From positions 17,818 to 81,817 of the IMG/VR virus record IMGVR_UViG_3300043436_001797: a stretch of DNA of 64,000 bases. One strand, written 5' to 3'. Under the pieces are notes generated by a model. It worked only from the letters and a program-made list of their open reading frames with translations, did no database searches and was not told where the DNA came from. The translations under genes and the position numbers were made by a program. This document shows positions 1 through 64,000 of the stretch, in pieces. Source of the stretch: a virus. Numbering within the stretch: position 1 is the first letter of the stretch; the number at the start of each line of letters is the position of its first letter.

Positions 1-2
1 AC

Positions 3-2183
3 AGCAATGGAGAATGGAGCTACACAGATTTTGAAAGTAGAAAAGATTTCTATGAATTCTGCTTCTCAATCTTTAAAGAACCTGGGCAATATGAATTTGA
101 TGAAGTATCTCAACTGTTTAACGAACAAGCACGTCTGTTTAATAAAAACGGAATTTATTGCACAGCACCATCTGGAACTAAAGACTTTATAAAATACTGG
201 GATACTGAAAAAGAAAAGTGTAGAAAGGGTGTGATATATAAATCAGGTACCAAATCTTGGTATATCACCCGTGACTACTACATGTGGTTGAACTTTCTTC
301 CTATCTTCAATAAAGAAACACAGAAGTACGGATTTGCTGATGTACGTGATGCACAGTATCACATGGCTCTTTATGAGATACTTGCAGAACTAGATTATAA
401 GCACTGTGCTATTCTAAAGAAACGTCAGATTGCTAGCTCTTATTTCCATTGTGGCAAACTCATAAATCAAATATGGTTTGAGGAAGGGGTTACCCTAAAG
501 ATGGGAGCTAGTCTCAAGGATTATATCAATGAGAAAGGTAGCTGGAAGTTTTTAAATGAATATGAATCATTCTTAAATAAACATACAGCTTGGTATAGAC
601 CTATGAACCCCAACAAAACAATGTTCTGGCAACAGAAGATTGAGATATCAAACTTTGTTGGTGGACAGAAGAGAAAGACTGAGATAGGTCTAAAGGGTGT
701 AATCCAAGCAATGTCTTTTGAGAAAAGCCCTACTACGGGTGTCGGTGGTCCTACTAAATACTTCTTTCACGAAGAAGCTGGTATTGCACCAAAGATGAAT
801 CAGACCTACGAATACTTACGACCTGCACTTAGATCTGGTATGATTACCACAGGTACATTTATAGCAGCAGGTTCTGTCGGTGACTTGAGTCAGTGTGACC
901 CGCTTAAAAAGCTGATCCTACACCCGGAAGCGAATGATATATATGCTGTCTTTTCTGATCTTATAGATAATAAAGGAACAATAGGAACAACAGGTTTATT
1001 TATACCTGAACAGTGGTCTATGCCACCATATGTAGATAAGTATGGTAATTCACAGGTTCCTGAAGCACTTAAAGCGCTTGACGATTTATTTGCTAAATGG
1101 AAGAAAGAACTGGATCCTCAGGAATACCAACTCCGTATATCTCAGCACCCTAGAAATGTAAAAGAGGCATTTGACTTTAGAACCTTGTCTCTATTTCCTG
1201 CACATTTGGTCACAGGTCAAATGCATAGAATAGATGATAAAGAATATCCCTATGAGTTTCTAGATATTTACAGAAACATACAAGGTGGTGTTGAGGTGCA
1301 GACTACTAATAAGATGCCTATCATGGAGTTCCCGGTTACTAAAAATACCGAGGATAAAACAGGTACACTAGTAGTATGGGAAAGACCTGTAAAGGATCCC
1401 GAGTTTGGTATGTACTACGCTTCTATTGACCCCGTGTCAGAAGGTAAGACAACTACCTCAGAATCACTGTGTTCCATTTATATTTATAAAACTCCTGTAG
1501 AAGTAACTAAAAATAATGGTTCCGAGATACAGACATATATCGAAAGAGACAAGATTGTAGCTGCTTGGTGTGGTCGTTTTGACGATATTAAAAAGACTCA
1601 TGAGAGACTTGAATTAATTATAGAGTGGTATAACGCGTGGACAATAGTGGAAAATAACATCCCGCAGTTTATTACTTATATGATTGATAGGAAAAAGCAG
1701 CGTTATCTGGTACCCAGAAGTCAGATATTATTCTTAAAAGATATTGGTGCAAACGCTAACGTTTATCAAGAATATGGGTGGAGAAATACAGGCACTCTAT
1801 TTAAGAGTCACATGATTAGCTACGCTATTGATTTTTTAACTGAGGAACTAGATCAAGAAGTTACATCAGAAGGTAAAGTTGTAAAGACTACTTACGGTAT
1901 AGAAAGGATACCAGACCCTATGCTTTTAAAAGAAATGATGGAGTATAGGGATGGAGTAAACGTCGATAGATTAGTATCATTTGCTGCATTAATAGCTTTT
2001 GCTAAAGTCCAACAAGCAAACAGAGGATATAAAAAGAGATACGAGGAGACGGAGAATGTAAAAAAGTTGGATAATAATGATAAATTCAGTAAATTAATTA
2101 GGAGCCCGTTTCGTCATATTGGCGGATCTGGTAATACTTTTGGCATGAGGGTTCCTAAACAACCGTTCAGAAATTTAAGATAA
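3..2183 (+). CDS. terL: Terminase large subunit, 5' end cut by the window edge
   Basis: The large terminase is the ATP-driven DNA packaging motor and headful nuclease that docks on the portal. The frame is open from the left window edge, so the true start lies upstream; the GTG at 231 is only an internal codon. The ATPase signature is the degenerate crAss-like form KKRQIASSY (about 416-445), without a classical GxGKT. The Walker B strand ends FFHEEAG (about 762-782), the acidic pair being Glu-Glu. A nuclease-type aspartate lies in SIDPVSEG (about 1422-1445), and a conserved C-terminal helix DRLVSFAALIAFAKVQ (about 1968-2015) is typical of these terminases. The portal gene starts one base after the stop, the usual order for this lineage. 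The assignment rests on motifs and synteny and I consider it secure. The number of missing N-terminal residues cannot be told from this window. Confidence 0.93.
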   Translation, partial: SNGEWSYTDFESRKDFYEFCFSIFKEPGQYEFDEVSQLFNEQARLFNKNGIYCTAPSGTKDFIKYWDTEKEKCRKGVIYKSGTKSWYITRDYYMWLNFLPIFNKETQKYGFADVRDAQYHMALYEILAELDYKHCAILKKRQIASSYFHCGKLINQIWFEEGVTLKMGASLKDYINEKGSWKFLNEYESFLNKHTAWYRPMNPNKTMFWQQKIEISNFVGGQKRKTEIGLKGVIQAMSFEKSPTTGVGGPTKYFFHEEAGIAPKMNQTYEYLRPALRSGMITTGTFIAAGSVGDLSQCDPLKKLILHPEANDIYAVFSDLIDNKGTIGTTGLFIPEQWSMPPYVDKYGNSQVPEALKALDDLFAKWKKELDPQEYQLRISQHPRNVKEAFDFRTLSLFPAHLVTGQMHRIDDKEYPYEFLDIYRNIQGGVEVQTTNKMPIMEFPVTKNTEDKTGTLVVWERPVKDPEFGMYYASIDPVSEGKTTTSESLCSIYIYKTPVEVTKNNGSEIQTYIERDKIVAAWCGRFDDIKKTHERLELIIEWYNAWTIVENNIPQFITYMIDRKKQRYLVPRSQILFLKDIGANANVYQEYGWRNTGTLFKSHMISYAIDFLTEELDQEVTSEGKVVKTTYGIERIPDPMLLKEMMEYRDGVNVDRLVSFAALIAFAKVQQANRGYKKRYEETENVKKLDNNDKFSKLIRSPFRHIGGSGNTFGMRVPKQPFRNLR

Positions 2184-2184
2184 T

Positions 2185-4947
2185 ATGCAAGTATATAACG
2201 CCCTACAAGTTAAAGCAGGTGCTAAGACAGAGTACAACAAAATGGGTACTCTCAATCAGCCTATACAATTTTTACCTAGATCTAAAAAAGATGAAGATTG
2301 GGCAGCATGGTGTCTAGATTGGTTGGAGTGGCAAGGATTAAAGATGGTGCGCAGAAATGCACGTCGTCTTATGAAGAACTACAAACTTGCAAAAGGACTT
2401 ATTGATAGAACTGACTATGTAATTGAAGAGGATAACGAGTACGCAGATTTAATTGATACTCTAACTAAAGAGGATGCATCTGCACTAGAATTAAAATTCT
2501 ATCCTATTATCCCCAATGTAATTAATACCCTTACTGCTGAATTTTCTAAAAGAGTTACTAGAGTAACTTATGGTGCTGTAGATGAATACTCCTACAATGA
2601 AATGTTGGAGCAAAAGAAAGCAGAAGTAGAACAGTTATTGGTTAGCGATGCTAAGCGTAAAATAACTGAAAGAATGCTGATGATGGGTGCAGATCCAGAG
2701 AGTCCTGAGTTTAAAGAACAAACATCTCCAGAAGCATTAAGAAGTTTACCTGAAATTGAAGCATTCTATCAGAAGGATTACCGCTCAATGATTGAACAGT
2801 GGGCGGAACATCAGCACCGTGTAGATAATGAGCGTTTTCATATAGATGAATTAGAAGAGCGTGGTTTCCGTGATCTTCTCATTGCAGACAGAGAATTCTG
2901 GCACTTTAAGATGATGGAGGATGACTATGATGTAGAGTTGTGGAATCCAGTACTTACATTCTATCAAAAAGCTCCTGAGACTAGATATATTTCTGACGGT
3001 AACTGGGTTGGTAAGTATGATATGATGACTGTTGCTGATGTCATTGACAAGTATGGTTGGTTGATGACAGATAAGCAAATGGAAGCAATAGAACTTATCT
3101 ACCCGGTAAGATCTGCCGGTTATCCTATTCAGGGTTATCAGAATGATGGTGCTTATTACGATGGTACAAAGTCACATGAGTGGAATACTAACATGCCATC
3201 ACTTGGTTACAGACAGTTTACTTCTATGTGGGATAGTGCTGTCTATGGCGGTGATATTGTAAACTGGATCATGATGGAGAACGAAGACTACCTAGACATG
3301 GGTATGTCTAACCTTCTTCGTGTTACTACAGTATATTGGAAGTCGCAAAGACGTGTAGGACATCTTACTAAGATTACATTATCCGGTGATGTCATTACAG
3401 AGATTGTTGATGAAGATTATAAAGTTACAGATAAACCTGAGTACAACACTTCACTTATAAAGAATAAAACCAAACACACTCTTGTATTTGGTGAGCATAT
3501 AGACTGGATCTGGATTAACCAGGTTTGGGGTGGTGTAAAGATTGGTCCGAACAGACCTACATTCTGGGGTACAAATAACCCTGGTGGTATTACCCCTATT
3601 TATTTAGGTATAAATCAGAATCACATTGGACCACTTAAGTTCCAATTTAAAGGTGATAATTCACTCTATGGATGTAAACTTCCTGTAGAAGGTTCAGTAT
3701 TCTCTGATAGAAATACTTACTCAAGGTCTCTTGTTGACCTTATGAAACCTTTCCAGATTGCTTACAACATTGTAAATAATCAGATTGCTGATATCCTAGT
3801 AGATGAATTAGGTACAGTGATTATGCTTGACCAGAACTCTTTACCAAGACACTCACTGGGAGAAGATTGGGGAAAGGGTAACTTTGCTAAAGCATATGTA
3901 GCAATGAAGAACTTCCAGATGTTACCTCTGGATACGTCTATTACTAATACTGAGAATGCTCTAAACTTTAACCATTTCCAGAAACTGGATATGTCACAGA
4001 CTGAGCGTCTGATGTCTAGGATTCAATTAGCTCAGTACTTTAAACAGCAAGCATTTGAGGTAATTGGTATTACCCCGCAGCGCTTAGGTCAAGAGATATC
4101 AAGACAAACTGCTACCGGTATAGAGCAATCTATCAACGCTAGTTATGCACAGACTGAATCTTACTTTATTCAGCACTGTGACTACTTGATGCCTAGAGTA
4201 CACCAGATGCGTACAGACTTGTCTCAGTACTACCATTCTACAAAACCTTCAGCAAGACTGAATTATATAACTTCTCTTGATGAGAGAAAAAACTTTGAGA
4301 TAAATGGTACTGATTTCTTGCTCCGCGATATTAATGTGTTTGCTACTACTAAAGCCAACCAGAGAGCTATTCTTGAACAGCTTAAGCAGCTTGCTCTTAA
4401 CAATAATACTGCTGGTGCTAGTATCTATGATCTGGGTAATATTCTTAAGTCTGATTCTATTTCTGAAGTTACGCACATTCTCAAACAAACGGAGAAGAAA
4501 GCAGACCAAGTAAGACAACAGGATATGCAGCAACAGCAACAGATGCAGGAACAAATGATTCAAGCTAAGCAGCAAGAAGAGCAGCTTAAGAGACAGTTTG
4601 AAGCATCTGAGAAAGATAAAGACAGACAAGCTGAAATTATAGTAGCTCAAATAAGATCTGCAGGATACGGAGCTATGATGGATATTAATGAGAATAAGCA
4701 GTCTGACTACATGGATGCAATGGATCAAATTCAGAAGTCTGAAAACTACCAGAACACTATGGATCTTAATCGTGAGAAGGAAGCTAACAAGATGATGCAG
4801 TCTAGAGAGAAGTTGAATATTGAAAGAGAGAAAATAAATGCTCAGAGAGAAATAGCAAATACTCAGTTACGGATAGCTCAAGAGAATAAAAACAGGTTTG
4901 ATGCACCCAACAAAACTGAACAAAAGGACAAAAAGAAGAAGAACTAG
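2185..4947 (+). CDS. Portal protein
   Basis: This 920-aa protein is the probable dodecameric portal, the ring at the capsid vertex through which DNA enters and leaves. It sits directly between terminase and scaffold/capsid genes, the usual place for a portal. Residues from about 40 to 770 are a mixed-composition body rich in Trp and Tyr, including the stretch PFQIAYNIVNNQIADIL, and a TGIEQSINASYAQTESYF helix follows. The last ~150 residues (about 4500-4940) are a Gln/Glu/Lys-rich coiled coil (repeated QQQ, REKEANKMMQ) ending in a lysine tail. A long charged helical tail is common in crAss-like portals and would fit the barrel inside the head. The length is within the range for crAss-like portals, which are much longer than those of T7 or P22. 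Evidence is family likeness plus position. Confidence 0.88.
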   Translation: MQVYNALQVKAGAKTEYNKMGTLNQPIQFLPRSKKDEDWAAWCLDWLEWQGLKMVRRNARRLMKNYKLAKGLIDRTDYVIEEDNEYADLIDTLTKEDASALELKFYPIIPNVINTLTAEFSKRVTRVTYGAVDEYSYNEMLEQKKAEVEQLLVSDAKRKITERMLMMGADPESPEFKEQTSPEALRSLPEIEAFYQKDYRSMIEQWAEHQHRVDNERFHIDELEERGFRDLLIADREFWHFKMMEDDYDVELWNPVLTFYQKAPETRYISDGNWVGKYDMMTVADVIDKYGWLMTDKQMEAIELIYPVRSAGYPIQGYQNDGAYYDGTKSHEWNTNMPSLGYRQFTSMWDSAVYGGDIVNWIMMENEDYLDMGMSNLLRVTTVYWKSQRRVGHLTKITLSGDVITEIVDEDYKVTDKPEYNTSLIKNKTKHTLVFGEHIDWIWINQVWGGVKIGPNRPTFWGTNNPGGITPIYLGINQNHIGPLKFQFKGDNSLYGCKLPVEGSVFSDRNTYSRSLVDLMKPFQIAYNIVNNQIADILVDELGTVIMLDQNSLPRHSLGEDWGKGNFAKAYVAMKNFQMLPLDTSITNTENALNFNHFQKLDMSQTERLMSRIQLAQYFKQQAFEVIGITPQRLGQEISRQTATGIEQSINASYAQTESYFIQHCDYLMPRVHQMRTDLSQYYHSTKPSARLNYITSLDERKNFEINGTDFLLRDINVFATTKANQRAILEQLKQLALNNNTAGASIYDLGNILKSDSISEVTHILKQTEKKADQVRQQDMQQQQQMQEQMIQAKQQEEQLKRQFEASEKDKDRQAEIIVAQIRSAGYGAMMDINENKQSDYMDAMDQIQKSENYQNTMDLNREKEANKMMQSREKLNIEREKINAQREIANTQLRIAQENKNRFDAPNKTEQKDKKKKN

Positions 4948-4974
4948 CTATATTCTCCGTTTTATTTACATAAA

Positions 4975-5052
4975 GCAAAAAATTTTTAAAGTTTAGGTGT
5001 ATATATTTGTCTATATTATTAGTGTGCATTTTAATTAAACCAACAAAAAAAC
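4975..5052 (+). promoter_or_regulatory. Intergenic promoter-like region and A-rich leader before the scaffold gene
   Basis: The 105-bp gap after the portal gene contains TATATTTG at 5002-5009, a match to the Bacteroidota -7 box TAnnTTTG. No clear -33 TTG is seen 19-21 bases upstream, where the sequence is an A/T run. The leader ends AAACCAACAAAAAAAC before ATGAGT. Nearly the same leader (AAACCAACAAAA, then ATGAGT) precedes the gene at 8245. There is no Shine-Dalgarno sequence, as is usual in Bacteroidota. No hairpin terminator is visible in the gap. Confidence 0.5.
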
Positions 5053-6276
5053 ATGAGTAAAACAGAAGATAATACCGTTGTTGAGCAGGTCGATATCGAC
5101 TTGGACAACATACTTGGTATGCCCGGAGCTGAAAGCATAATGCTTCCTGAAGAAAAGAAACCTAATGTATTTTCTGCAGGTAAACCCGATCTTTCTTTTA
5201 TGGAAAAATCAGAAGACAAAGATGATTCTGGTGAAAGTAAAGAAGAGGGTGCTGAAAAGTTTACAGATGTACTCAAAGATTTAGATCCTGAAGATGCTTC
5301 TTTAGGAAAGCAATTTGACGAAGAGGATACCAAAAAAGCTCCTGGACGTGCAAAAATTGCTAAAGATGGTACAGTAGAGTTAGTAAAGAAGTTAATTGAC
5401 GCGGGTCAATTAATTCCTTTTGATGACGAAAAGTCTATCGAAGACTACTCTATAAATGATTTTGAAGAACTGCTTCAAGCAAATTTTGAAGAAAGAGAAA
5501 ACAAAATTCGTCAAAGTACGCCAGCAGAGTTTTTTGAATCTCTTCCTGAAGAGCTCCAGGTAGCTGCTAAATATGTAGCTGACGGAGGTCAAGATCTAAA
5601 AGGATTGTTCAGAGTTCTTTCTCATGTAGAAGAAACATTTGAGCTGAATCCTGCGGAACCTAATCACCAAGAAAGAATTGTAAGAGAGTATCTTACAGCT
5701 ACAAACTTTGGTACCGCTGAAGAAATCGAAGAAGAAATCGACAGTTGGAAAGATAGAGATGAACTAGAAGCTAAAGCTAATAAGTTCAAACCAAAGTTGG
5801 ATGCTATGCAAGCTAAAGTGGTTCAACAAAAGCTTGCACAACAAGAGCAAATGAAAAGACAACAAGCTGCACAAGCACAAGCTTATATGCAGAATGTATA
5901 TAATACAATTGCTCCTGGTGAACTTAATGGTTTGAAACTAGATCGCAAAACACAAGAAATGTTATATGGCGGTTTGGTTCAACCATCTTATCCTAGTATT
6001 AGTGGCAGACCTACTAATTTGCTGGGACACCTTCTAGAGAAATATCAATATGTAGAACCAAATCATGCTCTTATTGCAGAAGCTCTTTGGTTACTAGCTG
6101 ATCCTCAGTCTTATAAAACTAAGATTATGGATCAAGCTCAGAAAGTGCAGGTTGAAAAAACAGCACGTATGCTAAAGACAGAAGAAGCAAGAAGAAGTAC
6201 AGGTTCACCTATTGTAGAGAAAGAAGAAGTGAAGCAAAGAACGATTAAACGTAATAATAACTTTTTTAAACGCTAA
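5053..6276 (+). CDS. Probable head scaffolding protein
   Basis: A 407-aa acidic protein lying between portal and major capsid genes, the standard place for a scaffold that guides prohead assembly and then leaves or is degraded. The N-terminus (DLDNILGMPGAESIML, then PNVFSAGKPDLSFMEK) is a conserved-looking motif I associate with crAss-like and related marine phage scaffolds. The middle is rich in Asp, Glu and Ser. Residues about 220-280 form a Glu/Lys/Gln/Ala coiled coil (EEIEEEIDSWKDRDELEAKA, later QQKLAQQEQMKRQQAAQAQA), and the last 30 residues are basic (KRNNNFFKR). An acidic body, coiled coil and basic C-terminal hook is the general architecture of tailed-phage scaffolds, whose C-terminus binds the capsid protein. 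No protease motif is visible. The function is inferred from position and composition. Confidence 0.72.
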   Translation: MSKTEDNTVVEQVDIDLDNILGMPGAESIMLPEEKKPNVFSAGKPDLSFMEKSEDKDDSGESKEEGAEKFTDVLKDLDPEDASLGKQFDEEDTKKAPGRAKIAKDGTVELVKKLIDAGQLIPFDDEKSIEDYSINDFEELLQANFEERENKIRQSTPAEFFESLPEELQVAAKYVADGGQDLKGLFRVLSHVEETFELNPAEPNHQERIVREYLTATNFGTAEEIEEEIDSWKDRDELEAKANKFKPKLDAMQAKVVQQKLAQQEQMKRQQAAQAQAYMQNVYNTIAPGELNGLKLDRKTQEMLYGGLVQPSYPSISGRPTNLLGHLLEKYQYVEPNHALIAEALWLLADPQSYKTKIMDQAQKVQVEKTARMLKTEEARRSTGSPIVEKEEVKQRTIKRNNNFFKR

Positions 6277-6305
6277 TTAATTAACCTTTTATAATTTAAG
6301 TTAAA

Positions 6306-7934
6306 ATGGCAACTCCAGTTTTAAATAATGGTATATTTCTACGAGATACCAACTACGCAGCTAGTTCACACGTAGATTCATACCACTTAGTTAACATGTT
6401 AAAGAATGCAGAACCAATGGACATGGGTCCAGTGGATCTGTGGGCAATGGCACAAAAAGTCGAAATGCCTCTTTACCAAATGTCTAGCTTTGGTGGTAAG
6501 AATGTGATCATGGTTGACAACGCAAGAGGTGAGTACAAGTGGCAGACTCCAGTTGTACAAGATCTTCCTTACGTTATTGAAGATATTGAACCAAGCAATA
6601 CTGTTAAAGGTATTGATGGCAGTACCTTTAAAATTAAACTTTCACGTCGTGAGTTCGGTCATGGTGATATTATCACTTATGACAAGTACAACGGTGTGGA
6701 AATGTACATTGTTCCTGATCAGGATATTCTTCCAATGGGTGATGGTTTTATTTACACAGTACAACTTGTAAATAACGACAACACTAAGTTCTTGGAAAAC
6801 AAGTATCTTGCATCTGGTACTAAAGTATTCCGCAAAGGTTCTGCTCGTGGTGAGTACGGAGAGCGTTTCTCTGATATTCAAATCCAGTCAGGTTTCCGCG
6901 AATTCTACAACTTTGTAGGTGGTGCTGAAGCTCACGTACACTACTCTATTTCATCTCGCGCTGATCTTATGATCAAAGGTGGTATGAATGCAGATGGTAC
7001 TGTACCTGTAACTGAAATCTGGAGAAACTTCGACCAGAACATGGATCCTTCTATCACTAACCTTGAGAACATGGTTAGCCGTATGGGTAAGGAGTATGTT
7101 AAAAAGGCGATGTCAAACGGTAACCTTTCTCGTACTTTCTTGACTACAATGGAAGCTGCTCACTTGACTAAAGTAGCAAGCGACATTGAAACCTACTTGA
7201 TGTGGGGACAAGGTGGTAGAGTTCGTCAAGACGGTCCAGATGATGTAAGATTGTCTGTGGGTCTTTGGAGACAGCTTGACAACTCATTCAAGCGTGTATA
7301 CAACAAGTCAGGTTTCAACCTTGATTTGTTCCGCTCTGAAATCTACAACTTCTATGCTGGTAAGGTTGAATTTAAGGGTCCAGATCCTAAGCGTCAACTG
7401 ATCGTACAAACCGGTATGGGTGGTATGAGAATGGTTAACGAAGCTATCAAGAAAGAGGCAGTTAACTCAGGTTTGGTTATCCAAGCTGCTGATAACGCTG
7501 GTATCGGTGCTATCACTGGTAAGGGTATGGATCTCGGATTTGGTTTTGCATACACTTCTTACGTTATCCCATTCTTGGCAAACGTGAAGTTTGTATTGAA
7601 CCCTGCTTTCGATAACATCCACACTAATGACATTGAAAACCCAATCATTGACGGTTTCCCATTGTCTTCTTACAACTTCATCATCTTCGATATCACTGAC
7701 AACACTAACGACAATATCTTCTTGTTGAAGTTGTCTTGGGATAACCAATTGAAGTGGTGGTACCAAAACGGTACAATGGACTACATGGGTCGTACCCAAG
7801 GATTCCAGTCTTCTGGACAGTTCAATGGATACCGTGTATATATGACACAAACAATGCCTGCAATTTGGGTAAAAGACCCAACCAAGGTGTTGAAGATCGT
7901 TATGAGAAACCCTGTAACCGGCGGATCATTCTAA
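6306..7934 (+). CDS. Major capsid protein (HK97 fold, crAss-like)
   Basis: This 542-aa protein is the probable capsid shell subunit. It follows the scaffold gene and is closed by a very strong terminator. The sequence is of the crAss-like capsid type, with an N-terminal arm (VDSYHLVNMLKNAEPMD), a long central region with alternating strands, and a C-terminal part containing WWYQNGTMDYMGRTQGFQSS. Codon choice is noticeably biased (GGT, CGT, AAC, ATC favoured) compared with neighbouring long genes, as expected for the most abundant virion protein. No N-terminal delta domain or protease site is obvious. The leader TTAACCTTTTATAATTTAAG... before the ATG resembles the leaders of the other apparently highly expressed genes at 8007 and 12602. 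The identification rests on family likeness and synteny; the fold itself is inferred. Confidence 0.9.
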   Translation: MATPVLNNGIFLRDTNYAASSHVDSYHLVNMLKNAEPMDMGPVDLWAMAQKVEMPLYQMSSFGGKNVIMVDNARGEYKWQTPVVQDLPYVIEDIEPSNTVKGIDGSTFKIKLSRREFGHGDIITYDKYNGVEMYIVPDQDILPMGDGFIYTVQLVNNDNTKFLENKYLASGTKVFRKGSARGEYGERFSDIQIQSGFREFYNFVGGAEAHVHYSISSRADLMIKGGMNADGTVPVTEIWRNFDQNMDPSITNLENMVSRMGKEYVKKAMSNGNLSRTFLTTMEAAHLTKVASDIETYLMWGQGGRVRQDGPDDVRLSVGLWRQLDNSFKRVYNKSGFNLDLFRSEIYNFYAGKVEFKGPDPKRQLIVQTGMGGMRMVNEAIKKEAVNSGLVIQAADNAGIGAITGKGMDLGFGFAYTSYVIPFLANVKFVLNPAFDNIHTNDIENPIIDGFPLSSYNFIIFDITDNTNDNIFLLKLSWDNQLKWWYQNGTMDYMGRTQGFQSSGQFNGYRVYMTQTMPAIWVKDPTKVLKIVMRNPVTGGSF

Positions 7935-7944
7935 TGATTTTAAC

Positions 7945-7979
7945 TATAAAAGGGGGAGGGAAACCTCCCCTCTTTTATA
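7945..7979 (+). terminator. Strong intrinsic terminator after the major capsid gene
   Basis: The left arm TATAAAAGGGGGAGG (7945-7959) pairs with CCTCCCC-T-CTTTTATA (7964-7979) to give about 15 base pairs with one bulged T and a GAAA tetraloop (7960-7963). The U-rich part lies inside the 3' arm. It should stop, or strongly reduce, transcription past the capsid gene. Confidence 0.88.
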
Positions 7980-8006
7980 TTTGTAAACCTTTTAATTTTT
8001 AAAACA
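7976..8006 (+). promoter_or_regulatory. TAnnTTTG box and conserved late leader before the gene at 8007
   Basis: TATATTTG at 7976-7983 matches the Bacteroidota -7 consensus and overlaps the 3' arm of the preceding terminator. It is followed by GTAAACCTTTTAATTTTT, then AAAACA and the ATG. Nearly the same leader occurs before the gene at 12602. No -33 TTG is present because the hairpin occupies that position, so the promoter may depend on phage factors, or the element may act mainly as a leader. Confidence 0.5.
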
Positions 8007-8222
8007 ATGAACGAGTATAAAAATCCAATTAAAAAAATGTGGCAGCAAGCTAACCAACCCATTGTGGATGGTAACAATGTACAGCTTGCACACACAGTAG
8101 GTACAGCAGCACCTACTACAACTCCTGCTAAAGTAGGTTTGTTGTTTATTGACACTACTAACGCTGCAGTATATATTTCTACAGGAACTACTGATTCTGG
8201 TGACTGGACAGCTTTAACATAA
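8007..8222 (+). CDS. Small virion protein, possible head-fibre or decoration subunit
   Basis: A 71-aa protein directly after the capsid gene, with its own leader. After a short basic N-terminus (NPIKKMWQQANQPIVDGNN), residues about 32-71 read APTTTPAKVGLLFIDTTN, then AAVYISTGTTDSGDWTAL. I recognise this as the small beta unit (G-x-x-F-x-D-T-x-N-x-x-V-Y-x-[AS]-T-G) found in phage fibre and decoration proteins. The placement between capsid gene and head genes suggests it is attached to the capsid surface, but a role in fibre attachment is equally possible. Its leader closely resembles that of the 450-aa protein at 12602, which suggests high expression. No catalytic motif is seen. Confidence 0.55.
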   Translation: MNEYKNPIKKMWQQANQPIVDGNNVQLAHTVGTAAPTTTPAKVGLLFIDTTNAAVYISTGTTDSGDWTALT

Positions 8223-8244
8223 TAACTTTTATAAACCAACAAAA

Positions 8245-9264
8245 ATGAGTGATACTTTTACAATTGTGCAAACTCCAGGTATTAAATCTGGACCTATTGC
8301 AATCCGTCCATTCTTTAATCAAAATGTCTCTAACATGGGACTTGAAAAGTATGGATTATCTTTATTTGAGGGAGTTTTTCATGAAGAACAACTTGCATGT
8401 ATTGAGCAGAACGGTGTGAAGCGATACATTACAGGTCTGAATGAATTTGCTCCTGAAGTTAAAATGATTAGAGACGAAGATCAGAAGAAAGCTAAAATTA
8501 ATGAGATTCGTGCTGCTGTATCTGAACTAGAAAAAGAGATGGCAGCAAATCCGATTGAAGTGTCTGATCCACATTTCTGGAGCAAAGTAAAATTATTACG
8601 CCCTGAGAATGATGATTTCTGGACCAAGATTACATTGAGGTGTGGAAACACCCCAATGTTTCTTGATCCGGTAAAAGATCCTTTTGATAGAATTAGACTT
8701 TATGCTATTGAAGCAGGTGGGTTTAGCATCGTCGCAAAGAGCTATGAGGAGGCTAAAAACAAACCTACTCCAGTTAAATTTTATTTAGATAAATACGAAG
8801 AAACCGCTGGAACTAAAACTGAAGTTAAAAAACTTCGTAACAAAGCTCTTGCTGAGCTTCAGAAGTTGTTTGATAAGAATCCAGTTAAGATGATGTACGT
8901 AGCAAAGATTGTAGACATTAATAGTGTTCAGTATAAGAAGTCTACACCAAATGATGTTATCTACGATAATATGGATATTTATATCAATGGTGAAGGTTCT
9001 GAGACGAGTCCTACAAGAGCGGCTCAAACTTTCTTAGATACCGTAAACCTTGATATGGAAACACTAAAACTAAAGTCAGTTATTAGAGATGCTAACTACT
9101 TAAGGTATATTGTTACCAAACCGGATGGATTTATTTACCATGCTTCGTCATCAACAATGCTTGGTAGAAATCCATCAGATGTTTTAGAATATCTGAAGAA
9201 TCCTTTGAATGAAGAGATCCTGAAAGATCTATTAAAGTCAACCGAAAAATACTGGAATCAATAA
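8245..9264 (+). CDS. Conserved head-module protein of unknown function
   Basis: A 339-aa soluble protein in the head cluster. I do not recognise an enzymatic domain. It has a mixed alpha/beta composition, a charged helix at about residues 75-100 (DEDQKKAKINEIRAAVSELE), a Trp-containing middle (DPHFWSKVKLLRPENDDFW) and a C-terminal helix. The leader TATAAACCAACAAAA before ATGAGT repeats the leader of the scaffold gene, so the two may be expressed alike. Its stop overlaps the next start (TAATG), indicating translational coupling into the small basic gene run. Position suggests a minor head or assembly protein; this is inference only. Confidence 0.5.
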   Translation: MSDTFTIVQTPGIKSGPIAIRPFFNQNVSNMGLEKYGLSLFEGVFHEEQLACIEQNGVKRYITGLNEFAPEVKMIRDEDQKKAKINEIRAAVSELEKEMAANPIEVSDPHFWSKVKLLRPENDDFWTKITLRCGNTPMFLDPVKDPFDRIRLYAIEAGGFSIVAKSYEEAKNKPTPVKFYLDKYEETAGTKTEVKKLRNKALAELQKLFDKNPVKMMYVAKIVDINSVQYKKSTPNDVIYDNMDIYINGEGSETSPTRAAQTFLDTVNLDMETLKLKSVIRDANYLRYIVTKPDGFIYHASSSTMLGRNPSDVLEYLKNPLNEEILKDLLKSTEKYWNQ

Positions 9265-9428
9265 TGGGAAACATGCTATATCAAGCTTCTGACAATATGA
9301 GTACTGTCAAAGGCGATAAGACTGCTAAGTACAGCAATGCTGCTACAAATCTTTCTTTAACAAATTCTCCAGACCTAACCAAATCTTTACTAAATTATAG
9401 TAAAGCAAGTAATTATGGCGGCAAGTAA
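9264..9428 (+). CDS. Small protein of the basic gene run, 54 aa
   Basis: The ORF begins MGNMLYQASDN and ends ASNYGGK. Its ATG overlaps the previous stop (TAATG) and its end overlaps the next gene by 14 bases. It is rich in Asn, Ser and Lys with no known domain. The tight overlaps on both sides, and the absence of any other good frame, support it as a real gene. Function unknown; probably a small virion component like its neighbours. Confidence 0.55.
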   Translation: MGNMLYQASDNMSTVKGDKTAKYSNAATNLSLTNSPDLTKSLLNYSKASNYGGK

Positions 9429-9573
9429 AAAACAAATGATTAAGCGCAAAGATGGATCCTACAGTCAACGAGGACTGTGGGATAATATCCGCGCTAACAA
9501 AGGTTCTGGTAAGAAACCTACCAAGCAAATGCTAGAACAAGAAAAGAAAATTAAATCAAAAACCAAAAAGTAA
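9415..9573 (+). CDS. Small basic phage protein with GLWDNIRANKGSGKKPT motif, 52 aa
   Basis: The sequence runs MIKRKDGSYSQRGLWDN, then IRANKGSGKKPTKQMLEQE, and ends in a Lys-rich tail. I recognise the RKDGSYSQRGLWDNIR...GSGKKPT pattern from many small hypothetical proteins of marine and gut Bacteroidota phages; no function is known. The start overlaps the preceding gene by 14 bases and the stop overlaps the next start (TAATG), so the frame is well supported. The charge is strongly positive. Confidence 0.7.
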   Translation: MAASKKQMIKRKDGSYSQRGLWDNIRANKGSGKKPTKQMLEQEKKIKSKTKK

Positions 9574-9785
9574 TGGCTGCTAAAAAGTCAACCAGTAAAA
9601 AGTCTTCCCCTGTGGTATCTATGTCATCTAAAGCAGAGATGCGTAAGTGGGAGGTAGAATCTGCTATGAATACACTTCGTAGAGCAGATGAAATCCGTAA
9701 GGATGCTAAGATGATGGGTGATGTAAAGAAACTTGCACAAGAGCAAATTAAAATGTTAGGTGGTATTGCTAACCCTAAAAAGTAA
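9573..9785 (+). CDS. Small basic helical protein, 70 aa
   Basis: A Lys/Ser-rich N-terminus (MAAKKSTSKKSS) is followed by a predicted amphipathic helix region (AEMRKWEVESAMNTLRRADE, then IRKDAKMMGDVKKLAQEQI) and an NPKK end. It looks like a nucleic-acid-neutralising or assembly peptide, but no family is recognised. It is translationally coupled on both sides through TAATG overlaps. Confidence 0.6.
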   Translation: MAAKKSTSKKSSPVVSMSSKAEMRKWEVESAMNTLRRADEIRKDAKMMGDVKKLAQEQIKMLGGIANPKK

Positions 9786-10030
9786 TGGCAAAGAAAGTTA
9801 AAGTAACAGCGGGTGGTGAGAAGCATGTAGTCTATAAGAAGACTACTAAACGCGGTAAAGGAGAACCCGGTGATATTATGGTGAACCACCCTACCAAAGA
9901 TAAAGGTAAGTGGGATACCATAAACCTAACTAAGATTGGTAGAGCAAAGACAGTAGCAGAAGGTGTAGCATCCACTAAAAAGTGGCACAAGGATAACCCT
10001 GATTACAAGTACAAAAAGAAGAAAAAGTAA
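9785..10030 (+). CDS. Very basic small protein ending in a lysine run, 81 aa
   Basis: More than a third of the residues are Lys or Arg, and the protein ends YKYKKKKK. The central part (KGEPGDIMVNHPTKDKGKWD, then TINLTKIGRAKTVAEGVAST) has a conserved-protein look: GDIMVNH...KWDTINLT recurs in small phage proteins. A role in binding packaged DNA, or as a small internal head protein, would fit the charge, but this is inference. The start overlaps the previous stop. Confidence 0.62.
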   Translation: MAKKVKVTAGGEKHVVYKKTTKRGKGEPGDIMVNHPTKDKGKWDTINLTKIGRAKTVAEGVASTKKWHKDNPDYKYKKKKK

Positions 10031-10031
10031 T

Positions 10032-10280
10032 ATGGCAAAGTCACCTGCATGGCAAAGAAAAGAGGGTAAGTCACCAAGTGGTGGACTTAACGCTAAGGGT
10101 AGAGCTTCCTACAATAAGGAAACAGGAGGTAACCTTAAAGCACCACAACCTGAAGGTGGTTCTAGAAAGAAGTCATTTTGTGCAAGAATGTCCGGGATGA
10201 AAAAGAAGCTTACTTCTAGCAAAACAGCTAATGATCCAGATAGCAGGATTAATAAAGCTTTGCGTAAGTGGAAATGTTAA
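10032..10280 (+). CDS. Small basic protein of the GGLNAKGRASYN family, 82 aa
   Basis: The motifs SPAWQRKEGKSPSGGLNAKG, APQPEGGSRKKSFCARMSGM and NDPDSRINKALRKWKC are characteristic of a small-protein family I recognise from many marine phage genomes, where it lies among structural genes and has no assigned function. Two Cys residues (in SFCAR and at the C-terminus) are conserved-looking. It is strongly basic. Position between other small basic genes suggests a co-expressed set of virion components. Confidence 0.72.
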   Translation: MAKSPAWQRKEGKSPSGGLNAKGRASYNKETGGNLKAPQPEGGSRKKSFCARMSGMKKKLTSSKTANDPDSRINKALRKWKC

Positions 10281-10297
10281 TGTAAATTAGTAATACT

Positions 10298-10513
10298 ATG
10301 GCAAAGAAATCAAAGTCTCCATTACCAAAAAAACTACTTGGTGGAGGTGGTAAAGAAGACAAGTATAGCGGATTAGGATTTAATCCTGCTGCTCCTGGAA
10401 TGTTTAATATGGGTAAAAGGACAGCAGCTCTTGGAGCTTATGTGAGTAAGAACGGTATACCCGGAATGAAAAAAGGTGGTTCTACTAAATCTAAAAAAAG
10501 AAATGAAAAGTAA
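10298..10513 (+). CDS. Small basic protein with MKKGG motif, 71 aa
   Basis: It starts MAKKSKSPLPKKLLGGGGKE and ends GIPGMKKGGSTKSKKRNEK. The MKKGG element recurs in the next protein of the run (MKKGGAVKKKK), and related Lys/Gly-Gly elements occur in the large cargo proteins. The centre is Gly/Ala-rich (FNPAAPGMFNMGKRTAALGA). No fold is recognised. The next gene begins inside its last codons. Confidence 0.6.
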   Translation: MAKKSKSPLPKKLLGGGGKEDKYSGLGFNPAAPGMFNMGKRTAALGAYVSKNGIPGMKKGGSTKSKKRNEK

Positions 10514-10682
10514 ATGCATGCAGTGCGGTGGCGCTAAAAAAATGAAAGCAGGTGGTGCTAGTGAATCCTTTAAAAAACTTGCACCTCCTTATGATAAAGC
10601 TACCTATGCTGATAAAATTGCTGGCGCTAAAAAGAATGCCGGTACAATGAAAAAAGGTGGTGCTGTAAAAAAGAAGAAGTAA
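10503..10682 (+). CDS. Small basic protein with CxxC and two GG motifs, 59 aa
   Basis: I choose the ATG at 10503 (MKSKCMQCGGAKKMKAGG), not the frame's earlier ATG at 10476. The later start gives an 11-base overlap typical of this run and an N-terminus of the type seen in small crAss-like proteins. CMQC could bind a metal, but with one pair it would need a partner. The C-terminus is MKKGGAVKKKK. The stop overlaps the next ATG. Function unknown; very basic. Confidence 0.62.
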   Translation: MKSKCMQCGGAKKMKAGGASESFKKLAPPYDKATYADKIAGAKKNAGTMKKGGAVKKKK

Positions 10683-10993
10683 TGAAAAAGAAGCTTAAAA
10701 AATATCAGTCACAGGGTGAAGTTAAACGCAAGGGGTACATGACTCCTGTTGCTCCAAAAGATACCACTGGCTACGGAAGTGCAGCTGACAGAATAAGAAA
10801 AGCGCTTGAAAAAAGAGACCCAGGTTTTTATAAAACTCCTGAAAGTGTAGGAGGAAAATCAGGAAATATTGATCCTAAGTTTGCGATAGATCCTAAAAAA
10901 GTAGGTGCTAAGTCTGGTGATATTGATCCAGGATTTAACAAGAGTGTGCCTAAGAAAAAGTTAGGTGGCACAAATAAAAAGAAAAAGAAGTAA
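10682..10993 (+). CDS. Small basic protein with an N-terminal KYQ motif, 103 aa
   Basis: The N-terminus MKKKLKKYQSQGEVKRKG carries the same L-x-K-Y-Q-x-x-G-E-V sequence that recurs in the giant cargo proteins 26-36 kb downstream (compare LDKYQIKGEV in the 2311-aa protein). The rest is Lys/Pro/Gly-rich with an imperfect internal duplication: DPGFYKTPESVGGKSGNIDP, then KKVGAKSGDIDPGFNKSV. The tail ends in five lysines. No enzyme motif. The shared motif ties this small protein to the cargo set and suggests common targeting or processing. Confidence 0.65.
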   Translation: MKKKLKKYQSQGEVKRKGYMTPVAPKDTTGYGSAADRIRKALEKRDPGFYKTPESVGGKSGNIDPKFAIDPKKVGAKSGDIDPGFNKSVPKKKLGGTNKKKKK

Positions 10994-11157
10994 TGGCAAA
11001 AGATAAAAAGTGGATTCAAAGCGCTACTGCTAGCATCAAGCGTAGAGGTACAGAGGGAGTCTGCACCGGATCTAAATTTGGTAGCTCATCTTGTCCCGCT
11101 GGTAGCAAGAGATACAATCTTGCTAAGACTTTTAGAAAGATGGCTAAGAAAAAGTAA
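10993..11157 (+). CDS. Small basic protein with SIKRRGTEGVC and YNLAKTFRKMAKKK motifs, 54 aa
   Basis: The ORF begins MAKDKKWIQSATASIKRRG, contains GVCTGSKFGSSSCPAGSKRY with two Cys residues, and ends NLAKTFRKMAKKK. I recognise this pattern from numerous small hypothetical proteins in marine phages. The start overlaps the previous stop (TAATG). Very basic; it may interact with DNA or act as a small virion protein. Function unknown. Confidence 0.7.
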   Translation: MAKDKKWIQSATASIKRRGTEGVCTGSKFGSSSCPAGSKRYNLAKTFRKMAKKK

Positions 11158-11178
11158 TCTATAAATTCTATATATAAA

Positions 11179-11373
11179 ATGAAAAAGTATATGACAGGTG
11201 GTGTAGCTAATCCTAATACAAAAGCTACAGTTCAGAAAGTAGCTGGTTCAAAAGGTGCAGGTACTACTAAATCTACCAAAGCTACTGTAGATAAAAAAGC
11301 AACTGGTAGAACAGGTGGTGGTAACAAACCCGCTTCTGTTGAGCCTAAGAGCAAGAAGAAAAACGTTAAGTAA
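11179..11373 (+). CDS. Small basic Lys/Thr/Gly-rich protein, 64 aa
   Basis: It begins MKKYMTGGVANPNTKATVQK. The opening M-K-K-Y plus GG resembles a degenerate version of the KYQ/GG elements in neighbouring proteins. It then has KATV repeats (TKATVQKVAGS, TKATVDKKATG) and ends KSKKKNVK. It looks intrinsically disordered. The stop overlaps the next start (TAATG). A short AT-rich gap (11158-11178) separates it from the previous gene. Confidence 0.6.
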   Translation: MKKYMTGGVANPNTKATVQKVAGSKGAGTTKSTKATVDKKATGRTGGGNKPASVEPKSKKKNVK

Positions 11374-12077
11374 TGTTAAACAGTACCCTTAGATTAAAGA
11401 TTCAACAGCGGTTAAACAAACTCGCTAGTCAGGACTACGATAATATCGAGTGCTGGCAAATTGTTGAAGCTTTTAATAAAGCTCAAATCGAATGGGTACG
11501 TAGACAAATCATGGGTCGTAATGCTGCGCAAGCAGGTGCAGAACAAACTGTACGAAAGATTGATGATTTGCAAAACTTGCTTACACCACTTTCCCTTACT
11601 TCATTAAACGCGGGAGACTACTATTTAACCAATCCTCTACCAAATAACTATCTAGAGTATCACAAGCTAGACATAACAGCTACAAAAGACTGCTGTACAG
11701 ATCCAAAAGATCTTATAGTTTATTTGGTTGAGGAGGTTAATAGCAGCGTTCTTCTTAGAGATGAGTTACGCAAACCAAATTTTGAGTGGGCGGAGACTTT
11801 TTGCACAGTTGTAAATAATGCCATCAGAGTATATACAAACGGTGAGTTTGAAATAAGAGATGTTACTCTGATGTATTATAGACAACCTCGTCGTATAGCA
11901 ATTGCTAACTGCGGTGATCCATATACCGGTGCAATAACTACGACAGATGTAGAATGCGAGTTTCGAGATGATATTGCTGAAGTATTGGTTGACGCTGCTG
12001 CATCTATATTAGCAGCTGACATAGAATCATTTAGTCAGTATACTCGTACTTCACAACAATCAGAAACTAATACATAA
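11373..12077 (+). CDS. Probable neck or connector protein
   Basis: A 234-aa protein. The N-terminal helical part LASQDYDNIECWQIVEAFNK, then AQIEWVRRQIMGRN, is a pattern I recognise from structural clusters of crAss-like and marine phages. Later strands include YYLTNPLPNNYLEYHKLDI and VTLMYYRQPRRIAIANC, and the C-terminus is an Ala/Asp-rich helix (DDIAEVLVDAAASILAADIE). The helical start, beta middle and final helix resemble head-tail adaptor proteins, and the phrase DDIAEVLVDAAASILAADIES is like the end of connector proteins. No direct evidence fixes which ring it forms. It is translationally coupled to the small basic run before it. Confidence 0.5.
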   Translation: MLNSTLRLKIQQRLNKLASQDYDNIECWQIVEAFNKAQIEWVRRQIMGRNAAQAGAEQTVRKIDDLQNLLTPLSLTSLNAGDYYLTNPLPNNYLEYHKLDITATKDCCTDPKDLIVYLVEEVNSSVLLRDELRKPNFEWAETFCTVVNNAIRVYTNGEFEIRDVTLMYYRQPRRIAIANCGDPYTGAITTTDVECEFRDDIAEVLVDAAASILAADIESFSQYTRTSQQSETNT

Positions 12078-12079
12078 TT

Positions 12080-12529
12080 ATGGAAAATAATGTTTTAAGA
12101 AGATCCCTTAAGACTGGATCACAACAATCACAGAGCGCGTCTTCTAGCAGCAAAGGTGCTGACATGGGGAAACTTGTTTCAGAATTTTTGGAAGCAGTAA
12201 CTTCTGTGCATAAAGCTCATCTTAAAATTACAGGTCCTGGTTCATATGCTGCACATACAGCAATGGGTGCATTTTATGATGAAATCGGAGATCTTGCTGA
12301 CTCTATTGCTGAGTCATACCAGGGAGTAACCGAGACGCTGTTAAATATTCCAGCTACTCAACAAGCTTCCTTTACTAGTGCGGGAGACTGCGTAAACTTC
12401 TTGAATGACCTCTACCAAAAGGTGGATGCTGCTCAAAAAGCTTGTGCTTATTCTGAGATTATTAATGACTTAGACAATGTCAAGTCACTGATTAACGGCA
12501 CTAAGTATAAACTAATTTTCTTGAAATAA
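12080..12529 (+). CDS. Ferritin/Dps-like helical protein (DUF5856-type)
   Basis: A 149-aa protein. The N-terminal 30 residues are Ser/Gln-rich and probably flexible. Residues about 36-85 match the ferritin-like DUF5856 pattern seen in T4-like and other phages: FLEAVTSVHKAHLKITGPGS, then YAAHTAMGAFYDEIGDLADS and IAESYQG. The His, Glu/Asp spacing in H-x-A-H, H-T-A-M-G-x-F-Y-D-E-I and D-x-I-A-E resembles the Dps/ferritin dinuclear site. Two more helices follow (CVNFLNDLYQKVDAAQKACA, EIINDLDNVKSLING). Dps proteins protect DNA or oxidise iron; whether this one binds metal is unknown. In phages the family usually occurs among structural genes. Family call from pattern recognition only. Confidence 0.62.
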   Translation: MENNVLRRSLKTGSQQSQSASSSSKGADMGKLVSEFLEAVTSVHKAHLKITGPGSYAAHTAMGAFYDEIGDLADSIAESYQGVTETLLNIPATQQASFTSAGDCVNFLNDLYQKVDAAQKACAYSEIINDLDNVKSLINGTKYKLIFLK

Positions 12530-12555
12530 TTTGGAAGTTCTAAAAGGATTTCCTA

Positions 12556-12601
12556 TATTAACTATATATTTTTGTTTGTAACCCTTTAATTTTTTAAAAC
12601 A
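12556..12601 (+). promoter_or_regulatory. TAnnTTTG box and conserved late leader before the 450-aa protein
   Basis: TATTTTTG at 12567-12574 fits TAnnTTTG. The following TTTGTAACCCTTTAATTTT, then TTAAAACA and the ATG, is almost the same as the leader at 7980-8006, and the AACC(T)TTTA element also precedes the capsid gene. No Shine-Dalgarno site. A proper -33 TTG at the expected spacing is not seen. Confidence 0.55.
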
Positions 12602-13954
12602 ATGGCTTATTTTAATCATGCCTTTCACAAAGTGTTTTTAGCAACAAATGCTACTGACGCTTATGTTACTACAGGTAATGCTCGTGCTCTTTTACCTGCT
12701 CAAGTTGGTTTTTATGCTGCTCCAAACAAAGGAGTAACTAATAACAACACTCCAGATGCTTTGGTTGTCCCTGGTACTAACGACTGTCCACTTGTTTTGG
12801 CGCAAGGTTCTATTTACGCTAGCGACAAAATTGGTCCTTTCCACGGAGGATACAAAGAAACTTCAAAATCAAAAATCATCAATCCTAAGTATGTAACAGG
12901 ATTTTGGAGAGTTAATGCTTGTGGTATTCGTCAAGAGTCTATTTCTGTTGGAACAACCTTTGACACTACTACTGCGACAACTATTTCTCCTTGCACTGAG
13001 GGTGCTGATTTTGAATTTAAATGTGGGGAGACTTACTACCTTCGCGTAGATATCAAAGGTTCTCCAGCACTTCGCTACCTTTCTAGAAATGACTATTTTA
13101 CAGCTAGTGCTTATACTGGTTGCTGCGATGAAAATAATACTCCAGCTAATCCTTTGCTTGTTTATATTAACTGGGCATATCAGTTGTTGAATTCTCCTTT
13201 GACGAATCCTTTCATCAGAATTAGAATTCAATACGGTGCTGCTGGTGCTAATACTTTGAATCCTGCAGGATTGGTAACAGCTAACTGGTTTACATCTGCT
13301 GCTGCTGACTTGCAAATTTTGAATAACTACATTACTGGAGCACTTGCTATTCCTAGCGCAACTATTGCTGGATTTATCATTCAGGGTGCTTATGTAGACA
13401 CTCAGTTCGGTGACTGTACTTTCTACCCAAATGATGCTTTGCAAGCTTACTTGGAGCCAGTTAAGTTGTATGCATCTATGGTTGACTACAATGGTGATCC
13501 ATGTGCATTTACAGGTATTTGCGTAAGAAATAGCTGTCTTGGTCGTCAAGGTATGGGTTATGGTGAAAGCATTGTTCGTCGCTTGATTTTGTCAGAAGGA
13601 TATGCTCAGTCTCCTTTCTATACTGGACGTGATCTTCGTATTCGTGAGATTACCCAAGGTTACAATGTTACTGATGCAATTGACCGCGGACTTGCTACAA
13701 CTGCTCAATACGACAGCGTATTTATTCAGCATAGTGTTCCACGTTTCAACAATCCTACTGGTACATTTGACAATGATCAGTATTTGTTGGAAATTGTATT
13801 CCCAACAGGTAGTGCAGATGCTACAACATTCTGTACTAACGTAGGAACTTGGTTGACTGATAACGGTAGCGCTTGTATCCTTGAAGCAGGTTCTGCAGAG
13901 CTTTATGCTTGTGCAGATAACAGTGCTATATGCGATAACGCAGCTTTGGATTAA
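12602..13954 (+). CDS. Abundant Cys-containing virion protein, function unknown
   Basis: A 450-aa protein starting MAYFNHAFHKVFLATNATDA. I do not recognise an enzymatic fold; the protein is beta-rich with many Thr, Asn and Ala, and Cys pairs (TGCCDENN, CTFYPNDAL, CAFTGICVRNSC, ILEAGSAELYACADNSAICD). It has its own promoter-like leader and a strong terminator, and its codon usage is biased like that of the capsid gene (TTG, GGT, GCT, TAC). Together these suggest one of the most abundant virion proteins. Position at the start of the fibre module suggests a capsid-surface or tail/fibre protein. What would settle it is virion proteomics or structure comparison. Confidence 0.55.
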   Translation: MAYFNHAFHKVFLATNATDAYVTTGNARALLPAQVGFYAAPNKGVTNNNTPDALVVPGTNDCPLVLAQGSIYASDKIGPFHGGYKETSKSKIINPKYVTGFWRVNACGIRQESISVGTTFDTTTATTISPCTEGADFEFKCGETYYLRVDIKGSPALRYLSRNDYFTASAYTGCCDENNTPANPLLVYINWAYQLLNSPLTNPFIRIRIQYGAAGANTLNPAGLVTANWFTSAAADLQILNNYITGALAIPSATIAGFIIQGAYVDTQFGDCTFYPNDALQAYLEPVKLYASMVDYNGDPCAFTGICVRNSCLGRQGMGYGESIVRRLILSEGYAQSPFYTGRDLRIREITQGYNVTDAIDRGLATTAQYDSVFIQHSVPRFNNPTGTFDNDQYLLEIVFPTGSADATTFCTNVGTWLTDNGSACILEAGSAELYACADNSAICDNAALD

Positions 13955-13970
13955 TATTTGACTAATAATA

Positions 13971-14006
13971 AAAAGGGAGAGGGAGTTATACTCTCCTCTC
14001 CTTTTT
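13971..14006 (+). terminator. Strong intrinsic terminator after the 450-aa protein gene
   Basis: AAAAGGGAGAGGGAG (13971-13985) pairs with CTCTCCTCTCCTTTT (13991-14005 and on) with a TTATA loop, about 15 base pairs with one bulged T in the 3' arm and a T run at the end. The architecture, including a bulged T and the T run folded into the stem, is the same as in the terminator after the capsid gene. Confidence 0.88.
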
Positions 14007-14019
14007 AATTTATATACAC

Positions 14020-14580
14020 ATGGATAAACATCAGTTAGCTTTAGATATCCCCGATACACTATCAGGTTGTATATTTCGCGTAGTTGACGCTAGTATTTAT
14101 AGCTCAGCTGGAGTAGTAGATTGTACTAGATTGGATATAACTCCTCCCGGATTTACATCTCCATTCTATATGTCTAACTTAGAGACTGGTTTTATTGCAA
14201 ACCTTACCGCTTGCAATATTGGTCTGCAGACGGCTAACTGTGGGAATACCTACAATGACTTTGCAGATGGTGTCTACAATGTCAAGTATAGTATTAATGA
14301 TAGTCCTGATGTATATGTTGAATACAATCATTTAAGAATTACTTCTGCATTAAATCAGATAAATGATTTACTTTGTTGTTTAAATTTGCAAGCATGTGAC
14401 CCACAAGGTCCTGTAAAAGATAAACTAAAAGAAGTTCAATTGCTTGACACTTTTTTAAAAGCAGCTAAAGCAAAAGTAGAATACTGCAATAGTATAGATC
14501 AAGGTATGGATATGTACAGATATGTAGTAAAGAAATTAAACAAACTTGCTTGCGGCTGCGGTTGTTCATCATGTAACTAA
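14020..14580 (+). CDS. Conserved phage structural protein of the LDIPDT family
   Basis: A 186-aa protein. LALDIPDTLSGCIFRVVDAS, DCTRLDITPPGFTSPF, then VYVEYNHLRITSALNQIND form a pattern I recognise from structural clusters of many Bacteroidota phages. The second half is helical (VKDKLKEVQLLDTFLKAAKA, KVEYCNSIDQGMDMYRYV) and ends in a Cys cluster, CGCGCSSC. The first half looks like a beta domain, and the second like a helical attachment. The family has no assigned biochemical function. It lies at the head of the fibre module after a terminator, and its leader is only the terminator tail and ATATACAC. A role in fibre attachment or assembly is plausible. Confidence 0.6.
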   Translation: MDKHQLALDIPDTLSGCIFRVVDASIYSSAGVVDCTRLDITPPGFTSPFYMSNLETGFIANLTACNIGLQTANCGNTYNDFADGVYNVKYSINDSPDVYVEYNHLRITSALNQINDLLCCLNLQACDPQGPVKDKLKEVQLLDTFLKAAKAKVEYCNSIDQGMDMYRYVVKKLNKLACGCGCSSCN

Positions 14581-14595
14581 TTAAACCAATATATT

Positions 14596-14739
14596 ATGTC
14601 ACAGTGTCCAAATTGCGGAGCAGCTATGAGCTGCGGATGTCAAAAGAAAGTACTTTCTAATGGTAAAATAGGATGTACTAAATGTGTTAATCAAACTTCT
14701 ACAGCAGAGGCAAAAGAAACTGAAACTAAGAAAGAATAA
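14596..14739 (+). CDS. Small zinc-ribbon-like protein, 47 aa
   Basis: MSQCPNCGAAMSCGCQKK, then SNGKIGCTKCVNQ, and an acidic Lys/Glu/Thr tail. Seven Cys residues in CPNC, CGC and CTKC give enough ligands for at least one zinc site. I recognise CPNCGAxMSCGCQKK as a recurrent small phage protein next to tail genes. The ATG is 15 bases after the previous stop and the stop overlaps the next ATG (TAATG). It may assist folding or attachment of the Cys-rich fibre proteins around it; this is inference. Confidence 0.68.
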   Translation: MSQCPNCGAAMSCGCQKKVLSNGKIGCTKCVNQTSTAEAKETETKKE

Positions 14740-17537
14740 TGGCAACAAGATCGTATGTTTTAGCAACAGGGGCTAATTATTTAAAAGTATCTGATGATCA
14801 GGGGTTGACATGGGAAACCATTACCCCCTCAGGTTATCCGTCAAATCTTGCAAATATTACCTCTATTGCAGCTAGTACTTTTGATCCTTACAAAGCTCTT
14901 ATAACATCATCTAGTGAAGGACTATGGTCTACAACAGATGGTGGTGTTTCTTTTACCCAAGTTCCTGGAACCGGAGGTGTTTCACTTTACTCAGTAAATT
15001 ATCTTGATGGTGTTAGAATTGTAGCAGTTGGTTCAGAAGTATACCGATCTTTTAATGGAGGTACATCATTTACATTAACTGGCGTAACTCCTGCATCTTT
15101 ATATGGATCCTCAGGACCAAACATATATTTTAGAAATGTACATTTTGGTTCAAACTTTATAGGGTTTGCCTCTATTTTTGATAAAATCTATAAGACCTAT
15201 AACACAGGTCTTACTTGGGAATCCACTAATAGTAATGCAGCTATTGTAGCCGGAAAGTTTGTTGTTGGAATTATACATCTGAATGATACTAATGTTGTTA
15301 TTGCTCTTGTTGAGGATAGCGGTGTGTATGTTTCATTAGATGGGGGTATTAGCTTCTCTCTTTCAACAGCAACACCAGTAATAGATCTTAATACTAGTTT
15401 TATATCAACAGCGGGTCAAAGTGCAGGTACATGGATAATTGATTCTAATCAAGATATTTACTACAGTTCTGGTAGTGGTCTTGGATATACTTTAGTAGGT
15501 AATTATCCTTTTGGCGCTCCTTTAGAACAAGCTGTATTTGGTTTCAGTGGTTCAAATGCTATATTTATTGGTGCTGGTATTACTAGCGCATCTACTACTA
15601 TTCACACAACACAAAATGGTGGTGCAACTTTAAATGAAGAAGCAAATTACACAGGTATTGCAAAAGCATTATCATCCACACTTGACTATGAGTGTGGTGA
15701 ATGTCCTGGTAAATCTGATTTTAACCCTCAAACAGGGTTTTGTGAAGACACTGAATTAGCAGGACCTATATGTCCTCCTGGTTATATATATGACCCTGTT
15801 GCTAATACTTGTACTGGACAAGGAGCTGAAGGATCAATTGATATAGTAGTTTCTAGAGATAATTCTGGATCTGTATTAAGTAATAGCAATTATTGTTCTT
15901 ATACAAATGGTTCAGAATGGGGTCAAATGAACGCCATGCTGAGCGATGTTGTAGTTGGTTTGTCTGCAGGATTATCTGCAGGAACTACTCAAATTGCTGT
16001 TGGTGACTGGTCTAGTTGCGGAGCTGCTGGTAACCAATCTACTATTGTTCTGGGATTAACAAGTAATGAGACAAGTATTAATAACGCTATTTGTGCAGCT
16101 CGTAGTTATAATGGAGGTACTTGTCAAACAATAGGTCTTTGCGCTGCCTATAATGAACTTATAAATGGTAGCACAGCAAATCCGTCAGCTGAAAAGATGT
16201 TAATTTTAGTCACTGACGGAAAACCGAGGATATCAGATCCGTGTTCAGTTCTACCATATCCCGCTAGCTCTGGTATAGGTGATTTTGCAGACGCAGAAAA
16301 TACAAGATCTTTAGCTGAGCAAATTAAACAACAAGGTGTAAGATTAGTACTTGTTGTTTTAGGTGAACCTGACGAAAGACAAGATGTCTATGACAGTTTG
16401 GTACAACCTATTGGGAACACCTATCTTAGTAGTCAGTTGACATATCCTCCCGTACCTAGTTTAGATGACAATGGTAATCTTCTTTATTTTGAATCTGATT
16501 TTACTAATTCCCAAGCACTTGTTCAAAATATTATAAATAGCCTTACTACTGAAGTAACTATACCTGCACCCACTTGTGAAAATTGCACTATATATGTTGA
16601 TCCTGGTGATGGTACAGCATATTTTCAGTCTAATGTGCAGTATGATTTTATCCCATGTTGCTATAAACTAAGTAGCTGTGATAGTGCTACTGAAATTTAT
16701 TCTAATACAGATCTTTCTCAGTATGATGGACAAGTTGTAAATATTGCTGGACAGGAAGGATGTTTTTCCATATCTCAACTTAGTTCAGTATGTATAGAAG
16801 ATGCTCAGGAGGTTACTGTTACAACAGTTTATGGAAGTTGTGAAACATGTCTTCCATCTTTTAAACTATATAACTGTAAGGATACTAATATATCAATTCA
16901 GACATCTAATACACAGTTTGAAGCACTTTTAGGAAAAACTGTAAAGCTTGTTGAATATCCTGGTGACTGCTGGCAAGTAGGACCAAATAGCGAAAAAACA
17001 TTACCACTAGAACCCTTAACACCTAGTGGTGAACCTTTCCAGACATGTATTGAGTGTGATCCAAAAGAGTATGGTTTGACAAATTGTGTTAATGGGGTAT
17101 CTGTTGCGTCCACTGTTGATCTTTCAGCATATGTGGGTAAGGTTATAAAAGCGGATAACTTTCCAGGACTTTGCTTTACAGTAGAGGAAAATCCTTGTGA
17201 TTGTTTAAAGATAACTATTAATGGACAGGTTTATAACATTGACAGAGAGCAGAACCTTTTCAATGGAAAACCTTACTTTCAGTTTATAACAGCAAGTCAG
17301 CTATCTATTGTTTTGGCATATGACAGCAATGAAACAAGATGGGAGGTTTATAATCCAGAAACACAAGCTATCTATTTTTATTCTAACTTGAATATAGAAT
17401 GCCCGATAACAAGTGTATGGGAAAGAGTAGATCCTAATTTTCCAGGAAATATTACCACTGAAGCGTGTCCATTGCCTATATTGAATATATCTGTAACAGA
17501 AGAATTTGCTAGTTGTGAGCCTTGTGTAAATTGTTAA
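14739..17537 (+). CDS. Fibre-like protein with BNR repeats and a von Willebrand A domain
   Basis: A 932-aa protein. Residues about 1-310 hold five BNR/sortilin-type repeats (DDQGLTWETI, DGGVSFTQV, NGGTSFTLTG, NTGLTWEST, DGGISFSLS), which form beta-propellers used in carbohydrate binding. A short Cys-rich stretch (CGECPGKSDFNPQTGFCED) leads into a von Willebrand A domain at about 365-550 with an intact MIDAS: D374-N-S376-G-S378, T461, and D493 in LVTDG. The C-terminal ~380 residues carry Cys-rich repeats of the form Y-x-L-x-x-C...D-L-S-x-Y-x-G-x-V...C-[FW]. MIDAS domains bind protein or glycan ligands through a divalent metal, so a receptor-binding role is likely. There is no signal peptide. 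The stop lies 10 bases before the next ATG. Confidence 0.72.
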   Translation: MATRSYVLATGANYLKVSDDQGLTWETITPSGYPSNLANITSIAASTFDPYKALITSSSEGLWSTTDGGVSFTQVPGTGGVSLYSVNYLDGVRIVAVGSEVYRSFNGGTSFTLTGVTPASLYGSSGPNIYFRNVHFGSNFIGFASIFDKIYKTYNTGLTWESTNSNAAIVAGKFVVGIIHLNDTNVVIALVEDSGVYVSLDGGISFSLSTATPVIDLNTSFISTAGQSAGTWIIDSNQDIYYSSGSGLGYTLVGNYPFGAPLEQAVFGFSGSNAIFIGAGITSASTTIHTTQNGGATLNEEANYTGIAKALSSTLDYECGECPGKSDFNPQTGFCEDTELAGPICPPGYIYDPVANTCTGQGAEGSIDIVVSRDNSGSVLSNSNYCSYTNGSEWGQMNAMLSDVVVGLSAGLSAGTTQIAVGDWSSCGAAGNQSTIVLGLTSNETSINNAICAARSYNGGTCQTIGLCAAYNELINGSTANPSAEKMLILVTDGKPRISDPCSVLPYPASSGIGDFADAENTRSLAEQIKQQGVRLVLVVLGEPDERQDVYDSLVQPIGNTYLSSQLTYPPVPSLDDNGNLLYFESDFTNSQALVQNIINSLTTEVTIPAPTCENCTIYVDPGDGTAYFQSNVQYDFIPCCYKLSSCDSATEIYSNTDLSQYDGQVVNIAGQEGCFSISQLSSVCIEDAQEVTVTTVYGSCETCLPSFKLYNCKDTNISIQTSNTQFEALLGKTVKLVEYPGDCWQVGPNSEKTLPLEPLTPSGEPFQTCIECDPKEYGLTNCVNGVSVASTVDLSAYVGKVIKADNFPGLCFTVEENPCDCLKITINGQVYNIDREQNLFNGKPYFQFITASQLSIVLAYDSNETRWEVYNPETQAIYFYSNLNIECPITSVWERVDPNFPGNITTEACPLPILNISVTEEFASCEPCVNC
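15831..16388 (+). other. von Willebrand A domain with complete MIDAS site
   Basis: Residues about 365-550 of the protein starting at 14739. DNSGS (15858-15872) is the DxSxS motif, GGTCQT supplies the middle Thr (T461), and LVTDG supplies the final Asp (D493). All metal-adhesion residues are present, suggesting a functional metal-dependent adhesion site. Confidence 0.8.
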
Positions 17538-17547
17538 AATAAAAGAA

Positions 17548-18744
17548 ATGACCAGTTCCTGTATATGTGTAACTCTGAATAGTTGTCTAACCGGGCAACC
17601 TGTTTACTATTATACTTGTAAGCAGTCATCTGCGCAAACTGTTTTTATTACGGGATTAGCTCAGGGTCAGTTAATTGAGATTAATGATGCAGCTAACTTT
17701 CCTGAGACATATTACACTTTCCAAAGTTTTTGTTCAATTCCTGGTGCACCATCTCCAGAATGTACAACATGTACTAATGCATCTAATAGAATAACAGATG
17801 ACGCAGGACTCTCCATAAACTTTTGGATTAAGTCTAATCAAGCAACATGTCCTACAGACGATCCTTACAACGATGTATATGTACTAACAAACTGCTTAGC
17901 AAATGTTGTTGTATCTAATGTAGATACTATTGTAGACTCTCCGCAACTAGCTTTAGTTACTTCAAGCAATCTGTTTCTATATGTAAACATGATTGTGAAA
18001 ATAGAAGGTTATGATGACAACTGCTATGAGGTTTCTGGACCATTTACTCCTGGTGAAGGAGCATCACTTCGTCCTGCATATACAATAGTTGATGCATATA
18101 GCACTTGTGAGTGTTGTTTACCACCTCCACCGCCTCCCGGTTGCTGTGAAATACCTAAGTATACACAGAAACCTGCTAAAGATTTCTTTAGAATAACAGT
18201 ATCTGATGCTGAGATTAAAGCAAATACAAACTTTGCAAACAACTATTACAAGTTGTTTATGGGTATTAAGCATGGTGTGCATAGTTGCTGCACAGGTATA
18301 GATTATGATAAACTCTGGATAGACAAAGAAATTGCTGATCTAGAAAGTATAAACTATAGTACTTGTCAGGTAATTCTTCCTACTCTATGTGTATTTGTTA
18401 CTGGAAACGATATCTGTGGTTCTCAGGTTGCTACTTATAATGATTTCATTAACGGAAAGTGGTCATTTAAGTTTACTAGAGCTACTGGTATAAATGGTAT
18501 AATTTACTGGGATATTCAGAATAGTTACTGGGTGATTGAAAATGAAGATACAGGTGTGATAGCAGCTAAACTGTTGATTAACAGTGACTATCCTATTGGT
18601 ACAAATGACCAATGGGTACTTGTAAATAAGTCAGCGTGTCTATCACCTGACTGTGGTTTATCTACATGGACTGTAGACTGTTCTTACTATGATGCAGATC
18701 CATGTGACAATTGCAACGAACCACAAAATGTTGTAGCAGAATAG
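17548..18744 (+). CDS. Cys-rich fibre-module protein
   Basis: A 398-aa protein with about 30 Cys residues. The first half contains the same Cys-rich repeat type as the C-terminus of the preceding protein (NDVYVLTNCLANVVVSNVDT, later VNMIVKIEGYDDNCYEVSG). A proline hinge (CCLPPPPPPGCCEIP, about residues 189-203) separates it from a second half with Trp/Tyr-rich strands (GKWSFKFTRATGINGIIYWD). No enzyme motif or signal peptide. Because its repeats are shared with the upstream protein, it is probably part of the same fibre or spike complex. The start has only an AAAAGAA leader, 10 bases after the previous stop. Confidence 0.58.
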   Translation: MTSSCICVTLNSCLTGQPVYYYTCKQSSAQTVFITGLAQGQLIEINDAANFPETYYTFQSFCSIPGAPSPECTTCTNASNRITDDAGLSINFWIKSNQATCPTDDPYNDVYVLTNCLANVVVSNVDTIVDSPQLALVTSSNLFLYVNMIVKIEGYDDNCYEVSGPFTPGEGASLRPAYTIVDAYSTCECCLPPPPPPGCCEIPKYTQKPAKDFFRITVSDAEIKANTNFANNYYKLFMGIKHGVHSCCTGIDYDKLWIDKEIADLESINYSTCQVILPTLCVFVTGNDICGSQVATYNDFINGKWSFKFTRATGINGIIYWDIQNSYWVIENEDTGVIAAKLLINSDYPIGTNDQWVLVNKSACLSPDCGLSTWTVDCSYYDADPCDNCNEPQNVVAE

Positions 18745-18768
18745 AAAAATAATTAGTATATTAAAGAT

Positions 18769-20424
18769 ATGGGCGTTCCTGTAAAATCAAACAATACACA
18801 ACAAGGGTGTAATCCAATATCATCTAACTGTGTAATCTGGCAAGGACCAGATATTCCATGCATCACCTTATGCACAGGAGATTCTGTTAGTGACGTTGTT
18901 GCTAAGATGGCAACAGAGTTATGCGAGATAACTGATCAATTAAACATTAGTCTTTTAGACTTATCTTGCTTTAATCCACTCTATCCTACTCCTCAGAATT
19001 TCCAGGATGTAATGCAGATTATTCTTAACAAAGTCTGCGCCTTAGAAAATGGAACCGCTGCTGATGGTACAAGTAGCGCAGGATGTCCTTCTGATTGTAT
19101 AGTAACCGTAGCACCTTGTCTTCAGACACAAGACTATTTGGGTAACACAATCACTACAATGTCTTTGCAGGATTATGTGATTCTTATAGGTAATAGAATT
19201 TGTACTATTCTTACCAGTATTGCTGGTTTGCAACTTCAGATTGATAATCTAAATGTAAGAGTTACAAATATTGAAAACAATACTGGTGGTGGTGGTAGTG
19301 GAAGTTCTTCTTTTAATGTTACCAGCGAGTGTGTTACTCAAGGAAGTGTACCTTTACAAGAGTATATAAATGCGCTAGATCTTGCTTTTTGCCTGTTGCA
19401 AGCTAATACAGGTACTACTGCACAATTTACTAGCGCAGATTCAGCTTCAGCATGTGTTAACCAAAACAGTGTGCAGATGGCTAACCCACCCCAAATTATG
19501 GGTGGTTATCAATCACCTCCGTGGATAGCTTCTCCCCAAACTGCATATCAGCATATACAAAATCTTTGGGTTGCTATTTGTGATATCAGAACAGGGTTGA
19601 CAAATCTTAGAGAGCAGCTGACTGCATGTTGTGCACCATCAGCACCATGCCCTACTAATTTACCTATACCTCAAATATATCTTAATAAAAGCACTGTTGA
19701 CGATTATCTCTATTTTAGGGTTTCAGGAAATACAACTGGTGCAACTACACCAAATGCTATTGTGCTTGGTGGAGAGGAATGGGTGCTTTCAAGATTTGAA
19801 GGTACTGTTGTTCCTTCTGCTACTGGTGTTGCATCACAAATAAATGTATCTATTCCTAATATTACATTTACCACTCAGATAAGTTATACTAATAGCGACG
19901 ATGGAAGTAACCCATTAGCTAGTGTTAGTGGTATAGGTGTTTCTATTCAAGTTCAAGCTCTAGGAACATTTTATTGGAAAAATGTTACAACTAATCAAGA
20001 ATGTGGTGTTTCAGCCGGAAATAATCCAACACTAGTTAATCAATATGCTGTATCAACTTATGGTTGTCCTTCATTTGGCGGACCATCGCCATCTCTTTCT
20101 GTAGTAGCTGGTTCCACTAGTGCATGTAGTCTCGCTACAGGTGGAAGCGTTACCGTATCTGTTATTAGTCCAATTGCATTCTTAAGTGGTCCTGGTGTAA
20201 CACAGTCTAGTATGCCTGTAAGTGTTACTTACACAAATACTTCAAATATATCTGTAACACAGCAAACAATATTTAACAGCGGCACTCAGAGCTTTACTAT
20301 TCCTAGTGGTATTAAATGCGGTACTACTGTTTCAGTTAGTGTTGGTAATATAAGTCAAGGTAATGCACAAAGGTTTCCCGAATGCAGCAACAGCGGTAGC
20401 GTAACTTTACCAGCAGGAACTTAA
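18769..20424 (+). CDS. Fibre protein of the NCVIWQGPDIPCI family
   Basis: A 551-aa protein. The N-terminus SSNCVIWQGPDIPCITLCTG, then DSVSDVVAKMATELCEI, is a highly recognisable element of Bacteroidota-phage structural proteins, probably the attachment end. A related Cys/helix unit recurs twice more (ECVTQGSVPLQEYINALDLA and ACVNQNSVQM...TAYQHIQNLWVAICDIRT). A heptad-like helix (LQLQIDNLNVRVTNIENN, about residues 154-171) ends in a GGGGSGSSS linker, which suggests a trimeric coiled-coil stalk. The C-terminal ~220 residues are beta-rich, Thr/Ser/Asn-rich and Ig-like. I interpret it as a trimeric fibre with N-terminal virion attachment and C-terminal receptor-facing domain. Confidence 0.65.
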   Translation: MGVPVKSNNTQQGCNPISSNCVIWQGPDIPCITLCTGDSVSDVVAKMATELCEITDQLNISLLDLSCFNPLYPTPQNFQDVMQIILNKVCALENGTAADGTSSAGCPSDCIVTVAPCLQTQDYLGNTITTMSLQDYVILIGNRICTILTSIAGLQLQIDNLNVRVTNIENNTGGGGSGSSSFNVTSECVTQGSVPLQEYINALDLAFCLLQANTGTTAQFTSADSASACVNQNSVQMANPPQIMGGYQSPPWIASPQTAYQHIQNLWVAICDIRTGLTNLREQLTACCAPSAPCPTNLPIPQIYLNKSTVDDYLYFRVSGNTTGATTPNAIVLGGEEWVLSRFEGTVVPSATGVASQINVSIPNITFTTQISYTNSDDGSNPLASVSGIGVSIQVQALGTFYWKNVTTNQECGVSAGNNPTLVNQYAVSTYGCPSFGGPSPSLSVVAGSTSACSLATGGSVTVSVISPIAFLSGPGVTQSSMPVSVTYTNTSNISVTQQTIFNSGTQSFTIPSGIKCGTTVSVSVGNISQGNAQRFPECSNSGSVTLPAGT

Positions 20425-20451
20425 GTATAATAATAATTAAAAAGATAAATA

Positions 20452-21009
20452 ATGGCTTGCTCAAATAATACAAGTACTAGTACAAGTGGTGGATGCGGTT
20501 GTGGATGTACTCCCGCTAGCCAGGTAGCACCTCCATGCGCACCTCCTTGTGAGTCAAAGGTTGCCGGAAACTGCATGGAGTATATCAATGCTGCTTGTGC
20601 GGTAATGAATGATAGTATCCAGCAGTACAGTATTGAAAAAGGAGATACAGTAGAATCTGTGTTTCAAAGATTGATTCTTGCTATTACGAATCCGGGTTGT
20701 GTTACAGCAGCAGGTGTATCTTACTCACCAATTCCACTTCAAAGCACAAATGTTACTAACTCTACTATAAGTATTACTTGGGGAGCATCGGATCCTAATC
20801 CTAGTGGAGATCCTGCATATGAAGTTCAGTATAAAATAAATGATCCAGCTATAGGTACATGGACATCACTTCCATTGCAAAGTACTACCACAGCTACAAT
20901 AACAGGTCTTCTAGCAATGAACTCTTATTTGATAAGAGTAAGACCTACTTATTCTGACGGAAATAATAACACTTGTTATTCAGTAAGTATAATTGTAACT
21001 ACAGCATAA
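20452..21009 (+). CDS. Short fibre protein: attachment unit plus fibronectin type III domain
   Basis: A 185-aa protein. A Cys-rich start (GGCGCGCTPASQVAPPCAPPC) is followed by a helix unit (CMEYINAACAVMNDSIQQYS, then IEKGDTVESVFQRLILAITN) similar to the N-terminal unit of the preceding protein. Residues about 95-185 form a fibronectin type III domain: STISITWGASDPNP, YEVQYKINDPAIGTWTSLPL, TTTATITGLLAMNSYLIRVR. It may be a small branch or adaptor that binds glycans or links to the giant adhesin, whose gene starts one base after this stop. Confidence 0.68.
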   Translation: MACSNNTSTSTSGGCGCGCTPASQVAPPCAPPCESKVAGNCMEYINAACAVMNDSIQQYSIEKGDTVESVFQRLILAITNPGCVTAAGVSYSPIPLQSTNVTNSTISITWGASDPNPSGDPAYEVQYKINDPAIGTWTSLPLQSTTTATITGLLAMNSYLIRVRPTYSDGNNNTCYSVSIIVTTA

Positions 21010-21010
21010 T

Positions 21011-24000
21011 ATGCCAATTTGTAATAATCAATATCCTACTGGAGGAACACCTGCTCCAAATCCTAGTGTTGGTACTTCAGGACCTAACGTATCTATTACA
21101 TCCGCAAATGTAGAAATAATTTATCCTACTATTATAATAAATAATAGTACTACTGGTACGCAAAAACAATGGTTTGCTGCTAATCTAGTTGGTGCAGAAG
21201 TTTTTACTCTTAATTTTTTACCAAGTGATATAAACTGGTTTGGAACACTAAGAGCAGCTAGCCCTGCAGACAATGGTATTGGTAATACCGAAGCTGCTGT
21301 TCTTAATAACACTGCATCTGCTAAATTATGTGAGTCAGGTTTTTTGTATAAACCTGATTGTATTCAAAATATTAACAATTGGTTAGCTAGTACAGCAGGG
21401 GTGGCAGCAGTGGGTGCAGGTTGGAGGGTTGCTACACAAGCAGATTTTGAGCATTTGCTTGAGGCATTAGATCCGTTATCTGATGCAAATTCTACATTTA
21501 AACTTAGAAATACATCTACATCGGGTAATGCCACTATTAATACACAATGGCTTTCTACTTCTACTGCACCACCAGCAGGTGTAACTTTAAACTACTCAGG
21601 TTTTAATGCTTTTGCTGCTGGTGCAAGAGTAATAACAACAGCAACGCCTCAAAGCGGAGGTTCGATTAATTTTAATGGAAGATTTGTAGCCTGGTGGTTA
21701 GGTCCATCAACACCTGGTGGAACAGATAATCAGTATAATGTAACTGGTTTTGCTAAAGCTTTTTATAAATCGGTATCTATCTGGAATAGAGGAGATCAAC
21801 CACAAGGTGCAACAAATCCAGCTAACTCATTAAAATTTAATATAGCAGGTAGTAGTACTAACCCAGGTTTAACCTCTGGGACTTATATTTCTAATGACCC
21901 TAATGTAGGTAACTCAATACGTTTAGTAAGAGATTGGGTTAATCCGGATTGTCCTGATCTAACAACATCAGATGCTTTAAATCCCACTCTTGTAGCTGCA
22001 GGAGCGTATGAGCCTGTTACATTTGACCAGACAGTATATCCATCTATTTGGATAGGTGCTCAAAAATGGGTAGCATCAAACCTTGTAGAAACTCTTGCAC
22101 CAGGTTTAACTCTTGTTGATGATGGTACCTGGAAAACATTAGGCGATAATTATGTACCAGCATATACTTATTGTAATATAAATACTGAGTTGTTAGATTG
22201 CAAACAAGGGTATTTATTTAATTATTCCGCAGGTGTTGCAATAAACAATTATTTAGTAGGCCAAGGTATTAATCAGAAATATAGAGTTCCTTCTAATGAT
22301 GACTTTAATGAATTAGTAGATTATTTAGGAGGTGCATCTGTAGCAGGAGGTAAACTAAAATCAAATACCCCTACTCCGACAACTTATTGGGATGCACCTA
22401 ATACTGGAGCAGATAACAGTTCTGGATTTTCAGCAATTCATAATGGGGTAGCATCAGTTAATAATACTCCTCCAATAGAGCTGGAGTTTACAAATTGTGG
22501 ACCAATTAATAGAGTTGGCGCTACTTATAGAAGTCGTGATGAAAATAGTACATTTCCAGGAAGTTCTGCACTCATAGAGTTGACTAACTCTAGCGATAAT
22601 TCTTCAATTTATGAGGTCCAGAACTATTTAGGTCATGCAATAAGATTAGTTATACCTAGTATACCAGTTACAATAGTATTTGCTGGACCGGGTACTGGTT
22701 CGGCTACAGTAACAGGTGTAGATAGCACTATAACTGATACAGGTACATCTGGATTTGTAATAAGACTTAGAAATGGGGAAGACTTAACTGTTATTGCTAC
22801 ACCAGATTCTCCATATGTAACAGGCTCTATTAATGTAACAGATGGGGTTCCTTCAGGGGTTCCTCAAACAACCCCTATTGCCGGTGGACTACAGGTTAAT
22901 GGTTTATCAGAAGCAATAACTGTAACTATTACATTTACCAATCCTCCTGCACCAGCATCATGCAATCCTTGCACTTTTAGTCAATTAAATTCGGGATTGA
23001 CATATGGTAGTGTCACAGTAAATAGTGTATGCTACCCAACTTTACAAATTGGTTCTCTTGAGGTTACTACATACAACCTTACGGTAAGAGATCTTAGTAC
23101 TTTTCTTTTTCCGGGCGTACCTTTTATTACTAATGCTGCAGGATGGGTAAGTGCGGGTTCTAGTAGTTCTGCTGCCTGTACTTTTACAAACTTTGCAAAT
23201 AATTCACTGTCTAATAGTACAAATGAAAATACTTGTGCTACAGGACTACTTTTTAATCACCATGCTATAGCTCTTATTAATGCTTATCTAAGCGCTAATA
23301 ATCCGGGATGGCGTGTACTTACAGAGTGTGATGCTAAGCATATAAAAAATAGGGTTTCAATTGATCTTTCAGTAGGATGTCCTGCAAATGGTTTAGGTGT
23401 AGGAGCTATTAACGTAGGTGGAAATGGTTTAGCAGGTAATGCATCAGATGAATGTCTTCAGAATGATGATTTCAACCCTTCTGGTTTAGGTGCTACTTTA
23501 ATGTCTGCTGGTGGCACTACTGATAATGCTGCTGCTAATAATGATTCCGGCTATACTTTAGTTAAAACAGGATATATAAATGACACCGGTAGTTTTAGTG
23601 GTCCTGTTAATTCAAATATTTGGACTAGTACTTCAGCAGATAAACAATACGCTAATGGTAGTTCTACTGTTTATGATGGTTATGCTTGGAGAGGTTTTGC
23701 AGCAGATTTAGGGAGTGGTGGAGAAACTTATATAGATCATATTCCAAATTTACCATCTTGGGGTTTTGCTCTTAGACTGTGCCAAACTATAGATACCCCC
23801 TACGATTTTACTGGTACTCATAATGTTAGTTTAGATACAGGTGTTTTGGTAGCTGGCGTACCTATATCAGGCGCTACAAGTACAATTGATTATAACAATA
23901 GTTACGGAACTTGGAGAATCAATAAGTGTAGAGATATAGTTAATAACGTTACTGCTACAGCTGGTATAAACGATGTTGCTCCAGGTTGGGATAAACTTAA

Positions 24001-27000
24001 TGGTACAACAGCTAATCCTGATACAGGTCAAATTGTTGTTAGATTTTCTGGGATACCTGCAGCACCAGGAACATATACTTGGTATCTTCCTATAGGTTGT
24101 GATATAATTCCGATCACAAGGGAAATAATTCCTGATCCTGGTTCAATAACAGATTTAATTTGTGGTGCTGCTGCATCTAGTCTTACTGGTGTTTTATTTG
24201 AAGGTGACGATGCTTCAGGTATAACCTTTACTGTAAGTTATACTGGAGGCAATGGTGGGGATTATGCTGCACAAAGTATTTTATCTACTGGAGTAGCTGG
24301 TCTTACGGCAACTCTTGCTGCAGGAAGCTTTGCTAGTGGTTCGGGAACTTTAACGTACACACTTTCAGGTACTCCTGCTGATGGCGGTACAGCATCTTTT
24401 GCTTTAAGTTTTCCTGGTCCAAATAGTACTACTGTATCCTGCACTGTTATTTTAGATGTTGAAGAAGTAATCCTAATTACATTTTTAGGATGTAACAGCG
24501 CTACATATACTCCTAATACTCCTCCTTTTTATGTCAGTACACCACTAAATGAAAACATTTCTATAGCGTATGCTGCGTCTAATAGTGGAGAATATGCAGG
24601 AGATACATTTGCATCAACAGGTCTTACAGGATTAACCCTTACTCTAAATCCAACTACTGTAACTAGTTCTGGTTCATTTACAGGAACAATAACAGGTATA
24701 GCGGGTCAAACAGGTACAGCAATTTTTACTATATGTATAGGTGGGTATAACGGACAAGGTCAGTTCTGTTGCACTTTATCAGTACCTATTGTAGAAATTC
24801 CTTCAGGAGTAGAGCAATTAGATTGTGCAAATGCTGTATTTACCGGAACTGTTTCATTTCCTGGAAGTTACGCTGCCGGAAATAATATTACTATTACTAT
24901 ACCTTACATTGGTGGAAATGGTGGTGGATATCCTTATACAGCATTTTCATCCACAGGTATAACCGGTCTTACAATGTCAGCACCTGCAGGGAACTTTGCA
25001 GGTAGTCAAACTACTCCACAAAATGGTACTATTCTTTTTACAGTAATAGGTACTCCGAGTGGAATAGGTAATGCTGTATTTGATATTGAAATTGGAGGTC
25101 AAACTTGTCAGATAGAACTACCTGTAGTAGAATTACCCGGGGATGCCAATCTAAATTGCGGAGCTGCTACTACAAGTTCTCAAGTACTTTCCGGACAATC
25201 TGTTAATGGTATAACATTGTCCATACCATATACAGGAGGTAATGGAGGAACATATGACTCTCAAATCATACAATCTACACCAGCAGGAGTTACTGCATCA
25301 TTAGCTCCTGGAACTCTTGCTGTAGGTTCTGGTGTTTTAGTACTATCTCTTACTGGTACAATGCCTGCTGGATTTATACCGATTACATTTCAGTTTGCAT
25401 TTCCAGTAGGTTCACCTGCTTGTACTATTACACTAACTCCTCCGATTGAAGATGGTACAGCAGACTTAGACTGTAACAGTTTAAGTGTTGTTGGTACAAT
25501 TACGTATCCTGATCCAATACCTGTAAACAACCCCATTATACTTTATATAAACTATACTAACAGTAATGGTGGATCATACCCTGCAGCAACATTTACTTCA
25601 GCTTTAGGTGGAGTACTTGGTTTAACTGCAACTCTTGAAGCTGGTCAGTTTGCATTAGGATTTGGACAATTACAATTAACAGTAACTGGTACTCCGCAAA
25701 GTTCCGGTACAGCATATTTTGATATTACAATAGGAGGAACAACTTGTACTTTTGATATACCTGTTGAACCACCTATCGGTGATATAGATCAGTTAAATTG
25801 TAATCCTAGTTCCATTGCTGTTACCGGAACTTTGGTAAATGGACAAGTTGCTTCAGGAGTAACATTTACAGTTCCTTATGCAGGATCTAACGGGGGCACT
25901 TATCCTGCAAATACTGCTAACTCTTTAAGTATAGTTACAGGACTTACTGCAACTTTAGCTTCAGGTATATTTAACGAACCTAATGGAACAGTTACTTACA
26001 CGGTAACAGGAACACCACTGGGTTCAGGTCCTGCTACATTTCCTATTACTGTTGCAAACCAGTCATGTACAATATTACTTACAGTAGATCCTATACCAGG
26101 GACAGCAGATTTAGACTGTGCTAATGCTACATTTAGTGCTACTCCTGTACAAGGTTTTTCTACTTCTGTAACAGGAAATATTCCTTATACCAATGGTAAC
26201 GGAGGATATTATGATACTTATACCGATACTGTAGATGGATTAACATTAACTATTAACGATGGGTATTTTAATAATGGTTCAGGATCTGTTCCATTTACTA
26301 TTCAAGGTATACCCACTGTATCAGGAACAATCACATTTACTAATATTCAGGTAGGTGACCAAACCTGTAATTTAACCATTACTGTTTCAGAACCGCCTCC
26401 TATTATTGACGATCTACTCTGTGATCAAGCGGTTATAACCGGATCATTAGTAATAAATGAAGTTGCTTCTGGTGTAACTATTACAATCCCTTACGAGGGA
26501 AGCAATGGGCAACCTTATCCTGAAGATAGTAGTAACTCTACTGGAATTACAGGATTAACTGCTACTACCCCTGCTGGTGTATTAACTGATCCTACAGGTG
26601 AATTAATATACACAGTTACAGGTACTCCGACTACTAGCGGTGTAGCAACGTTTACTATAACCATAGGCACACAGACCTGTGTTATTAGTATACCTGTAAG
26701 TCCTCCTAACTTCTTTGGTCCTGAAGAGCCCTCTCCTTGTGAAGAAGTTACTTACACGGATCCTGGTTGTGAAGTATTAACTGATACCTGTACAATTCTT
26801 TTCAATGGTACTGAAGTAGTATACACTACAATAAGTACTACTGATCCTTGTCAGGTATCTTTTCAGGTTCCTTGCGATGCTCCACCTAATGAGGTTGCTA
26901 TTGTAACTTTCTTAGATTGTGAGGATAATATAATTACAACTGAAGAATTACCTATTGGTGATAAGTTACCATCTTATCTTTCACAAACTGCAGGATGTCC

Positions 27001-28720
27001 TGGTGATGAAGTTACTTTATTAGACACAGGTTGCACATTTGCAACTAGCGTCACAAACATTCAAGTTTGCTACCCTGGATCAACAGGTTGTATTTCTATA
27101 GGTCCCGGTACACTTTTAAACTCAAGTCTTCCTTTACCTTGTTCTATTGCATTCACAATACCTGTACCTTCACCAGCACCGTTTTATCCGGTTGATGTTC
27201 AAATTGTATTTGAAGGTTCGTCAGGAGTTTTAGAACAATTTGACTTTACAGTTGAAAATTGCGCTGACACAGAAAACAGTTTTGAACCTATTGGTTGTGC
27301 ACTTCCTGGTGACGAAGTTACTTTTACTAATCCTAACTGCAACTTAGTAAGTCCAGATTTTAGTGAGCTGCTTGTAGGAGGAATTAGTGCTGCAATAGTA
27401 AGTGTTAATAATACTCCTCCATGTTCTGTAACGTTCTTGATTCCTGATGAGACAAGTTCAGGTTTACAGGAAATACAGTTTATAGACGATCTTGGTAACT
27501 TATTAGGTACTGAAGAATACTCTGTTGCCGCAGAAGGTGTTGGTTCTAATTACACTGTTACGTTTACTCCTCAAATTGACACTTGTCATAGAATATACTT
27601 CCGTACAACTCAAGAAGAGTATTGTTACTATCAAGCAGATGGACCTTTTGAAGTCGGTGTACCTGTAACAGTTACTATTGATTTGCAGGATTATGCTGAG
27701 TGTTTGGTTACTGTTCCACCGACTAGTTGTGATGATAATATAATAGTTACAGGTTACATACAACCATGCTGTACTAATGAAGATGCTCTAGATAATAGAG
27801 TAGAAATGAACTGTGTACAGTATGCTGCAACAGATTGTGGACTATACTCTGTAGTATGTAACTCATCTAATTGCGGTACGTTTACTAAATCAAACTGTTT
27901 TGCATCAGGTTGTACTGGAATAAACGATCTCACTGAATATGCATTTAGAGGTAATGCAGGGATACCTAGCAATACAGTATATGTATGTTCTGAAGGAAAT
28001 GGTGTTCAAAACACTACTAATTCCACGTACACTATAACTAAGTTGTCCTCTGTTGTAGCTAAAGCTTATGGACTAAATATACTACAAGCTTATCCTTTTC
28101 AACCTTCTACTATTTACTGGACAAATAATGCAAGTGTTGAATGGAATCCTGCCGGAACATGTTCTTTTGTCGGTGATCATGTATATGTTCCAGAAAATAC
28201 TACTACAGGTACTGTCTTAAGCGCAGTTATTTTAACAGTAGGGACTACATACGAGTTTACTTTTAGTATGTTTTCTAACTTAGCTAACATTATTAGTTTT
28301 ACTTCCGGGCTAGGTAACACCGTTTCTGTATCAAGTCCTGGTGGATCTTATCCTCCTGTTGGAACAACTTATCAAATCACAGCAGGATCTACAGGAAGAC
28401 TTTCGATTAGTATCCCTTCTGTAGGAAAAGGTACTTGTTTTCAGCTAACTGGATTAAGAGTAGTTCAAACAGGAATAAGAGCAACATGCTGCACATGTTT
28501 CGGTGCTGAGGTTATCTTAGATTTACCTGAAGATGGACCTACTTCTATAGAAGTATACTATACTCAGTGTACTGATGATGGTCCCCAGATTGCAACAACT
28601 ACACTAACAAATTCTGTAAATGTAATAAACTGCTGTACTTATGGTAGTGTGTTTCCTGTAAATAGGTTTGATGTAGATTATATAACATCACTTGTCTACT
28701 TGATTAATTCAGGTTGTTGA
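21011..28720 (+). CDS. Giant adhesin/fibre with three FISUMP-like domains and eight tandem repeats
   Basis: A 2569-aa protein, probably the main long receptor-binding fibre. Domains in order: three FISUMP-like (Fibrobacter succinogenes major paralogous, C-lectin/FGE-like) domains at about residues 45-315, 340-550 and 670-930, each with W-x-x-x-N-L, a C-x-x-G-[YFL]-L-[YF] centre, a W-[RK]-V-x-[ST] or YRVPSNDDF-like turn and a final RLV/RLC strand. Eight tandem ~106-aa Ig-like repeats follow at about 1045-1895. Next come three Cys-rich IPT-like units (AGCPGDEVTL, IGCALPGDEVTF) at about 1910-2170, and a Cys-rich C-terminal region. There is no signal peptide or T9SS tail, as expected for a phage rather than a host protein. 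FISUMP domains are typical of Bacteroidota surface proteins, suggesting the fibre borrowed host-type adhesive folds. A terminator follows. Confidence 0.75.
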   Translation: MPICNNQYPTGGTPAPNPSVGTSGPNVSITSANVEIIYPTIIINNSTTGTQKQWFAANLVGAEVFTLNFLPSDINWFGTLRAASPADNGIGNTEAAVLNNTASAKLCESGFLYKPDCIQNINNWLASTAGVAAVGAGWRVATQADFEHLLEALDPLSDANSTFKLRNTSTSGNATINTQWLSTSTAPPAGVTLNYSGFNAFAAGARVITTATPQSGGSINFNGRFVAWWLGPSTPGGTDNQYNVTGFAKAFYKSVSIWNRGDQPQGATNPANSLKFNIAGSSTNPGLTSGTYISNDPNVGNSIRLVRDWVNPDCPDLTTSDALNPTLVAAGAYEPVTFDQTVYPSIWIGAQKWVASNLVETLAPGLTLVDDGTWKTLGDNYVPAYTYCNINTELLDCKQGYLFNYSAGVAINNYLVGQGINQKYRVPSNDDFNELVDYLGGASVAGGKLKSNTPTPTTYWDAPNTGADNSSGFSAIHNGVASVNNTPPIELEFTNCGPINRVGATYRSRDENSTFPGSSALIELTNSSDNSSIYEVQNYLGHAIRLVIPSIPVTIVFAGPGTGSATVTGVDSTITDTGTSGFVIRLRNGEDLTVIATPDSPYVTGSINVTDGVPSGVPQTTPIAGGLQVNGLSEAITVTITFTNPPAPASCNPCTFSQLNSGLTYGSVTVNSVCYPTLQIGSLEVTTYNLTVRDLSTFLFPGVPFITNAAGWVSAGSSSSAACTFTNFANNSLSNSTNENTCATGLLFNHHAIALINAYLSANNPGWRVLTECDAKHIKNRVSIDLSVGCPANGLGVGAINVGGNGLAGNASDECLQNDDFNPSGLGATLMSAGGTTDNAAANNDSGYTLVKTGYINDTGSFSGPVNSNIWTSTSADKQYANGSSTVYDGYAWRGFAADLGSGGETYIDHIPNLPSWGFALRLCQTIDTPYDFTGTHNVSLDTGVLVAGVPISGATSTIDYNNSYGTWRINKCRDIVNNVTATAGINDVAPGWDKLNGTTANPDTGQIVVRFSGIPAAPGTYTWYLPIGCDIIPITREIIPDPGSITDLICGAAASSLTGVLFEGDDASGITFTVSYTGGNGGDYAAQSILSTGVAGLTATLAAGSFASGSGTLTYTLSGTPADGGTASFALSFPGPNSTTVSCTVILDVEEVILITFLGCNSATYTPNTPPFYVSTPLNENISIAYAASNSGEYAGDTFASTGLTGLTLTLNPTTVTSSGSFTGTITGIAGQTGTAIFTICIGGYNGQGQFCCTLSVPIVEIPSGVEQLDCANAVFTGTVSFPGSYAAGNNITITIPYIGGNGGGYPYTAFSSTGITGLTMSAPAGNFAGSQTTPQNGTILFTVIGTPSGIGNAVFDIEIGGQTCQIELPVVELPGDANLNCGAATTSSQVLSGQSVNGITLSIPYTGGNGGTYDSQIIQSTPAGVTASLAPGTLAVGSGVLVLSLTGTMPAGFIPITFQFAFPVGSPACTITLTPPIEDGTADLDCNSLSVVGTITYPDPIPVNNPIILYINYTNSNGGSYPAATFTSALGGVLGLTATLEAGQFALGFGQLQLTVTGTPQSSGTAYFDITIGGTTCTFDIPVEPPIGDIDQLNCNPSSIAVTGTLVNGQVASGVTFTVPYAGSNGGTYPANTANSLSIVTGLTATLASGIFNEPNGTVTYTVTGTPLGSGPATFPITVANQSCTILLTVDPIPGTADLDCANATFSATPVQGFSTSVTGNIPYTNGNGGYYDTYTDTVDGLTLTINDGYFNNGSGSVPFTIQGIPTVSGTITFTNIQVGDQTCNLTITVSEPPPIIDDLLCDQAVITGSLVINEVASGVTITIPYEGSNGQPYPEDSSNSTGITGLTATTPAGVLTDPTGELIYTVTGTPTTSGVATFTITIGTQTCVISIPVSPPNFFGPEEPSPCEEVTYTDPGCEVLTDTCTILFNGTEVVYTTISTTDPCQVSFQVPCDAPPNEVAIVTFLDCEDNIITTEELPIGDKLPSYLSQTAGCPGDEVTLLDTGCTFATSVTNIQVCYPGSTGCISIGPGTLLNSSLPLPCSIAFTIPVPSPAPFYPVDVQIVFEGSSGVLEQFDFTVENCADTENSFEPIGCALPGDEVTFTNPNCNLVSPDFSELLVGGISAAIVSVNNTPPCSVTFLIPDETSSGLQEIQFIDDLGNLLGTEEYSVAAEGVGSNYTVTFTPQIDTCHRIYFRTTQEEYCYYQADGPFEVGVPVTVTIDLQDYAECLVTVPPTSCDDNIIVTGYIQPCCTNEDALDNRVEMNCVQYAATDCGLYSVVCNSSNCGTFTKSNCFASGCTGINDLTEYAFRGNAGIPSNTVYVCSEGNGVQNTTNSTYTITKLSSVVAKAYGLNILQAYPFQPSTIYWTNNASVEWNPAGTCSFVGDHVYVPENTTTGTVLSAVILTVGTTYEFTFSMFSNLANIISFTSGLGNTVSVSSPGGSYPPVGTTYQITAGSTGRLSISIPSVGKGTCFQLTGLRVVQTGIRATCCTCFGAEVILDLPEDGPTSIEVYYTQCTDDGPQIATTTLTNSVNVINCCTYGSVFPVNRFDVDYITSLVYLINSGC
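24145..26702 (+). repeat. Eight tandem ~106-aa Ig-like repeats within the giant adhesin
   Basis: Each unit begins with a hydrophobic-Cys signature (DLICG, FLGCN, QLDCA, NLNCG, DLDCN, QLNCN, DLDCA, DLLCD at about 24150, 24482, 24816, 25149, 25464, 25788, 26107 and 26409). Each contains YTGGNGGxY-like, STGITGLTATL-like and TVTGTP-like strands, and most end near GxQTCxIxxPV. Spacing is about 300-334 bases. The DNA has diverged, so the array is old or selected for protein rather than recently amplified. Confidence 0.88.
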
Positions 28721-28767
28721 TAATACTGAGTCTAGCTTTTGTTGGTTTAAGCAAGACTGCTACAAAG

Positions 28768-28793
28768 AGCCTTGGGTAAAACCGAGGCTTTTT
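28768..28793 (+). terminator. Intrinsic terminator after the giant adhesin
   Basis: AGCCTTGG (28768-28775) pairs with CCGAGGCT (28782-28789) with one T-G wobble and a GTAAAA loop, followed by TTTT. It closes the fibre module. Confidence 0.85.
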
Positions 28794-28838
28794 GGTATAT
28801 TTGTTTTTATAATCGACTAAAATTTACTAAATTATATT
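28770..28838 (+). promoter_or_regulatory. Promoter-like sequence before the neck and tail module
   Basis: TATATTTG at 28796-28803 is a match to the Bacteroidota -7 box. A TTG lies at 28772-28774, 21 bases upstream, inside the terminator stem and in the right place for the -33 element. The leader is AT-rich (TCGACTAAAATTTACTAAAT) with no Shine-Dalgarno site. This is the best-formed promoter candidate in the window. Confidence 0.6.
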
Positions 28839-29432
28839 ATGATGAGGAACTTTAGAAAACCGGATCTTGCTGCTCCCCGATTCAGACCAAAAGCTTTCAA
28901 TGTTCTAAATAAAGAACTCTGGAAAGAATTTAAGGAGAAGTACCCGAAGTATAAAGATCTTACTTACATGGACTTCAAGAAGATTATAAAGCTAAGTAAC
29001 CAGAAGTTCTGGGAAAAGGTAATCTCTTATAGAGATGGTGTTGAGTTACCTGAGAGTCTAGGTTTTATTTTTATAGGTACGTGTACATCTCAGAACCCTA
29101 AAAGAAAAAACATAAACTATGGTAAATCAATCAAGTACGGGTTTGAGGTAAGCAACAACAATCTTATTTCTGACGGAAAGCTAGCTAAGATTTTTTATAC
29201 AAACTACGCGGTTAAGTATAAAGTTAGAGATAGAGAGATCTGGACGTTTACTCCTTGTAGATCTTTTAAGAGACAGGTTGCTAAGACATATCCAGAAAAC
29301 TGGGAAAAGTATATTGAGGTTCCGGATAATCTTAAGATATCCAGATTGTATAATGAACTGATTTCTAAAGACGTAGAAAAGAAAGAAGTCTCATCAGCAA
29401 TTATAAACTATAACGAATTTGATTTAAGCTAA
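28839..29432 (+). CDS. Conserved tail-module protein of unknown function
   Basis: A 197-aa basic protein. The pattern SYRDGVELPESLGFIFIGTC, then SDGKLAKIFYTNYAVKYKV, WTFTPCRSFKRQVAKTYPEN and WEKYIEV is one I recognise as very common in crAss-like and other Bacteroidota phages, just upstream of the ring proteins. No biochemical function is established. Lys/Arg-rich helices at the N-terminus (ELWKEFKEKYPKYKDLTYMD) could contact DNA or the portal. I choose the first ATG at 28839; M2 two bases downstream in codon terms would work equally well. The stop overlaps the next start (TAATG). Confidence 0.65.
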   Translation: MMRNFRKPDLAAPRFRPKAFNVLNKELWKEFKEKYPKYKDLTYMDFKKIIKLSNQKFWEKVISYRDGVELPESLGFIFIGTCTSQNPKRKNINYGKSIKYGFEVSNNNLISDGKLAKIFYTNYAVKYKVRDREIWTFTPCRSFKRQVAKTYPENWEKYIEVPDNLKISRLYNELISKDVEKKEVSSAIINYNEFDLS

Positions 29433-30106
29433 TGACTACAATAGGAGAGAGCATATCAAGGGTTAGAAACTTGGTAAAAGCAGCAAAGCAGGATGCTTTT
29501 ATGACTGATAGATTTATCTACAGTCTTATTGTAAAGTATGCTAAGTTGTTGATTAAGAGACAAGACGCTCTTAATGTAAGACTTAAGTTCGCAAGTCTTT
29601 TTAGAACTCTCCCTTGTGTAGAGTTAATTGAGACCGACAGAGTTGAAGCTTGTTGCGGAAGCTTACCTGACACTTGTAAGGTAATGCGCACTAAGGAAAA
29701 GATTCCAGTACCTTTTGAGGGAGCTTATGGTGCTTTTATTAGAACGGTCTCATCTATAGACGGATCAGTTGAGGTTTACAGAACTCAACCCGCTCAATTT
29801 ACATCTATGACTAAGACTACTGCTTTTAAGTACAACAAGCAGAAGTACTACTGGTATATGAATGGTTATTTATATCTACCGAACATTGAGTGGGAAAGCA
29901 TTTTGCTAGAAGGGATATTTGAACAAGACATTGCAATATTTACATGTGCTGCTGACGGTATTTGTAAAATACGCCAGAATGATATCTTAGGTATTCCTGA
30001 TGACTTGTTTGCTGAGATTGAGCAACAGGTTATGTCGCAGTTGTTGGGTACTGCACAACTTCCAACGGATATTAATATTTCTGATAAACAAAACGTTCTA
30101 AGATAA
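29432..30106 (+). CDS. Neck/tail ring protein 1
   Basis: A 224-aa protein. The N-terminal helices ISRVRNLVKAAKQDAFMTDR, then FIYSLIVKYAKLLIKRQDAL, followed by FRTLPCVELIETDRVEACCG, are diagnostic-looking for the ring/adaptor protein of crAss-like phages, which stacks below the portal. The middle is a beta domain with GAYGAFIRTVSSIDGSVEVY and TAFKYNKQKYYWYMNGYLYL. The C-terminal helix is LFAEIEQQVMSQLLG. It is coupled by TAATG overlaps to both neighbours. The role as a ring is known for the family from characterised crAss-like virions; which of the two rings it is remains a guess. Confidence 0.72.
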   Translation: MTTIGESISRVRNLVKAAKQDAFMTDRFIYSLIVKYAKLLIKRQDALNVRLKFASLFRTLPCVELIETDRVEACCGSLPDTCKVMRTKEKIPVPFEGAYGAFIRTVSSIDGSVEVYRTQPAQFTSMTKTTAFKYNKQKYYWYMNGYLYLPNIEWESILLEGIFEQDIAIFTCAADGICKIRQNDILGIPDDLFAEIEQQVMSQLLGTAQLPTDINISDKQNVLR

Positions 30107-31020
30107 TGGATTACAACTACACCCTGAAATACAGGACCTTTGATTCTCTTCTTGAGGATGTTAAGATGGATCTTAGAAACTTGTCAGCTGATACAAGTAT
30201 TGAACCCGGACAACTTATCAAAGTAGCGCGTAAGTGTAACTACGATTTGGGTCTTCGTATTCAAAGAAGTAGAGAGACTGTTCTTGAGATAGAAAAAGGT
30301 AAAGCTCGTCTACCTGAAGATTTTCAGGTAATGAACTTTGCTCTTATGTGCGGTAACTATGTTGTAGTAGAAGTTCCCCCACAGGGAACTAACGTTCAAG
30401 AAGTCACTCCAGGATATAGACCTTGGATAGATGCTAACCTTTGTTCTGATGTAAATGGAACGTGTCCGGAAACAACTTGTATGACTGAATGCAATCAGTC
30501 GTATAAGCTTATCCAGATGGTAAACTCAGTACGTAGAGAATATACTACTTTCTCTCCTATCACTTTTAGAAGCTCTCAGTTTATAGATGTTGATTGTCCA
30601 AACACCTGTTCACCTCGTTGGCAGAACAGAGATGAAGCGTACATCAAAGATGGTTGGGTGTTTACAAACTTTACTGACGGACATGTGTACATTAACTATC
30701 AAGCAGATATGGTTGATGATGAAGGTAATCTTATAGTACCAGATCATCCCATGTTGAATGAATACTATGAATATTCTTTGAAGAAGAGAATACTAGAAAA
30801 CCTTGTAATGGATAATGTAAACGTTACAGGTCAATATCAACTTGTATCTGCTGAACATAGAGTTGCTAGAAACGCAGCGTTTAGTATTGTGAATACTCCT
30901 AACTTCTCTGAGATGATGAAGGTGTGGGCGATGAACAGAAAAGCAATGTACTCTAAGTACTACAATATGTTTAAGAGCTACTACTACCCTCTTAATTTAC
31001 GAGTTAATAACGCTATTTAA
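30106..31020 (+). CDS. Neck/tail ring protein 2
   Basis: A 304-aa protein. An N-terminal helical start (YRTFDSLLEDVKMDLRNLSA, then PGQLIKVARKCNYDLGLRIQ) is followed by the strand element EIEKGKARLPEDFQVMNFAL, a Cys-rich beta section (NLCSDVNGTCPETTCMTECN) and EYTTFSPITFRSSQFIDVDC. The end is a helical region (EYYEYSLKKRILENLVMDNV) with a Tyr/Lys-rich C-terminus. Together with the preceding gene it should form the tail barrel between portal and muzzle. The muzzle gene starts three bases after the stop. The assignment follows from family likeness and order. Confidence 0.72.
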   Translation: MDYNYTLKYRTFDSLLEDVKMDLRNLSADTSIEPGQLIKVARKCNYDLGLRIQRSRETVLEIEKGKARLPEDFQVMNFALMCGNYVVVEVPPQGTNVQEVTPGYRPWIDANLCSDVNGTCPETTCMTECNQSYKLIQMVNSVRREYTTFSPITFRSSQFIDVDCPNTCSPRWQNRDEAYIKDGWVFTNFTDGHVYINYQADMVDDEGNLIVPDHPMLNEYYEYSLKKRILENLVMDNVNVTGQYQLVSAEHRVARNAAFSIVNTPNFSEMMKVWAMNRKAMYSKYYNMFKSYYYPLNLRVNNAI

Positions 31021-31022
31021 TT

Positions 31023-34000
31023 ATGGCAAAGAAACAAGGTAATACTCCAGAATCTGGAATCAGTTCTAACTCAGGATCTTTTACCAAAGGTCTTGTAAGA
31101 GACTTTGATGAAAACTTTGATCCCGAAAGTTCATGGCCATACGCACGTAACGCTTCAAACAATTCTAAAGAAGGTGATGTTGGTGTCTTAGGTAATGAAC
31201 CATCAAACTCTGCATGCGGAGTTGCTCCCTACACAGTTATTGGTAGAATATTTTTATTCAATGCTTACTGGGCAATATTTTCTACCGATGATAGCAACTC
31301 TGAAATAGGTGTGTATGATGAGTCCCTCTGTCAATATAGAACTGTAGTTAACCAAAAATGTCTAAACTTTAGGAAACTAAATCTAGTAACAGGGGTAGCT
31401 AAAGAAAACTTTGATTGTCAGTGGGCGGTTTATTTTGCTGATGGTAGAAATCCAGACAGATATATAAACATAGGTAACCCCGCACTGTGGCCAGATACAC
31501 CATACCTTGGTAATAACTATTATCAAAATAATGTACTGTGGCCAGGTGTACAGTGGATACAAGACTGTCAAATTATAAACAGTTGTACAATATGTGAAAA
31601 TACCAACAGTTTAGATTGTGAAGAAATCAGAATCAATAAACTTGTTAATACCCCTTGTGTTAAAGTTAGCGCTAAAGAAGGTGGCGGTAACCTAGCTAAT
31701 GGTTCTTATGTTGCTTTTATAGCATACTTAGAAAATGGTCAGAAGTATGGAGACTATACATCACCCTCTAACGTACAACCTATATTTGATCACGACAATC
31801 TTGGTGGTTCAATTACTGTAGAAGTATCTAATCTTGAAAATAAGTCTTTTACTGAGTTTGAACTAGTTATTGCTGCGACAGTAAATGGGCAAACTGTAGC
31901 AAGAAGAATAGGTCAATATGCTTGTTCCGATGGACCTGTATTGGTATATCTTGATAGTATAAACGACTCGTTACCTACGGTACCTCTTGAGTTACTTCCT
32001 ATAAGATCACCATTGTATGAAACATCAGATTCTATTTTTGAAACTGGAAGCTACCTTCTTAAAATAGGTCCTCGTACAACTTTTGATTTTAACTATCAAC
32101 CACTGGCAAATCAAATTGAAGCTAAGTGGGCAATTGTAAGATATCCGTCAGATTATTACAAGAGTGTAGGTAGCAACACAGGTTATATGCGTGATGAGGT
32201 ATATTCATTTTTTATAAGATGGATTTACGCAACAGGAGAAAAATCTAAGTCATATCATATTCCTGGAAAGATTGGAGATAGTAAGGATACTACACAATCT
32301 ATAGGTATATACTCAGCAGAACTAGAATACGGTTTTGAAAAAGAAAATACAGCTACTATAACTAGTACGACTACATATTCTTTATCAGATGGTGGTGTTG
32401 TAATAGCTGAAGGTACAATGGGTTACTGGCAATCTTCTGAAAAGTATCCAGATAGAAATCCTGAGGTTTGGAATTCTAGTTATGATCCTAGAATATCAGG
32501 TACAAGTCAAACTACATGGGATCTTTGTAACCAACCTATCCGACATCATAAGATGCCGGAAGATGTTATTTCTAATGATTTAAAATATACAAGAGCTGTT
32601 ATTTTAGATTCTGCTGGTAATATTGTTCCATCACCTAAGTACACTGGAGCTACTCACATTCAGATAGTTGGTGTAAAGTTTTCAAACATTAAACCTCCTG
32701 TTTATATAGACGATGATGGAAATACTAAGGTTATTCCTGGTATTGTTGGTTATGAGATTCTTCGTGGATCACGAACAGGAAACAAGTCCATTATAGCAAA
32801 GGGTATTATAAACAATATGCGGAGCTATACTGATATTGATGATACAGAAGGTCTTTATGCAAACTATCCGTTTAATCCTGTAAAGGATATAAGTGGAACA
32901 ATTGATCCTACACTATCAATTACTCCGGTTAATGGTAATGGTAGTAATTACACCCCTGTAACAGAATCACATGTAAAGAAAAACTTTTTAACCTTTCATT
33001 CTCCGGACACTAGTTTCTATAAACCTTTCTTAGCTGTAAAAGAATTAAAACTTTATACAGAGTTAGGAAATCCTGGTAATGCAAAAGGAACATTTGAACC
33101 AGTACCCGGACATCCCAAGGAAAAACTTTTAAGCAATGTTTCATCTACAACAGCAATGATACTTGGTATAGCTGAAGCAATCTTTGCAATGAAAGGTGAA
33201 GAAGGATGGGAAGGAGAAGAATCAAGATCACTTAATATAGGTCTTGGTGGTACGATGGTTATGCCAACCCCAGGAGGAGTCTTTGGTGCACCTAGTTTGA
33301 TGTATCCAACTTTCGGTGTACCTGGTGGTAATGTGTATGAAGGACTTAAACAAGCACAGGTGCTTGGACAAACAGGTCTCAGTGCATCAGCTCAAGGATT
33401 GACAGGTGGTTTAATGTCATTAGGTGGAGCGGGTATGGTGACAGGTAATAATGCTCAGTTATTTTACATGGGCGATAAACTTGCATCAAATGGGTACGCA
33501 CTTGCAGGGGGATATATGGGACCTACAAGAAGAAGAATGCACAAAGAAGGTGTTATGTCAGGTCTTCCACTTATAGCAAATATTTTTGCGGTTGTTCCTA
33601 CATTGTATACACTAGCTACAAACGCAGCATCTAAAACAATTGACCTAATATATGCTTTTGTAAAAGCTCGTAGTTATGTCTATAGATTTATTTCCCACGG
33701 GTTTTTACATAAAGACAATTTACCGCCAGCATCCAGAAGGCATTATATAAATGATGTCGCATATTTAAATGAAGGTTTTAATATGTTTGGTGGGTATAAG
33801 ATCAATAATATTAACAGATTTAAAACTACAGTATTAACTACCGCAAATGATGTGGCGTTACCTAACATTGTAGATAATACAGGTGTAAGCATTAGCAGAA
33901 ATGTAAGTTCTAATGTTACAGCTGCTACAATGGATCCATCGCTTACAGGGAAACCGGCTAGTGCTCCTGTAGCAGAACTTATAAAAACTATATCTATAAC

Positions 34001-36284
34001 AGCATCTTGTTTTTATGCTGGTTTAAAAATTAGATTTAGAAACCAATACGGACAATTAGATCAGATTAGACAAATACCTTTACCATGTCCGCATATTGTT
34101 AATAACAATAAACCTATTCCGGATTCTGCTATTGATGCTCCAGTAGGGTCCACTGTTACTATATTTAATGCTAATTACTCAACTGATGTTTTATTTGGAG
34201 GTGACACATATATAGGCAGATACACAGAAAAGAATACTTTCTTTTATTTCTATGATTGGTTATATGGTCAACCTGATGAAACCCCATTTAATTATAGGGC
34301 TAAGTACTTGGGTTTATATCCTCGTTACTTTGCAGACTTTAGTAGATATGATATAGATGGGTTAATACCCACAATGCTGCAAAAGTTTAATCAACCTAAT
34401 ACATGGGATACACCCGCTAATCAAGTTAACTTAGAACAGGAATCTACACCCGTAGGTTTACTAGGATTAGTACGTATGGCTTTTAATAATGTATTACCTA
34501 ATTTAATTGGTAATGCAGATGATAATAGTTATAGCAGCGGCGATAATAAATTTTCATTTTCTATAAGAAGAGGTTTCATGTATCTCTTTAGCTCAGGTGT
34601 AAGGGATTTCTTTGTAGAATCTGATATTAACGTAGACCAAAGAGACTGGGGTGAACTTGATGAACAAAAACACTTTGAGGTTCTTTCTGACCTTAAAACA
34701 TTGTTTGATACTAGAATTATTAGATTTGGTAACTACTACAAGATTGACCCATCTATTTCAGTATCAAAGCTTTACTACAGTGTAGTATCTTGGGGTAACA
34801 TGCAAGATAGAGACTATAATCCTATGGTATCTGCTCTATGTTATAAGTACTTACCTAACAGAGTTATCTACTCGTTACCTACAGTTCTTGAAGGAAAGAA
34901 AGATGGTTGGAGAATATTCTTACCAAACAACTATAGAGACTTTAAGTCTAAGGTTACTGCTATTAGACCTATAGGTAAGAACGGAGCATTGATGCTCTTT
35001 GATAGAGATAGTCCCGTACAGATTCAGGGTACCGAAACTCTTGAGTCTGATATGGGAACTAAGATTACAGTAGGTGATGGTGCACTGTTTAATAAACCGT
35101 TACAAGCACTTACAAACACAGACCAATCTTATGAGTATGGATCTTGTCAAGATAAGTTTTCAATTCTAAATACACCAGCAGGTATCTACTGGGTATCTCA
35201 GTCTCTCGGAAAAATATTTTCAATAGGAAGCGGACTAGAAGAGATATCTGCTTCTGGTATGCGTTGGTGGTTTAGTAAGTTTTTACCTTACAGAATACTA
35301 GAGGATTTTCCAAACTTTGAAGCTACAGATAATCCGGTAATTGGTGTAGGTTGTCAAGCTGTTTATGATAACGACTTCTTGATGATTTACTTTACTAAGA
35401 AGGACTATGAGCTTAGAAAAGATTTACCTGCGGGAATCAGTCTTACATATGTTGGTGGTGTAGATTTTATCTTGAACACAGGTGGTTCTTCGGGATCTTC
35501 TGGAGATAAAAATAATACAAGACCTAATGCTGCTAAAATTAAGTTAGGAGATCCTAATTACTTTAACGATGTATCATGGACAATATCATATGACCCTAAG
35601 TCAAAAGCTTGGATCTCTTTCCACGATTGGCATCCGACAATGATGATCCCTAGTAACCAGAACTTTATAACTATTAATGATAATACTTTCTGGAGACATA
35701 ATAGTCGCACTGATAGTTTCTGTAACTATTATGGGGTTGATTATCCATTCCAGGTAGAGTATGTGGTAGATACAGGACAGACAGTAAATACTTTAAAGAG
35801 TATAGAATACTTACTTGAGTCATATGTATACGATATAGATGGTATTGATAGATTCCAGCTTTTAGACTTTAACTTTGATGAACTTATTGTATATAACTCT
35901 GAACAAGTTTCTGGACAACTTAATCTCAATATGGCACCTAAGGATAATCCTTTTGCTAGATTGAATTATCCTGCTGTAACTGGTGCGGGGATAAATATTA
36001 TGTACGAGAAAGTAGAGCAGAAGTTTAGAGTAAATCAGTTCTGGGACGTTACTGCAAATAGAGGCGAGTATGATGTAAATATTCAAAGACCGATTTGGTT
36101 AACTGGATGGGATGGATATAAGCGATCTTTGAATCCTGCTAACTTGAATTATGCTAAGTCAGTATTTGAAAGAAAGAAGTTTAGACATTACTACAACAAC
36201 GTTCTGTTTACCAGAAAGGTTTCGGGTAATGCTAAAATGCTAATGAAGATATCTAACAACAAAAACTTGCTGTCACCGCGATGA
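31023..36284 (+). CDS. Tail muzzle (stabilisation) protein, 1753 aa
   Basis: The N-terminus GSFTKGLVRDFDENFDPESS, then WPYARNASNNSKEGDVGVLG, followed by FSTDDSNSEIGVYDES and CQWAVYFADGRNPDRYIN, is the hallmark of the large crAss-like muzzle or tail-stabilisation protein that closes the tail barrel and gates DNA and cargo release. A Gly/Ala-rich hydrophobic section (about residues 740-880: GGVFGAPSLMYPTFGVPGGN, ANIFAVVPTLYTLATNAASK) interrupts the beta-rich body. The C-terminal half is rich in Tyr, Trp and Asp. The protein is longer than most members I know of this family, perhaps because of that insertion. Its last four bases (ATGA) overlap the first giant cargo gene. Confidence in the family is high; the exact domain limits are not. 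Confidence 0.82.
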   Translation: MAKKQGNTPESGISSNSGSFTKGLVRDFDENFDPESSWPYARNASNNSKEGDVGVLGNEPSNSACGVAPYTVIGRIFLFNAYWAIFSTDDSNSEIGVYDESLCQYRTVVNQKCLNFRKLNLVTGVAKENFDCQWAVYFADGRNPDRYINIGNPALWPDTPYLGNNYYQNNVLWPGVQWIQDCQIINSCTICENTNSLDCEEIRINKLVNTPCVKVSAKEGGGNLANGSYVAFIAYLENGQKYGDYTSPSNVQPIFDHDNLGGSITVEVSNLENKSFTEFELVIAATVNGQTVARRIGQYACSDGPVLVYLDSINDSLPTVPLELLPIRSPLYETSDSIFETGSYLLKIGPRTTFDFNYQPLANQIEAKWAIVRYPSDYYKSVGSNTGYMRDEVYSFFIRWIYATGEKSKSYHIPGKIGDSKDTTQSIGIYSAELEYGFEKENTATITSTTTYSLSDGGVVIAEGTMGYWQSSEKYPDRNPEVWNSSYDPRISGTSQTTWDLCNQPIRHHKMPEDVISNDLKYTRAVILDSAGNIVPSPKYTGATHIQIVGVKFSNIKPPVYIDDDGNTKVIPGIVGYEILRGSRTGNKSIIAKGIINNMRSYTDIDDTEGLYANYPFNPVKDISGTIDPTLSITPVNGNGSNYTPVTESHVKKNFLTFHSPDTSFYKPFLAVKELKLYTELGNPGNAKGTFEPVPGHPKEKLLSNVSSTTAMILGIAEAIFAMKGEEGWEGEESRSLNIGLGGTMVMPTPGGVFGAPSLMYPTFGVPGGNVYEGLKQAQVLGQTGLSASAQGLTGGLMSLGGAGMVTGNNAQLFYMGDKLASNGYALAGGYMGPTRRRMHKEGVMSGLPLIANIFAVVPTLYTLATNAASKTIDLIYAFVKARSYVYRFISHGFLHKDNLPPASRRHYINDVAYLNEGFNMFGGYKINNINRFKTTVLTTANDVALPNIVDNTGVSISRNVSSNVTAATMDPSLTGKPASAPVAELIKTISITASCFYAGLKIRFRNQYGQLDQIRQIPLPCPHIVNNNKPIPDSAIDAPVGSTVTIFNANYSTDVLFGGDTYIGRYTEKNTFFYFYDWLYGQPDETPFNYRAKYLGLYPRYFADFSRYDIDGLIPTMLQKFNQPNTWDTPANQVNLEQESTPVGLLGLVRMAFNNVLPNLIGNADDNSYSSGDNKFSFSIRRGFMYLFSSGVRDFFVESDINVDQRDWGELDEQKHFEVLSDLKTLFDTRIIRFGNYYKIDPSISVSKLYYSVVSWGNMQDRDYNPMVSALCYKYLPNRVIYSLPTVLEGKKDGWRIFLPNNYRDFKSKVTAIRPIGKNGALMLFDRDSPVQIQGTETLESDMGTKITVGDGALFNKPLQALTNTDQSYEYGSCQDKFSILNTPAGIYWVSQSLGKIFSIGSGLEEISASGMRWWFSKFLPYRILEDFPNFEATDNPVIGVGCQAVYDNDFLMIYFTKKDYELRKDLPAGISLTYVGGVDFILNTGGSSGSSGDKNNTRPNAAKIKLGDPNYFNDVSWTISYDPKSKAWISFHDWHPTMMIPSNQNFITINDNTFWRHNSRTDSFCNYYGVDYPFQVEYVVDTGQTVNTLKSIEYLLESYVYDIDGIDRFQLLDFNFDELIVYNSEQVSGQLNLNMAPKDNPFARLNYPAVTGAGINIMYEKVEQKFRVNQFWDVTANRGEYDVNIQRPIWLTGWDGYKRSLNPANLNYAKSVFERKKFRHYYNNVLFTRKVSGNAKMLMKISNNKNLLSPR

Positions 36285-39200
36285 AAGTTTCTAAGACAGG
36301 TTATAAGAAAAACTCTAAGGATAAGAACGAACCATCATTGCTTATCCCCTCTAATAGAATTACTATGAAGGGTGTAGAGTTTCCCGTGTACGGAATAGAT
36401 GATACAGGATACTCTCAAATGATGTATCCTGGTTTAGATTACTCGTTTCCAGGTAGTTATGTTTATGAACTTCCTATGGCAAAAGAAGGTGGATACATAC
36501 TTCCGGGTAGATATAAAAATCCAGAAGGTAACTGGTTGAATAAATATCAGTCAGATAAAAAATCAGGTCAGGTAAAAAATTACTGGACATGGAATCCTAA
36601 AGCTACTTCCGAAAGAGATAGTATTCAAAATATTGCCGGCAATATATTAAACTATGAAATTCTAAGAGGTGGTCCAGGGGGTAGCCCGCTCACTTACTAC
36701 AGTGATCCTGAGTATATGAATACCTTGATGAATGATATATATCCGCAAGTTAAAAAAATGATGCCTAATGCTACTCCCGTAGAAATGGGGGAAGCTATGG
36801 ATCTTATTTTTAATAGTGGTTGGGATAAGAGCAATAAAAAAATATTAGTAGATCCTAGAGCATATGCTATACAAGAATACTATAGAGTACATGATAAATC
36901 CAAACTAGATAAAGAAGGAAACTGGGCAGGTAGAAAAGCTACCCCCGGTACATTTGATAGTGAGTATGCTAACACTGTTGGTAAACTTTCTGAAAATGAA
37001 AGAAGGATTATGATGAATAAAGGGAGAGACTGGTTTTATCAACATAGAGCTCCTAAAGGATCAACCTGGGATTTAAAAACGCAAGGTGCTTATCCAGACT
37101 ATGGAGCTACCTGGTATGGAAGAATATGGAATACTAATGATTACGCTCCATTTAATCCGAATAATCCTAAATTTATTTATCCGTATAAAACAGGCGGTGA
37201 AAAATGGTTAGATAAGTATCAAGGTAAAACTAGCGCTAGTGAGGTAAGTTCTTTAAAAGAAGAATCATATAGAACACCTTGGTGGAATCCTGAAAATTCA
37301 TCTGAATGGAATCCAGCATGGACATCAGATCCAATTAGACAGAATGCACAAGCAGAGTTTCCGGGTACATATGTATTACCTACTGTAGAGATTACAGATG
37401 AAAAACCGCAAAGGTTTAAAGATCAAGAAACTGCTGCCGTAGTTAGACAAGTTCTTCCAGATAGAACTATCTTATCAGCATCAGATGATCCAGAGAAAAC
37501 ATATGAGGATTTTATAAATAGTTCTCGTAACTATCGCAATGCAAAATTAAATGATACTCTAATAGATATAACTGATAAACCAATGGGATGGTTTACTTTT
37601 AATACAATCCCAGGAGAGAAATACACAGATATATTAGGAAATAACTATATAGAAGTAAATAGGGGTGGAACAGGTAAACCAGAAGACTATGCTAAAAACT
37701 GGAAAACCAGAATGCAGGATCCTAAAGATACTTTTAGAAATAGTGATTATGCTGAAGACGCTGGAAGTTATTACCATAGTAAAGATATTCCAGCATTCTA
37801 TGGTATAGAAAATAATAAGTTTAAAGTTGGAAACCCTGGAGATTTTAAAGATGATACAGTAATTGTTCCAGTAAGAAATAGCACAACTCCATATAGTAAA
37901 GTCGAAGTTGAAAAAGGACTGTTTAAAGATAATTTATATACATATGATAAAGACGGAAATAAAATATGGAACTTACGGAATAAACAAAAGTTTTTAGTAC
38001 ATTCTCCGGTAACAAATAGAACAATCTTTATATCTAAGGACAGTTACGAAAATCAAAATTCCAAAGAAAGTTATGCCACAACAAAAAAATCACTAGATGA
38101 TTTTTCAAAAAATAATCCAGATGCTTATATCATATCTCTAGATGAAGGTAGATTTCGTGCCTACATGAATTCACCAGAAGGTTTAGATGATGAAAGTTTT
38201 AAGACCTGGAATGCATTTTCTGGTACAGTACTACATAATTATTTAGAAGGACTCGGTAAGGAAGCAGTAGATCATGGTCCCGGTACATCGGGTTCTCCTT
38301 TATATTCTCCTGTAGGTGATGAAAGATATGGATATAATCTAGGTATTCTAAAACAAAAACATGGAGGATGGCTAGATAAATATCAATCTAAGACTACATC
38401 TGGTTCTGTTTCTAAATCTGGTCCAAGAATTGAAAACTTACCGCTTCAGAAGGTTGATAACAAACTAGAAATAGCATACGATGGAAGCACGGTATACCTA
38501 CGTAAAATAGGTGAAGATAAGTTTACTACACTTAGTCCAGAAAAGTCTAAAGCTTTTATTCAGAAGTATCAAGAGCATATACCACCTAGTTATTCTAAGG
38601 TTGAAGAACAGAAGAAAAAGCAAGCAGCTTATAATGCAAAGGTAGCTGCTGAAAAGAAAGAGATGGATGAGCTTCTTAAGTACACTCCATTAAAACTTAC
38701 TAAAGAAGAAAAGGATAGAGTTCTAAAAGAGTCTAAAGATGCGCGAGCTGAACTAGCTGAGAAGAGTTGGTTAGACACAGCATGGGATGCTACTAAAAGT
38801 GCATATGAATCTTTACCAGATGTTTCAGATTTTACTAACGCGGTTAAAGGTGCATATGAGTCTTTGCCTGATGCAGAAAATGTAATTAAGTTGATGAATT
38901 TATCAAACGAGGCAACAAAACTAGCAGCAGCTTATGCTTGGAATTATAAGATACCTGAAAATGATATACCTGGTTTAAGAAGTTTCGGTGAGCTTTCACC
39001 AAAAGAAATATATCAAAGTTTTGAAAATAGATTTATAGAAAAAAACTTTGGTGAGGATACACCAACAGGTGAGTCAAATATTGAAGAGCTTAATCTGATG
39101 TCAGAAGAAGATGTAACTTCTGGAACTTCAGATATGGAACAGTTAAATAAAAGTAGAGCTAAGTACGGACCACAGCGATTACCCGCAAGAAGAGATTCTA

Positions 39201-42200
39201 GAGGTAATATGTTACCATCATATCAACCTATTGGTGGAAATGATTCACTAGCTAGATTTAGCTACACATTTAACAATGATATTCTAGGTGCTGATACTTT
39301 ACCTCCTACTCACTTTGTTACACCTAAAGTAAAAGAACTTACAGGAAATCCATCTAGACCAAGAAAATGGGAGAACGCATTTGCTGTAGGTGATTTCTTG
39401 AGAGATGCTGATATAACTGAAAATCAGTTTTATCACCCAGATAAATATTATGTGGGTACTTCTCTTAGCGCACTTCGTAATAGTGACCTAGGTATAAAAA
39501 GCAATAAACTCATAAGCGCTAGTAATCAACTACTTAATGATCCTGAAAAATACTGGGCGGTGTATAAATGGGATCCTGAAAATCCTGCAGCAGCATGGGT
39601 TAGGTATATGAAAACTAATGAGATTAAGTCTAAGAAAGATCAGTTAGAAAAACAAGGATGGCATCTTGATATGCCTGTATCAGGTCAACATAGATTTGAT
39701 GATGTTGATTGGGAAGGCAAAGGTTCAGACACAGGTTATAAAGCAGATTCAGAATGGGTACCGCTTAAAAAAGGTGCTAAAAACATAAAGAGTCAAAAAG
39801 ACGTAAATCATACTTATATACCACAGGGAACTAAAAAAGGTCAAGATAAAACATCCTATAATTTATTCTCTGGTGGATCTATAACTTTTGTATGGACTGA
39901 TCCTGAGACTAATGAAAAACTTGCGTCAACAGTAGCCGGTTCAGTTTCTGACATGAAACAGTATGGTGAAAAACTTAAAAAAGATTATGGATTAAAAGAA
40001 GGTGATCTTGATATCATATACCATGATACAGGATCCTACTCCGCTAAACCAGCAGCTAAAAATGGTACATTATACTACGATCAATGGAAAGACTTTAACG
40101 CATATAACAAAGGCTATTCCGGCGCAGCACTGATAGTACCTACACAAAATTGGTTAGAGAACTGGACACCTAATAAAAAAGAAGGAGGACAATTAGATAA
40201 GTACCAATCTGAGAATACAGGTGCTATAAAAAAAGGATGGCATCAAAAAGTTTATAATGATCCTATTGCATTTGCAAAAGCTAATAAAGCTTTTAACGAT
40301 AGTCTTAATCTTAGCAAAAGAAGTTACGAGCTTCTTAAGGATATAGCTCCTAACAGCTCATATAAAAGTAATATTCCCTATGAAGATGTACATTGGACAG
40401 CTGATGGACCAGGTGGTTATTTTATAGATAATGTTGACTTTGGTAGGCAGTTTTTAGGTTTAAATTACTTAACCGATACTAATTTTAGAATACCTGGTAC
40501 AAAAGAGCAACTTATCTTAGAAGAAGCTTTTTCAAAAAGAATAAAACCAATAGGTTTTAATACAACTGACGTTCCAGTACCTATTTATAAACTACCAACT
40601 GAAGAACCTGTGTATGAAGAACTTAAAAACTTACCTTATCTAGATGCAAAATTGGAGCGTCCTGATTTTAACTTAGATATAGGTAAACCACCGGTAAAGT
40701 CTCAGGGTATTAGAATTAGACCTATGATGACTGCTGATCAAGCTACTAGTACTGGTCAGTATCAATCCGGTAAGTATATGTGGGATCCAGAAACAAAATC
40801 CTGGAAAGTCAAAATGCTAAGTCCTGAAACTCAACAAGAAAACAGAAAAGAGGTTAGAATAGGGATTAAAAAAAATGGTGGATGGCTAGATAAATACCAA
40901 GATGGTAAAGAAGTAAATAAACCTGTTAGCGCAACATGGTCGGATGAGTTTGGTACTTACATGCTTCCCGAAGTAACTGTAAAACCATCCATTAGTCCTG
41001 AAGCAACTCGAGCAATACTGAATAGAGAAGCGGGTATGTCTATTTCGCCTGCTCCGTCTGCGGTTGATAGAAGAGTAGCACAAACTCAGTACATGTTATC
41101 TAACCCACTTGATGCGCTTGGTCATTACTCTAGATATGGTTATGTTCCGCAAGGAAACCTGGGTAACTATGGTATGAGAGAAAAATCAAGTCCTGTTGGT
41201 CAATTACTAATGGACTTCAATCCATACAACTGGGCAAACGCTGCATACAGAGCTGCTATAAGAGGTGGGGATCCTGATACGTATACAACAGTTCCTGGTG
41301 CTATTAATATGGGTGCAGATTTAGCTGAAGCACTTCCTGTTATTTCTGAACTAGGTCCTTTGCTTAAAGGTGCTAAATCTGCGACAGGTGAAGCAGGTAA
41401 ATATCTTACAGCAAAAACTCCTTTAAAGTATACATACAGATTAAATCCCGAGGCTAGAGGTAGTGTATTCAAACCCTGGGATAACAGCATGGGATACCGT
41501 GTGGTTAATCAAGAAGGTTATGATGATGCCGTAAAAAGTTTTCTGGTAAGATCAAATCCAAAAGGAGATAATACATTATTTTCAAGACCTACAGGTTTTC
41601 CTTCTTTTGCTAAAGGAAAACCTAGCAAGAACTTTTTTAAGACGGATAATACACCTCATTATATAATGGAAACAGATATTCCACTGTATGCAAGAGGGGA
41701 AGCAAATCCAGTTACAGGGATACCGATTAAAAGTAGTCATGGAGCAGCAAGACCTATTGATCCTATAACCGGTGAAACCCTAACTTCATTTCCAATAGAG
41801 GATCTAAACGCTATATATAGCGCACAACCCCATTGGTTAAAAGGTTATCAGCGTGTTTGGCAATCACCTAAAAATATTCAAGAATTAGGTAATTTAACAT
41901 TAGGAAAAAACATTGCTACATCGGGAGCCTTTAATAGAGGTGTCTATGAGTTGCCAGATTATCCTGGATATTTGTTAAAATATGAAGATACGGATTTAGT
42001 TAGAAATATGGCTTTGCGTGATATTGATGATCTAAATTTTGCCGATCTTCAAATGAATCTAAACTCTTCAAATGTAGGAAAAGTAATCAAACACTTTAAA
42101 AAACAAACTCATCCTATTGATCCAATGCTTGCAGGTAGAGATATGGAAGGATATCTGCTGCGCAGGATGCAAGGTAAACCACTAGCTACACTACAATTAG

Positions 42201-43216
42201 ATAGATTAAAAGATATTCCAGAAAGTGCTTTTATTCAGTATGCAAAAGATTATGATAATTTAGTTCAACAGAAACTAGCAATGGATAATTACGGGCATAA
42301 TGTACTTTATGATCCAGAAGATGAAGTGTTTAAATTTATAGATTTATCTCCGGAGGCTAACTCTAATATGAGTGATTTTTGGAGTGAACATGTGATTGAT
42401 AATATAAACTCTAAAATGCCTAGAGAAAAACAACTAACAGGTATTAAAGGAGCTATTCTTAACCAAATAGATAATAATGTAAACATTAATATTGAAAAAG
42501 CTATGAAGGATCTTCCTGAAGATGCTGATTTGGAATATGCTGACAAATTAAGAATTGGGATGGAGTTATTGGGTCAAGCTAAAAAGAATAGAGTAAAAAG
42601 AGAATTAGAAAAAGCAGGTTATAAAAAACTAGGTGGGTGGCTTGATAAATATCAAATAAAAGGTGAAGTAACTCCTCCTGCTAATCTCCCTTGGATTAAT
42701 GGTGCAAGCATACCTCAAAAGCAATCGGTAGAGCAACAAGTTAATGCTTGGTTAGGTGAACCAATGAAAAGAGCTGCAGAGGAAGCGGAGAGAAGAGCTG
42801 AACAAGGGGAAGATGCAGGTGACTCTTTTAGACACTCTAATGCAGGTAGATTAACTCGTGAAGAGCTAGAAAAAAAGTTTCCTGAACTTATGTTGTATAC
42901 AGGTATTCCACAAGTTGCATCATTCTTAGGAGCTACAGCTTTAGGTATTGGTCATGAGGTAGTAGCACCTAATAGATCTCCGGATTATTCTTGGTGGGAT
43001 ACAGCTAGAGAAGCAGGAGAAGACATTATCAACAATACCATAGGAGCAACGGGTTTATTTTCAGAAGAAGATCTTTATAACATGTATCTGAACAACCAAT
43101 TACCTGATGGATATGGTAAAGGAAATATGTACTTCAAACAGAAAAAAGGAGGAGAAATGTCCCCAAGTATGGGATATTTTAACTATATTGGTGGATATAG
43201 GGGTATGTTGCCTTAA
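36281..43216 (+). CDS. Giant multi-domain cargo protein: lysozyme-like, kinase and other modules split by KYQ motifs
   Basis: A 2311-aa protein. Six WLDKYQ-type motifs (residues 85, 309, 697, 1304, 1535, 2120) divide it into modules. Module 2 (about 110-285) looks like a muramidase: candidate catalytic E126 before RGGPGGSPLTYYSDP, FNSG at 177-180, and ATWYGRIWNT like the GH108 C-terminus. Modules 3 and 4 share a related domain. Module 6 has a YR-containing domain (about 1735-1865) that could be ADP-ribosyltransferase-like, then an APH-type kinase domain (1870-2030). The last module has RH, HE and NN motifs (2184-2252). It has no signal peptide. Position after the muzzle gene matches cargo or ejection proteins of characterised crAss-like phages. 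I infer that it is carried in the virion and delivered into the host, where these domains would act on cell wall, proteins or small molecules. Confidence 0.7.
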   Translation: MKVSKTGYKKNSKDKNEPSLLIPSNRITMKGVEFPVYGIDDTGYSQMMYPGLDYSFPGSYVYELPMAKEGGYILPGRYKNPEGNWLNKYQSDKKSGQVKNYWTWNPKATSERDSIQNIAGNILNYEILRGGPGGSPLTYYSDPEYMNTLMNDIYPQVKKMMPNATPVEMGEAMDLIFNSGWDKSNKKILVDPRAYAIQEYYRVHDKSKLDKEGNWAGRKATPGTFDSEYANTVGKLSENERRIMMNKGRDWFYQHRAPKGSTWDLKTQGAYPDYGATWYGRIWNTNDYAPFNPNNPKFIYPYKTGGEKWLDKYQGKTSASEVSSLKEESYRTPWWNPENSSEWNPAWTSDPIRQNAQAEFPGTYVLPTVEITDEKPQRFKDQETAAVVRQVLPDRTILSASDDPEKTYEDFINSSRNYRNAKLNDTLIDITDKPMGWFTFNTIPGEKYTDILGNNYIEVNRGGTGKPEDYAKNWKTRMQDPKDTFRNSDYAEDAGSYYHSKDIPAFYGIENNKFKVGNPGDFKDDTVIVPVRNSTTPYSKVEVEKGLFKDNLYTYDKDGNKIWNLRNKQKFLVHSPVTNRTIFISKDSYENQNSKESYATTKKSLDDFSKNNPDAYIISLDEGRFRAYMNSPEGLDDESFKTWNAFSGTVLHNYLEGLGKEAVDHGPGTSGSPLYSPVGDERYGYNLGILKQKHGGWLDKYQSKTTSGSVSKSGPRIENLPLQKVDNKLEIAYDGSTVYLRKIGEDKFTTLSPEKSKAFIQKYQEHIPPSYSKVEEQKKKQAAYNAKVAAEKKEMDELLKYTPLKLTKEEKDRVLKESKDARAELAEKSWLDTAWDATKSAYESLPDVSDFTNAVKGAYESLPDAENVIKLMNLSNEATKLAAAYAWNYKIPENDIPGLRSFGELSPKEIYQSFENRFIEKNFGEDTPTGESNIEELNLMSEEDVTSGTSDMEQLNKSRAKYGPQRLPARRDSRGNMLPSYQPIGGNDSLARFSYTFNNDILGADTLPPTHFVTPKVKELTGNPSRPRKWENAFAVGDFLRDADITENQFYHPDKYYVGTSLSALRNSDLGIKSNKLISASNQLLNDPEKYWAVYKWDPENPAAAWVRYMKTNEIKSKKDQLEKQGWHLDMPVSGQHRFDDVDWEGKGSDTGYKADSEWVPLKKGAKNIKSQKDVNHTYIPQGTKKGQDKTSYNLFSGGSITFVWTDPETNEKLASTVAGSVSDMKQYGEKLKKDYGLKEGDLDIIYHDTGSYSAKPAAKNGTLYYDQWKDFNAYNKGYSGAALIVPTQNWLENWTPNKKEGGQLDKYQSENTGAIKKGWHQKVYNDPIAFAKANKAFNDSLNLSKRSYELLKDIAPNSSYKSNIPYEDVHWTADGPGGYFIDNVDFGRQFLGLNYLTDTNFRIPGTKEQLILEEAFSKRIKPIGFNTTDVPVPIYKLPTEEPVYEELKNLPYLDAKLERPDFNLDIGKPPVKSQGIRIRPMMTADQATSTGQYQSGKYMWDPETKSWKVKMLSPETQQENRKEVRIGIKKNGGWLDKYQDGKEVNKPVSATWSDEFGTYMLPEVTVKPSISPEATRAILNREAGMSISPAPSAVDRRVAQTQYMLSNPLDALGHYSRYGYVPQGNLGNYGMREKSSPVGQLLMDFNPYNWANAAYRAAIRGGDPDTYTTVPGAINMGADLAEALPVISELGPLLKGAKSATGEAGKYLTAKTPLKYTYRLNPEARGSVFKPWDNSMGYRVVNQEGYDDAVKSFLVRSNPKGDNTLFSRPTGFPSFAKGKPSKNFFKTDNTPHYIMETDIPLYARGEANPVTGIPIKSSHGAARPIDPITGETLTSFPIEDLNAIYSAQPHWLKGYQRVWQSPKNIQELGNLTLGKNIATSGAFNRGVYELPDYPGYLLKYEDTDLVRNMALRDIDDLNFADLQMNLNSSNVGKVIKHFKKQTHPIDPMLAGRDMEGYLLRRMQGKPLATLQLDRLKDIPESAFIQYAKDYDNLVQQKLAMDNYGHNVLYDPEDEVFKFIDLSPEANSNMSDFWSEHVIDNINSKMPREKQLTGIKGAILNQIDNNVNINIEKAMKDLPEDADLEYADKLRIGMELLGQAKKNRVKRELEKAGYKKLGGWLDKYQIKGEVTPPANLPWINGASIPQKQSVEQQVNAWLGEPMKRAAEEAERRAEQGEDAGDSFRHSNAGRLTREELEKKFPELMLYTGIPQVASFLGATALGIGHEVVAPNRSPDYSWWDTAREAGEDIINNTIGATGLFSEEDLYNMYLNNQLPDGYGKGNMYFKQKKGGEMSPSMGYFNYIGGYRGMLP
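36608..37150 (+). other. Lysozyme-like domain in the 2311-aa protein
   Basis: Residues about 110-290. YEILRGGPGGSPLTYYSDPE resembles the E-G-x-R-L-x-A-Y-x-D catalytic entry of phage lysozymes, with E126 as the candidate acid. MDLIFNSGW, DPRAYAIQEYYR, GRDWFYQ and TWYGRIWN follow the order of the GH108/PG-binding-3 C-terminal part. It could open peptidoglycan during ejection. The call is by eye and needs a profile search. Confidence 0.5.
41888..42370 (+). other. APH-type protein or small-molecule kinase domain in the 2311-aa protein
   Basis: Residues about 1870-2030. GKNIATSGAFNRGVYEL is a glycine-rich loop, LLKYE supplies the ATP-binding lysine (K1900), and MEGYLLRRMQGKPLATL looks like the hinge. 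The catalytic loop is MDNYGHNVLY with D2002 and N2007 five residues apart, followed 14 residues later by FIDLSPE with D2021. That spacing equals the HGDxxxxN...IDW pattern of aminoglycoside-phosphotransferase-like kinases. All key residues appear intact. Confidence 0.72.
42803..43066 (+). other. C-terminal domain with RH...HE...NN pattern in the 2311-aa protein
   Basis: Residues about 2175-2262. AGDSFRHSNAGRL (R2184, H2185), LGIGHEVV (H2225, E2226) and WWDTAREAGEDIINNTIG (D2240, N2251, N2252) match a D-x-x-R-H...H-E...D-x-x-N-N-x-x-G arrangement I have seen in uncharacterised phage and toxin-associated domains (of the DUF6973 sort). The His/Glu/Asp set could bind a metal. Biochemical role unknown. 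Confidence 0.4.
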
Positions 43217-43247
43217 TGATTATCTTTGACTTACAAATAATTCTAGT

Positions 43248-44897
43248 ATGAAAAAAGAATTTTTAAAAATGGCTGGTGTAAAAACAGAGCAAGAGTTCTA
43301 TCGTAAGTATCCTAATGAAAAGGATTTCTTTGAAGCTCATCCAGATGCTTTGAAAAAACTAGCTCGTGGTGGTGAGGCATATCCACAAACTGCTACTATG
43401 GATAACTTCTTTAGTTACGGGGTACCAGTTCCACCTACTTACTATGCACATGGTGGTGCATTCCCTATGGCACAATCAGAGGAACAGTTCTTCTCACCTT
43501 TCTATGGAAACGTACCTAACCCATACAACAAAGCTATGGGTGGAAGCTCTGAAGCGTATCCTCAGTCAATGTCTTTCCCATATGGAAACACTGGCAGAAG
43601 CACACACTTTATGATGGAAGACGGTGGGGATATGCCAGAAGAACAAACTCTACCAAAGATGGGAGTCAATGGTAAACTCCTAGAGTTTGTAGGTACTGTT
43701 AAAAATACAGCTGCTAATAAACTAAACAGCAATCTTGCTAAATACGGTAAGGTAAAGAACCCAGAGCAGTATGAGTTTGAGAAAGCTAAATGGGGAGGTA
43801 ATCTAAAAGAATATCAGACTAAGGAAACTGCAGGTGGTATTGACGATGTTGAATTGGTTGCTAAAAAAGGTCCAATTTTTGAACCGCTGAATCTTCCTAA
43901 AGTTGATACTAATTCTGATGTGCCAGGAACCGCTAATTACTATGGAGAATATTCTCAAGGATATGGATCACCCTCTTTTACAAATTGTTTTCCTGGAAAT
44001 CCTAACTGCAATCAAGTATACGGTCAACTTCCTCCAGAATACTATAATGATATAGACTACCTGCGCGGTAGAAGAAGACCGTATAGGGACTTTGATATCC
44101 GCGGTAAAGGTATGTTTGGTAAATATAGATCGACTGGTTGGTTGAAAGATGAGTATGGTTTAGAAGGACTGAGACAAATGGGGATGACAGACATGCAGGA
44201 AAGTAATCCTAAATGGTGGCAGTTGTTAAAGCGTCCTACTAAAACATACATTTTTGACAGACAATATCAGCAACAGGGTCCTAACGGGGAGTACAAATAC
44301 AATCCAGTAAAAATTTACGATAAAGATGGAATGCCTGATCATAAAGCTCAAAACGCTTATGAGAATATGCTTAAACCAGGAAATGAAAAGGATATGGGAT
44401 TCTTTGCTAGGATGTTTCATAAATCAGGTAATGTAACTGGTCAAGGAAGAGATGTAATGCCAGGAACACCTTCAGATCCTAATGCTGAGATGTCTCCTCA
44501 AATGACAAGTGCATTTGATTATAAAGGATATAATCCAAATTACTCTGAAGCAAGAAATCAGATTTTCCAAAATAAAAGACAAAAAATAGGAAAGCAGCTA
44601 GATAAACTTTATCAAAAAAGAGCCGATATGGAGGATATGGGTCTTACTATTTCTGATAAAGATGAGCGTAAAATGAAAAGACTAGGTAATAGATTTAACC
44701 GCAAAGGAACTGGTAAAGGAGTAAACTATAGTTTTGATACTTATGAAGAACCTACACCTGCTCCTGGATTTGCTTATGGTGGATATACAACATATGCAAA
44801 AGGTGGCTCATACAACGCAGGAGATGTCGTAGATATGACTCCTGAAGAGTTGCAGAGATTTATTGAAATGGGCGGTCAAGTAGAATTCTTAGACTAA
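43248..44897 (+). CDS. Large virion/cargo protein with GG and KYQ motifs
   Basis: A 549-aa protein. The N-terminus KKEFLKMAGVKTEQEFYRKY, then PNEKDFFEAHPDALKKLARG, is a recurrent opening I recognise from crAss-like proteins downstream of the muzzle. A low-complexity Tyr/Pro/Gly section follows (GGEAYPQ, HGGAFPMAQ, MGGSSEAYPQSMSFPYG), then GGNLKEYQTKETAGGI (KYQ-type motif, residues 183-198). The C-terminal half is charged and helical (RQKIGKQLDKLYQKRADMED) and ends YGGYTTYAKGGSYNAGD, then MTPEELQRFIEMGGQVEF. No enzyme is recognised. It lies between two cargo genes carrying the same motif and is probably part of the same internal assembly. A 31-bp gap without a clear signal separates it from the gene before. 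Confidence 0.55.
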   Translation: MKKEFLKMAGVKTEQEFYRKYPNEKDFFEAHPDALKKLARGGEAYPQTATMDNFFSYGVPVPPTYYAHGGAFPMAQSEEQFFSPFYGNVPNPYNKAMGGSSEAYPQSMSFPYGNTGRSTHFMMEDGGDMPEEQTLPKMGVNGKLLEFVGTVKNTAANKLNSNLAKYGKVKNPEQYEFEKAKWGGNLKEYQTKETAGGIDDVELVAKKGPIFEPLNLPKVDTNSDVPGTANYYGEYSQGYGSPSFTNCFPGNPNCNQVYGQLPPEYYNDIDYLRGRRRPYRDFDIRGKGMFGKYRSTGWLKDEYGLEGLRQMGMTDMQESNPKWWQLLKRPTKTYIFDRQYQQQGPNGEYKYNPVKIYDKDGMPDHKAQNAYENMLKPGNEKDMGFFARMFHKSGNVTGQGRDVMPGTPSDPNAEMSPQMTSAFDYKGYNPNYSEARNQIFQNKRQKIGKQLDKLYQKRADMEDMGLTISDKDERKMKRLGNRFNRKGTGKGVNYSFDTYEEPTPAPGFAYGGYTTYAKGGSYNAGDVVDMTPEELQRFIEMGGQVEFLD

Positions 44898-44902
44898 TTA
44901 CA

Positions 44903-47900
44903 ATGAAAGTTAGAATCACAAAAGCTCCTAAACTTAGAAAGTATCAAACGGATGTTACACCTGGTCAAGTTATGCCTGCTGCAACACCGTCAGACTATAA
45001 CAACTATAGAGATGCCAGCTGGTTTCAACCATGGGAAGGAGTAGATATGAGTCAGTTTCCCAATGGCATAGATCCAATGGGAGGAGAGTTTACTACGGGT
45101 AAACAGAGATCTCTATATTATACCATAAGAGATGGGAAACAAGAACTCTACCCACCACATCAGAAAGTTGCTCATGCAATGGATCACAGGGGAATCTCAG
45201 GTATACGTTTTTATCAACGTCCTGGTGATGATGGAGCTGGCAGCAATGGTGGTGATGCAGGATATGGTGACGATGCTGAAATGGGAGATTCTTATATGGC
45301 AGATCCTTATGCAGAAAAGAATGCGTATAGGGCTAAAATGCGGGATGAGTACAATCAATTAAGTACAGAACCGCAAGAAGGTTTTGAGACATGGTTGCAT
45401 AATAAGGGAGATTATCTAAATTATTCGGGGTTATCCGGTGATTCAAATCAAACAAGTTTAGAGCAGAAAGATCAAGGTCTTACTGATTATAGAACTGGTA
45501 TGCCGGATTTTAAGTCTGGAAATGGTAGTGGTGCTGGTAGTGGTTTTGGTAATTCTGGTGGCACCGGTTCTACTGGTGGTGCTGGTTCTGGTCCTGCTGG
45601 TCCTACTGGTACTGGTTCTAGTAGCGGTGGTGGTGGTGATTCAGGATCTGTTAATACTATTGGTGGAGGAGGAGGGGGAGGTGATTTGAAATCTGCTGGT
45701 ATGCCGCAAGATCAAGGTTTTCACGGAGTTGTAAAAGAAAAAGGTCGGTCAAAGCTCGGTAAGTTCATTAGAGGTTTAGGACCTCAAAAGGGAATGGATG
45801 CTTACATAAACAGACAAAATGCTAAAGACTTTGTTACGGGATTTGCTGAGTATAAAGGTAAGGTTGATATGGATAAGGAAGCTGTCAAAGGTTTCCATAT
45901 GTCGCAACCTATTGCCGCATCTACCCAGGGTACCTTTGATCCCAACAGCATGAACAACTTTACTCCTGGTATGCTAAATACAGTACCGTCTACAGGAGAT
46001 TTTGCAATGGCACCTAATATGCCTATGGGTGCATATGGTGGTCAGTTTATGGCATATGGTGGTAGAGTGTTTAATCAGGTAGCACCAAATGCTTTACCCG
46101 ATAGAACATCTGAACCTAGAATAGCAGTATCAAACACACTGCAACCAGTACCTAGAGAGCTTGCTAATATCGAAGCAGAGAAAGATGAGACTATCTACTT
46201 CTTAAACAATGGTGGTCTTCCTGCTCATTATAAAATTGGTGGTCAACCTCACAGCAAGGGAGGAACTCCTTTGAATGTTCCCGAAGATAGTTTTGTATTT
46301 AGTAAAGCGCTGAAGATTAAGGATAAAAGACTGTTTCCTTATTTCGATGTAACTAAACCTACCAGCTTCTCAGACATTGCTAAGAAGTATGACATAAATA
46401 AATTTAGAAAGATACTAGCTGACCCGGATACAGACAAGCTGCAAAGAGAAACTGCAGAGAAAATGATTGCTAACTACAACCTTAAGTTGGGTATGTTAGC
46501 TTTAGCACAAGAATCTACAAAAGGATTTCCACAAGGTTTACCTATGATAGCTGCACCGTTTACTGCGGTTAATGCTATTGATCCGGAAATGATTTTACCT
46601 ACGCCACCTCAGTCTGCTGAGATGCCGGAAGAACAATTTATGGAACAAGAGATGCCCGCTTATAAATTCGGAGGAGCTATGAGAGTTAGAATTAAATCTT
46701 TACCTAGATATCAGTCAGATCTTGCTGGTGCTAGTGTTGCTGATGATATGATGTCAGATGCTGGTTTATCTGACCAGACTTACGTACAAACCCCACCAGC
46801 AAATATACCCCCACCTCCACCTGTTGCTGTTGTTACACCTGCTACACCAGCAGCACCTCCTGCAGCAGCAACTGCAGCTACTCCTCCACCTACTATTGTG
46901 GTGAATGGTGTTACGATAGATACAAAGACTAATAAACCTGTAGCTAAGTCTGCTCCCGCTGCTAGTGGTAAGAAAGCAGCTAAAAGTGCTGCGGGTACAT
47001 TTAATTTTGATGTAGATGTTATGGAAGGTAATCCTGACTTTTGGCAGGGTTATAATGATTTGGTCGCAGCTGGTACTATTAAACCAGAACTAGCTATAGG
47101 TTTTGAAGATGCTAGTGTTCGTCAGCGAGAGAGTAAGCAAGGTCGTAGACCAGGTACTGCAAATATATATGGTGATAGAGATATTCATAAAGGTTCTCTT
47201 TATGAGGACTTTAAGAAAAGACAGGCGTGGTATTTTCAAAATAAGAAAAACTGGGATCCTGAAAATAAAGCAGATGTAGAAGATTTTCAAAGAGAGTATT
47301 GTAAAAAAGCTGCAGAGTATGGTATGAAGGGTTGTTACTTTAATACCAAGGATGTAAAAGACTCTAAAGGTAGAATTATACAAGGGACTACGTTTGACGG
47401 TCTGTTTGGTGAGCACACTTTTAATGCTCCAGGATTTAATAAAGCTGAAGCAAAACCAGAACCTCAACCACAACCCCAACCAGAACCAGAAAAAAAACCA
47501 GAACCTATCAAGGTTAATCCTTTAGATATACCAGAGGATTATTCTCGTAGAAGCGGTTATTTCCCTCAGGATCTTATAAACCTTTCTGCAGCTTTAGCTC
47601 AAAGAATTACTGTACCTGATACATGGTATGCTCCTTTACAGTTTAAAGGTGTAGATCCTGCGTATTTGGTACCAGACTATAGTCCAATTATGGAAGCTGC
47701 TAATATTAGCACTCAGGGTGTTAATGCTTATGGTTCTCGTCAAAGTGCAGATGCTTCACTTGCTCTTATTCAAGGTAAATCAGCAAGACCTGCAGCTGAA
47801 CATAATCTAGCAGTTGCTAATGCTAATGCTGGTATTTACAACAATGCTCAGCAGATTAACGCACAGATAGCAAATCAAAATGCTATGTACAATAATCAGT

Positions 47901-48313
47901 TAGCTCAAACAGACTTTGATGCTAAAGCGCTTTATGAGCAAAACAGAATCCAAGCTCAGAATAAGAAGAGAGCGGATCTTGCTAGACTTGTAAACACCGC
48001 GATTACCAATAGAGCTACTGCAGAAACTCTTAGCGATGCATACTCTGCATACTTCCATATAGATCCTACTCGTGGTGGACACGTTGAATTCTTCAAAGGG
48101 GCTGATCAGATTGTACCTAATGAAAATGCAGATATGGGTGATCTTGCAATACTTGATAAGCAGCTTACAGATCTTGGTTACAGCAATGAGGACAAGAAAG
48201 AAATTCTTAAATCTGCACTAGCTAGTAAGTATGCTACAAAGAGTACTAGGAATTCGTATCTGCCTGATTATTCGCAACTTATGTATCCGTTTAACATGCA
48301 GCAGGGTTCTTAA
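44903..48313 (+). CDS. Large cargo protein, apparently two fused units, with a peptidoglycan-binding-like domain
   Basis: A 1136-aa protein. It starts MKVRITKAPKLRKYQTDVTPGQ (KYQ at residues 13-15), and an echo of this start appears inside, MRVRIKSLPRYQSDLAGASV, at residue 593. Between them lie a Gly-rich low-complexity tract (about 205-260) and a conserved crAss-like segment, KIGGQPHSKGGTPLNVPEDS, then FVFSKALKIKDKRLFPYFD. After the second start come Pro/Ala-rich linkers. Then a domain whose DVEDFQREYCKKAAEYGM...TFDGLFGEHTFNAPGF resembles peptidoglycan-binding domain 1, and a helical C-terminus with many Asn/Ala/Gln (about 930-1060). The long helices could enter membranes or line the tail. 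I infer an internal virion protein ejected with DNA. Confidence 0.6.
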   Translation: MKVRITKAPKLRKYQTDVTPGQVMPAATPSDYNNYRDASWFQPWEGVDMSQFPNGIDPMGGEFTTGKQRSLYYTIRDGKQELYPPHQKVAHAMDHRGISGIRFYQRPGDDGAGSNGGDAGYGDDAEMGDSYMADPYAEKNAYRAKMRDEYNQLSTEPQEGFETWLHNKGDYLNYSGLSGDSNQTSLEQKDQGLTDYRTGMPDFKSGNGSGAGSGFGNSGGTGSTGGAGSGPAGPTGTGSSSGGGGDSGSVNTIGGGGGGGDLKSAGMPQDQGFHGVVKEKGRSKLGKFIRGLGPQKGMDAYINRQNAKDFVTGFAEYKGKVDMDKEAVKGFHMSQPIAASTQGTFDPNSMNNFTPGMLNTVPSTGDFAMAPNMPMGAYGGQFMAYGGRVFNQVAPNALPDRTSEPRIAVSNTLQPVPRELANIEAEKDETIYFLNNGGLPAHYKIGGQPHSKGGTPLNVPEDSFVFSKALKIKDKRLFPYFDVTKPTSFSDIAKKYDINKFRKILADPDTDKLQRETAEKMIANYNLKLGMLALAQESTKGFPQGLPMIAAPFTAVNAIDPEMILPTPPQSAEMPEEQFMEQEMPAYKFGGAMRVRIKSLPRYQSDLAGASVADDMMSDAGLSDQTYVQTPPANIPPPPPVAVVTPATPAAPPAAATAATPPPTIVVNGVTIDTKTNKPVAKSAPAASGKKAAKSAAGTFNFDVDVMEGNPDFWQGYNDLVAAGTIKPELAIGFEDASVRQRESKQGRRPGTANIYGDRDIHKGSLYEDFKKRQAWYFQNKKNWDPENKADVEDFQREYCKKAAEYGMKGCYFNTKDVKDSKGRIIQGTTFDGLFGEHTFNAPGFNKAEAKPEPQPQPQPEPEKKPEPIKVNPLDIPEDYSRRSGYFPQDLINLSAALAQRITVPDTWYAPLQFKGVDPAYLVPDYSPIMEAANISTQGVNAYGSRQSADASLALIQGKSARPAAEHNLAVANANAGIYNNAQQINAQIANQNAMYNNQLAQTDFDAKALYEQNRIQAQNKKRADLARLVNTAITNRATAETLSDAYSAYFHIDPTRGGHVEFFKGADQIVPNENADMGDLAILDKQLTDLGYSNEDKKEILKSALASKYATKSTRNSYLPDYSQLMYPFNMQQGS

Positions 48314-48366
48314 ACTTTAAAAGTTTTTTAAACTTACTAGATTTTTATTGTATATTTATATTAATT
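48312..48366 (+). promoter_or_regulatory. Weak hairpin and promoter-like box before the 1126-aa gene
   Basis: AAACTT (48312-48317) can pair with AAGTTT (48321-48326) through a three-base loop and is followed by TTT, a weak terminator-like hairpin. TATATTTA at 48351-48358 differs from TAnnTTTG only in the last base. The leader ends TTAATT before the ATG. The region may separate expression of the last three giant genes from those upstream. Confidence 0.3.
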
Positions 48367-51300
48367 ATGAGCCAGTATATACAAGGTGTTGTTGATTATA
48401 TTCCGATGATTCAACCGTTTCAGCCGGACTTTAATCTTTTTCAGAATGTTCTACAAACTAAAGATGCTCAATACAAAGCTGGTTATAATAAACTGAGTGC
48501 TTTATACGGTACTTTGCTAAACTCTCCCATGTCTAGGGAGGATAATATTGAGCTAAGGAATAAGTTTTTTAATGATATCTCAGCTCAGATTCAAAAGATA
48601 TCATCGTTAGATCTTTCTAAATCACAGAACGTTGAAGCAGCTTATAAAGTATTTCAACCTTTGATTGATAATGACTATATCCTAAAGGATATGAGTTATA
48701 CCAAAACTGCATACAATCAAATGCAGTACGGTGAATCTCTTAAAAACTGTACGGATCCTAAGAAATGTCCTGGTCAATACTGGGATGGTGGTATTAAACT
48801 GATACAGTATGGTATAGAGAACTTTAAAAACGCTCCTAGAGAAAAGACTTTGAATATGCGAAACCCGCGTTTCGTACCCAAAGTAAACTTAACCAAGCAA
48901 GCTTTAGACTACGCTAAGGAGATGAATTTTAAAATTACGCTCCCCAAACATAGTCCTGACGGTAGATATATAATTCACACAACCAATGGTCCTAATATGA
49001 TCCCTGGTTTGAGTGAAACATTTATGTCAGTATTTGGTAACGATCCTGCAGCTGCTGATTATTATTCAGCACTAAGCGAGTTGAATAGAAATGAATTCAT
49101 TAATGATGAAGCAAATATTCAAGAGTATGGATCTAAGGACGCTGCAGAAATGTACTACCTTGATGATGCACATAGGAAGATAGTTGAGATGACCCGATCT
49201 CAGTTAGCGGAAGCTAGAAAACAAGAAGCGCTAGCATCTGGTAGAAAAGCTGTTACAGATAATATTATTATCAATAAGGGTGTAGATCCAAACGATCCTG
49301 AGGACCGAGATGTAATTAAAGATAGATACCAGAGTATGGTTGACAAGATGATCTCTGGTTCAAATGCTGAGGTTCATGAGACTGATTTAAACAACATTAC
49401 CGGTGACGGTTATGAAACACTTGATATAGACTCTAAGCGCTACAGAATAGATAACGTTGCTGCAAGAGGTTTGATGCAAAATGATTTGTATCAAGCTGCG
49501 TCTGCGTATGCTATGCAGACAATGGACGTTAAGACAGAAGTAGATCAATATGCTTTAAAACAATTTGATCATTCTTTGAGTGTAGCTCGTATGGGACTGG
49601 AGCATGAGTATGCTAAAAAGTTAGATGACTATAAAACAGAAAATCAAAAAGAATTATTAGCTGTACAGTTTTTAAAAGAGCTTTTTCCTAATAACAAAAA
49701 GAACGGAGCTTTACCAGACGGTTCTAATCCTTTTAATCCGGGATATAGAACCGCAGGTTCCTCACCAGGTGGTAGTCTTGAAAATCCTGATGTAAAAGGT
49801 TCTGATGAAAAACAAATTGTTTCAGCTACTGAAAAAGCAAAAGCAGCAGCGGAACAAGTTATTGTAAAAGGATACGAAGAGCTAACTGCCATTATAAATA
49901 CAGATCTTGGTAAAAAAACTCCAGGTGGTCTTGTAATGACTCAAGGCGTTAAAAATTATTACATTGCAAAAAGAGATGAGATTTTTGGTAAATCTGTAAC
50001 AACTACTGGTACTTATGATAAAAATGATTTCCCGTCTATGACAGATACTGCAAGAGCAGTTGGAAAAGAACCTAGTCTTTTAGATAGAGGTTATTCTTAT
50101 GTAAGTGACTTGTGGAATGACTTTACTAGTTTATTTAGCAATAATGAGAAAGCGTATACAAAAACTTCCGGTGGTTATTTAAATGATAATAATCAATTAG
50201 AGCAAGACTTTGTAGGACGTTCTGAATACAGCGATCCTACATCTCCACACTATTGGCAGAACACTGCAGATAGAGTAATTAACTTTTTTAGCAATGACGT
50301 AACGGGAAAATATGCTATCAACAGAAATGTAGAACCTGGTAAAGAAGCAGGAGTATTAGCAGCAGAAGGTCAATATAACTTATCAAAACTTAACTATGAC
50401 AATTTTATAAAAGCTCAAGCAAATAACAATGCTATTGTTCATAATCTAGTTATGAATACAGCTGCTAAAGACGCTGTGTTTGGTGAAATGAGTTCTTACA
50501 ATGCTCCTACATCAGGTTCAGATTCTGGTTTGTGGGCACGTTTTGCTGGTGTTGATGCACCAGCTGCAATTAAAAATCATACAGAACAATCTCTTTCTAG
50601 GATGCACATAAATGGTCGCATAATGACTCTTCCTGAATTTAAACAAGTTTATGCAAATAGTCCGGAAGCTAAAAGAGTAGCGGAGAGAGTTATGCAAACA
50701 TACTATCAAACACGACCTGGTGACGAAGGTTCTTTTGGTAGATATAGTTATCAGGGTGGAGTTGAAAGATTGTTAGAGACAATGGAGGATGACGCAGAAG
50801 ATATCTATAAAGAATACATGGATCAGTTTAATATGATCTACAATCAGTCAAATGCTGCTGTTAATAAAGAAGCTGATAAAGCAGGGTTCAAACCTCTTTC
50901 TCAATTCTATCAAGTAAACGATGCTGGTGCTGGTGTTCAATCAGATCCTTTTGTTGCTACTGTTGATACTGCTTATCCTGGTGATATGCAAGCAGTTGAC
51001 TTTTTTGAGTTTAGTAACCTTATACAATCTACTATGGGTAAAGAAACCGATGGTATTAAAGTATATAAAGGACTAGGTGGAGATCTTACTGAAACAAGAT
51101 ATTTTACAGATGACCCTGATCCGGTTGATAACAAAGAAGGAGCGTTTACTGCTATTCAAGCACTTAGAATGCAATTACTTCAGGGTAAAGACGTAGATGA
51201 TAAAACTAGGGGAATGTTTGATTTTATTTTTCACCCTATTATTATGAATGACCAAAATAAAATGGCTTTTTCTATTTCTGTTAGTCCTGAGTTTACAGAT

Positions 51301-51747
51301 GCTCATCTAGGTAGCGGAAAAACTGCTAAGTTTATGGGAAAAACAGATAGAGAATTTACTATTGTTTTTGATACCAATAAAGTTCCAGATGTTAAAAAGT
51401 TAGAAATGGTCAAAAGATTAGAGCAAGGACCATATACGATAGCAATGAGAGCTGACAACGAAATAAATCTCAATGATTTTCCTAAAGGTGGTAGCCTTAC
51501 TATAAAACCAACAGCAGATGGTTCTTATGTAGCTAGTGGTTTTCTAAATTATATAGATGATGAGACTTTTCAAGAAAGTAAATATCCTTATGTAGATTTC
51601 ATGGGTCCTGATCAAAGTCTAGAAAACTTTGCTCAGCAAAAAAATAGCATGCTAGCAATTACACAAATGCAGATGGCAAATGCTCAAGAACAGCTTAAAG
51701 CTTTAAATCCGAACTTAATTCGTAATCCAGATGCTCTTAATAACTAA
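48367..51747 (+). CDS. Large crAss-like cargo protein, 1126 aa, function unknown
   Basis: The N-terminus MSQYIQGVVDYIPMIQPFQP, then DFNLFQNVLQTKDAQYKAGY and LYGTLLNSPMSREDN, is a conserved opening I recognise from a large protein found upstream of the RNA polymerase in crAss-like phages. Residues 1-450 are mostly helical and charged. A Lys/Ala-rich coiled coil lies at about 480-500, a Ser/Asn-rich stretch at about 570-620, and the C-terminal part (about 830-1100) is mixed alpha/beta. No catalytic motif, signal peptide or KYQ motif is seen. By position it should belong to the set of internal virion proteins that travel with the polymerase. The next gene starts five bases after the stop. Confidence 0.6.
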   Translation: MSQYIQGVVDYIPMIQPFQPDFNLFQNVLQTKDAQYKAGYNKLSALYGTLLNSPMSREDNIELRNKFFNDISAQIQKISSLDLSKSQNVEAAYKVFQPLIDNDYILKDMSYTKTAYNQMQYGESLKNCTDPKKCPGQYWDGGIKLIQYGIENFKNAPREKTLNMRNPRFVPKVNLTKQALDYAKEMNFKITLPKHSPDGRYIIHTTNGPNMIPGLSETFMSVFGNDPAAADYYSALSELNRNEFINDEANIQEYGSKDAAEMYYLDDAHRKIVEMTRSQLAEARKQEALASGRKAVTDNIIINKGVDPNDPEDRDVIKDRYQSMVDKMISGSNAEVHETDLNNITGDGYETLDIDSKRYRIDNVAARGLMQNDLYQAASAYAMQTMDVKTEVDQYALKQFDHSLSVARMGLEHEYAKKLDDYKTENQKELLAVQFLKELFPNNKKNGALPDGSNPFNPGYRTAGSSPGGSLENPDVKGSDEKQIVSATEKAKAAAEQVIVKGYEELTAIINTDLGKKTPGGLVMTQGVKNYYIAKRDEIFGKSVTTTGTYDKNDFPSMTDTARAVGKEPSLLDRGYSYVSDLWNDFTSLFSNNEKAYTKTSGGYLNDNNQLEQDFVGRSEYSDPTSPHYWQNTADRVINFFSNDVTGKYAINRNVEPGKEAGVLAAEGQYNLSKLNYDNFIKAQANNNAIVHNLVMNTAAKDAVFGEMSSYNAPTSGSDSGLWARFAGVDAPAAIKNHTEQSLSRMHINGRIMTLPEFKQVYANSPEAKRVAERVMQTYYQTRPGDEGSFGRYSYQGGVERLLETMEDDAEDIYKEYMDQFNMIYNQSNAAVNKEADKAGFKPLSQFYQVNDAGAGVQSDPFVATVDTAYPGDMQAVDFFEFSNLIQSTMGKETDGIKVYKGLGGDLTETRYFTDDPDPVDNKEGAFTAIQALRMQLLQGKDVDDKTRGMFDFIFHPIIMNDQNKMAFSISVSPEFTDAHLGSGKTAKFMGKTDREFTIVFDTNKVPDVKKLEMVKRLEQGPYTIAMRADNEINLNDFPKGGSLTIKPTADGSYVASGFLNYIDDETFQESKYPYVDFMGPDQSLENFAQQKNSMLAITQMQMANAQEQLKALNPNLIRNPDALNN

Positions 51748-51752
51748 AAGTT

Positions 51753-54700
51753 ATGGCGGAACCCTTACCAAGACCTACAATACCGTTTACAAAAGAGTTT
51801 TCTCCATATGAGAATGCTAGTAAACCTGTAATATCTTCAGAAGATATACGCTCTAAGCTGCATCAGATCAACGATTACTTTGATAAAAACTTACCTTCTG
51901 TAATAGAGGGTATTAATAAATATGAAGAAGATCTTTTAGATAAAGCTATTCTTGCTAAGAAACCTTCTAGTTTTGATCAATACGCTAAGTTACCTGAAAT
52001 TCAAAATGAGTCATCTGGTAATATTCTTACCGGACCCAGATCAGCAAAAGGTTTTTTAGACTTACCTACTTTTGATAAGATTAATCAGTTTGCTTCTCAA
52101 TCAAGATTTGAAGCTGAAACATCAAGGGATCCTTTTAAGTTTGCTAAACCCACATCTTTTAATGCTAGTATCTACGGTCACAACTATGACCGCTACTATA
52201 GTCATCCTAAATTTAAACAATTAGGTTTTGACTTTCGTAGAGATAATGAATCTATATATAACGCCTCTTCTACATGGTTTGATGATTTTAGAAGAATGTC
52301 TTCCAAGTTTGTTTCAAATTTTTATTTAGCGGGACACGATCAAGCTGGTAACTGGGGGAACTGGTTTTCATTAGGTAGTCCAAACAGTTCAGCGTTAATG
52401 GAGCACAATATAGCATCAGGTTCAACTAGCAAAGAAGGTGCAGGTGCTTGGGTAACAAATTTTACTGGCAATCTTGCTTATACTATAGGTACTATAGGTG
52501 AGATTTGGTTAGAAAACGCAGTAGCTTACGCAGCAGCGGGTATTACAAGAAACCCTACATTGATAGCAGCTGCAGGAACAAAAACTGCTTTAGGTTTAGG
52601 TAAGCTAGCTAAGTCAATGAGTGTGATGGCTAAAACACTAAACAATGTAAATAAAGCTAGACAGTTTAGAACAGCTGCATGGGGTGGTGTTAAAGGTGCT
52701 GCTCAAACTCTAAACCCATTTAGAGAACTTACCGAGTTAGGTATTAAAGCAGCAAACCCTAACAGTGCTTTTAATAGACTTAATGGTATGGCGAAAGCAT
52801 CAAAAAGTTTTGGTGCTTTCTATAGAGGTTTGCGTGAGATAAATGCTGTAACAGCTGAATCTAGATTAGAAGCTGCTTTTGTTCAGAATAAGGTAGCTAA
52901 CCAAGCTATAAGCGGTTATTACAAAAAGAACGGTAAACTTCCCGAAGGTGCTGCAGCAAATGATATTACAGAAAGATCTAAGCTAGCGGGTGAGAAAACT
53001 TTTATAGCTAACGTTCCTGTCATCTATGCTAGTAACCAATTAACTTTAGGTACCTCCCTTAGAGGTTTTAGACCTGCGTCTAGACTGATTTCAGCTAGTA
53101 ATTTAAAAGGTACTTTCTTTAAAACAGTAAGGAACTTTGACTGGAAGAAAACAGGAAAGTCACCTATGGAAGTAGTAGCCAACACGGGTGCTATTGCAAA
53201 TACTTTTAAGTTTTTAGGTAACACTGTAAAGAAAGATTTCTGGAAAACAGTACCATCTAGGTTAAAAGGAACCTGGGCAGCTAAACCTTTTAGTCAAGCG
53301 TTAGGTAGCGGTATTAGATTCTTTAGTCAAAATCTTGCAGAAGGTTTACAAGAATCATATCAAGAAGCTGTACAGTCTGCGGTAAGTGATTACTACTTAA
53401 CTAATTACTTTGCAGACCTTTACAAAGATCCTATTCTATCAGCTCAAAATAGTTGGGCTGCATCTATTCATAAAGGAGTAGGTGAGCAAATGACCGCTCA
53501 AGGTTTAGATACTTTTCTTCAAGGATTTTTAACAGGCGGTGTTATAGGTCCTGTACAGACTAACATAGCAAAATGGTTCCAGTCTGTAAACTTAAGAATG
53601 AAAGATTATAAAAATCCTGGTGAGAGAGAGAAGTTTATAAATGATGAGAAAAAACGACTTCAGCAATATGCTGATGCTGTAAACTCATACACTCAAGATC
53701 CAATTCTATGGTCTAGATGGTTAAGTGAAAATGCTATACAGCAAAGAGACTTATCTGAAAAAATAAACTTAGCAGAAGAAATAGGAAACAGAGCTGACGC
53801 TGAAACCGCTAAGGATGATTCTTTGTTTATGCACGTTGATACATTACTCAGAGCTGGTAAGTTTGATGACTTTATAGATCATATGGAAGGTCTTACCGAT
53901 CTTACCGATGAGGAACTTAAGGACGCTTTTGAAAACTATAATCTAGAAAGCACTGATCAAAACGAAAAGTCTTATAGAGAAAGATTAAATATTGCCATTG
54001 ATAAAGCAAAAGAGATAAAGGCTAGAATAGATGAAACAAATAAGATTGAGAATATTTTCAATCCTGATTTGTTTGATCCTGCAGTAGATCCGGAAGCGTA
54101 TCTAATGGAGTACATGGCGTATGATACTTTTGAGATAGCTAAACGTGCTATAGCATTTAATGAATACACTTACAAGCGTACCGCTGAAAGAATAGAAAGT
54201 GTATTAAATAAGTCAGTTACTTCTGGACCATTGGGTTCTGCGCTAGCTTCTGACTTCGCAGTATTATTTTCTCCTATAGGATTAAGCGCTGAGACTTCAA
54301 AGGGTAAACTCTATCAGTTTGAGCAATTGCTACAAACTGAAATAAAATCTCTAAAAGCAGGTACACCTCAAGAGAAAAAGCTAGCTGAGTATAAAACACA
54401 ACAGCTTGAAAAACTTAGAACATTAAAAGCTTTTATAGTAAACTACAGAAAGAGTCGCATACTTGTAAATAAAGCTAAAGCAGCTGCACAAGATTACGCA
54501 TCCGCTCCTAAAGAAAGTCAAGAAGCATACGATTCTTTAAAAAAGATGGCTAATGCTCTTAGTAAGAATTCTAAGTCTGGAACGATTGACGCTAATCTAG
54601 ATGATCCCAACACAGCTATTGATGTTATTGTAGATGCATTTATAAAAAATGAGTTATATGATGCCTATAATGACTATGTAAAAGTCATTGCAAAATCTAA

Positions 54701-57311
54701 TAATGCTACCCAGATAAAGAGTACAGTAGATAAATCATTTAATGAGTTCCTTGATTACTTGCAACTTACTAGTGATCACCAACTTATGGGTGAGTTTATG
54801 ACTGTGTTAGCTGATCCGATGTCTGTGTATTCTATGGCATCTAGATTGTTTAATGCTCAAAAACTTATATCTGAAAGATCAGGTGAACTTCATAAGATGG
54901 GTCTTGAGGAATACATCTCAAAGATTGCTGCTCCTGATGCTTTGATGCAAGGTCTGTTTGATATTGGAGTATACTTTGATCCTGACTTTATAGATGATTT
55001 CTTAAGTAAGAATGAGATTCCACCATACTTTATAAGTGCAGCGGACGGGTCTATTATAGAAATGACTGACCCTAAGTACAATGAGATTGTAGACCTTATT
55101 CAGAAGTATGCTGTACAAACAGGTAAGCAGTTCTCTGGTATGCCTGAGAAGTATGTTCCACCTGTAGCTAAAGAGACAGAAACAGCACCGGTATCTAACG
55201 TTCCGCCGGAAGATGATGAGAAAGAAACTGATGAAGAAGCTTCAGTAACAGACGCATTAAAAGACTTAGCTCCTGAGTTAAGAGTACTATTGATAACTGC
55301 AGCTAAAGCTAAAGGTATGGATGCAGAAGAGTTTCTTCTAAATGATCCTGAAGCAGCTTTAATTATTGATAACTACAATAAGACTAAGTCTAGTTCTGTG
55401 GATATATCTTCTGTAACCGGAACTGTTACTGTTGAAAACCCGATGTCTATCACACCTCAGATGATGCCGGGTATAGAGAATATACTACAAGCAAGTGCTG
55501 CAGAAGAATGGGTTGTAGACGAGTCGGATAAGAGATACTATATAAGCAAAGACGGTACTAAGAGAGTACGCAGAGCTACATCACTGATAGACAAAGAGTT
55601 TACAGAGTCTGCAAGATTAACAGCGTATCAGAACAGAGGTAATGCTTTGGACGAACTGTTACGTTTGTTCTTTGAGCCTAAAGTAAAAGATGGTGTAATA
55701 ACAGAGCTTGCCTTTAGAGATGTTATGATTAACATGTTTCAAGGTAAGAAAGCTGGTATATATACTGAAGCTGCTATTAAGAACACTATTAAAAAATGGG
55801 TTAAGGAAAATCTTAGCGAACAGAAGATGTTTGATGAGTTTGGTCTTAAACCTACAGAAGGTTTCTATACCGGTGTTGTAAATACTTTGTATGAAATGTC
55901 TTACAAGCTTGCAGATTTCAAGATTGTATCATCGTTGCCAACAATGTTTGGTATGTCTTCTACAGGTGAACTCGTAGGTGGTACTCTTGACCTTTTAGCT
56001 GAGTACAAAGATGGTACTCTGCACATTATAGATATAAAAACATACGCTAACGACAGGTTAGCTGATGAAACTAGAAACTCCGATATGGTTCAGCAGAACG
56101 TCTATAGAGAAATCATAGAGGGTAACACTGATAGAAAGATCTCTACTATGAACACGATTCAGATTAGAATTAACTTACAATCTGATGATCAGACGGTTAC
56201 ATCTGCAGAGCTTAGAAAAAATAAAAAGAACGGTATACTTCACGACGTTAAAAAAGGAGAAGTCAAAGCTATACTTGAAAGAATAGAATCAGGTAAACCT
56301 GCTGAGACTGGAGAAGGTAAAAGTGCTCCTGAAGAGAAAGACATCAAGATGTTTGTACCTGGTAGGTTTGCGGGTAAACTTGTTTACATGACACCCGGTG
56401 CAGGTAAAACAACAGCTGTACAGAAAGCCATGAAAAAAGGTTTGAAGCTTGCTGATATGGATGACCTATTGGTAGAAGCTGTAAAAGCATCTGGTGTATC
56501 ACTCAAGTCTTTAGGGTTTGATGAAGTAAATAACTCTAACGTAGGTAAAGTTATCTACGAAATGTATAATAAAGGAATGTCTCAAGAAGCTGATGGTGTC
56601 TATGATGCTGCATTTGCAAAGACTCAGGATCTTCTTAAGTCAGGATACACAGTACTTACTGGTAGTCAACGCTTTATAAATAAAGCTGATGTTGTAGTTA
56701 GAACTGAAGATAAAGGGAGACTTGCCGCTCAAATTGCTGCAAAATCTGGTGAAACAGGTAGAGATGCAATTACAAAGATTCTTTCTGAGGAAGAAAGAGC
56801 GTTTGAAAAAACTCCTGAAAAAGTAGAAGTTCTTGGGGAGACTCAGACTGCTGCTGATTTACTTTTGTCTGAAGTAGAAAAACAGGGAGAAGCACCTTTC
56901 TCTGAGACTGCTGAGGTTACAAAAATGAAAGAAGCTAAATCTAAAATGGAACTTGATGCTACTCTTCAGTCTTATATGCTCAGAAAAGAACGTTACGCAT
57001 ATACTGGAAAAGACGGTGCCCGTAGAATTTACACACCGATGGAGATAGCAGCAATTGCAAAAGAACGCGCAAGTACATTAAAGTTAGGCTCAGATTTCTT
57101 AGATTATATAGACGACATTCTAGATTTGAAAAAAGGTCCTATATCTAAAGCTGAAGAGACTGCGATTAAAGAAAACATCGACTCAGCTGCAGAAGACACT
57201 CTAGACTCTAGTAAAGTTGACGATATAGCCAACGATGTTGCTAAAGGCAACAGTGACATAACTGATGATGATATTGACGGTTTAAATAATTGTGAAACTC
57301 CAGGGACATGA
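51753..57311 (+). CDS. Giant cargo protein with PD-(D/E)XK nuclease and P-loop kinase-like domains
   Basis: A 1852-aa protein. The N-terminal part (GHNYDRYYSHPKFKQLGFDF, then RRDNESIYNASSTWFDDFRR) is of the crAss-like large-cargo type. Residues about 215-305 are rich in Ala/Gly and hydrophobic (GNLAYTIGTIGEIWLENAVA), which could insert into membranes. A long helical middle follows. At about 1280-1475 lies a RecB/Cas4-type nuclease: NRGNALDELLRLFFE, GGTLDLL with D1413, IIDIKT with D1427 and K1429, and QQNVYREII. At about 1540-1700 a P-loop domain starts TPGAGKTTA (K1552), followed by LADMDDLL as in nucleotide or polynucleotide kinases. The stop overlaps the polymerase gene start (ATGA). I infer a virion-delivered enzyme that may act on host or defence DNA or on DNA ends; activity is untested. 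Confidence 0.75.
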   Translation: MAEPLPRPTIPFTKEFSPYENASKPVISSEDIRSKLHQINDYFDKNLPSVIEGINKYEEDLLDKAILAKKPSSFDQYAKLPEIQNESSGNILTGPRSAKGFLDLPTFDKINQFASQSRFEAETSRDPFKFAKPTSFNASIYGHNYDRYYSHPKFKQLGFDFRRDNESIYNASSTWFDDFRRMSSKFVSNFYLAGHDQAGNWGNWFSLGSPNSSALMEHNIASGSTSKEGAGAWVTNFTGNLAYTIGTIGEIWLENAVAYAAAGITRNPTLIAAAGTKTALGLGKLAKSMSVMAKTLNNVNKARQFRTAAWGGVKGAAQTLNPFRELTELGIKAANPNSAFNRLNGMAKASKSFGAFYRGLREINAVTAESRLEAAFVQNKVANQAISGYYKKNGKLPEGAAANDITERSKLAGEKTFIANVPVIYASNQLTLGTSLRGFRPASRLISASNLKGTFFKTVRNFDWKKTGKSPMEVVANTGAIANTFKFLGNTVKKDFWKTVPSRLKGTWAAKPFSQALGSGIRFFSQNLAEGLQESYQEAVQSAVSDYYLTNYFADLYKDPILSAQNSWAASIHKGVGEQMTAQGLDTFLQGFLTGGVIGPVQTNIAKWFQSVNLRMKDYKNPGEREKFINDEKKRLQQYADAVNSYTQDPILWSRWLSENAIQQRDLSEKINLAEEIGNRADAETAKDDSLFMHVDTLLRAGKFDDFIDHMEGLTDLTDEELKDAFENYNLESTDQNEKSYRERLNIAIDKAKEIKARIDETNKIENIFNPDLFDPAVDPEAYLMEYMAYDTFEIAKRAIAFNEYTYKRTAERIESVLNKSVTSGPLGSALASDFAVLFSPIGLSAETSKGKLYQFEQLLQTEIKSLKAGTPQEKKLAEYKTQQLEKLRTLKAFIVNYRKSRILVNKAKAAAQDYASAPKESQEAYDSLKKMANALSKNSKSGTIDANLDDPNTAIDVIVDAFIKNELYDAYNDYVKVIAKSNNATQIKSTVDKSFNEFLDYLQLTSDHQLMGEFMTVLADPMSVYSMASRLFNAQKLISERSGELHKMGLEEYISKIAAPDALMQGLFDIGVYFDPDFIDDFLSKNEIPPYFISAADGSIIEMTDPKYNEIVDLIQKYAVQTGKQFSGMPEKYVPPVAKETETAPVSNVPPEDDEKETDEEASVTDALKDLAPELRVLLITAAKAKGMDAEEFLLNDPEAALIIDNYNKTKSSSVDISSVTGTVTVENPMSITPQMMPGIENILQASAAEEWVVDESDKRYYISKDGTKRVRRATSLIDKEFTESARLTAYQNRGNALDELLRLFFEPKVKDGVITELAFRDVMINMFQGKKAGIYTEAAIKNTIKKWVKENLSEQKMFDEFGLKPTEGFYTGVVNTLYEMSYKLADFKIVSSLPTMFGMSSTGELVGGTLDLLAEYKDGTLHIIDIKTYANDRLADETRNSDMVQQNVYREIIEGNTDRKISTMNTIQIRINLQSDDQTVTSAELRKNKKNGILHDVKKGEVKAILERIESGKPAETGEGKSAPEEKDIKMFVPGRFAGKLVYMTPGAGKTTAVQKAMKKGLKLADMDDLLVEAVKASGVSLKSLGFDEVNNSNVGKVIYEMYNKGMSQEADGVYDAAFAKTQDLLKSGYTVLTGSQRFINKADVVVRTEDKGRLAAQIAAKSGETGRDAITKILSEEERAFEKTPEKVEVLGETQTAADLLLSEVEKQGEAPFSETAEVTKMKEAKSKMELDATLQSYMLRKERYAYTGKDGARRIYTPMEIAAIAKERASTLKLGSDFLDYIDDILDLKKGPISKAEETAIKENIDSAAEDTLDSSKVDDIANDVAKGNSDITDDDIDGLNNCETPGT
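55590..56177 (+). other. RecB/Cas4-type PD-(D/E)XK nuclease domain in the 1852-aa protein
   Basis: Residues about 1280-1475. An RGNALDELLRLFF helix stands where the family has G-x-x-[VL]-H/D; GGTLDLLAEY gives D1413; LHIIDIKTY gives D1427-x-K1429-T; QQNVYREII is the downstream Q...Y motif. All catalytic positions of the family appear to be present. Confidence 0.82.
56370..56852 (+). other. P-loop NTPase, kinase-like, in the 1852-aa protein
   Basis: Residues about 1540-1700. KLVYMTPGAGKTTAVQK is a strand followed by a Walker A loop (G1549 to T1554, lysine K1552); KLADMDDLLVEAV resembles the substrate-binding DxD strand of small kinases. LLKSGYTVLTGSQRFINKAD, then VVVRTEDKGRLAAQIA, look like later strands and the lid side. 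It is most like nucleotide or polynucleotide kinases, but the substrate cannot be told. Confidence 0.65.
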
Positions 57312-60300
57312 GAATTTGTAATATAACTAGCAACCAGCAAGAGATACTACTTAAAATTATTGCGAAGAGACTTATAGATCTTGATGCTAAAAAACAACCT
57401 TTTGTTCTTAAGGACTACATGACTTCTTTGTACAAATACCTTGATACTAAGGTAGGTGACAAAGATATGCTGATTGGTTATACGGCTTTTTCTCCGACAC
57501 TGTTGTATCAACTGGTTACCCAAAAACAATATGAATCTATTCTAGGTCCGTCTGCTGCTGAGATCTTTGATCTAAAGAAAACTTTTGCGTCTAGTCCGTC
57601 TAAAGTATTTGAATACTTTGGATTAAGCTTATCTCCGCAACAGTATATAACTCAACAACTTAGGGACAATGAGATAATCAAACAGCAAGAAGCTTTAGAG
57701 GAAGCTCGTATGAAAGAGCTTACCGCGTTGTCTCTTGTATATAGATTCTCTGCTCGTCCTGATACACTGAATAGTACTACACTGGGTAATGACCCTGATG
57801 CTACCACTCCTGGTAATGCTTTTGTAGTTTCTGTTCTGAATGATTACATTTCTAGATATGGTGACTCAGGTATCGATGAGATATCTGATAGATATGCTCT
57901 TGTTCTAGTAAATGCTAAAGATTATCTGCGACCTCAAGATACTGTAGATGATTCTCTCAGAACCGGTCCAATTCTTATGGTCAGTGACCCAAAGGGTAAC
58001 ATACTGTATTTCAATCAAGAGAAGTTATTGGGTGAAGGTGTTATCGAAGAAGTATCTGCTAGTCAAGGTAGTCCTATAGTGTTTAGACAAAGAAGAAGTC
58101 TAGATAAAATTCAGTCGCCGGAAGAGATCGCTAAGTCTGCTAGTATAACCACTGTAGAAGCAAAAGCTATTATAGAAAGTCAGCTTGAAGAAGTTAATAA
58201 AAAGATTTACCATGTTTTAAGTAACAAGGATGCTAAGATTCTTCATAGAATTAAATGGGGAAGCACCGGTACTCTTATTAAAGATAACGCCAATAGAAAA
58301 CCTTTAAAGAACAGTAAGCTAAACCCTGATGTATTCAGAATACTACCAGTTCTTTCTGAGGACAAGAAGAAGCCTACTATCCATTTACAGAGCTCTCACT
58401 TTGATGAGATTATTCCTATAAGGGGTAACTACATCAATAATCCTAACAAACCCGACATAAATATTGACCCGGGTTTGAGAGACGCTATACTACAAGTTCT
58501 TCTTGGTAATAACCTTACAATAGAAGGTGCGACACTAGATGGTAGCAATCCTTCAGCTATTGCATTTAGATCTAGATTTATAAACACTTATCTGGGTAAT
58601 AATTATAATATTATAATTAAAGAAGATACCGGTGAATTATATATTACTAGACTAATTAACGATAAAAAGACAACGTTTAAGATAACTAGATATAATCCTT
58701 CTACAAAACAGTTTGAGTTTATAGGAGCTGCGTATAACAATAACAGTCTTCTATCTGATATATCTACATTTACTGTAAATGATAAAGAGGCGTTCCAGTC
58801 TCTTAACATTTTGGTTGACACTGAGAATACAAAACCTGTAGGTTATACTAGAAATTCTAAGGGTGTCGTGAATCTAAAAGAGCTTACTAATAGAGAATAC
58901 AAAACTCTTCTTATAAACAACGGTAATACTAGCGTACAGTATAATGACGAGACAGGGGAGTATGAAAGAATGCACCCCTATTTTAAGTTTGCAGTAGATG
59001 CAGAAGATGTAACTAAGTTTTCTGATCAAGAGGTTGCTGCTGTTCTAGATGTAGAAGCTCCGTCGATTGAGATGATCTATGGAGAAGATGTAGAAGATGA
59101 GCAGATAGAAGATATCCAGTTCCCGGATATAGATTCTTTCGATAAATTGCTTGGTCAGAAAGTAGCTCAAGCAACACCGGAGCAGATTAAAGCTGCTTAC
59201 GATTGGTGGAAGAATCATCCAATGAGCTCAAAGATTCCTTTTAAAGCGGTCTTTGAGATATTTAATCCAAACAATGGTCAGTCAATTGCTACATTTAATA
59301 AGTACGGTATTACGCTTTACAAAGGATCTGACTATTCAGATCTTTACCATGAAGCGTTTCACGCGTTTACTCAGATATTCCTAACGGATAATCAGAGACA
59401 AGATCTTTACAAGAGTGTAAGAAGTCTCAAAGGTTCTACTACAGATTACTTAGGTAACAAGGTAGCCTTTGAGGACATGGATAAAACGCAAGCTGAAGAA
59501 TTCCTTGCTGAGAAGTTTAGAGAGTATATGCTCTCCGACGGTAAGAAGTTTGGAGACAATACTCCTACTAAAGCTAAGTCAATCTTTAAGCTCATGTTCG
59601 ACATACTTAAAGACATCTTTGGTTTTGGTAACATGGACATAGAAGATGCTCTTGATAATTATCAAGCAAATGCTCTGATCAACGAGTACTTCTTTAATCT
59701 TAGAAAGGGTAACTTCTCTGATATAAATGCGGATCTATCTGAAGCTGAGGAGTTTAACAAACTTAGAGCAGTATCCGAAGACCAACAAGAGAAGGTAGAT
59801 AAGCTAAGCTATTCAGACTTGAAACTTTTGGTAGATACCATGAACAGCATGATGTCTACTATTATCAATAATAAAGATGCTACCGGGACAGACCTGCGTT
59901 ACAGCAGCATTGTAACCGATGTAAATAAAAGAGTAGAGCTGTACAACGAAGTCCTTGTAAAACTTGTAGAGAAAGCAAAAAGCATAGGTGAGCAGATTGA
60001 AGCAATAACAGACAAGACTGATATCAATAGAAAGAAGCTTATAAAGCTTTACAACATTCTTGCTATAGGTATAAATAACTACTCACCATCCCTAAAACAA
60101 AATAACAAGGTCACAGTATCTGATGTACTGAACGGAGCAAATGCTGAGTCTACCGGTCTTATTGCATACCACATTGCTAAGTCTAAAGACTTTTTGGTAA
60201 TTGATGATACATATAATGCTGAGGATGCATCTTCTACCGGAAAAGAGTATGTAAAGAATTCAGGAAATGAAATGTCAGCAAAAGACTTAGCGTCTGCAGA

Positions 60301-63300
60301 TATTCACTTCTTAGTAAATAGTATCCAAACAACTACCCCAAATGCTTTAGGAGAACCTAAGTTAGAGGATTCTACATTTGTTTGGAACCTATTGACCCGT
60401 TTAGGTAAGGGTGTAAAGAACGCCGATGAGTATTACCAAAAGCTCCAAAACTTTTTAGCTGTTACAGATACTCGTACTAGAAACCACAACGTAGTAAAAC
60501 AGATTGTAAGTAAGCTTGGTAACCCTAAGATTACTATGACTGACGGTAAGTTTGAAGATTATATACCACAACAGAATCTGTGGACTAATCTAATAAACAT
60601 CTTTACTCTACCTAGAATCAAACTGGTTCAGCTTAACTTATCTACGTCTGTTGATGATAATGGTGAGAGACAAGTTAGAATTCTTCCTGGTGTATCTAAG
60701 TCAGAAACGGATCCAATTAAGAGAGCATATGATAACACATTTGCTAAAAAGAGATCTAAGTATATAAATAGATATAAAGGTCAAGGTTTAGGTATGAGAG
60801 ATTCTCAAACCGGTTACTACCTTAATCTAGTAAAAGTCATTGAAGACTTTCCTGTTGTTAATGATGCTGCTGCTAAGATTAAGTTCTTAAAAGCTATAGG
60901 TATAGATATTACCGCAAACGATGCAATGGTTAAAAACTTTGCAGCTAGACCTAAGAATCTAGGTGCTTTTGCAACGTTGATGCATCAGAAAATAAAGAAC
61001 ATCTTAGAGCTAAATTATAGTCTTAAAAATCAGAATGCGCCGCAGATCTATATAACAACACCATCACAACTGGTTGAGTTAAATGTTCCCGGTACTGATC
61101 ATATAAGAAATCAGTCTACGCTTTATAGAAGTTTGCTCGAGACAGAACTAGAAACATCTGGTAAGTATACTGTGGGTATGGTTTCTAATGCTAACGGAGA
61201 TCCACAGTACGAGATATCTTTAAAGAGCACTATTAGTGAAAAGATTGCAATGTTCAACGGAGCAAAGAGTTACGCTGAGCTTATTGCTATTCCTGAGATG
61301 TCTTACATGGATGTTCGTAGAAATCCTTTTATAAAAAGTCTGCGGATAATGACCGAGACATTTGGTGAGGATTTTTGGAAACCTGGAAAAGGTGCTAGAC
61401 AATCAAAGTCTTTGTCAGTATCCGGAATAGAAAGATCTAATAGTATAGAGCTTTTAAATTCTGCAGGTGTTGCTGTAATAGAAAACGATATAAATCAGTT
61501 TGGTGTGTCGTCTTATCAAGCAGATGATACTACTCAGATTCTTCAGAACCTATTTACTTACATGTTGTACGGTGTATCTGAAGCAACACGCCACTCAGAT
61601 AAATCAACAACGCTGTATTACAGAACCCCTGTAAAAGGACAGTATGTAAGCTTTAACTCTTTCTTTGAAGATAAAGCTATACGTAATACAAAGATTGTTA
61701 GGTTGATGACTGGGTACCTCTACTCTGAGGTTTCCAGAATGGTAAGACTTGCTAATGACGATGACGCAGCAAATGTTACCGTTGGAGATAGCACGTATAA
61801 AGAAGTAGCATCTACCATTAAAAACTTTGAGGGTATCTTAGGAGAAGAAACCAGAAAGTCTATTGAGAAGTGGGTTAACGACTATAAGATTCTTGAAGGT
61901 AATACAGACAACATAGAAGAAGACTTTAAGCTACAGTGGATGAGTAAGAACTACTCTACAGTGTATGGTGAAATTGTAAATTACTTCGAGTCACAAATTG
62001 CTGAAGCTATTTCTGATATTACAAGCACCGGTATTCTAAATAAGAACAATCCGGCGTCTGCACAGATATGGGAGAATATTAAAAATAGTGTAGGAGTATC
62101 TCAGCAAGCTGATCCTAACTTTGATGACAATATCATTGCAGCTTATGTGGTTAACTCTTGGATGCATTCTTATGAAGCTACCATCATGTTTTACGGTGAC
62201 CCAGCTTTGTATAACCATCTAAAAGAAGACTTCCATAAGAGAAACCCGTTCATTGCTGCTACAGGTACCTTACCTAGAACCGATGCGTCGTTCATAGACT
62301 TTGTTTCTTTCTATAAGAGACAAGACAGATATGCATCTTCAAAATACTTTACAGGTACTCTTAGTGATAGAGCTAAGAATAAAACCTGGGGTAGGACTAT
62401 GGATTCTGCAGTTCTGGAAGACACTGCATATAATTCTGCAAACTATGGGATATATGTAGAGATTGCAGTAGAGAAAGAAAGAGCTAGACTTAAGAAACTA
62501 AATAAGGAACTTACAGCAGAACAAGAAGCTGATATTCGTAAGGAGTTTAAAGAGTATGCTGGTTCTAAAATTGGTGACGGTCAAGGTTGGATTAGTTTTG
62601 ATAGCTACAGGGATCTAATGCTATCAATGAGAAAGTGGAGTCCTTCACAAGAGAAATTGTACTGGGATATTATCAAAGGTAAAGACATCAGTGCTTTACA
62701 AGTAGCTCAGTTCTTCCCTGTTTTAAAAATGCAATATGGTGGTGAGCTTGCTACTAAAGGTTTACCTGTGCAGGGATACCACAAGTTCTCTTTGGCACCT
62801 CTTATTCCGAATGTAGTTCAAGGAACAAAACTTGAGATCCTACATAACAAGATGACAGAACAGGGTATTGACTATGCTTTGTTCCAAAGTGGTTCAAAGA
62901 TTAATACCATTACTAAAAACGGTACTGCAGATAAATTCTATGTAGATAAAGAGAATCTAGGTGATGTAGCTTTTGCTGATCCCGATTACCAGTTTACACT
63001 TAATACTATCTATACAAACTTCTTTAAACTTCAGGTTGAAACACCAGATAGTTACAAGGGTAAAGTCGTATTCTCTACACAGCTTCGTAAAATAATTGAA
63101 GAAGGTTTATATGAAGAAGGTCGTCCTAGAAGTTTTGATGGCACTAAAGAACAGTTTGAGGCTTTACCTGAGACTGAAAAGATTAAGTATAAGGAGTACG
63201 CTAAACTTACTAACTATGAGAGATTAGTTAGCACTCTTACTGAAATGAAGTATAAAGAGCTTCAGAAAGATGCCGGTCTTACTTTCGAGGATGGTAGGTT

Positions 63301-64000
63301 TGTATTGTCAGAAAAACTGATAACGTATCTGAATAAGCAGCTTACCGTACAAGACGTAGCTGAACACGAGATAGACTTTATCAAGTATGACACAAGAGCT
63401 AAAAGACTTGTGTTTGATTTGAGTATTCACCCTTCTGCAGCTATGTTGGATAAACTGCTTTCTGCACTTATCTACAAGAAGATTATCAATCAGAAGGTTA
63501 AAGGTGAGGCACTTATCCAAGTATCTGGTGCAGGTTTTGAACCAGCGGGAATAAGAAAAGCTACAGATGAAGAAAACAAGCTTTATGGTAATGGTACCCT
63601 TCCTTTCTATAAATATGACAGGAATGGAACCAAAGCTATGAAAGTAAAGATTGCTCTACAGGGTGACTTCAAAAAACTATTGGAACATGAGCATAAAGAC
63701 GGTAATAAGATTGAAACCTTAGAACGTCTTAATGAAATGCTTAAGGATGAGAAGTGGTTGAGTACCGGTAATAATCGTAAGATGGTTACCATAGCCGGTG
63801 TTCGTATTCCTGTGCAAGGTCTTAACTCCGTAGAATTTATGGAAGTGTATGAATTCTTACCAGAGAATGCTGGTAATATGATTATCCTTCCTGCAGATAT
63901 TGTAGCTAAGTCAGGATCAGACTTTGACATTGATAAACTGTCTTTGATGTTCCCTAACCTAAAAGTAATAGGTAAGAGTGTAAAACTTTTGACTCATGAT
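57308..64000 (+). CDS. Giant virion RNA polymerase with an N-terminal zincin domain, 3' end cut by the window
   Basis: The frame is open from ATG 57308 (MRICNITSNQQEILLKIIAK) to the right edge: 2231 codons without a stop. Near the end, VRIPVQGLNSVEFMEVYEFL (R2166, P2168) and SGSDFDIDKLSLMFPNL (D2205, D2207, D2209) correspond to the universal beta-prime order R-x-P...N-A-D-F-D-G-D-Q-M of multisubunit RNA polymerases, i.e. the catalytic double-psi beta-barrel loop. crAss-like phages carry such a polymerase in the virion and inject it to transcribe early genes. Upstream, residues 681-685 (HEAFH) form an HExxH zinc site followed by EEFLAE at about 730-735, typical of a gluzincin-like metallopeptidase. 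Well over 2200 residues precede or include the catalytic loop, so the whole protein may exceed 3000 aa. The start overlaps the previous stop. Confidence 0.82.
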   Translation, partial: MRICNITSNQQEILLKIIAKRLIDLDAKKQPFVLKDYMTSLYKYLDTKVGDKDMLIGYTAFSPTLLYQLVTQKQYESILGPSAAEIFDLKKTFASSPSKVFEYFGLSLSPQQYITQQLRDNEIIKQQEALEEARMKELTALSLVYRFSARPDTLNSTTLGNDPDATTPGNAFVVSVLNDYISRYGDSGIDEISDRYALVLVNAKDYLRPQDTVDDSLRTGPILMVSDPKGNILYFNQEKLLGEGVIEEVSASQGSPIVFRQRRSLDKIQSPEEIAKSASITTVEAKAIIESQLEEVNKKIYHVLSNKDAKILHRIKWGSTGTLIKDNANRKPLKNSKLNPDVFRILPVLSEDKKKPTIHLQSSHFDEIIPIRGNYINNPNKPDINIDPGLRDAILQVLLGNNLTIEGATLDGSNPSAIAFRSRFINTYLGNNYNIIIKEDTGELYITRLINDKKTTFKITRYNPSTKQFEFIGAAYNNNSLLSDISTFTVNDKEAFQSLNILVDTENTKPVGYTRNSKGVVNLKELTNREYKTLLINNGNTSVQYNDETGEYERMHPYFKFAVDAEDVTKFSDQEVAAVLDVEAPSIEMIYGEDVEDEQIEDIQFPDIDSFDKLLGQKVAQATPEQIKAAYDWWKNHPMSSKIPFKAVFEIFNPNNGQSIATFNKYGITLYKGSDYSDLYHEAFHAFTQIFLTDNQRQDLYKSVRSLKGSTTDYLGNKVAFEDMDKTQAEEFLAEKFREYMLSDGKKFGDNTPTKAKSIFKLMFDILKDIFGFGNMDIEDALDNYQANALINEYFFNLRKGNFSDINADLSEAEEFNKLRAVSEDQQEKVDKLSYSDLKLLVDTMNSMMSTIINNKDATGTDLRYSSIVTDVNKRVELYNEVLVKLVEKAKSIGEQIEAITDKTDINRKKLIKLYNILAIGINNYSPSLKQNNKVTVSDVLNGANAESTGLIAYHIAKSKDFLVIDDTYNAEDASSTGKEYVKNSGNEMSAKDLASADIHFLVNSIQTTTPNALGEPKLEDSTFVWNLLTRLGKGVKNADEYYQKLQNFLAVTDTRTRNHNVVKQIVSKLGNPKITMTDGKFEDYIPQQNLWTNLINIFTLPRIKLVQLNLSTSVDDNGERQVRILPGVSKSETDPIKRAYDNTFAKKRSKYINRYKGQGLGMRDSQTGYYLNLVKVIEDFPVVNDAAAKIKFLKAIGIDITANDAMVKNFAARPKNLGAFATLMHQKIKNILELNYSLKNQNAPQIYITTPSQLVELNVPGTDHIRNQSTLYRSLLETELETSGKYTVGMVSNANGDPQYEISLKSTISEKIAMFNGAKSYAELIAIPEMSYMDVRRNPFIKSLRIMTETFGEDFWKPGKGARQSKSLSVSGIERSNSIELLNSAGVAVIENDINQFGVSSYQADDTTQILQNLFTYMLYGVSEATRHSDKSTTLYYRTPVKGQYVSFNSFFEDKAIRNTKIVRLMTGYLYSEVSRMVRLANDDDAANVTVGDSTYKEVASTIKNFEGILGEETRKSIEKWVNDYKILEGNTDNIEEDFKLQWMSKNYSTVYGEIVNYFESQIAEAISDITSTGILNKNNPASAQIWENIKNSVGVSQQADPNFDDNIIAAYVVNSWMHSYEATIMFYGDPALYNHLKEDFHKRNPFIAATGTLPRTDASFIDFVSFYKRQDRYASSKYFTGTLSDRAKNKTWGRTMDSAVLEDTAYNSANYGIYVEIAVEKERARLKKLNKELTAEQEADIRKEFKEYAGSKIGDGQGWISFDSYRDLMLSMRKWSPSQEKLYWDIIKGKDISALQVAQFFPVLKMQYGGELATKGLPVQGYHKFSLAPLIPNVVQGTKLEILHNKMTEQGIDYALFQSGSKINTITKNGTADKFYVDKENLGDVAFADPDYQFTLNTIYTNFFKLQVETPDSYKGKVVFSTQLRKIIEEGLYEEGRPRSFDGTKEQFEALPETEKIKYKEYAKLTNYERLVSTLTEMKYKELQKDAGLTFEDGRFVLSEKLITYLNKQLTVQDVAEHEIDFIKYDTRAKRLVFDLSIHPSAAMLDKLLSALIYKKIINQKVKGEALIQVSGAGFEPAGIRKATDEENKLYGNGTLPFYKYDRNGTKAMKVKIALQGDFKKLLEHEHKDGNKIETLERLNEMLKDEKWLSTGNNRKMVTIAGVRIPVQGLNSVEFMEVYEFLPENAGNMIILPADIVAKSGSDFDIDKLSLMFPNLKVIGKSVKLLTHD
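59255..59587 (+). other. HExxH zincin-like metallopeptidase site in the polymerase protein
   Basis: Residues about 650-760. LYHEAFHAFTQIFL (H681, E682, H685) is a helix with the zinc-binding HExxH; AEEFLAEKFREYML about 45 residues later supplies Glu candidates (E730, E731, E735) for the third ligand. It could process virion proteins or a host target. Confidence 0.7.
63803..63952 (+). other. RNA polymerase catalytic loop (DFDID)
   Basis: Residues 2166-2215 of the protein starting at 57308. The Arg-x-Pro to first catalytic Asp distance is 39 residues, against 35 in E. coli beta-prime (R425 to D460). The three aspartates (DFDID, 63920-63934) would hold the catalytic magnesium. The fourth position is Ile where cellular enzymes have Gly. 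Confidence 0.82.

What the first reader, a model, noticed from the sequence alone, without database searches (positions are those of the whole stretch)
55590..56852. Nuclease and P-loop kinase-like domains side by side in a probable ejected protein
A RecB/Cas4-type PD-(D/E)XK nuclease with all key residues is followed within about 70 residues by a P-loop domain with DxD, as in polynucleotide or nucleotide kinases. A virion-delivered nuclease-kinase pair could degrade host DNA, process phage DNA ends on entry, or counter restriction or CRISPR systems.
Basis: partly seen in the sequence, partly recalled or inferred. Interest (0 to 1): 0.75.

Follow-up and report, generated by a model that had tools for sequence, protein, structure and literature searches.

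The report
Nuclease plus P-loop domain, ejected protein
A phage of the crAss-like group carries, in the large protein it probably injects alongside its own RNA polymerase, a DNA-cutting domain already known in this phage group, followed by a kinase-like ATP-binding domain that I found in only this phage and one close relative; the combination is a modest new variant rather than a new kind of system.

Summary
ORF 51753-57311 (1852 aa) has a RecB/Cas4/EXO5-type PD-(D/E)XK domain (aa ~1252-1482; D1413, D1427, K1429, Q1447, Y1451) and, about 60 residues on, a P-loop domain (aa ~1536-1713; YMTPGAGKTT, DMDD). The window is a crAss-like phage. The ORF sits directly upstream of the virion RNA polymerase gene and overlaps it by ATGA, so it corresponds to the RNAP-associated cargo protein, gp47 of PhiCrAss001.

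The nuclease is not new: Yutin 2021 reported PDDEXK domains in large transcription-associated crAss-like proteins. I find it in gp47 of PhiCrAss001, cr85_1, Kolpuevirus, Mahstovirus and Wulfhauvirus and in three environmental records, with D, D and K retained in every member examined, so it is probably an enzyme.

The P-loop domain is lineage-specific: this phage and one 92-93% relative only, under purifying selection (dN/dS 0.17). A low-confidence fold resembles NMP/dephospho-CoA kinases, not specifically polynucleotide kinase.

Best reading: an ejected DNA nuclease with a lineage-specific nucleotide-kinase-like add-on, perhaps for host-DNA degradation and nucleotide salvage; the mechanism is untested. 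In passing: these cargo and RNAP polypeptides share a C-terminal cysteine tail (19/21 versus 2/90 other ORFs).

The parts
51753..57311 (+). ORF of 1852 aa: RNAP-associated virion cargo protein (gp47 class)
   Evidence: directly upstream of the vRNAP ORF; nuclease domain shared with Steigviridae gp47
55506..56198 (+). PD-(D/E)XK nuclease domain, aa ~1252-1482
55638..55652 (+). nuclease motif I, GNALD (aa 1296-1300): GxxxD in the gp47-associated family where stand-alone relatives have GxxxH
55989..55991 (+). catalytic D1413 (GGTLD)
56031..56039 (+). catalytic D1427-I-K1429
56091..56105 (+). QxxxY motif, Q1447-Y1451
56199..56357 (+). linker between nuclease and P-loop domain; 77 aa longer in the closest relative
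56358..56891 (+). P-loop domain, aa ~1536-1713, nucleotide-kinase-like by low-confidence fold; boundaries inferred from predicted secondary structure
56385..56414 (+). Walker A YMTPGAGKTT (aa 1545-1554; K1552)
56454..56465 (+). DMDD, aa 1568-1571 (DxD motif)
57279..57308 (+). C-terminal cysteine tail GLNNCETPGT (C1847), a feature shared by crAss-like cargo and RNAP polypeptides
57308..57311 (+). ATGA overlap of the stop of this ORF with the start of the vRNAP ORF
57308..64000 (+). virion RNA polymerase ORF, cut by the end of the contig; zincin HEAFH at 59348-59362 and DFDID at 63920-63934

Best explanation
The protein is the RNAP-associated virion cargo protein (gp47 class) of a crAss-like phage from a poorly sampled lineage. 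It carries a conserved, active-looking RecB/Cas4/EXO5-type DNA nuclease and, in this lineage only, an added P-loop domain with a nucleotide-kinase-like fold. Proposed mechanism: the protein leaves the capsid with the virion RNA polymerase; the nuclease cuts DNA in the infected cell, most likely host DNA; the P-loop domain phosphorylates a nucleotide or other small product, which would make the pair a degrade-and-salvage unit. Shown here: domains, motifs, position, relatives, purifying selection. Inferred: packaging and ejection (from the homologue), enzymatic activity, the DNA target, the kinase reaction. Rough odds: identity of the protein and of the nuclease 0.9; nuclease active 0.75; P-loop domain a real kinase 0.55; host-DNA salvage as the purpose 0.25.
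For: Position and neighbour. Nuclease profiles and folds. Homology to the nuclease of gp47 in Steigviridae and in environmental crAss-like records, with catalytic residues kept. The homologous gp47 is in virions (PMC10172136). Purifying selection: dN/dS nuclease 0.078, P-loop domain 0.169, linker 0.52. Nucleotide-kinase-type folds fill nearly all of the top 50 structure matches of the P-loop model.
Against: No activity, packaging or ejection data exist for this phage. The P-loop model is poor (pLDDT 57, two near-identical sequences) with best Foldseek E 0.014 and TM-scores of 0.2-0.4, and no Pfam or NCBIfam cut-off is met. The two domains are not a conserved pair, and the linker length varies. 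In Dulem virus 41 motif I and the QxxxY tyrosine are lost. Salvage as the purpose has no direct support.
Confidence: 0.55

Rival explanations
1. The nuclease acts on the incoming phage DNA: it resects ends for circularisation or recombination, or exposes single strands for the co-ejected RNA polymerase. The P-loop domain is accessory.
For: The nuclease lies in the protein that travels with the vRNAP; its group includes resecting enzymes (AddAB, AdnA, RecE, EXO5).
Against: phi14:2 and the Leptolyngbya phage lack the domain in the equivalent protein; the vRNAP template requirement could not be checked because the paper is not held.
Confidence: 0.3
2. The P-loop domain is not a kinase but another P-loop ATPase (for example Sak4-like, RecA-fold) that assists the nuclease on DNA.
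For: A profile of phage ATPases with LIYGKPGVGKTS...LDLDD matches the Walker A to DMDD region best among the clusters tested, E 1.9e-6 in a search of 103 targets.
Against: That match ends about 50 residues in and rests on the motifs used to select the cluster; fold matches are to nucleotide kinases.
Confidence: 0.25
3. The region is mainly structural or degenerate and not catalytic.
For: In Dulem virus 41 motif I and the QxxxY tyrosine are lost although D and DxK remain, so erosion occurs in places.
Against: D, D and K kept across all relatives examined; lowest dN/dS of the protein in the nuclease.
Confidence: 0.08
4. The pair counters host defence (restriction, CRISPR or other nucleic-acid-based systems).
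For: Proteins injected at entry often do this (polyvalent proteins, PMC5512222).
Against: No defence-related relative was seen; a nuclease conserved across the crAss-like gp47 class suggests a core role rather than an anti-defence one.
Confidence: 0.08

Closest known systems
PhiCrAss001 gp47 and its Steigviridae homologues (RNAP-associated virion cargo)
   Same: Same gene-block position class, same nuclease domain with GxxxD, D, DxK, QxxxY, C-terminal cysteine tail.
   Different: They have no P-loop domain at this place (motif scan); PhiCrAss001, cr85_1 and Dulem virus 41 instead have a zincin after the nuclease. Full-length similarity of the window protein to them is not detectable by BLAST.
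PDDEXK domain in large transcription-associated crAss-like proteins (Yutin et al. 2021, PMC7886860)
   Same: Same kind of domain in the same kind of protein, already reported.
   Different: The main text names no P-loop or kinase domain next to it; its figures and supplements could not be read here.
EXO5, Cas4-like ACE1, AdnA/AddB nuclease domains
   Same: Best solved-structure matches of the nuclease by profile and fold.
   Different: Motif I is GxxxD here rather than GxxxH; no helicase partner and no Fe-S cysteines were identified in the domain.
Nucleotide-kinase fold (dephospho-CoA kinase, CMP kinase, adenylate kinase)
   Same: Walker A, DxD after the second strand, order of predicted elements.
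   Different: No significant sequence match; low-confidence model; substrate residues unknown.
Polyvalent proteins of phages and conjugative elements (Iyer et al. 2017, PMC5512222)
   Same: Giant multidomain proteins deployed at invasion, including a vRNAP with a zincin in N4-like phages.
   Different: The terms RecB and P-loop kinase do not occur in its main text.

Membership tests
PD-(D/E)XK nuclease, RecB/Cas4/EXO5 group | Motif D ... DxK | tested here: met
   D1413, D1427, K1429; invariant in alignment A2 of ten sequences
PD-(D/E)XK nuclease, RecB/Cas4/EXO5 group | QxxxY motif | tested here: met
   Q1447-Y1451, invariant in A2
PD-(D/E)XK nuclease, RecB/Cas4/EXO5 group | Motif I GxxxH | tested here: not met
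   GxxxD here and in gp47-class relatives, GxxxH in stand-alone ones; Asp can still bind metal, so this narrows the subgroup rather than excluding it
PD-(D/E)XK nuclease, RecB/Cas4/EXO5 group | Profile and fold match | tested here: met
   PDDEXK_1 over cut-off on the fragment; Foldseek E 3e-5 to ACE1
PD-(D/E)XK nuclease, RecB/Cas4/EXO5 group | Metal-dependent DNA cleavage | not testable with these tools
   needs an assay
crAss-like RNAP-associated cargo protein (gp47 class) | Gene adjoining the vRNAP gene in the structural/transcription block | tested here: met
crAss-like RNAP-associated cargo protein (gp47 class) | Homology to known gp47 proteins | tested here: inconclusive
   detected for the nuclease domain; the rest of the protein has no detectable BLAST match
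crAss-like RNAP-associated cargo protein (gp47 class) | Presence in virions and ejection | not testable with these tools
   virion presence shown for PhiCrAss001 gp47 only (PMC10172136)
P-loop nucleotide kinase | Walker A and DxD | tested here: met
   aa 1545-1554 and 1568-1571
P-loop nucleotide kinase | Curated family cut-off | tested here: not met
   AAA_17 19.2 bits against 27; none in NCBIfam
P-loop nucleotide kinase | Nucleotide-kinase fold | tested here: inconclusive
   nearly all top-50 PDB matches are such kinases, best E 0.014, but model pLDDT 57
Polynucleotide kinase | Match to the AAA_33 profile that recognises crAss001 gp61 (annotated polynucleotide kinase) | tested here: not met
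   no AAA_33 match for the window domain at E 1; gp61 scores 3.5e-12

The most novel reading that the evidence does not exclude
The vRNAP-linked cargo of crAss-like phages is a modular delivery platform: a conserved C-terminal cysteine tail marks the polypeptides, and the stretch around the gp47/RNAP junction gains, loses or moves enzymes between lineages (nuclease, zincin, GNAT, SF1 helicase, and here a nucleotide-kinase-like domain), so that each lineage injects its own first-minute enzyme set; in this lineage the set includes a nuclease-kinase pair that degrades DNA and recycles the products.
Probability: 0.25. Interest if true: 0.65.

Novelty: new variant of a known kind. Interest (0 to 1): 0.38.

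Why it matters
[quoted passage not shown] A nuclease whose catalytic residues are kept across divergent gp47 proteins predicts an activity in the first minutes of infection that can be tested directly in a cultured phage, PhiCrAss001. The P-loop add-on suggests that this protein gains enzymes in some lineages.

Tried and rejected
Looking for the pair elsewhere: tblastn of the whole protein and of the P-loop part in 50,697 phage records gave no match. Five IMG/VR scans with the protein, its nuclease, its P-loop part, the RNAP neighbour or a strict P-loop DNA pattern returned only the one 75-kb relative contig; the nuclease profile reached others. Genome scans with strict patterns gave nothing, then one Streptomyces match that I did not follow. 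An early thought that PhiCrAss001 gp47 has a zincin instead of the nuclease was wrong: it has both. The L001 linker insert has no meaningful relative. No nuclease of this family was detected in phi14:2 gp67, the Suoliviridae giant proteins or the Leptolyngbya phage protein. The Drobysheva 2021 vRNAP paper is not held, so the template requirement of the polymerase could not be used.

Full report
What was checked. The finding lies in ORF 51753-57311, 1852 aa. The record holding the window is an 81.8-kb virus contig. Terminase, portal and head proteins match PHROG families, the portal matches Crassvirales and, best, Leptolyngbya phage Lbo-JY46, and the next ORF (57308 to the contig end) matches crAss-like virion RNA polymerases including the phi14:2 catalytic subunit. 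That ORF carries HEAFH and DFDID. The two ORFs overlap by ATGA.

Nuclease. On its own the domain passes the Pfam PDDEXK_1 cut-off (24.9 bits against 22, E 2.3e-5) and matches a PHROG exonuclease at 2.5e-6. tblastn against phages gives weak hits (best E 0.009), most of them in crAss-like phages, in proteins that stand beside the vRNAP genes. Aligned, these share GxxxD, GTLDLLA, DxKT and QxxxY. IMG/VR adds L014, L017 and L018; in L018 the nuclease ORF stands directly upstream of the DFDID ORF, the same order as here. A wider profile finds the domain in cr85_1 gp47 (5e-40) and Dulem virus 41 (8e-23), neither of which was used to build it, and more remotely in the protein after the giant protein of cr1_1 (1e-9, with GxxxH). 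PhiCrAss001 gp47 was one of the six sequences in that profile, so its independent evidence is the BLASTP match to the DAC15 domain, E 6e-10. These E-values are for small local target sets. D, D and K are kept in all of them; Dulem virus 41 has lost motif I and the QxxxY tyrosine. PDB profile hits are EXO5 and, weakly, AdnA; Foldseek hits are Cas4-like ACE1, AdnA, EXO5 and AddAB. Between the window and L001, dN/dS is 0.078 in the nuclease against 0.153 overall.

The nuclease is known. Yutin et al. [quoted passage not shown] Bayfield et al. 2023 detected gp47, gp49 and gp50 in PhiCrAss001 virions and place them as capsid cargo to be ejected (PMC10172136); the word nuclease does not occur in their main text.

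P-loop domain. YMTPGAGKTT and DMDD are followed by predicted helices, a strand at YTVLTGS and further helices. AAA_17 at E 0.0016 is under its cut-off. Foldseek of the isolated model returns dephospho-CoA, CMP, adenylate and thymidylate kinases as nearly all of its top 50, best E 0.014, TM-scores 0.2-0.4. The model rests on two near-identical sequences (pLDDT 57), so kinase-like is probable, not shown. A profile of phage P-loop ATPases also matches the motif region, which leaves a non-kinase NTPase open. The AAA_33 profile does not match the window domain, though it matches PhiCrAss001 gp61, annotated as polynucleotide kinase. The domain was found only here and in L001 (92% identical); it was not found in the L014, L017 and L018 records (two of them short fragments), in phages or in IMG/VR at the sensitivity used. 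dN/dS of 0.169 shows that it is maintained in this pair. The 77-aa longer linker in L001 argues against a rigid two-domain unit.

Mechanism. By homology the protein is ejected with the vRNAP. The most economical reading is an injected DNase with a lineage-specific nucleotide-kinase-like add-on. Host DNA breakdown with salvage would explain why the two are paired, but this is inference, and action on the phage's own DNA is about as likely. The phage has another PDDEXK nuclease at contig position 15608-15844, outside the window, in line with the two or three such nucleases per genome reported by Yutin.

Wider pattern. Different enzymes stand in or near the gp47/RNAP block in different lineages: zincin after the nuclease in PhiCrAss001, cr85_1 and Dulem virus 41; zincin in the RNAP polypeptide in the window; SF1 helicase at the C-terminal end of the cr50_1 and cr118_1 giants; a GNAT domain in the Leptolyngbya phage protein beside the cargo protein (3.6e-8) and perhaps in phi14:2 gp67 (E 0.07). 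This is suggestive only: the sample is small, Yutin mapped domains of this block, and polyvalent phage proteins are a known theme.

Cysteine tail. Of 21 gp47-class, RNAP or fused polypeptide ends in 13 loci, 19 have Cys in the last ten residues, against 2 of 90 other ORFs of 150 aa or more (Fisher p 4e-17, not corrected for relatedness). The pattern was first seen in most of these same loci, so this is not an independent test. In four further records fetched afterwards, six of seven such ends have it (cr1_1 giant, cr271_1 2749-aa protein, both Dulem virus 41 proteins, cr85_1 gp47 and gp50) and the cr271_1 giant does not; three accessory proteins lack it. Assigning the cr271_1 2749-aa protein to the class is my guess. 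One literature search found nothing on it.

Verdict. Observation confirmed; interpretation partly supported; the nuclease already known, the P-loop add-on a new variant of modest interest.

Noticed in passing
57279-57308, and the ends of cargo/RNAP ORFs in L002-L007, L010-L012, L014, L018, L023, L265, L268, L270, L271: crAss-like gp47-class and RNAP polypeptides end in a short tail with a cysteine (GLNNCETPGT, HQKECLS, GNKIC, KRKKECK): 19 of 21 such ends against 2 of 90 other ORFs. Function unknown; a packaging or processing tag is one idea.
   Followed up: partly
L023:8120-15145, L010:8935-15660, L002:9210-23534, L005:7712-22552, L265:4355-12601: The gp47/RNAP block carries different extra enzymes in different lineages: zincin, nuclease, SF1 helicase, GNAT.
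   Followed up: partly
Window 2185-4947; L264, L265: The portal's best phage-record match is Leptolyngbya phage Lbo-JY46, a cyanobacterial phage, 32% identity over 96%, suggesting that this lineage and a cyanophage share a crAss-like structural block.
   Followed up: partly
56823-57308 (aa 1691-1852): Synonymous divergence from L001 drops to dS 0.04 in the C-terminal part, against 0.23 for the whole ORF: possible recombination or constraint on the nucleotide sequence.
   Followed up: no
G000 contig position 15608-15844 (L266), outside the window: A further, separate PDDEXK nuclease ORF (347 aa, GxxxH type) of the same phage.
   Followed up: partly
Window 12602-28720: A run of ORFs, several with cysteine-rich C-termini (VTEEFASCEPCVNC, LNKLACGCGCSSCN), one of 2569 aa; perhaps tail-fibre-like.
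   Followed up: no
L003:15830-16121: In cr108_1 the RNAP ORF stops inside the catalytic motif (...AKAGSD) and resumes about 0.3 kb later, as expected of an intron or a frame break.
   Followed up: no
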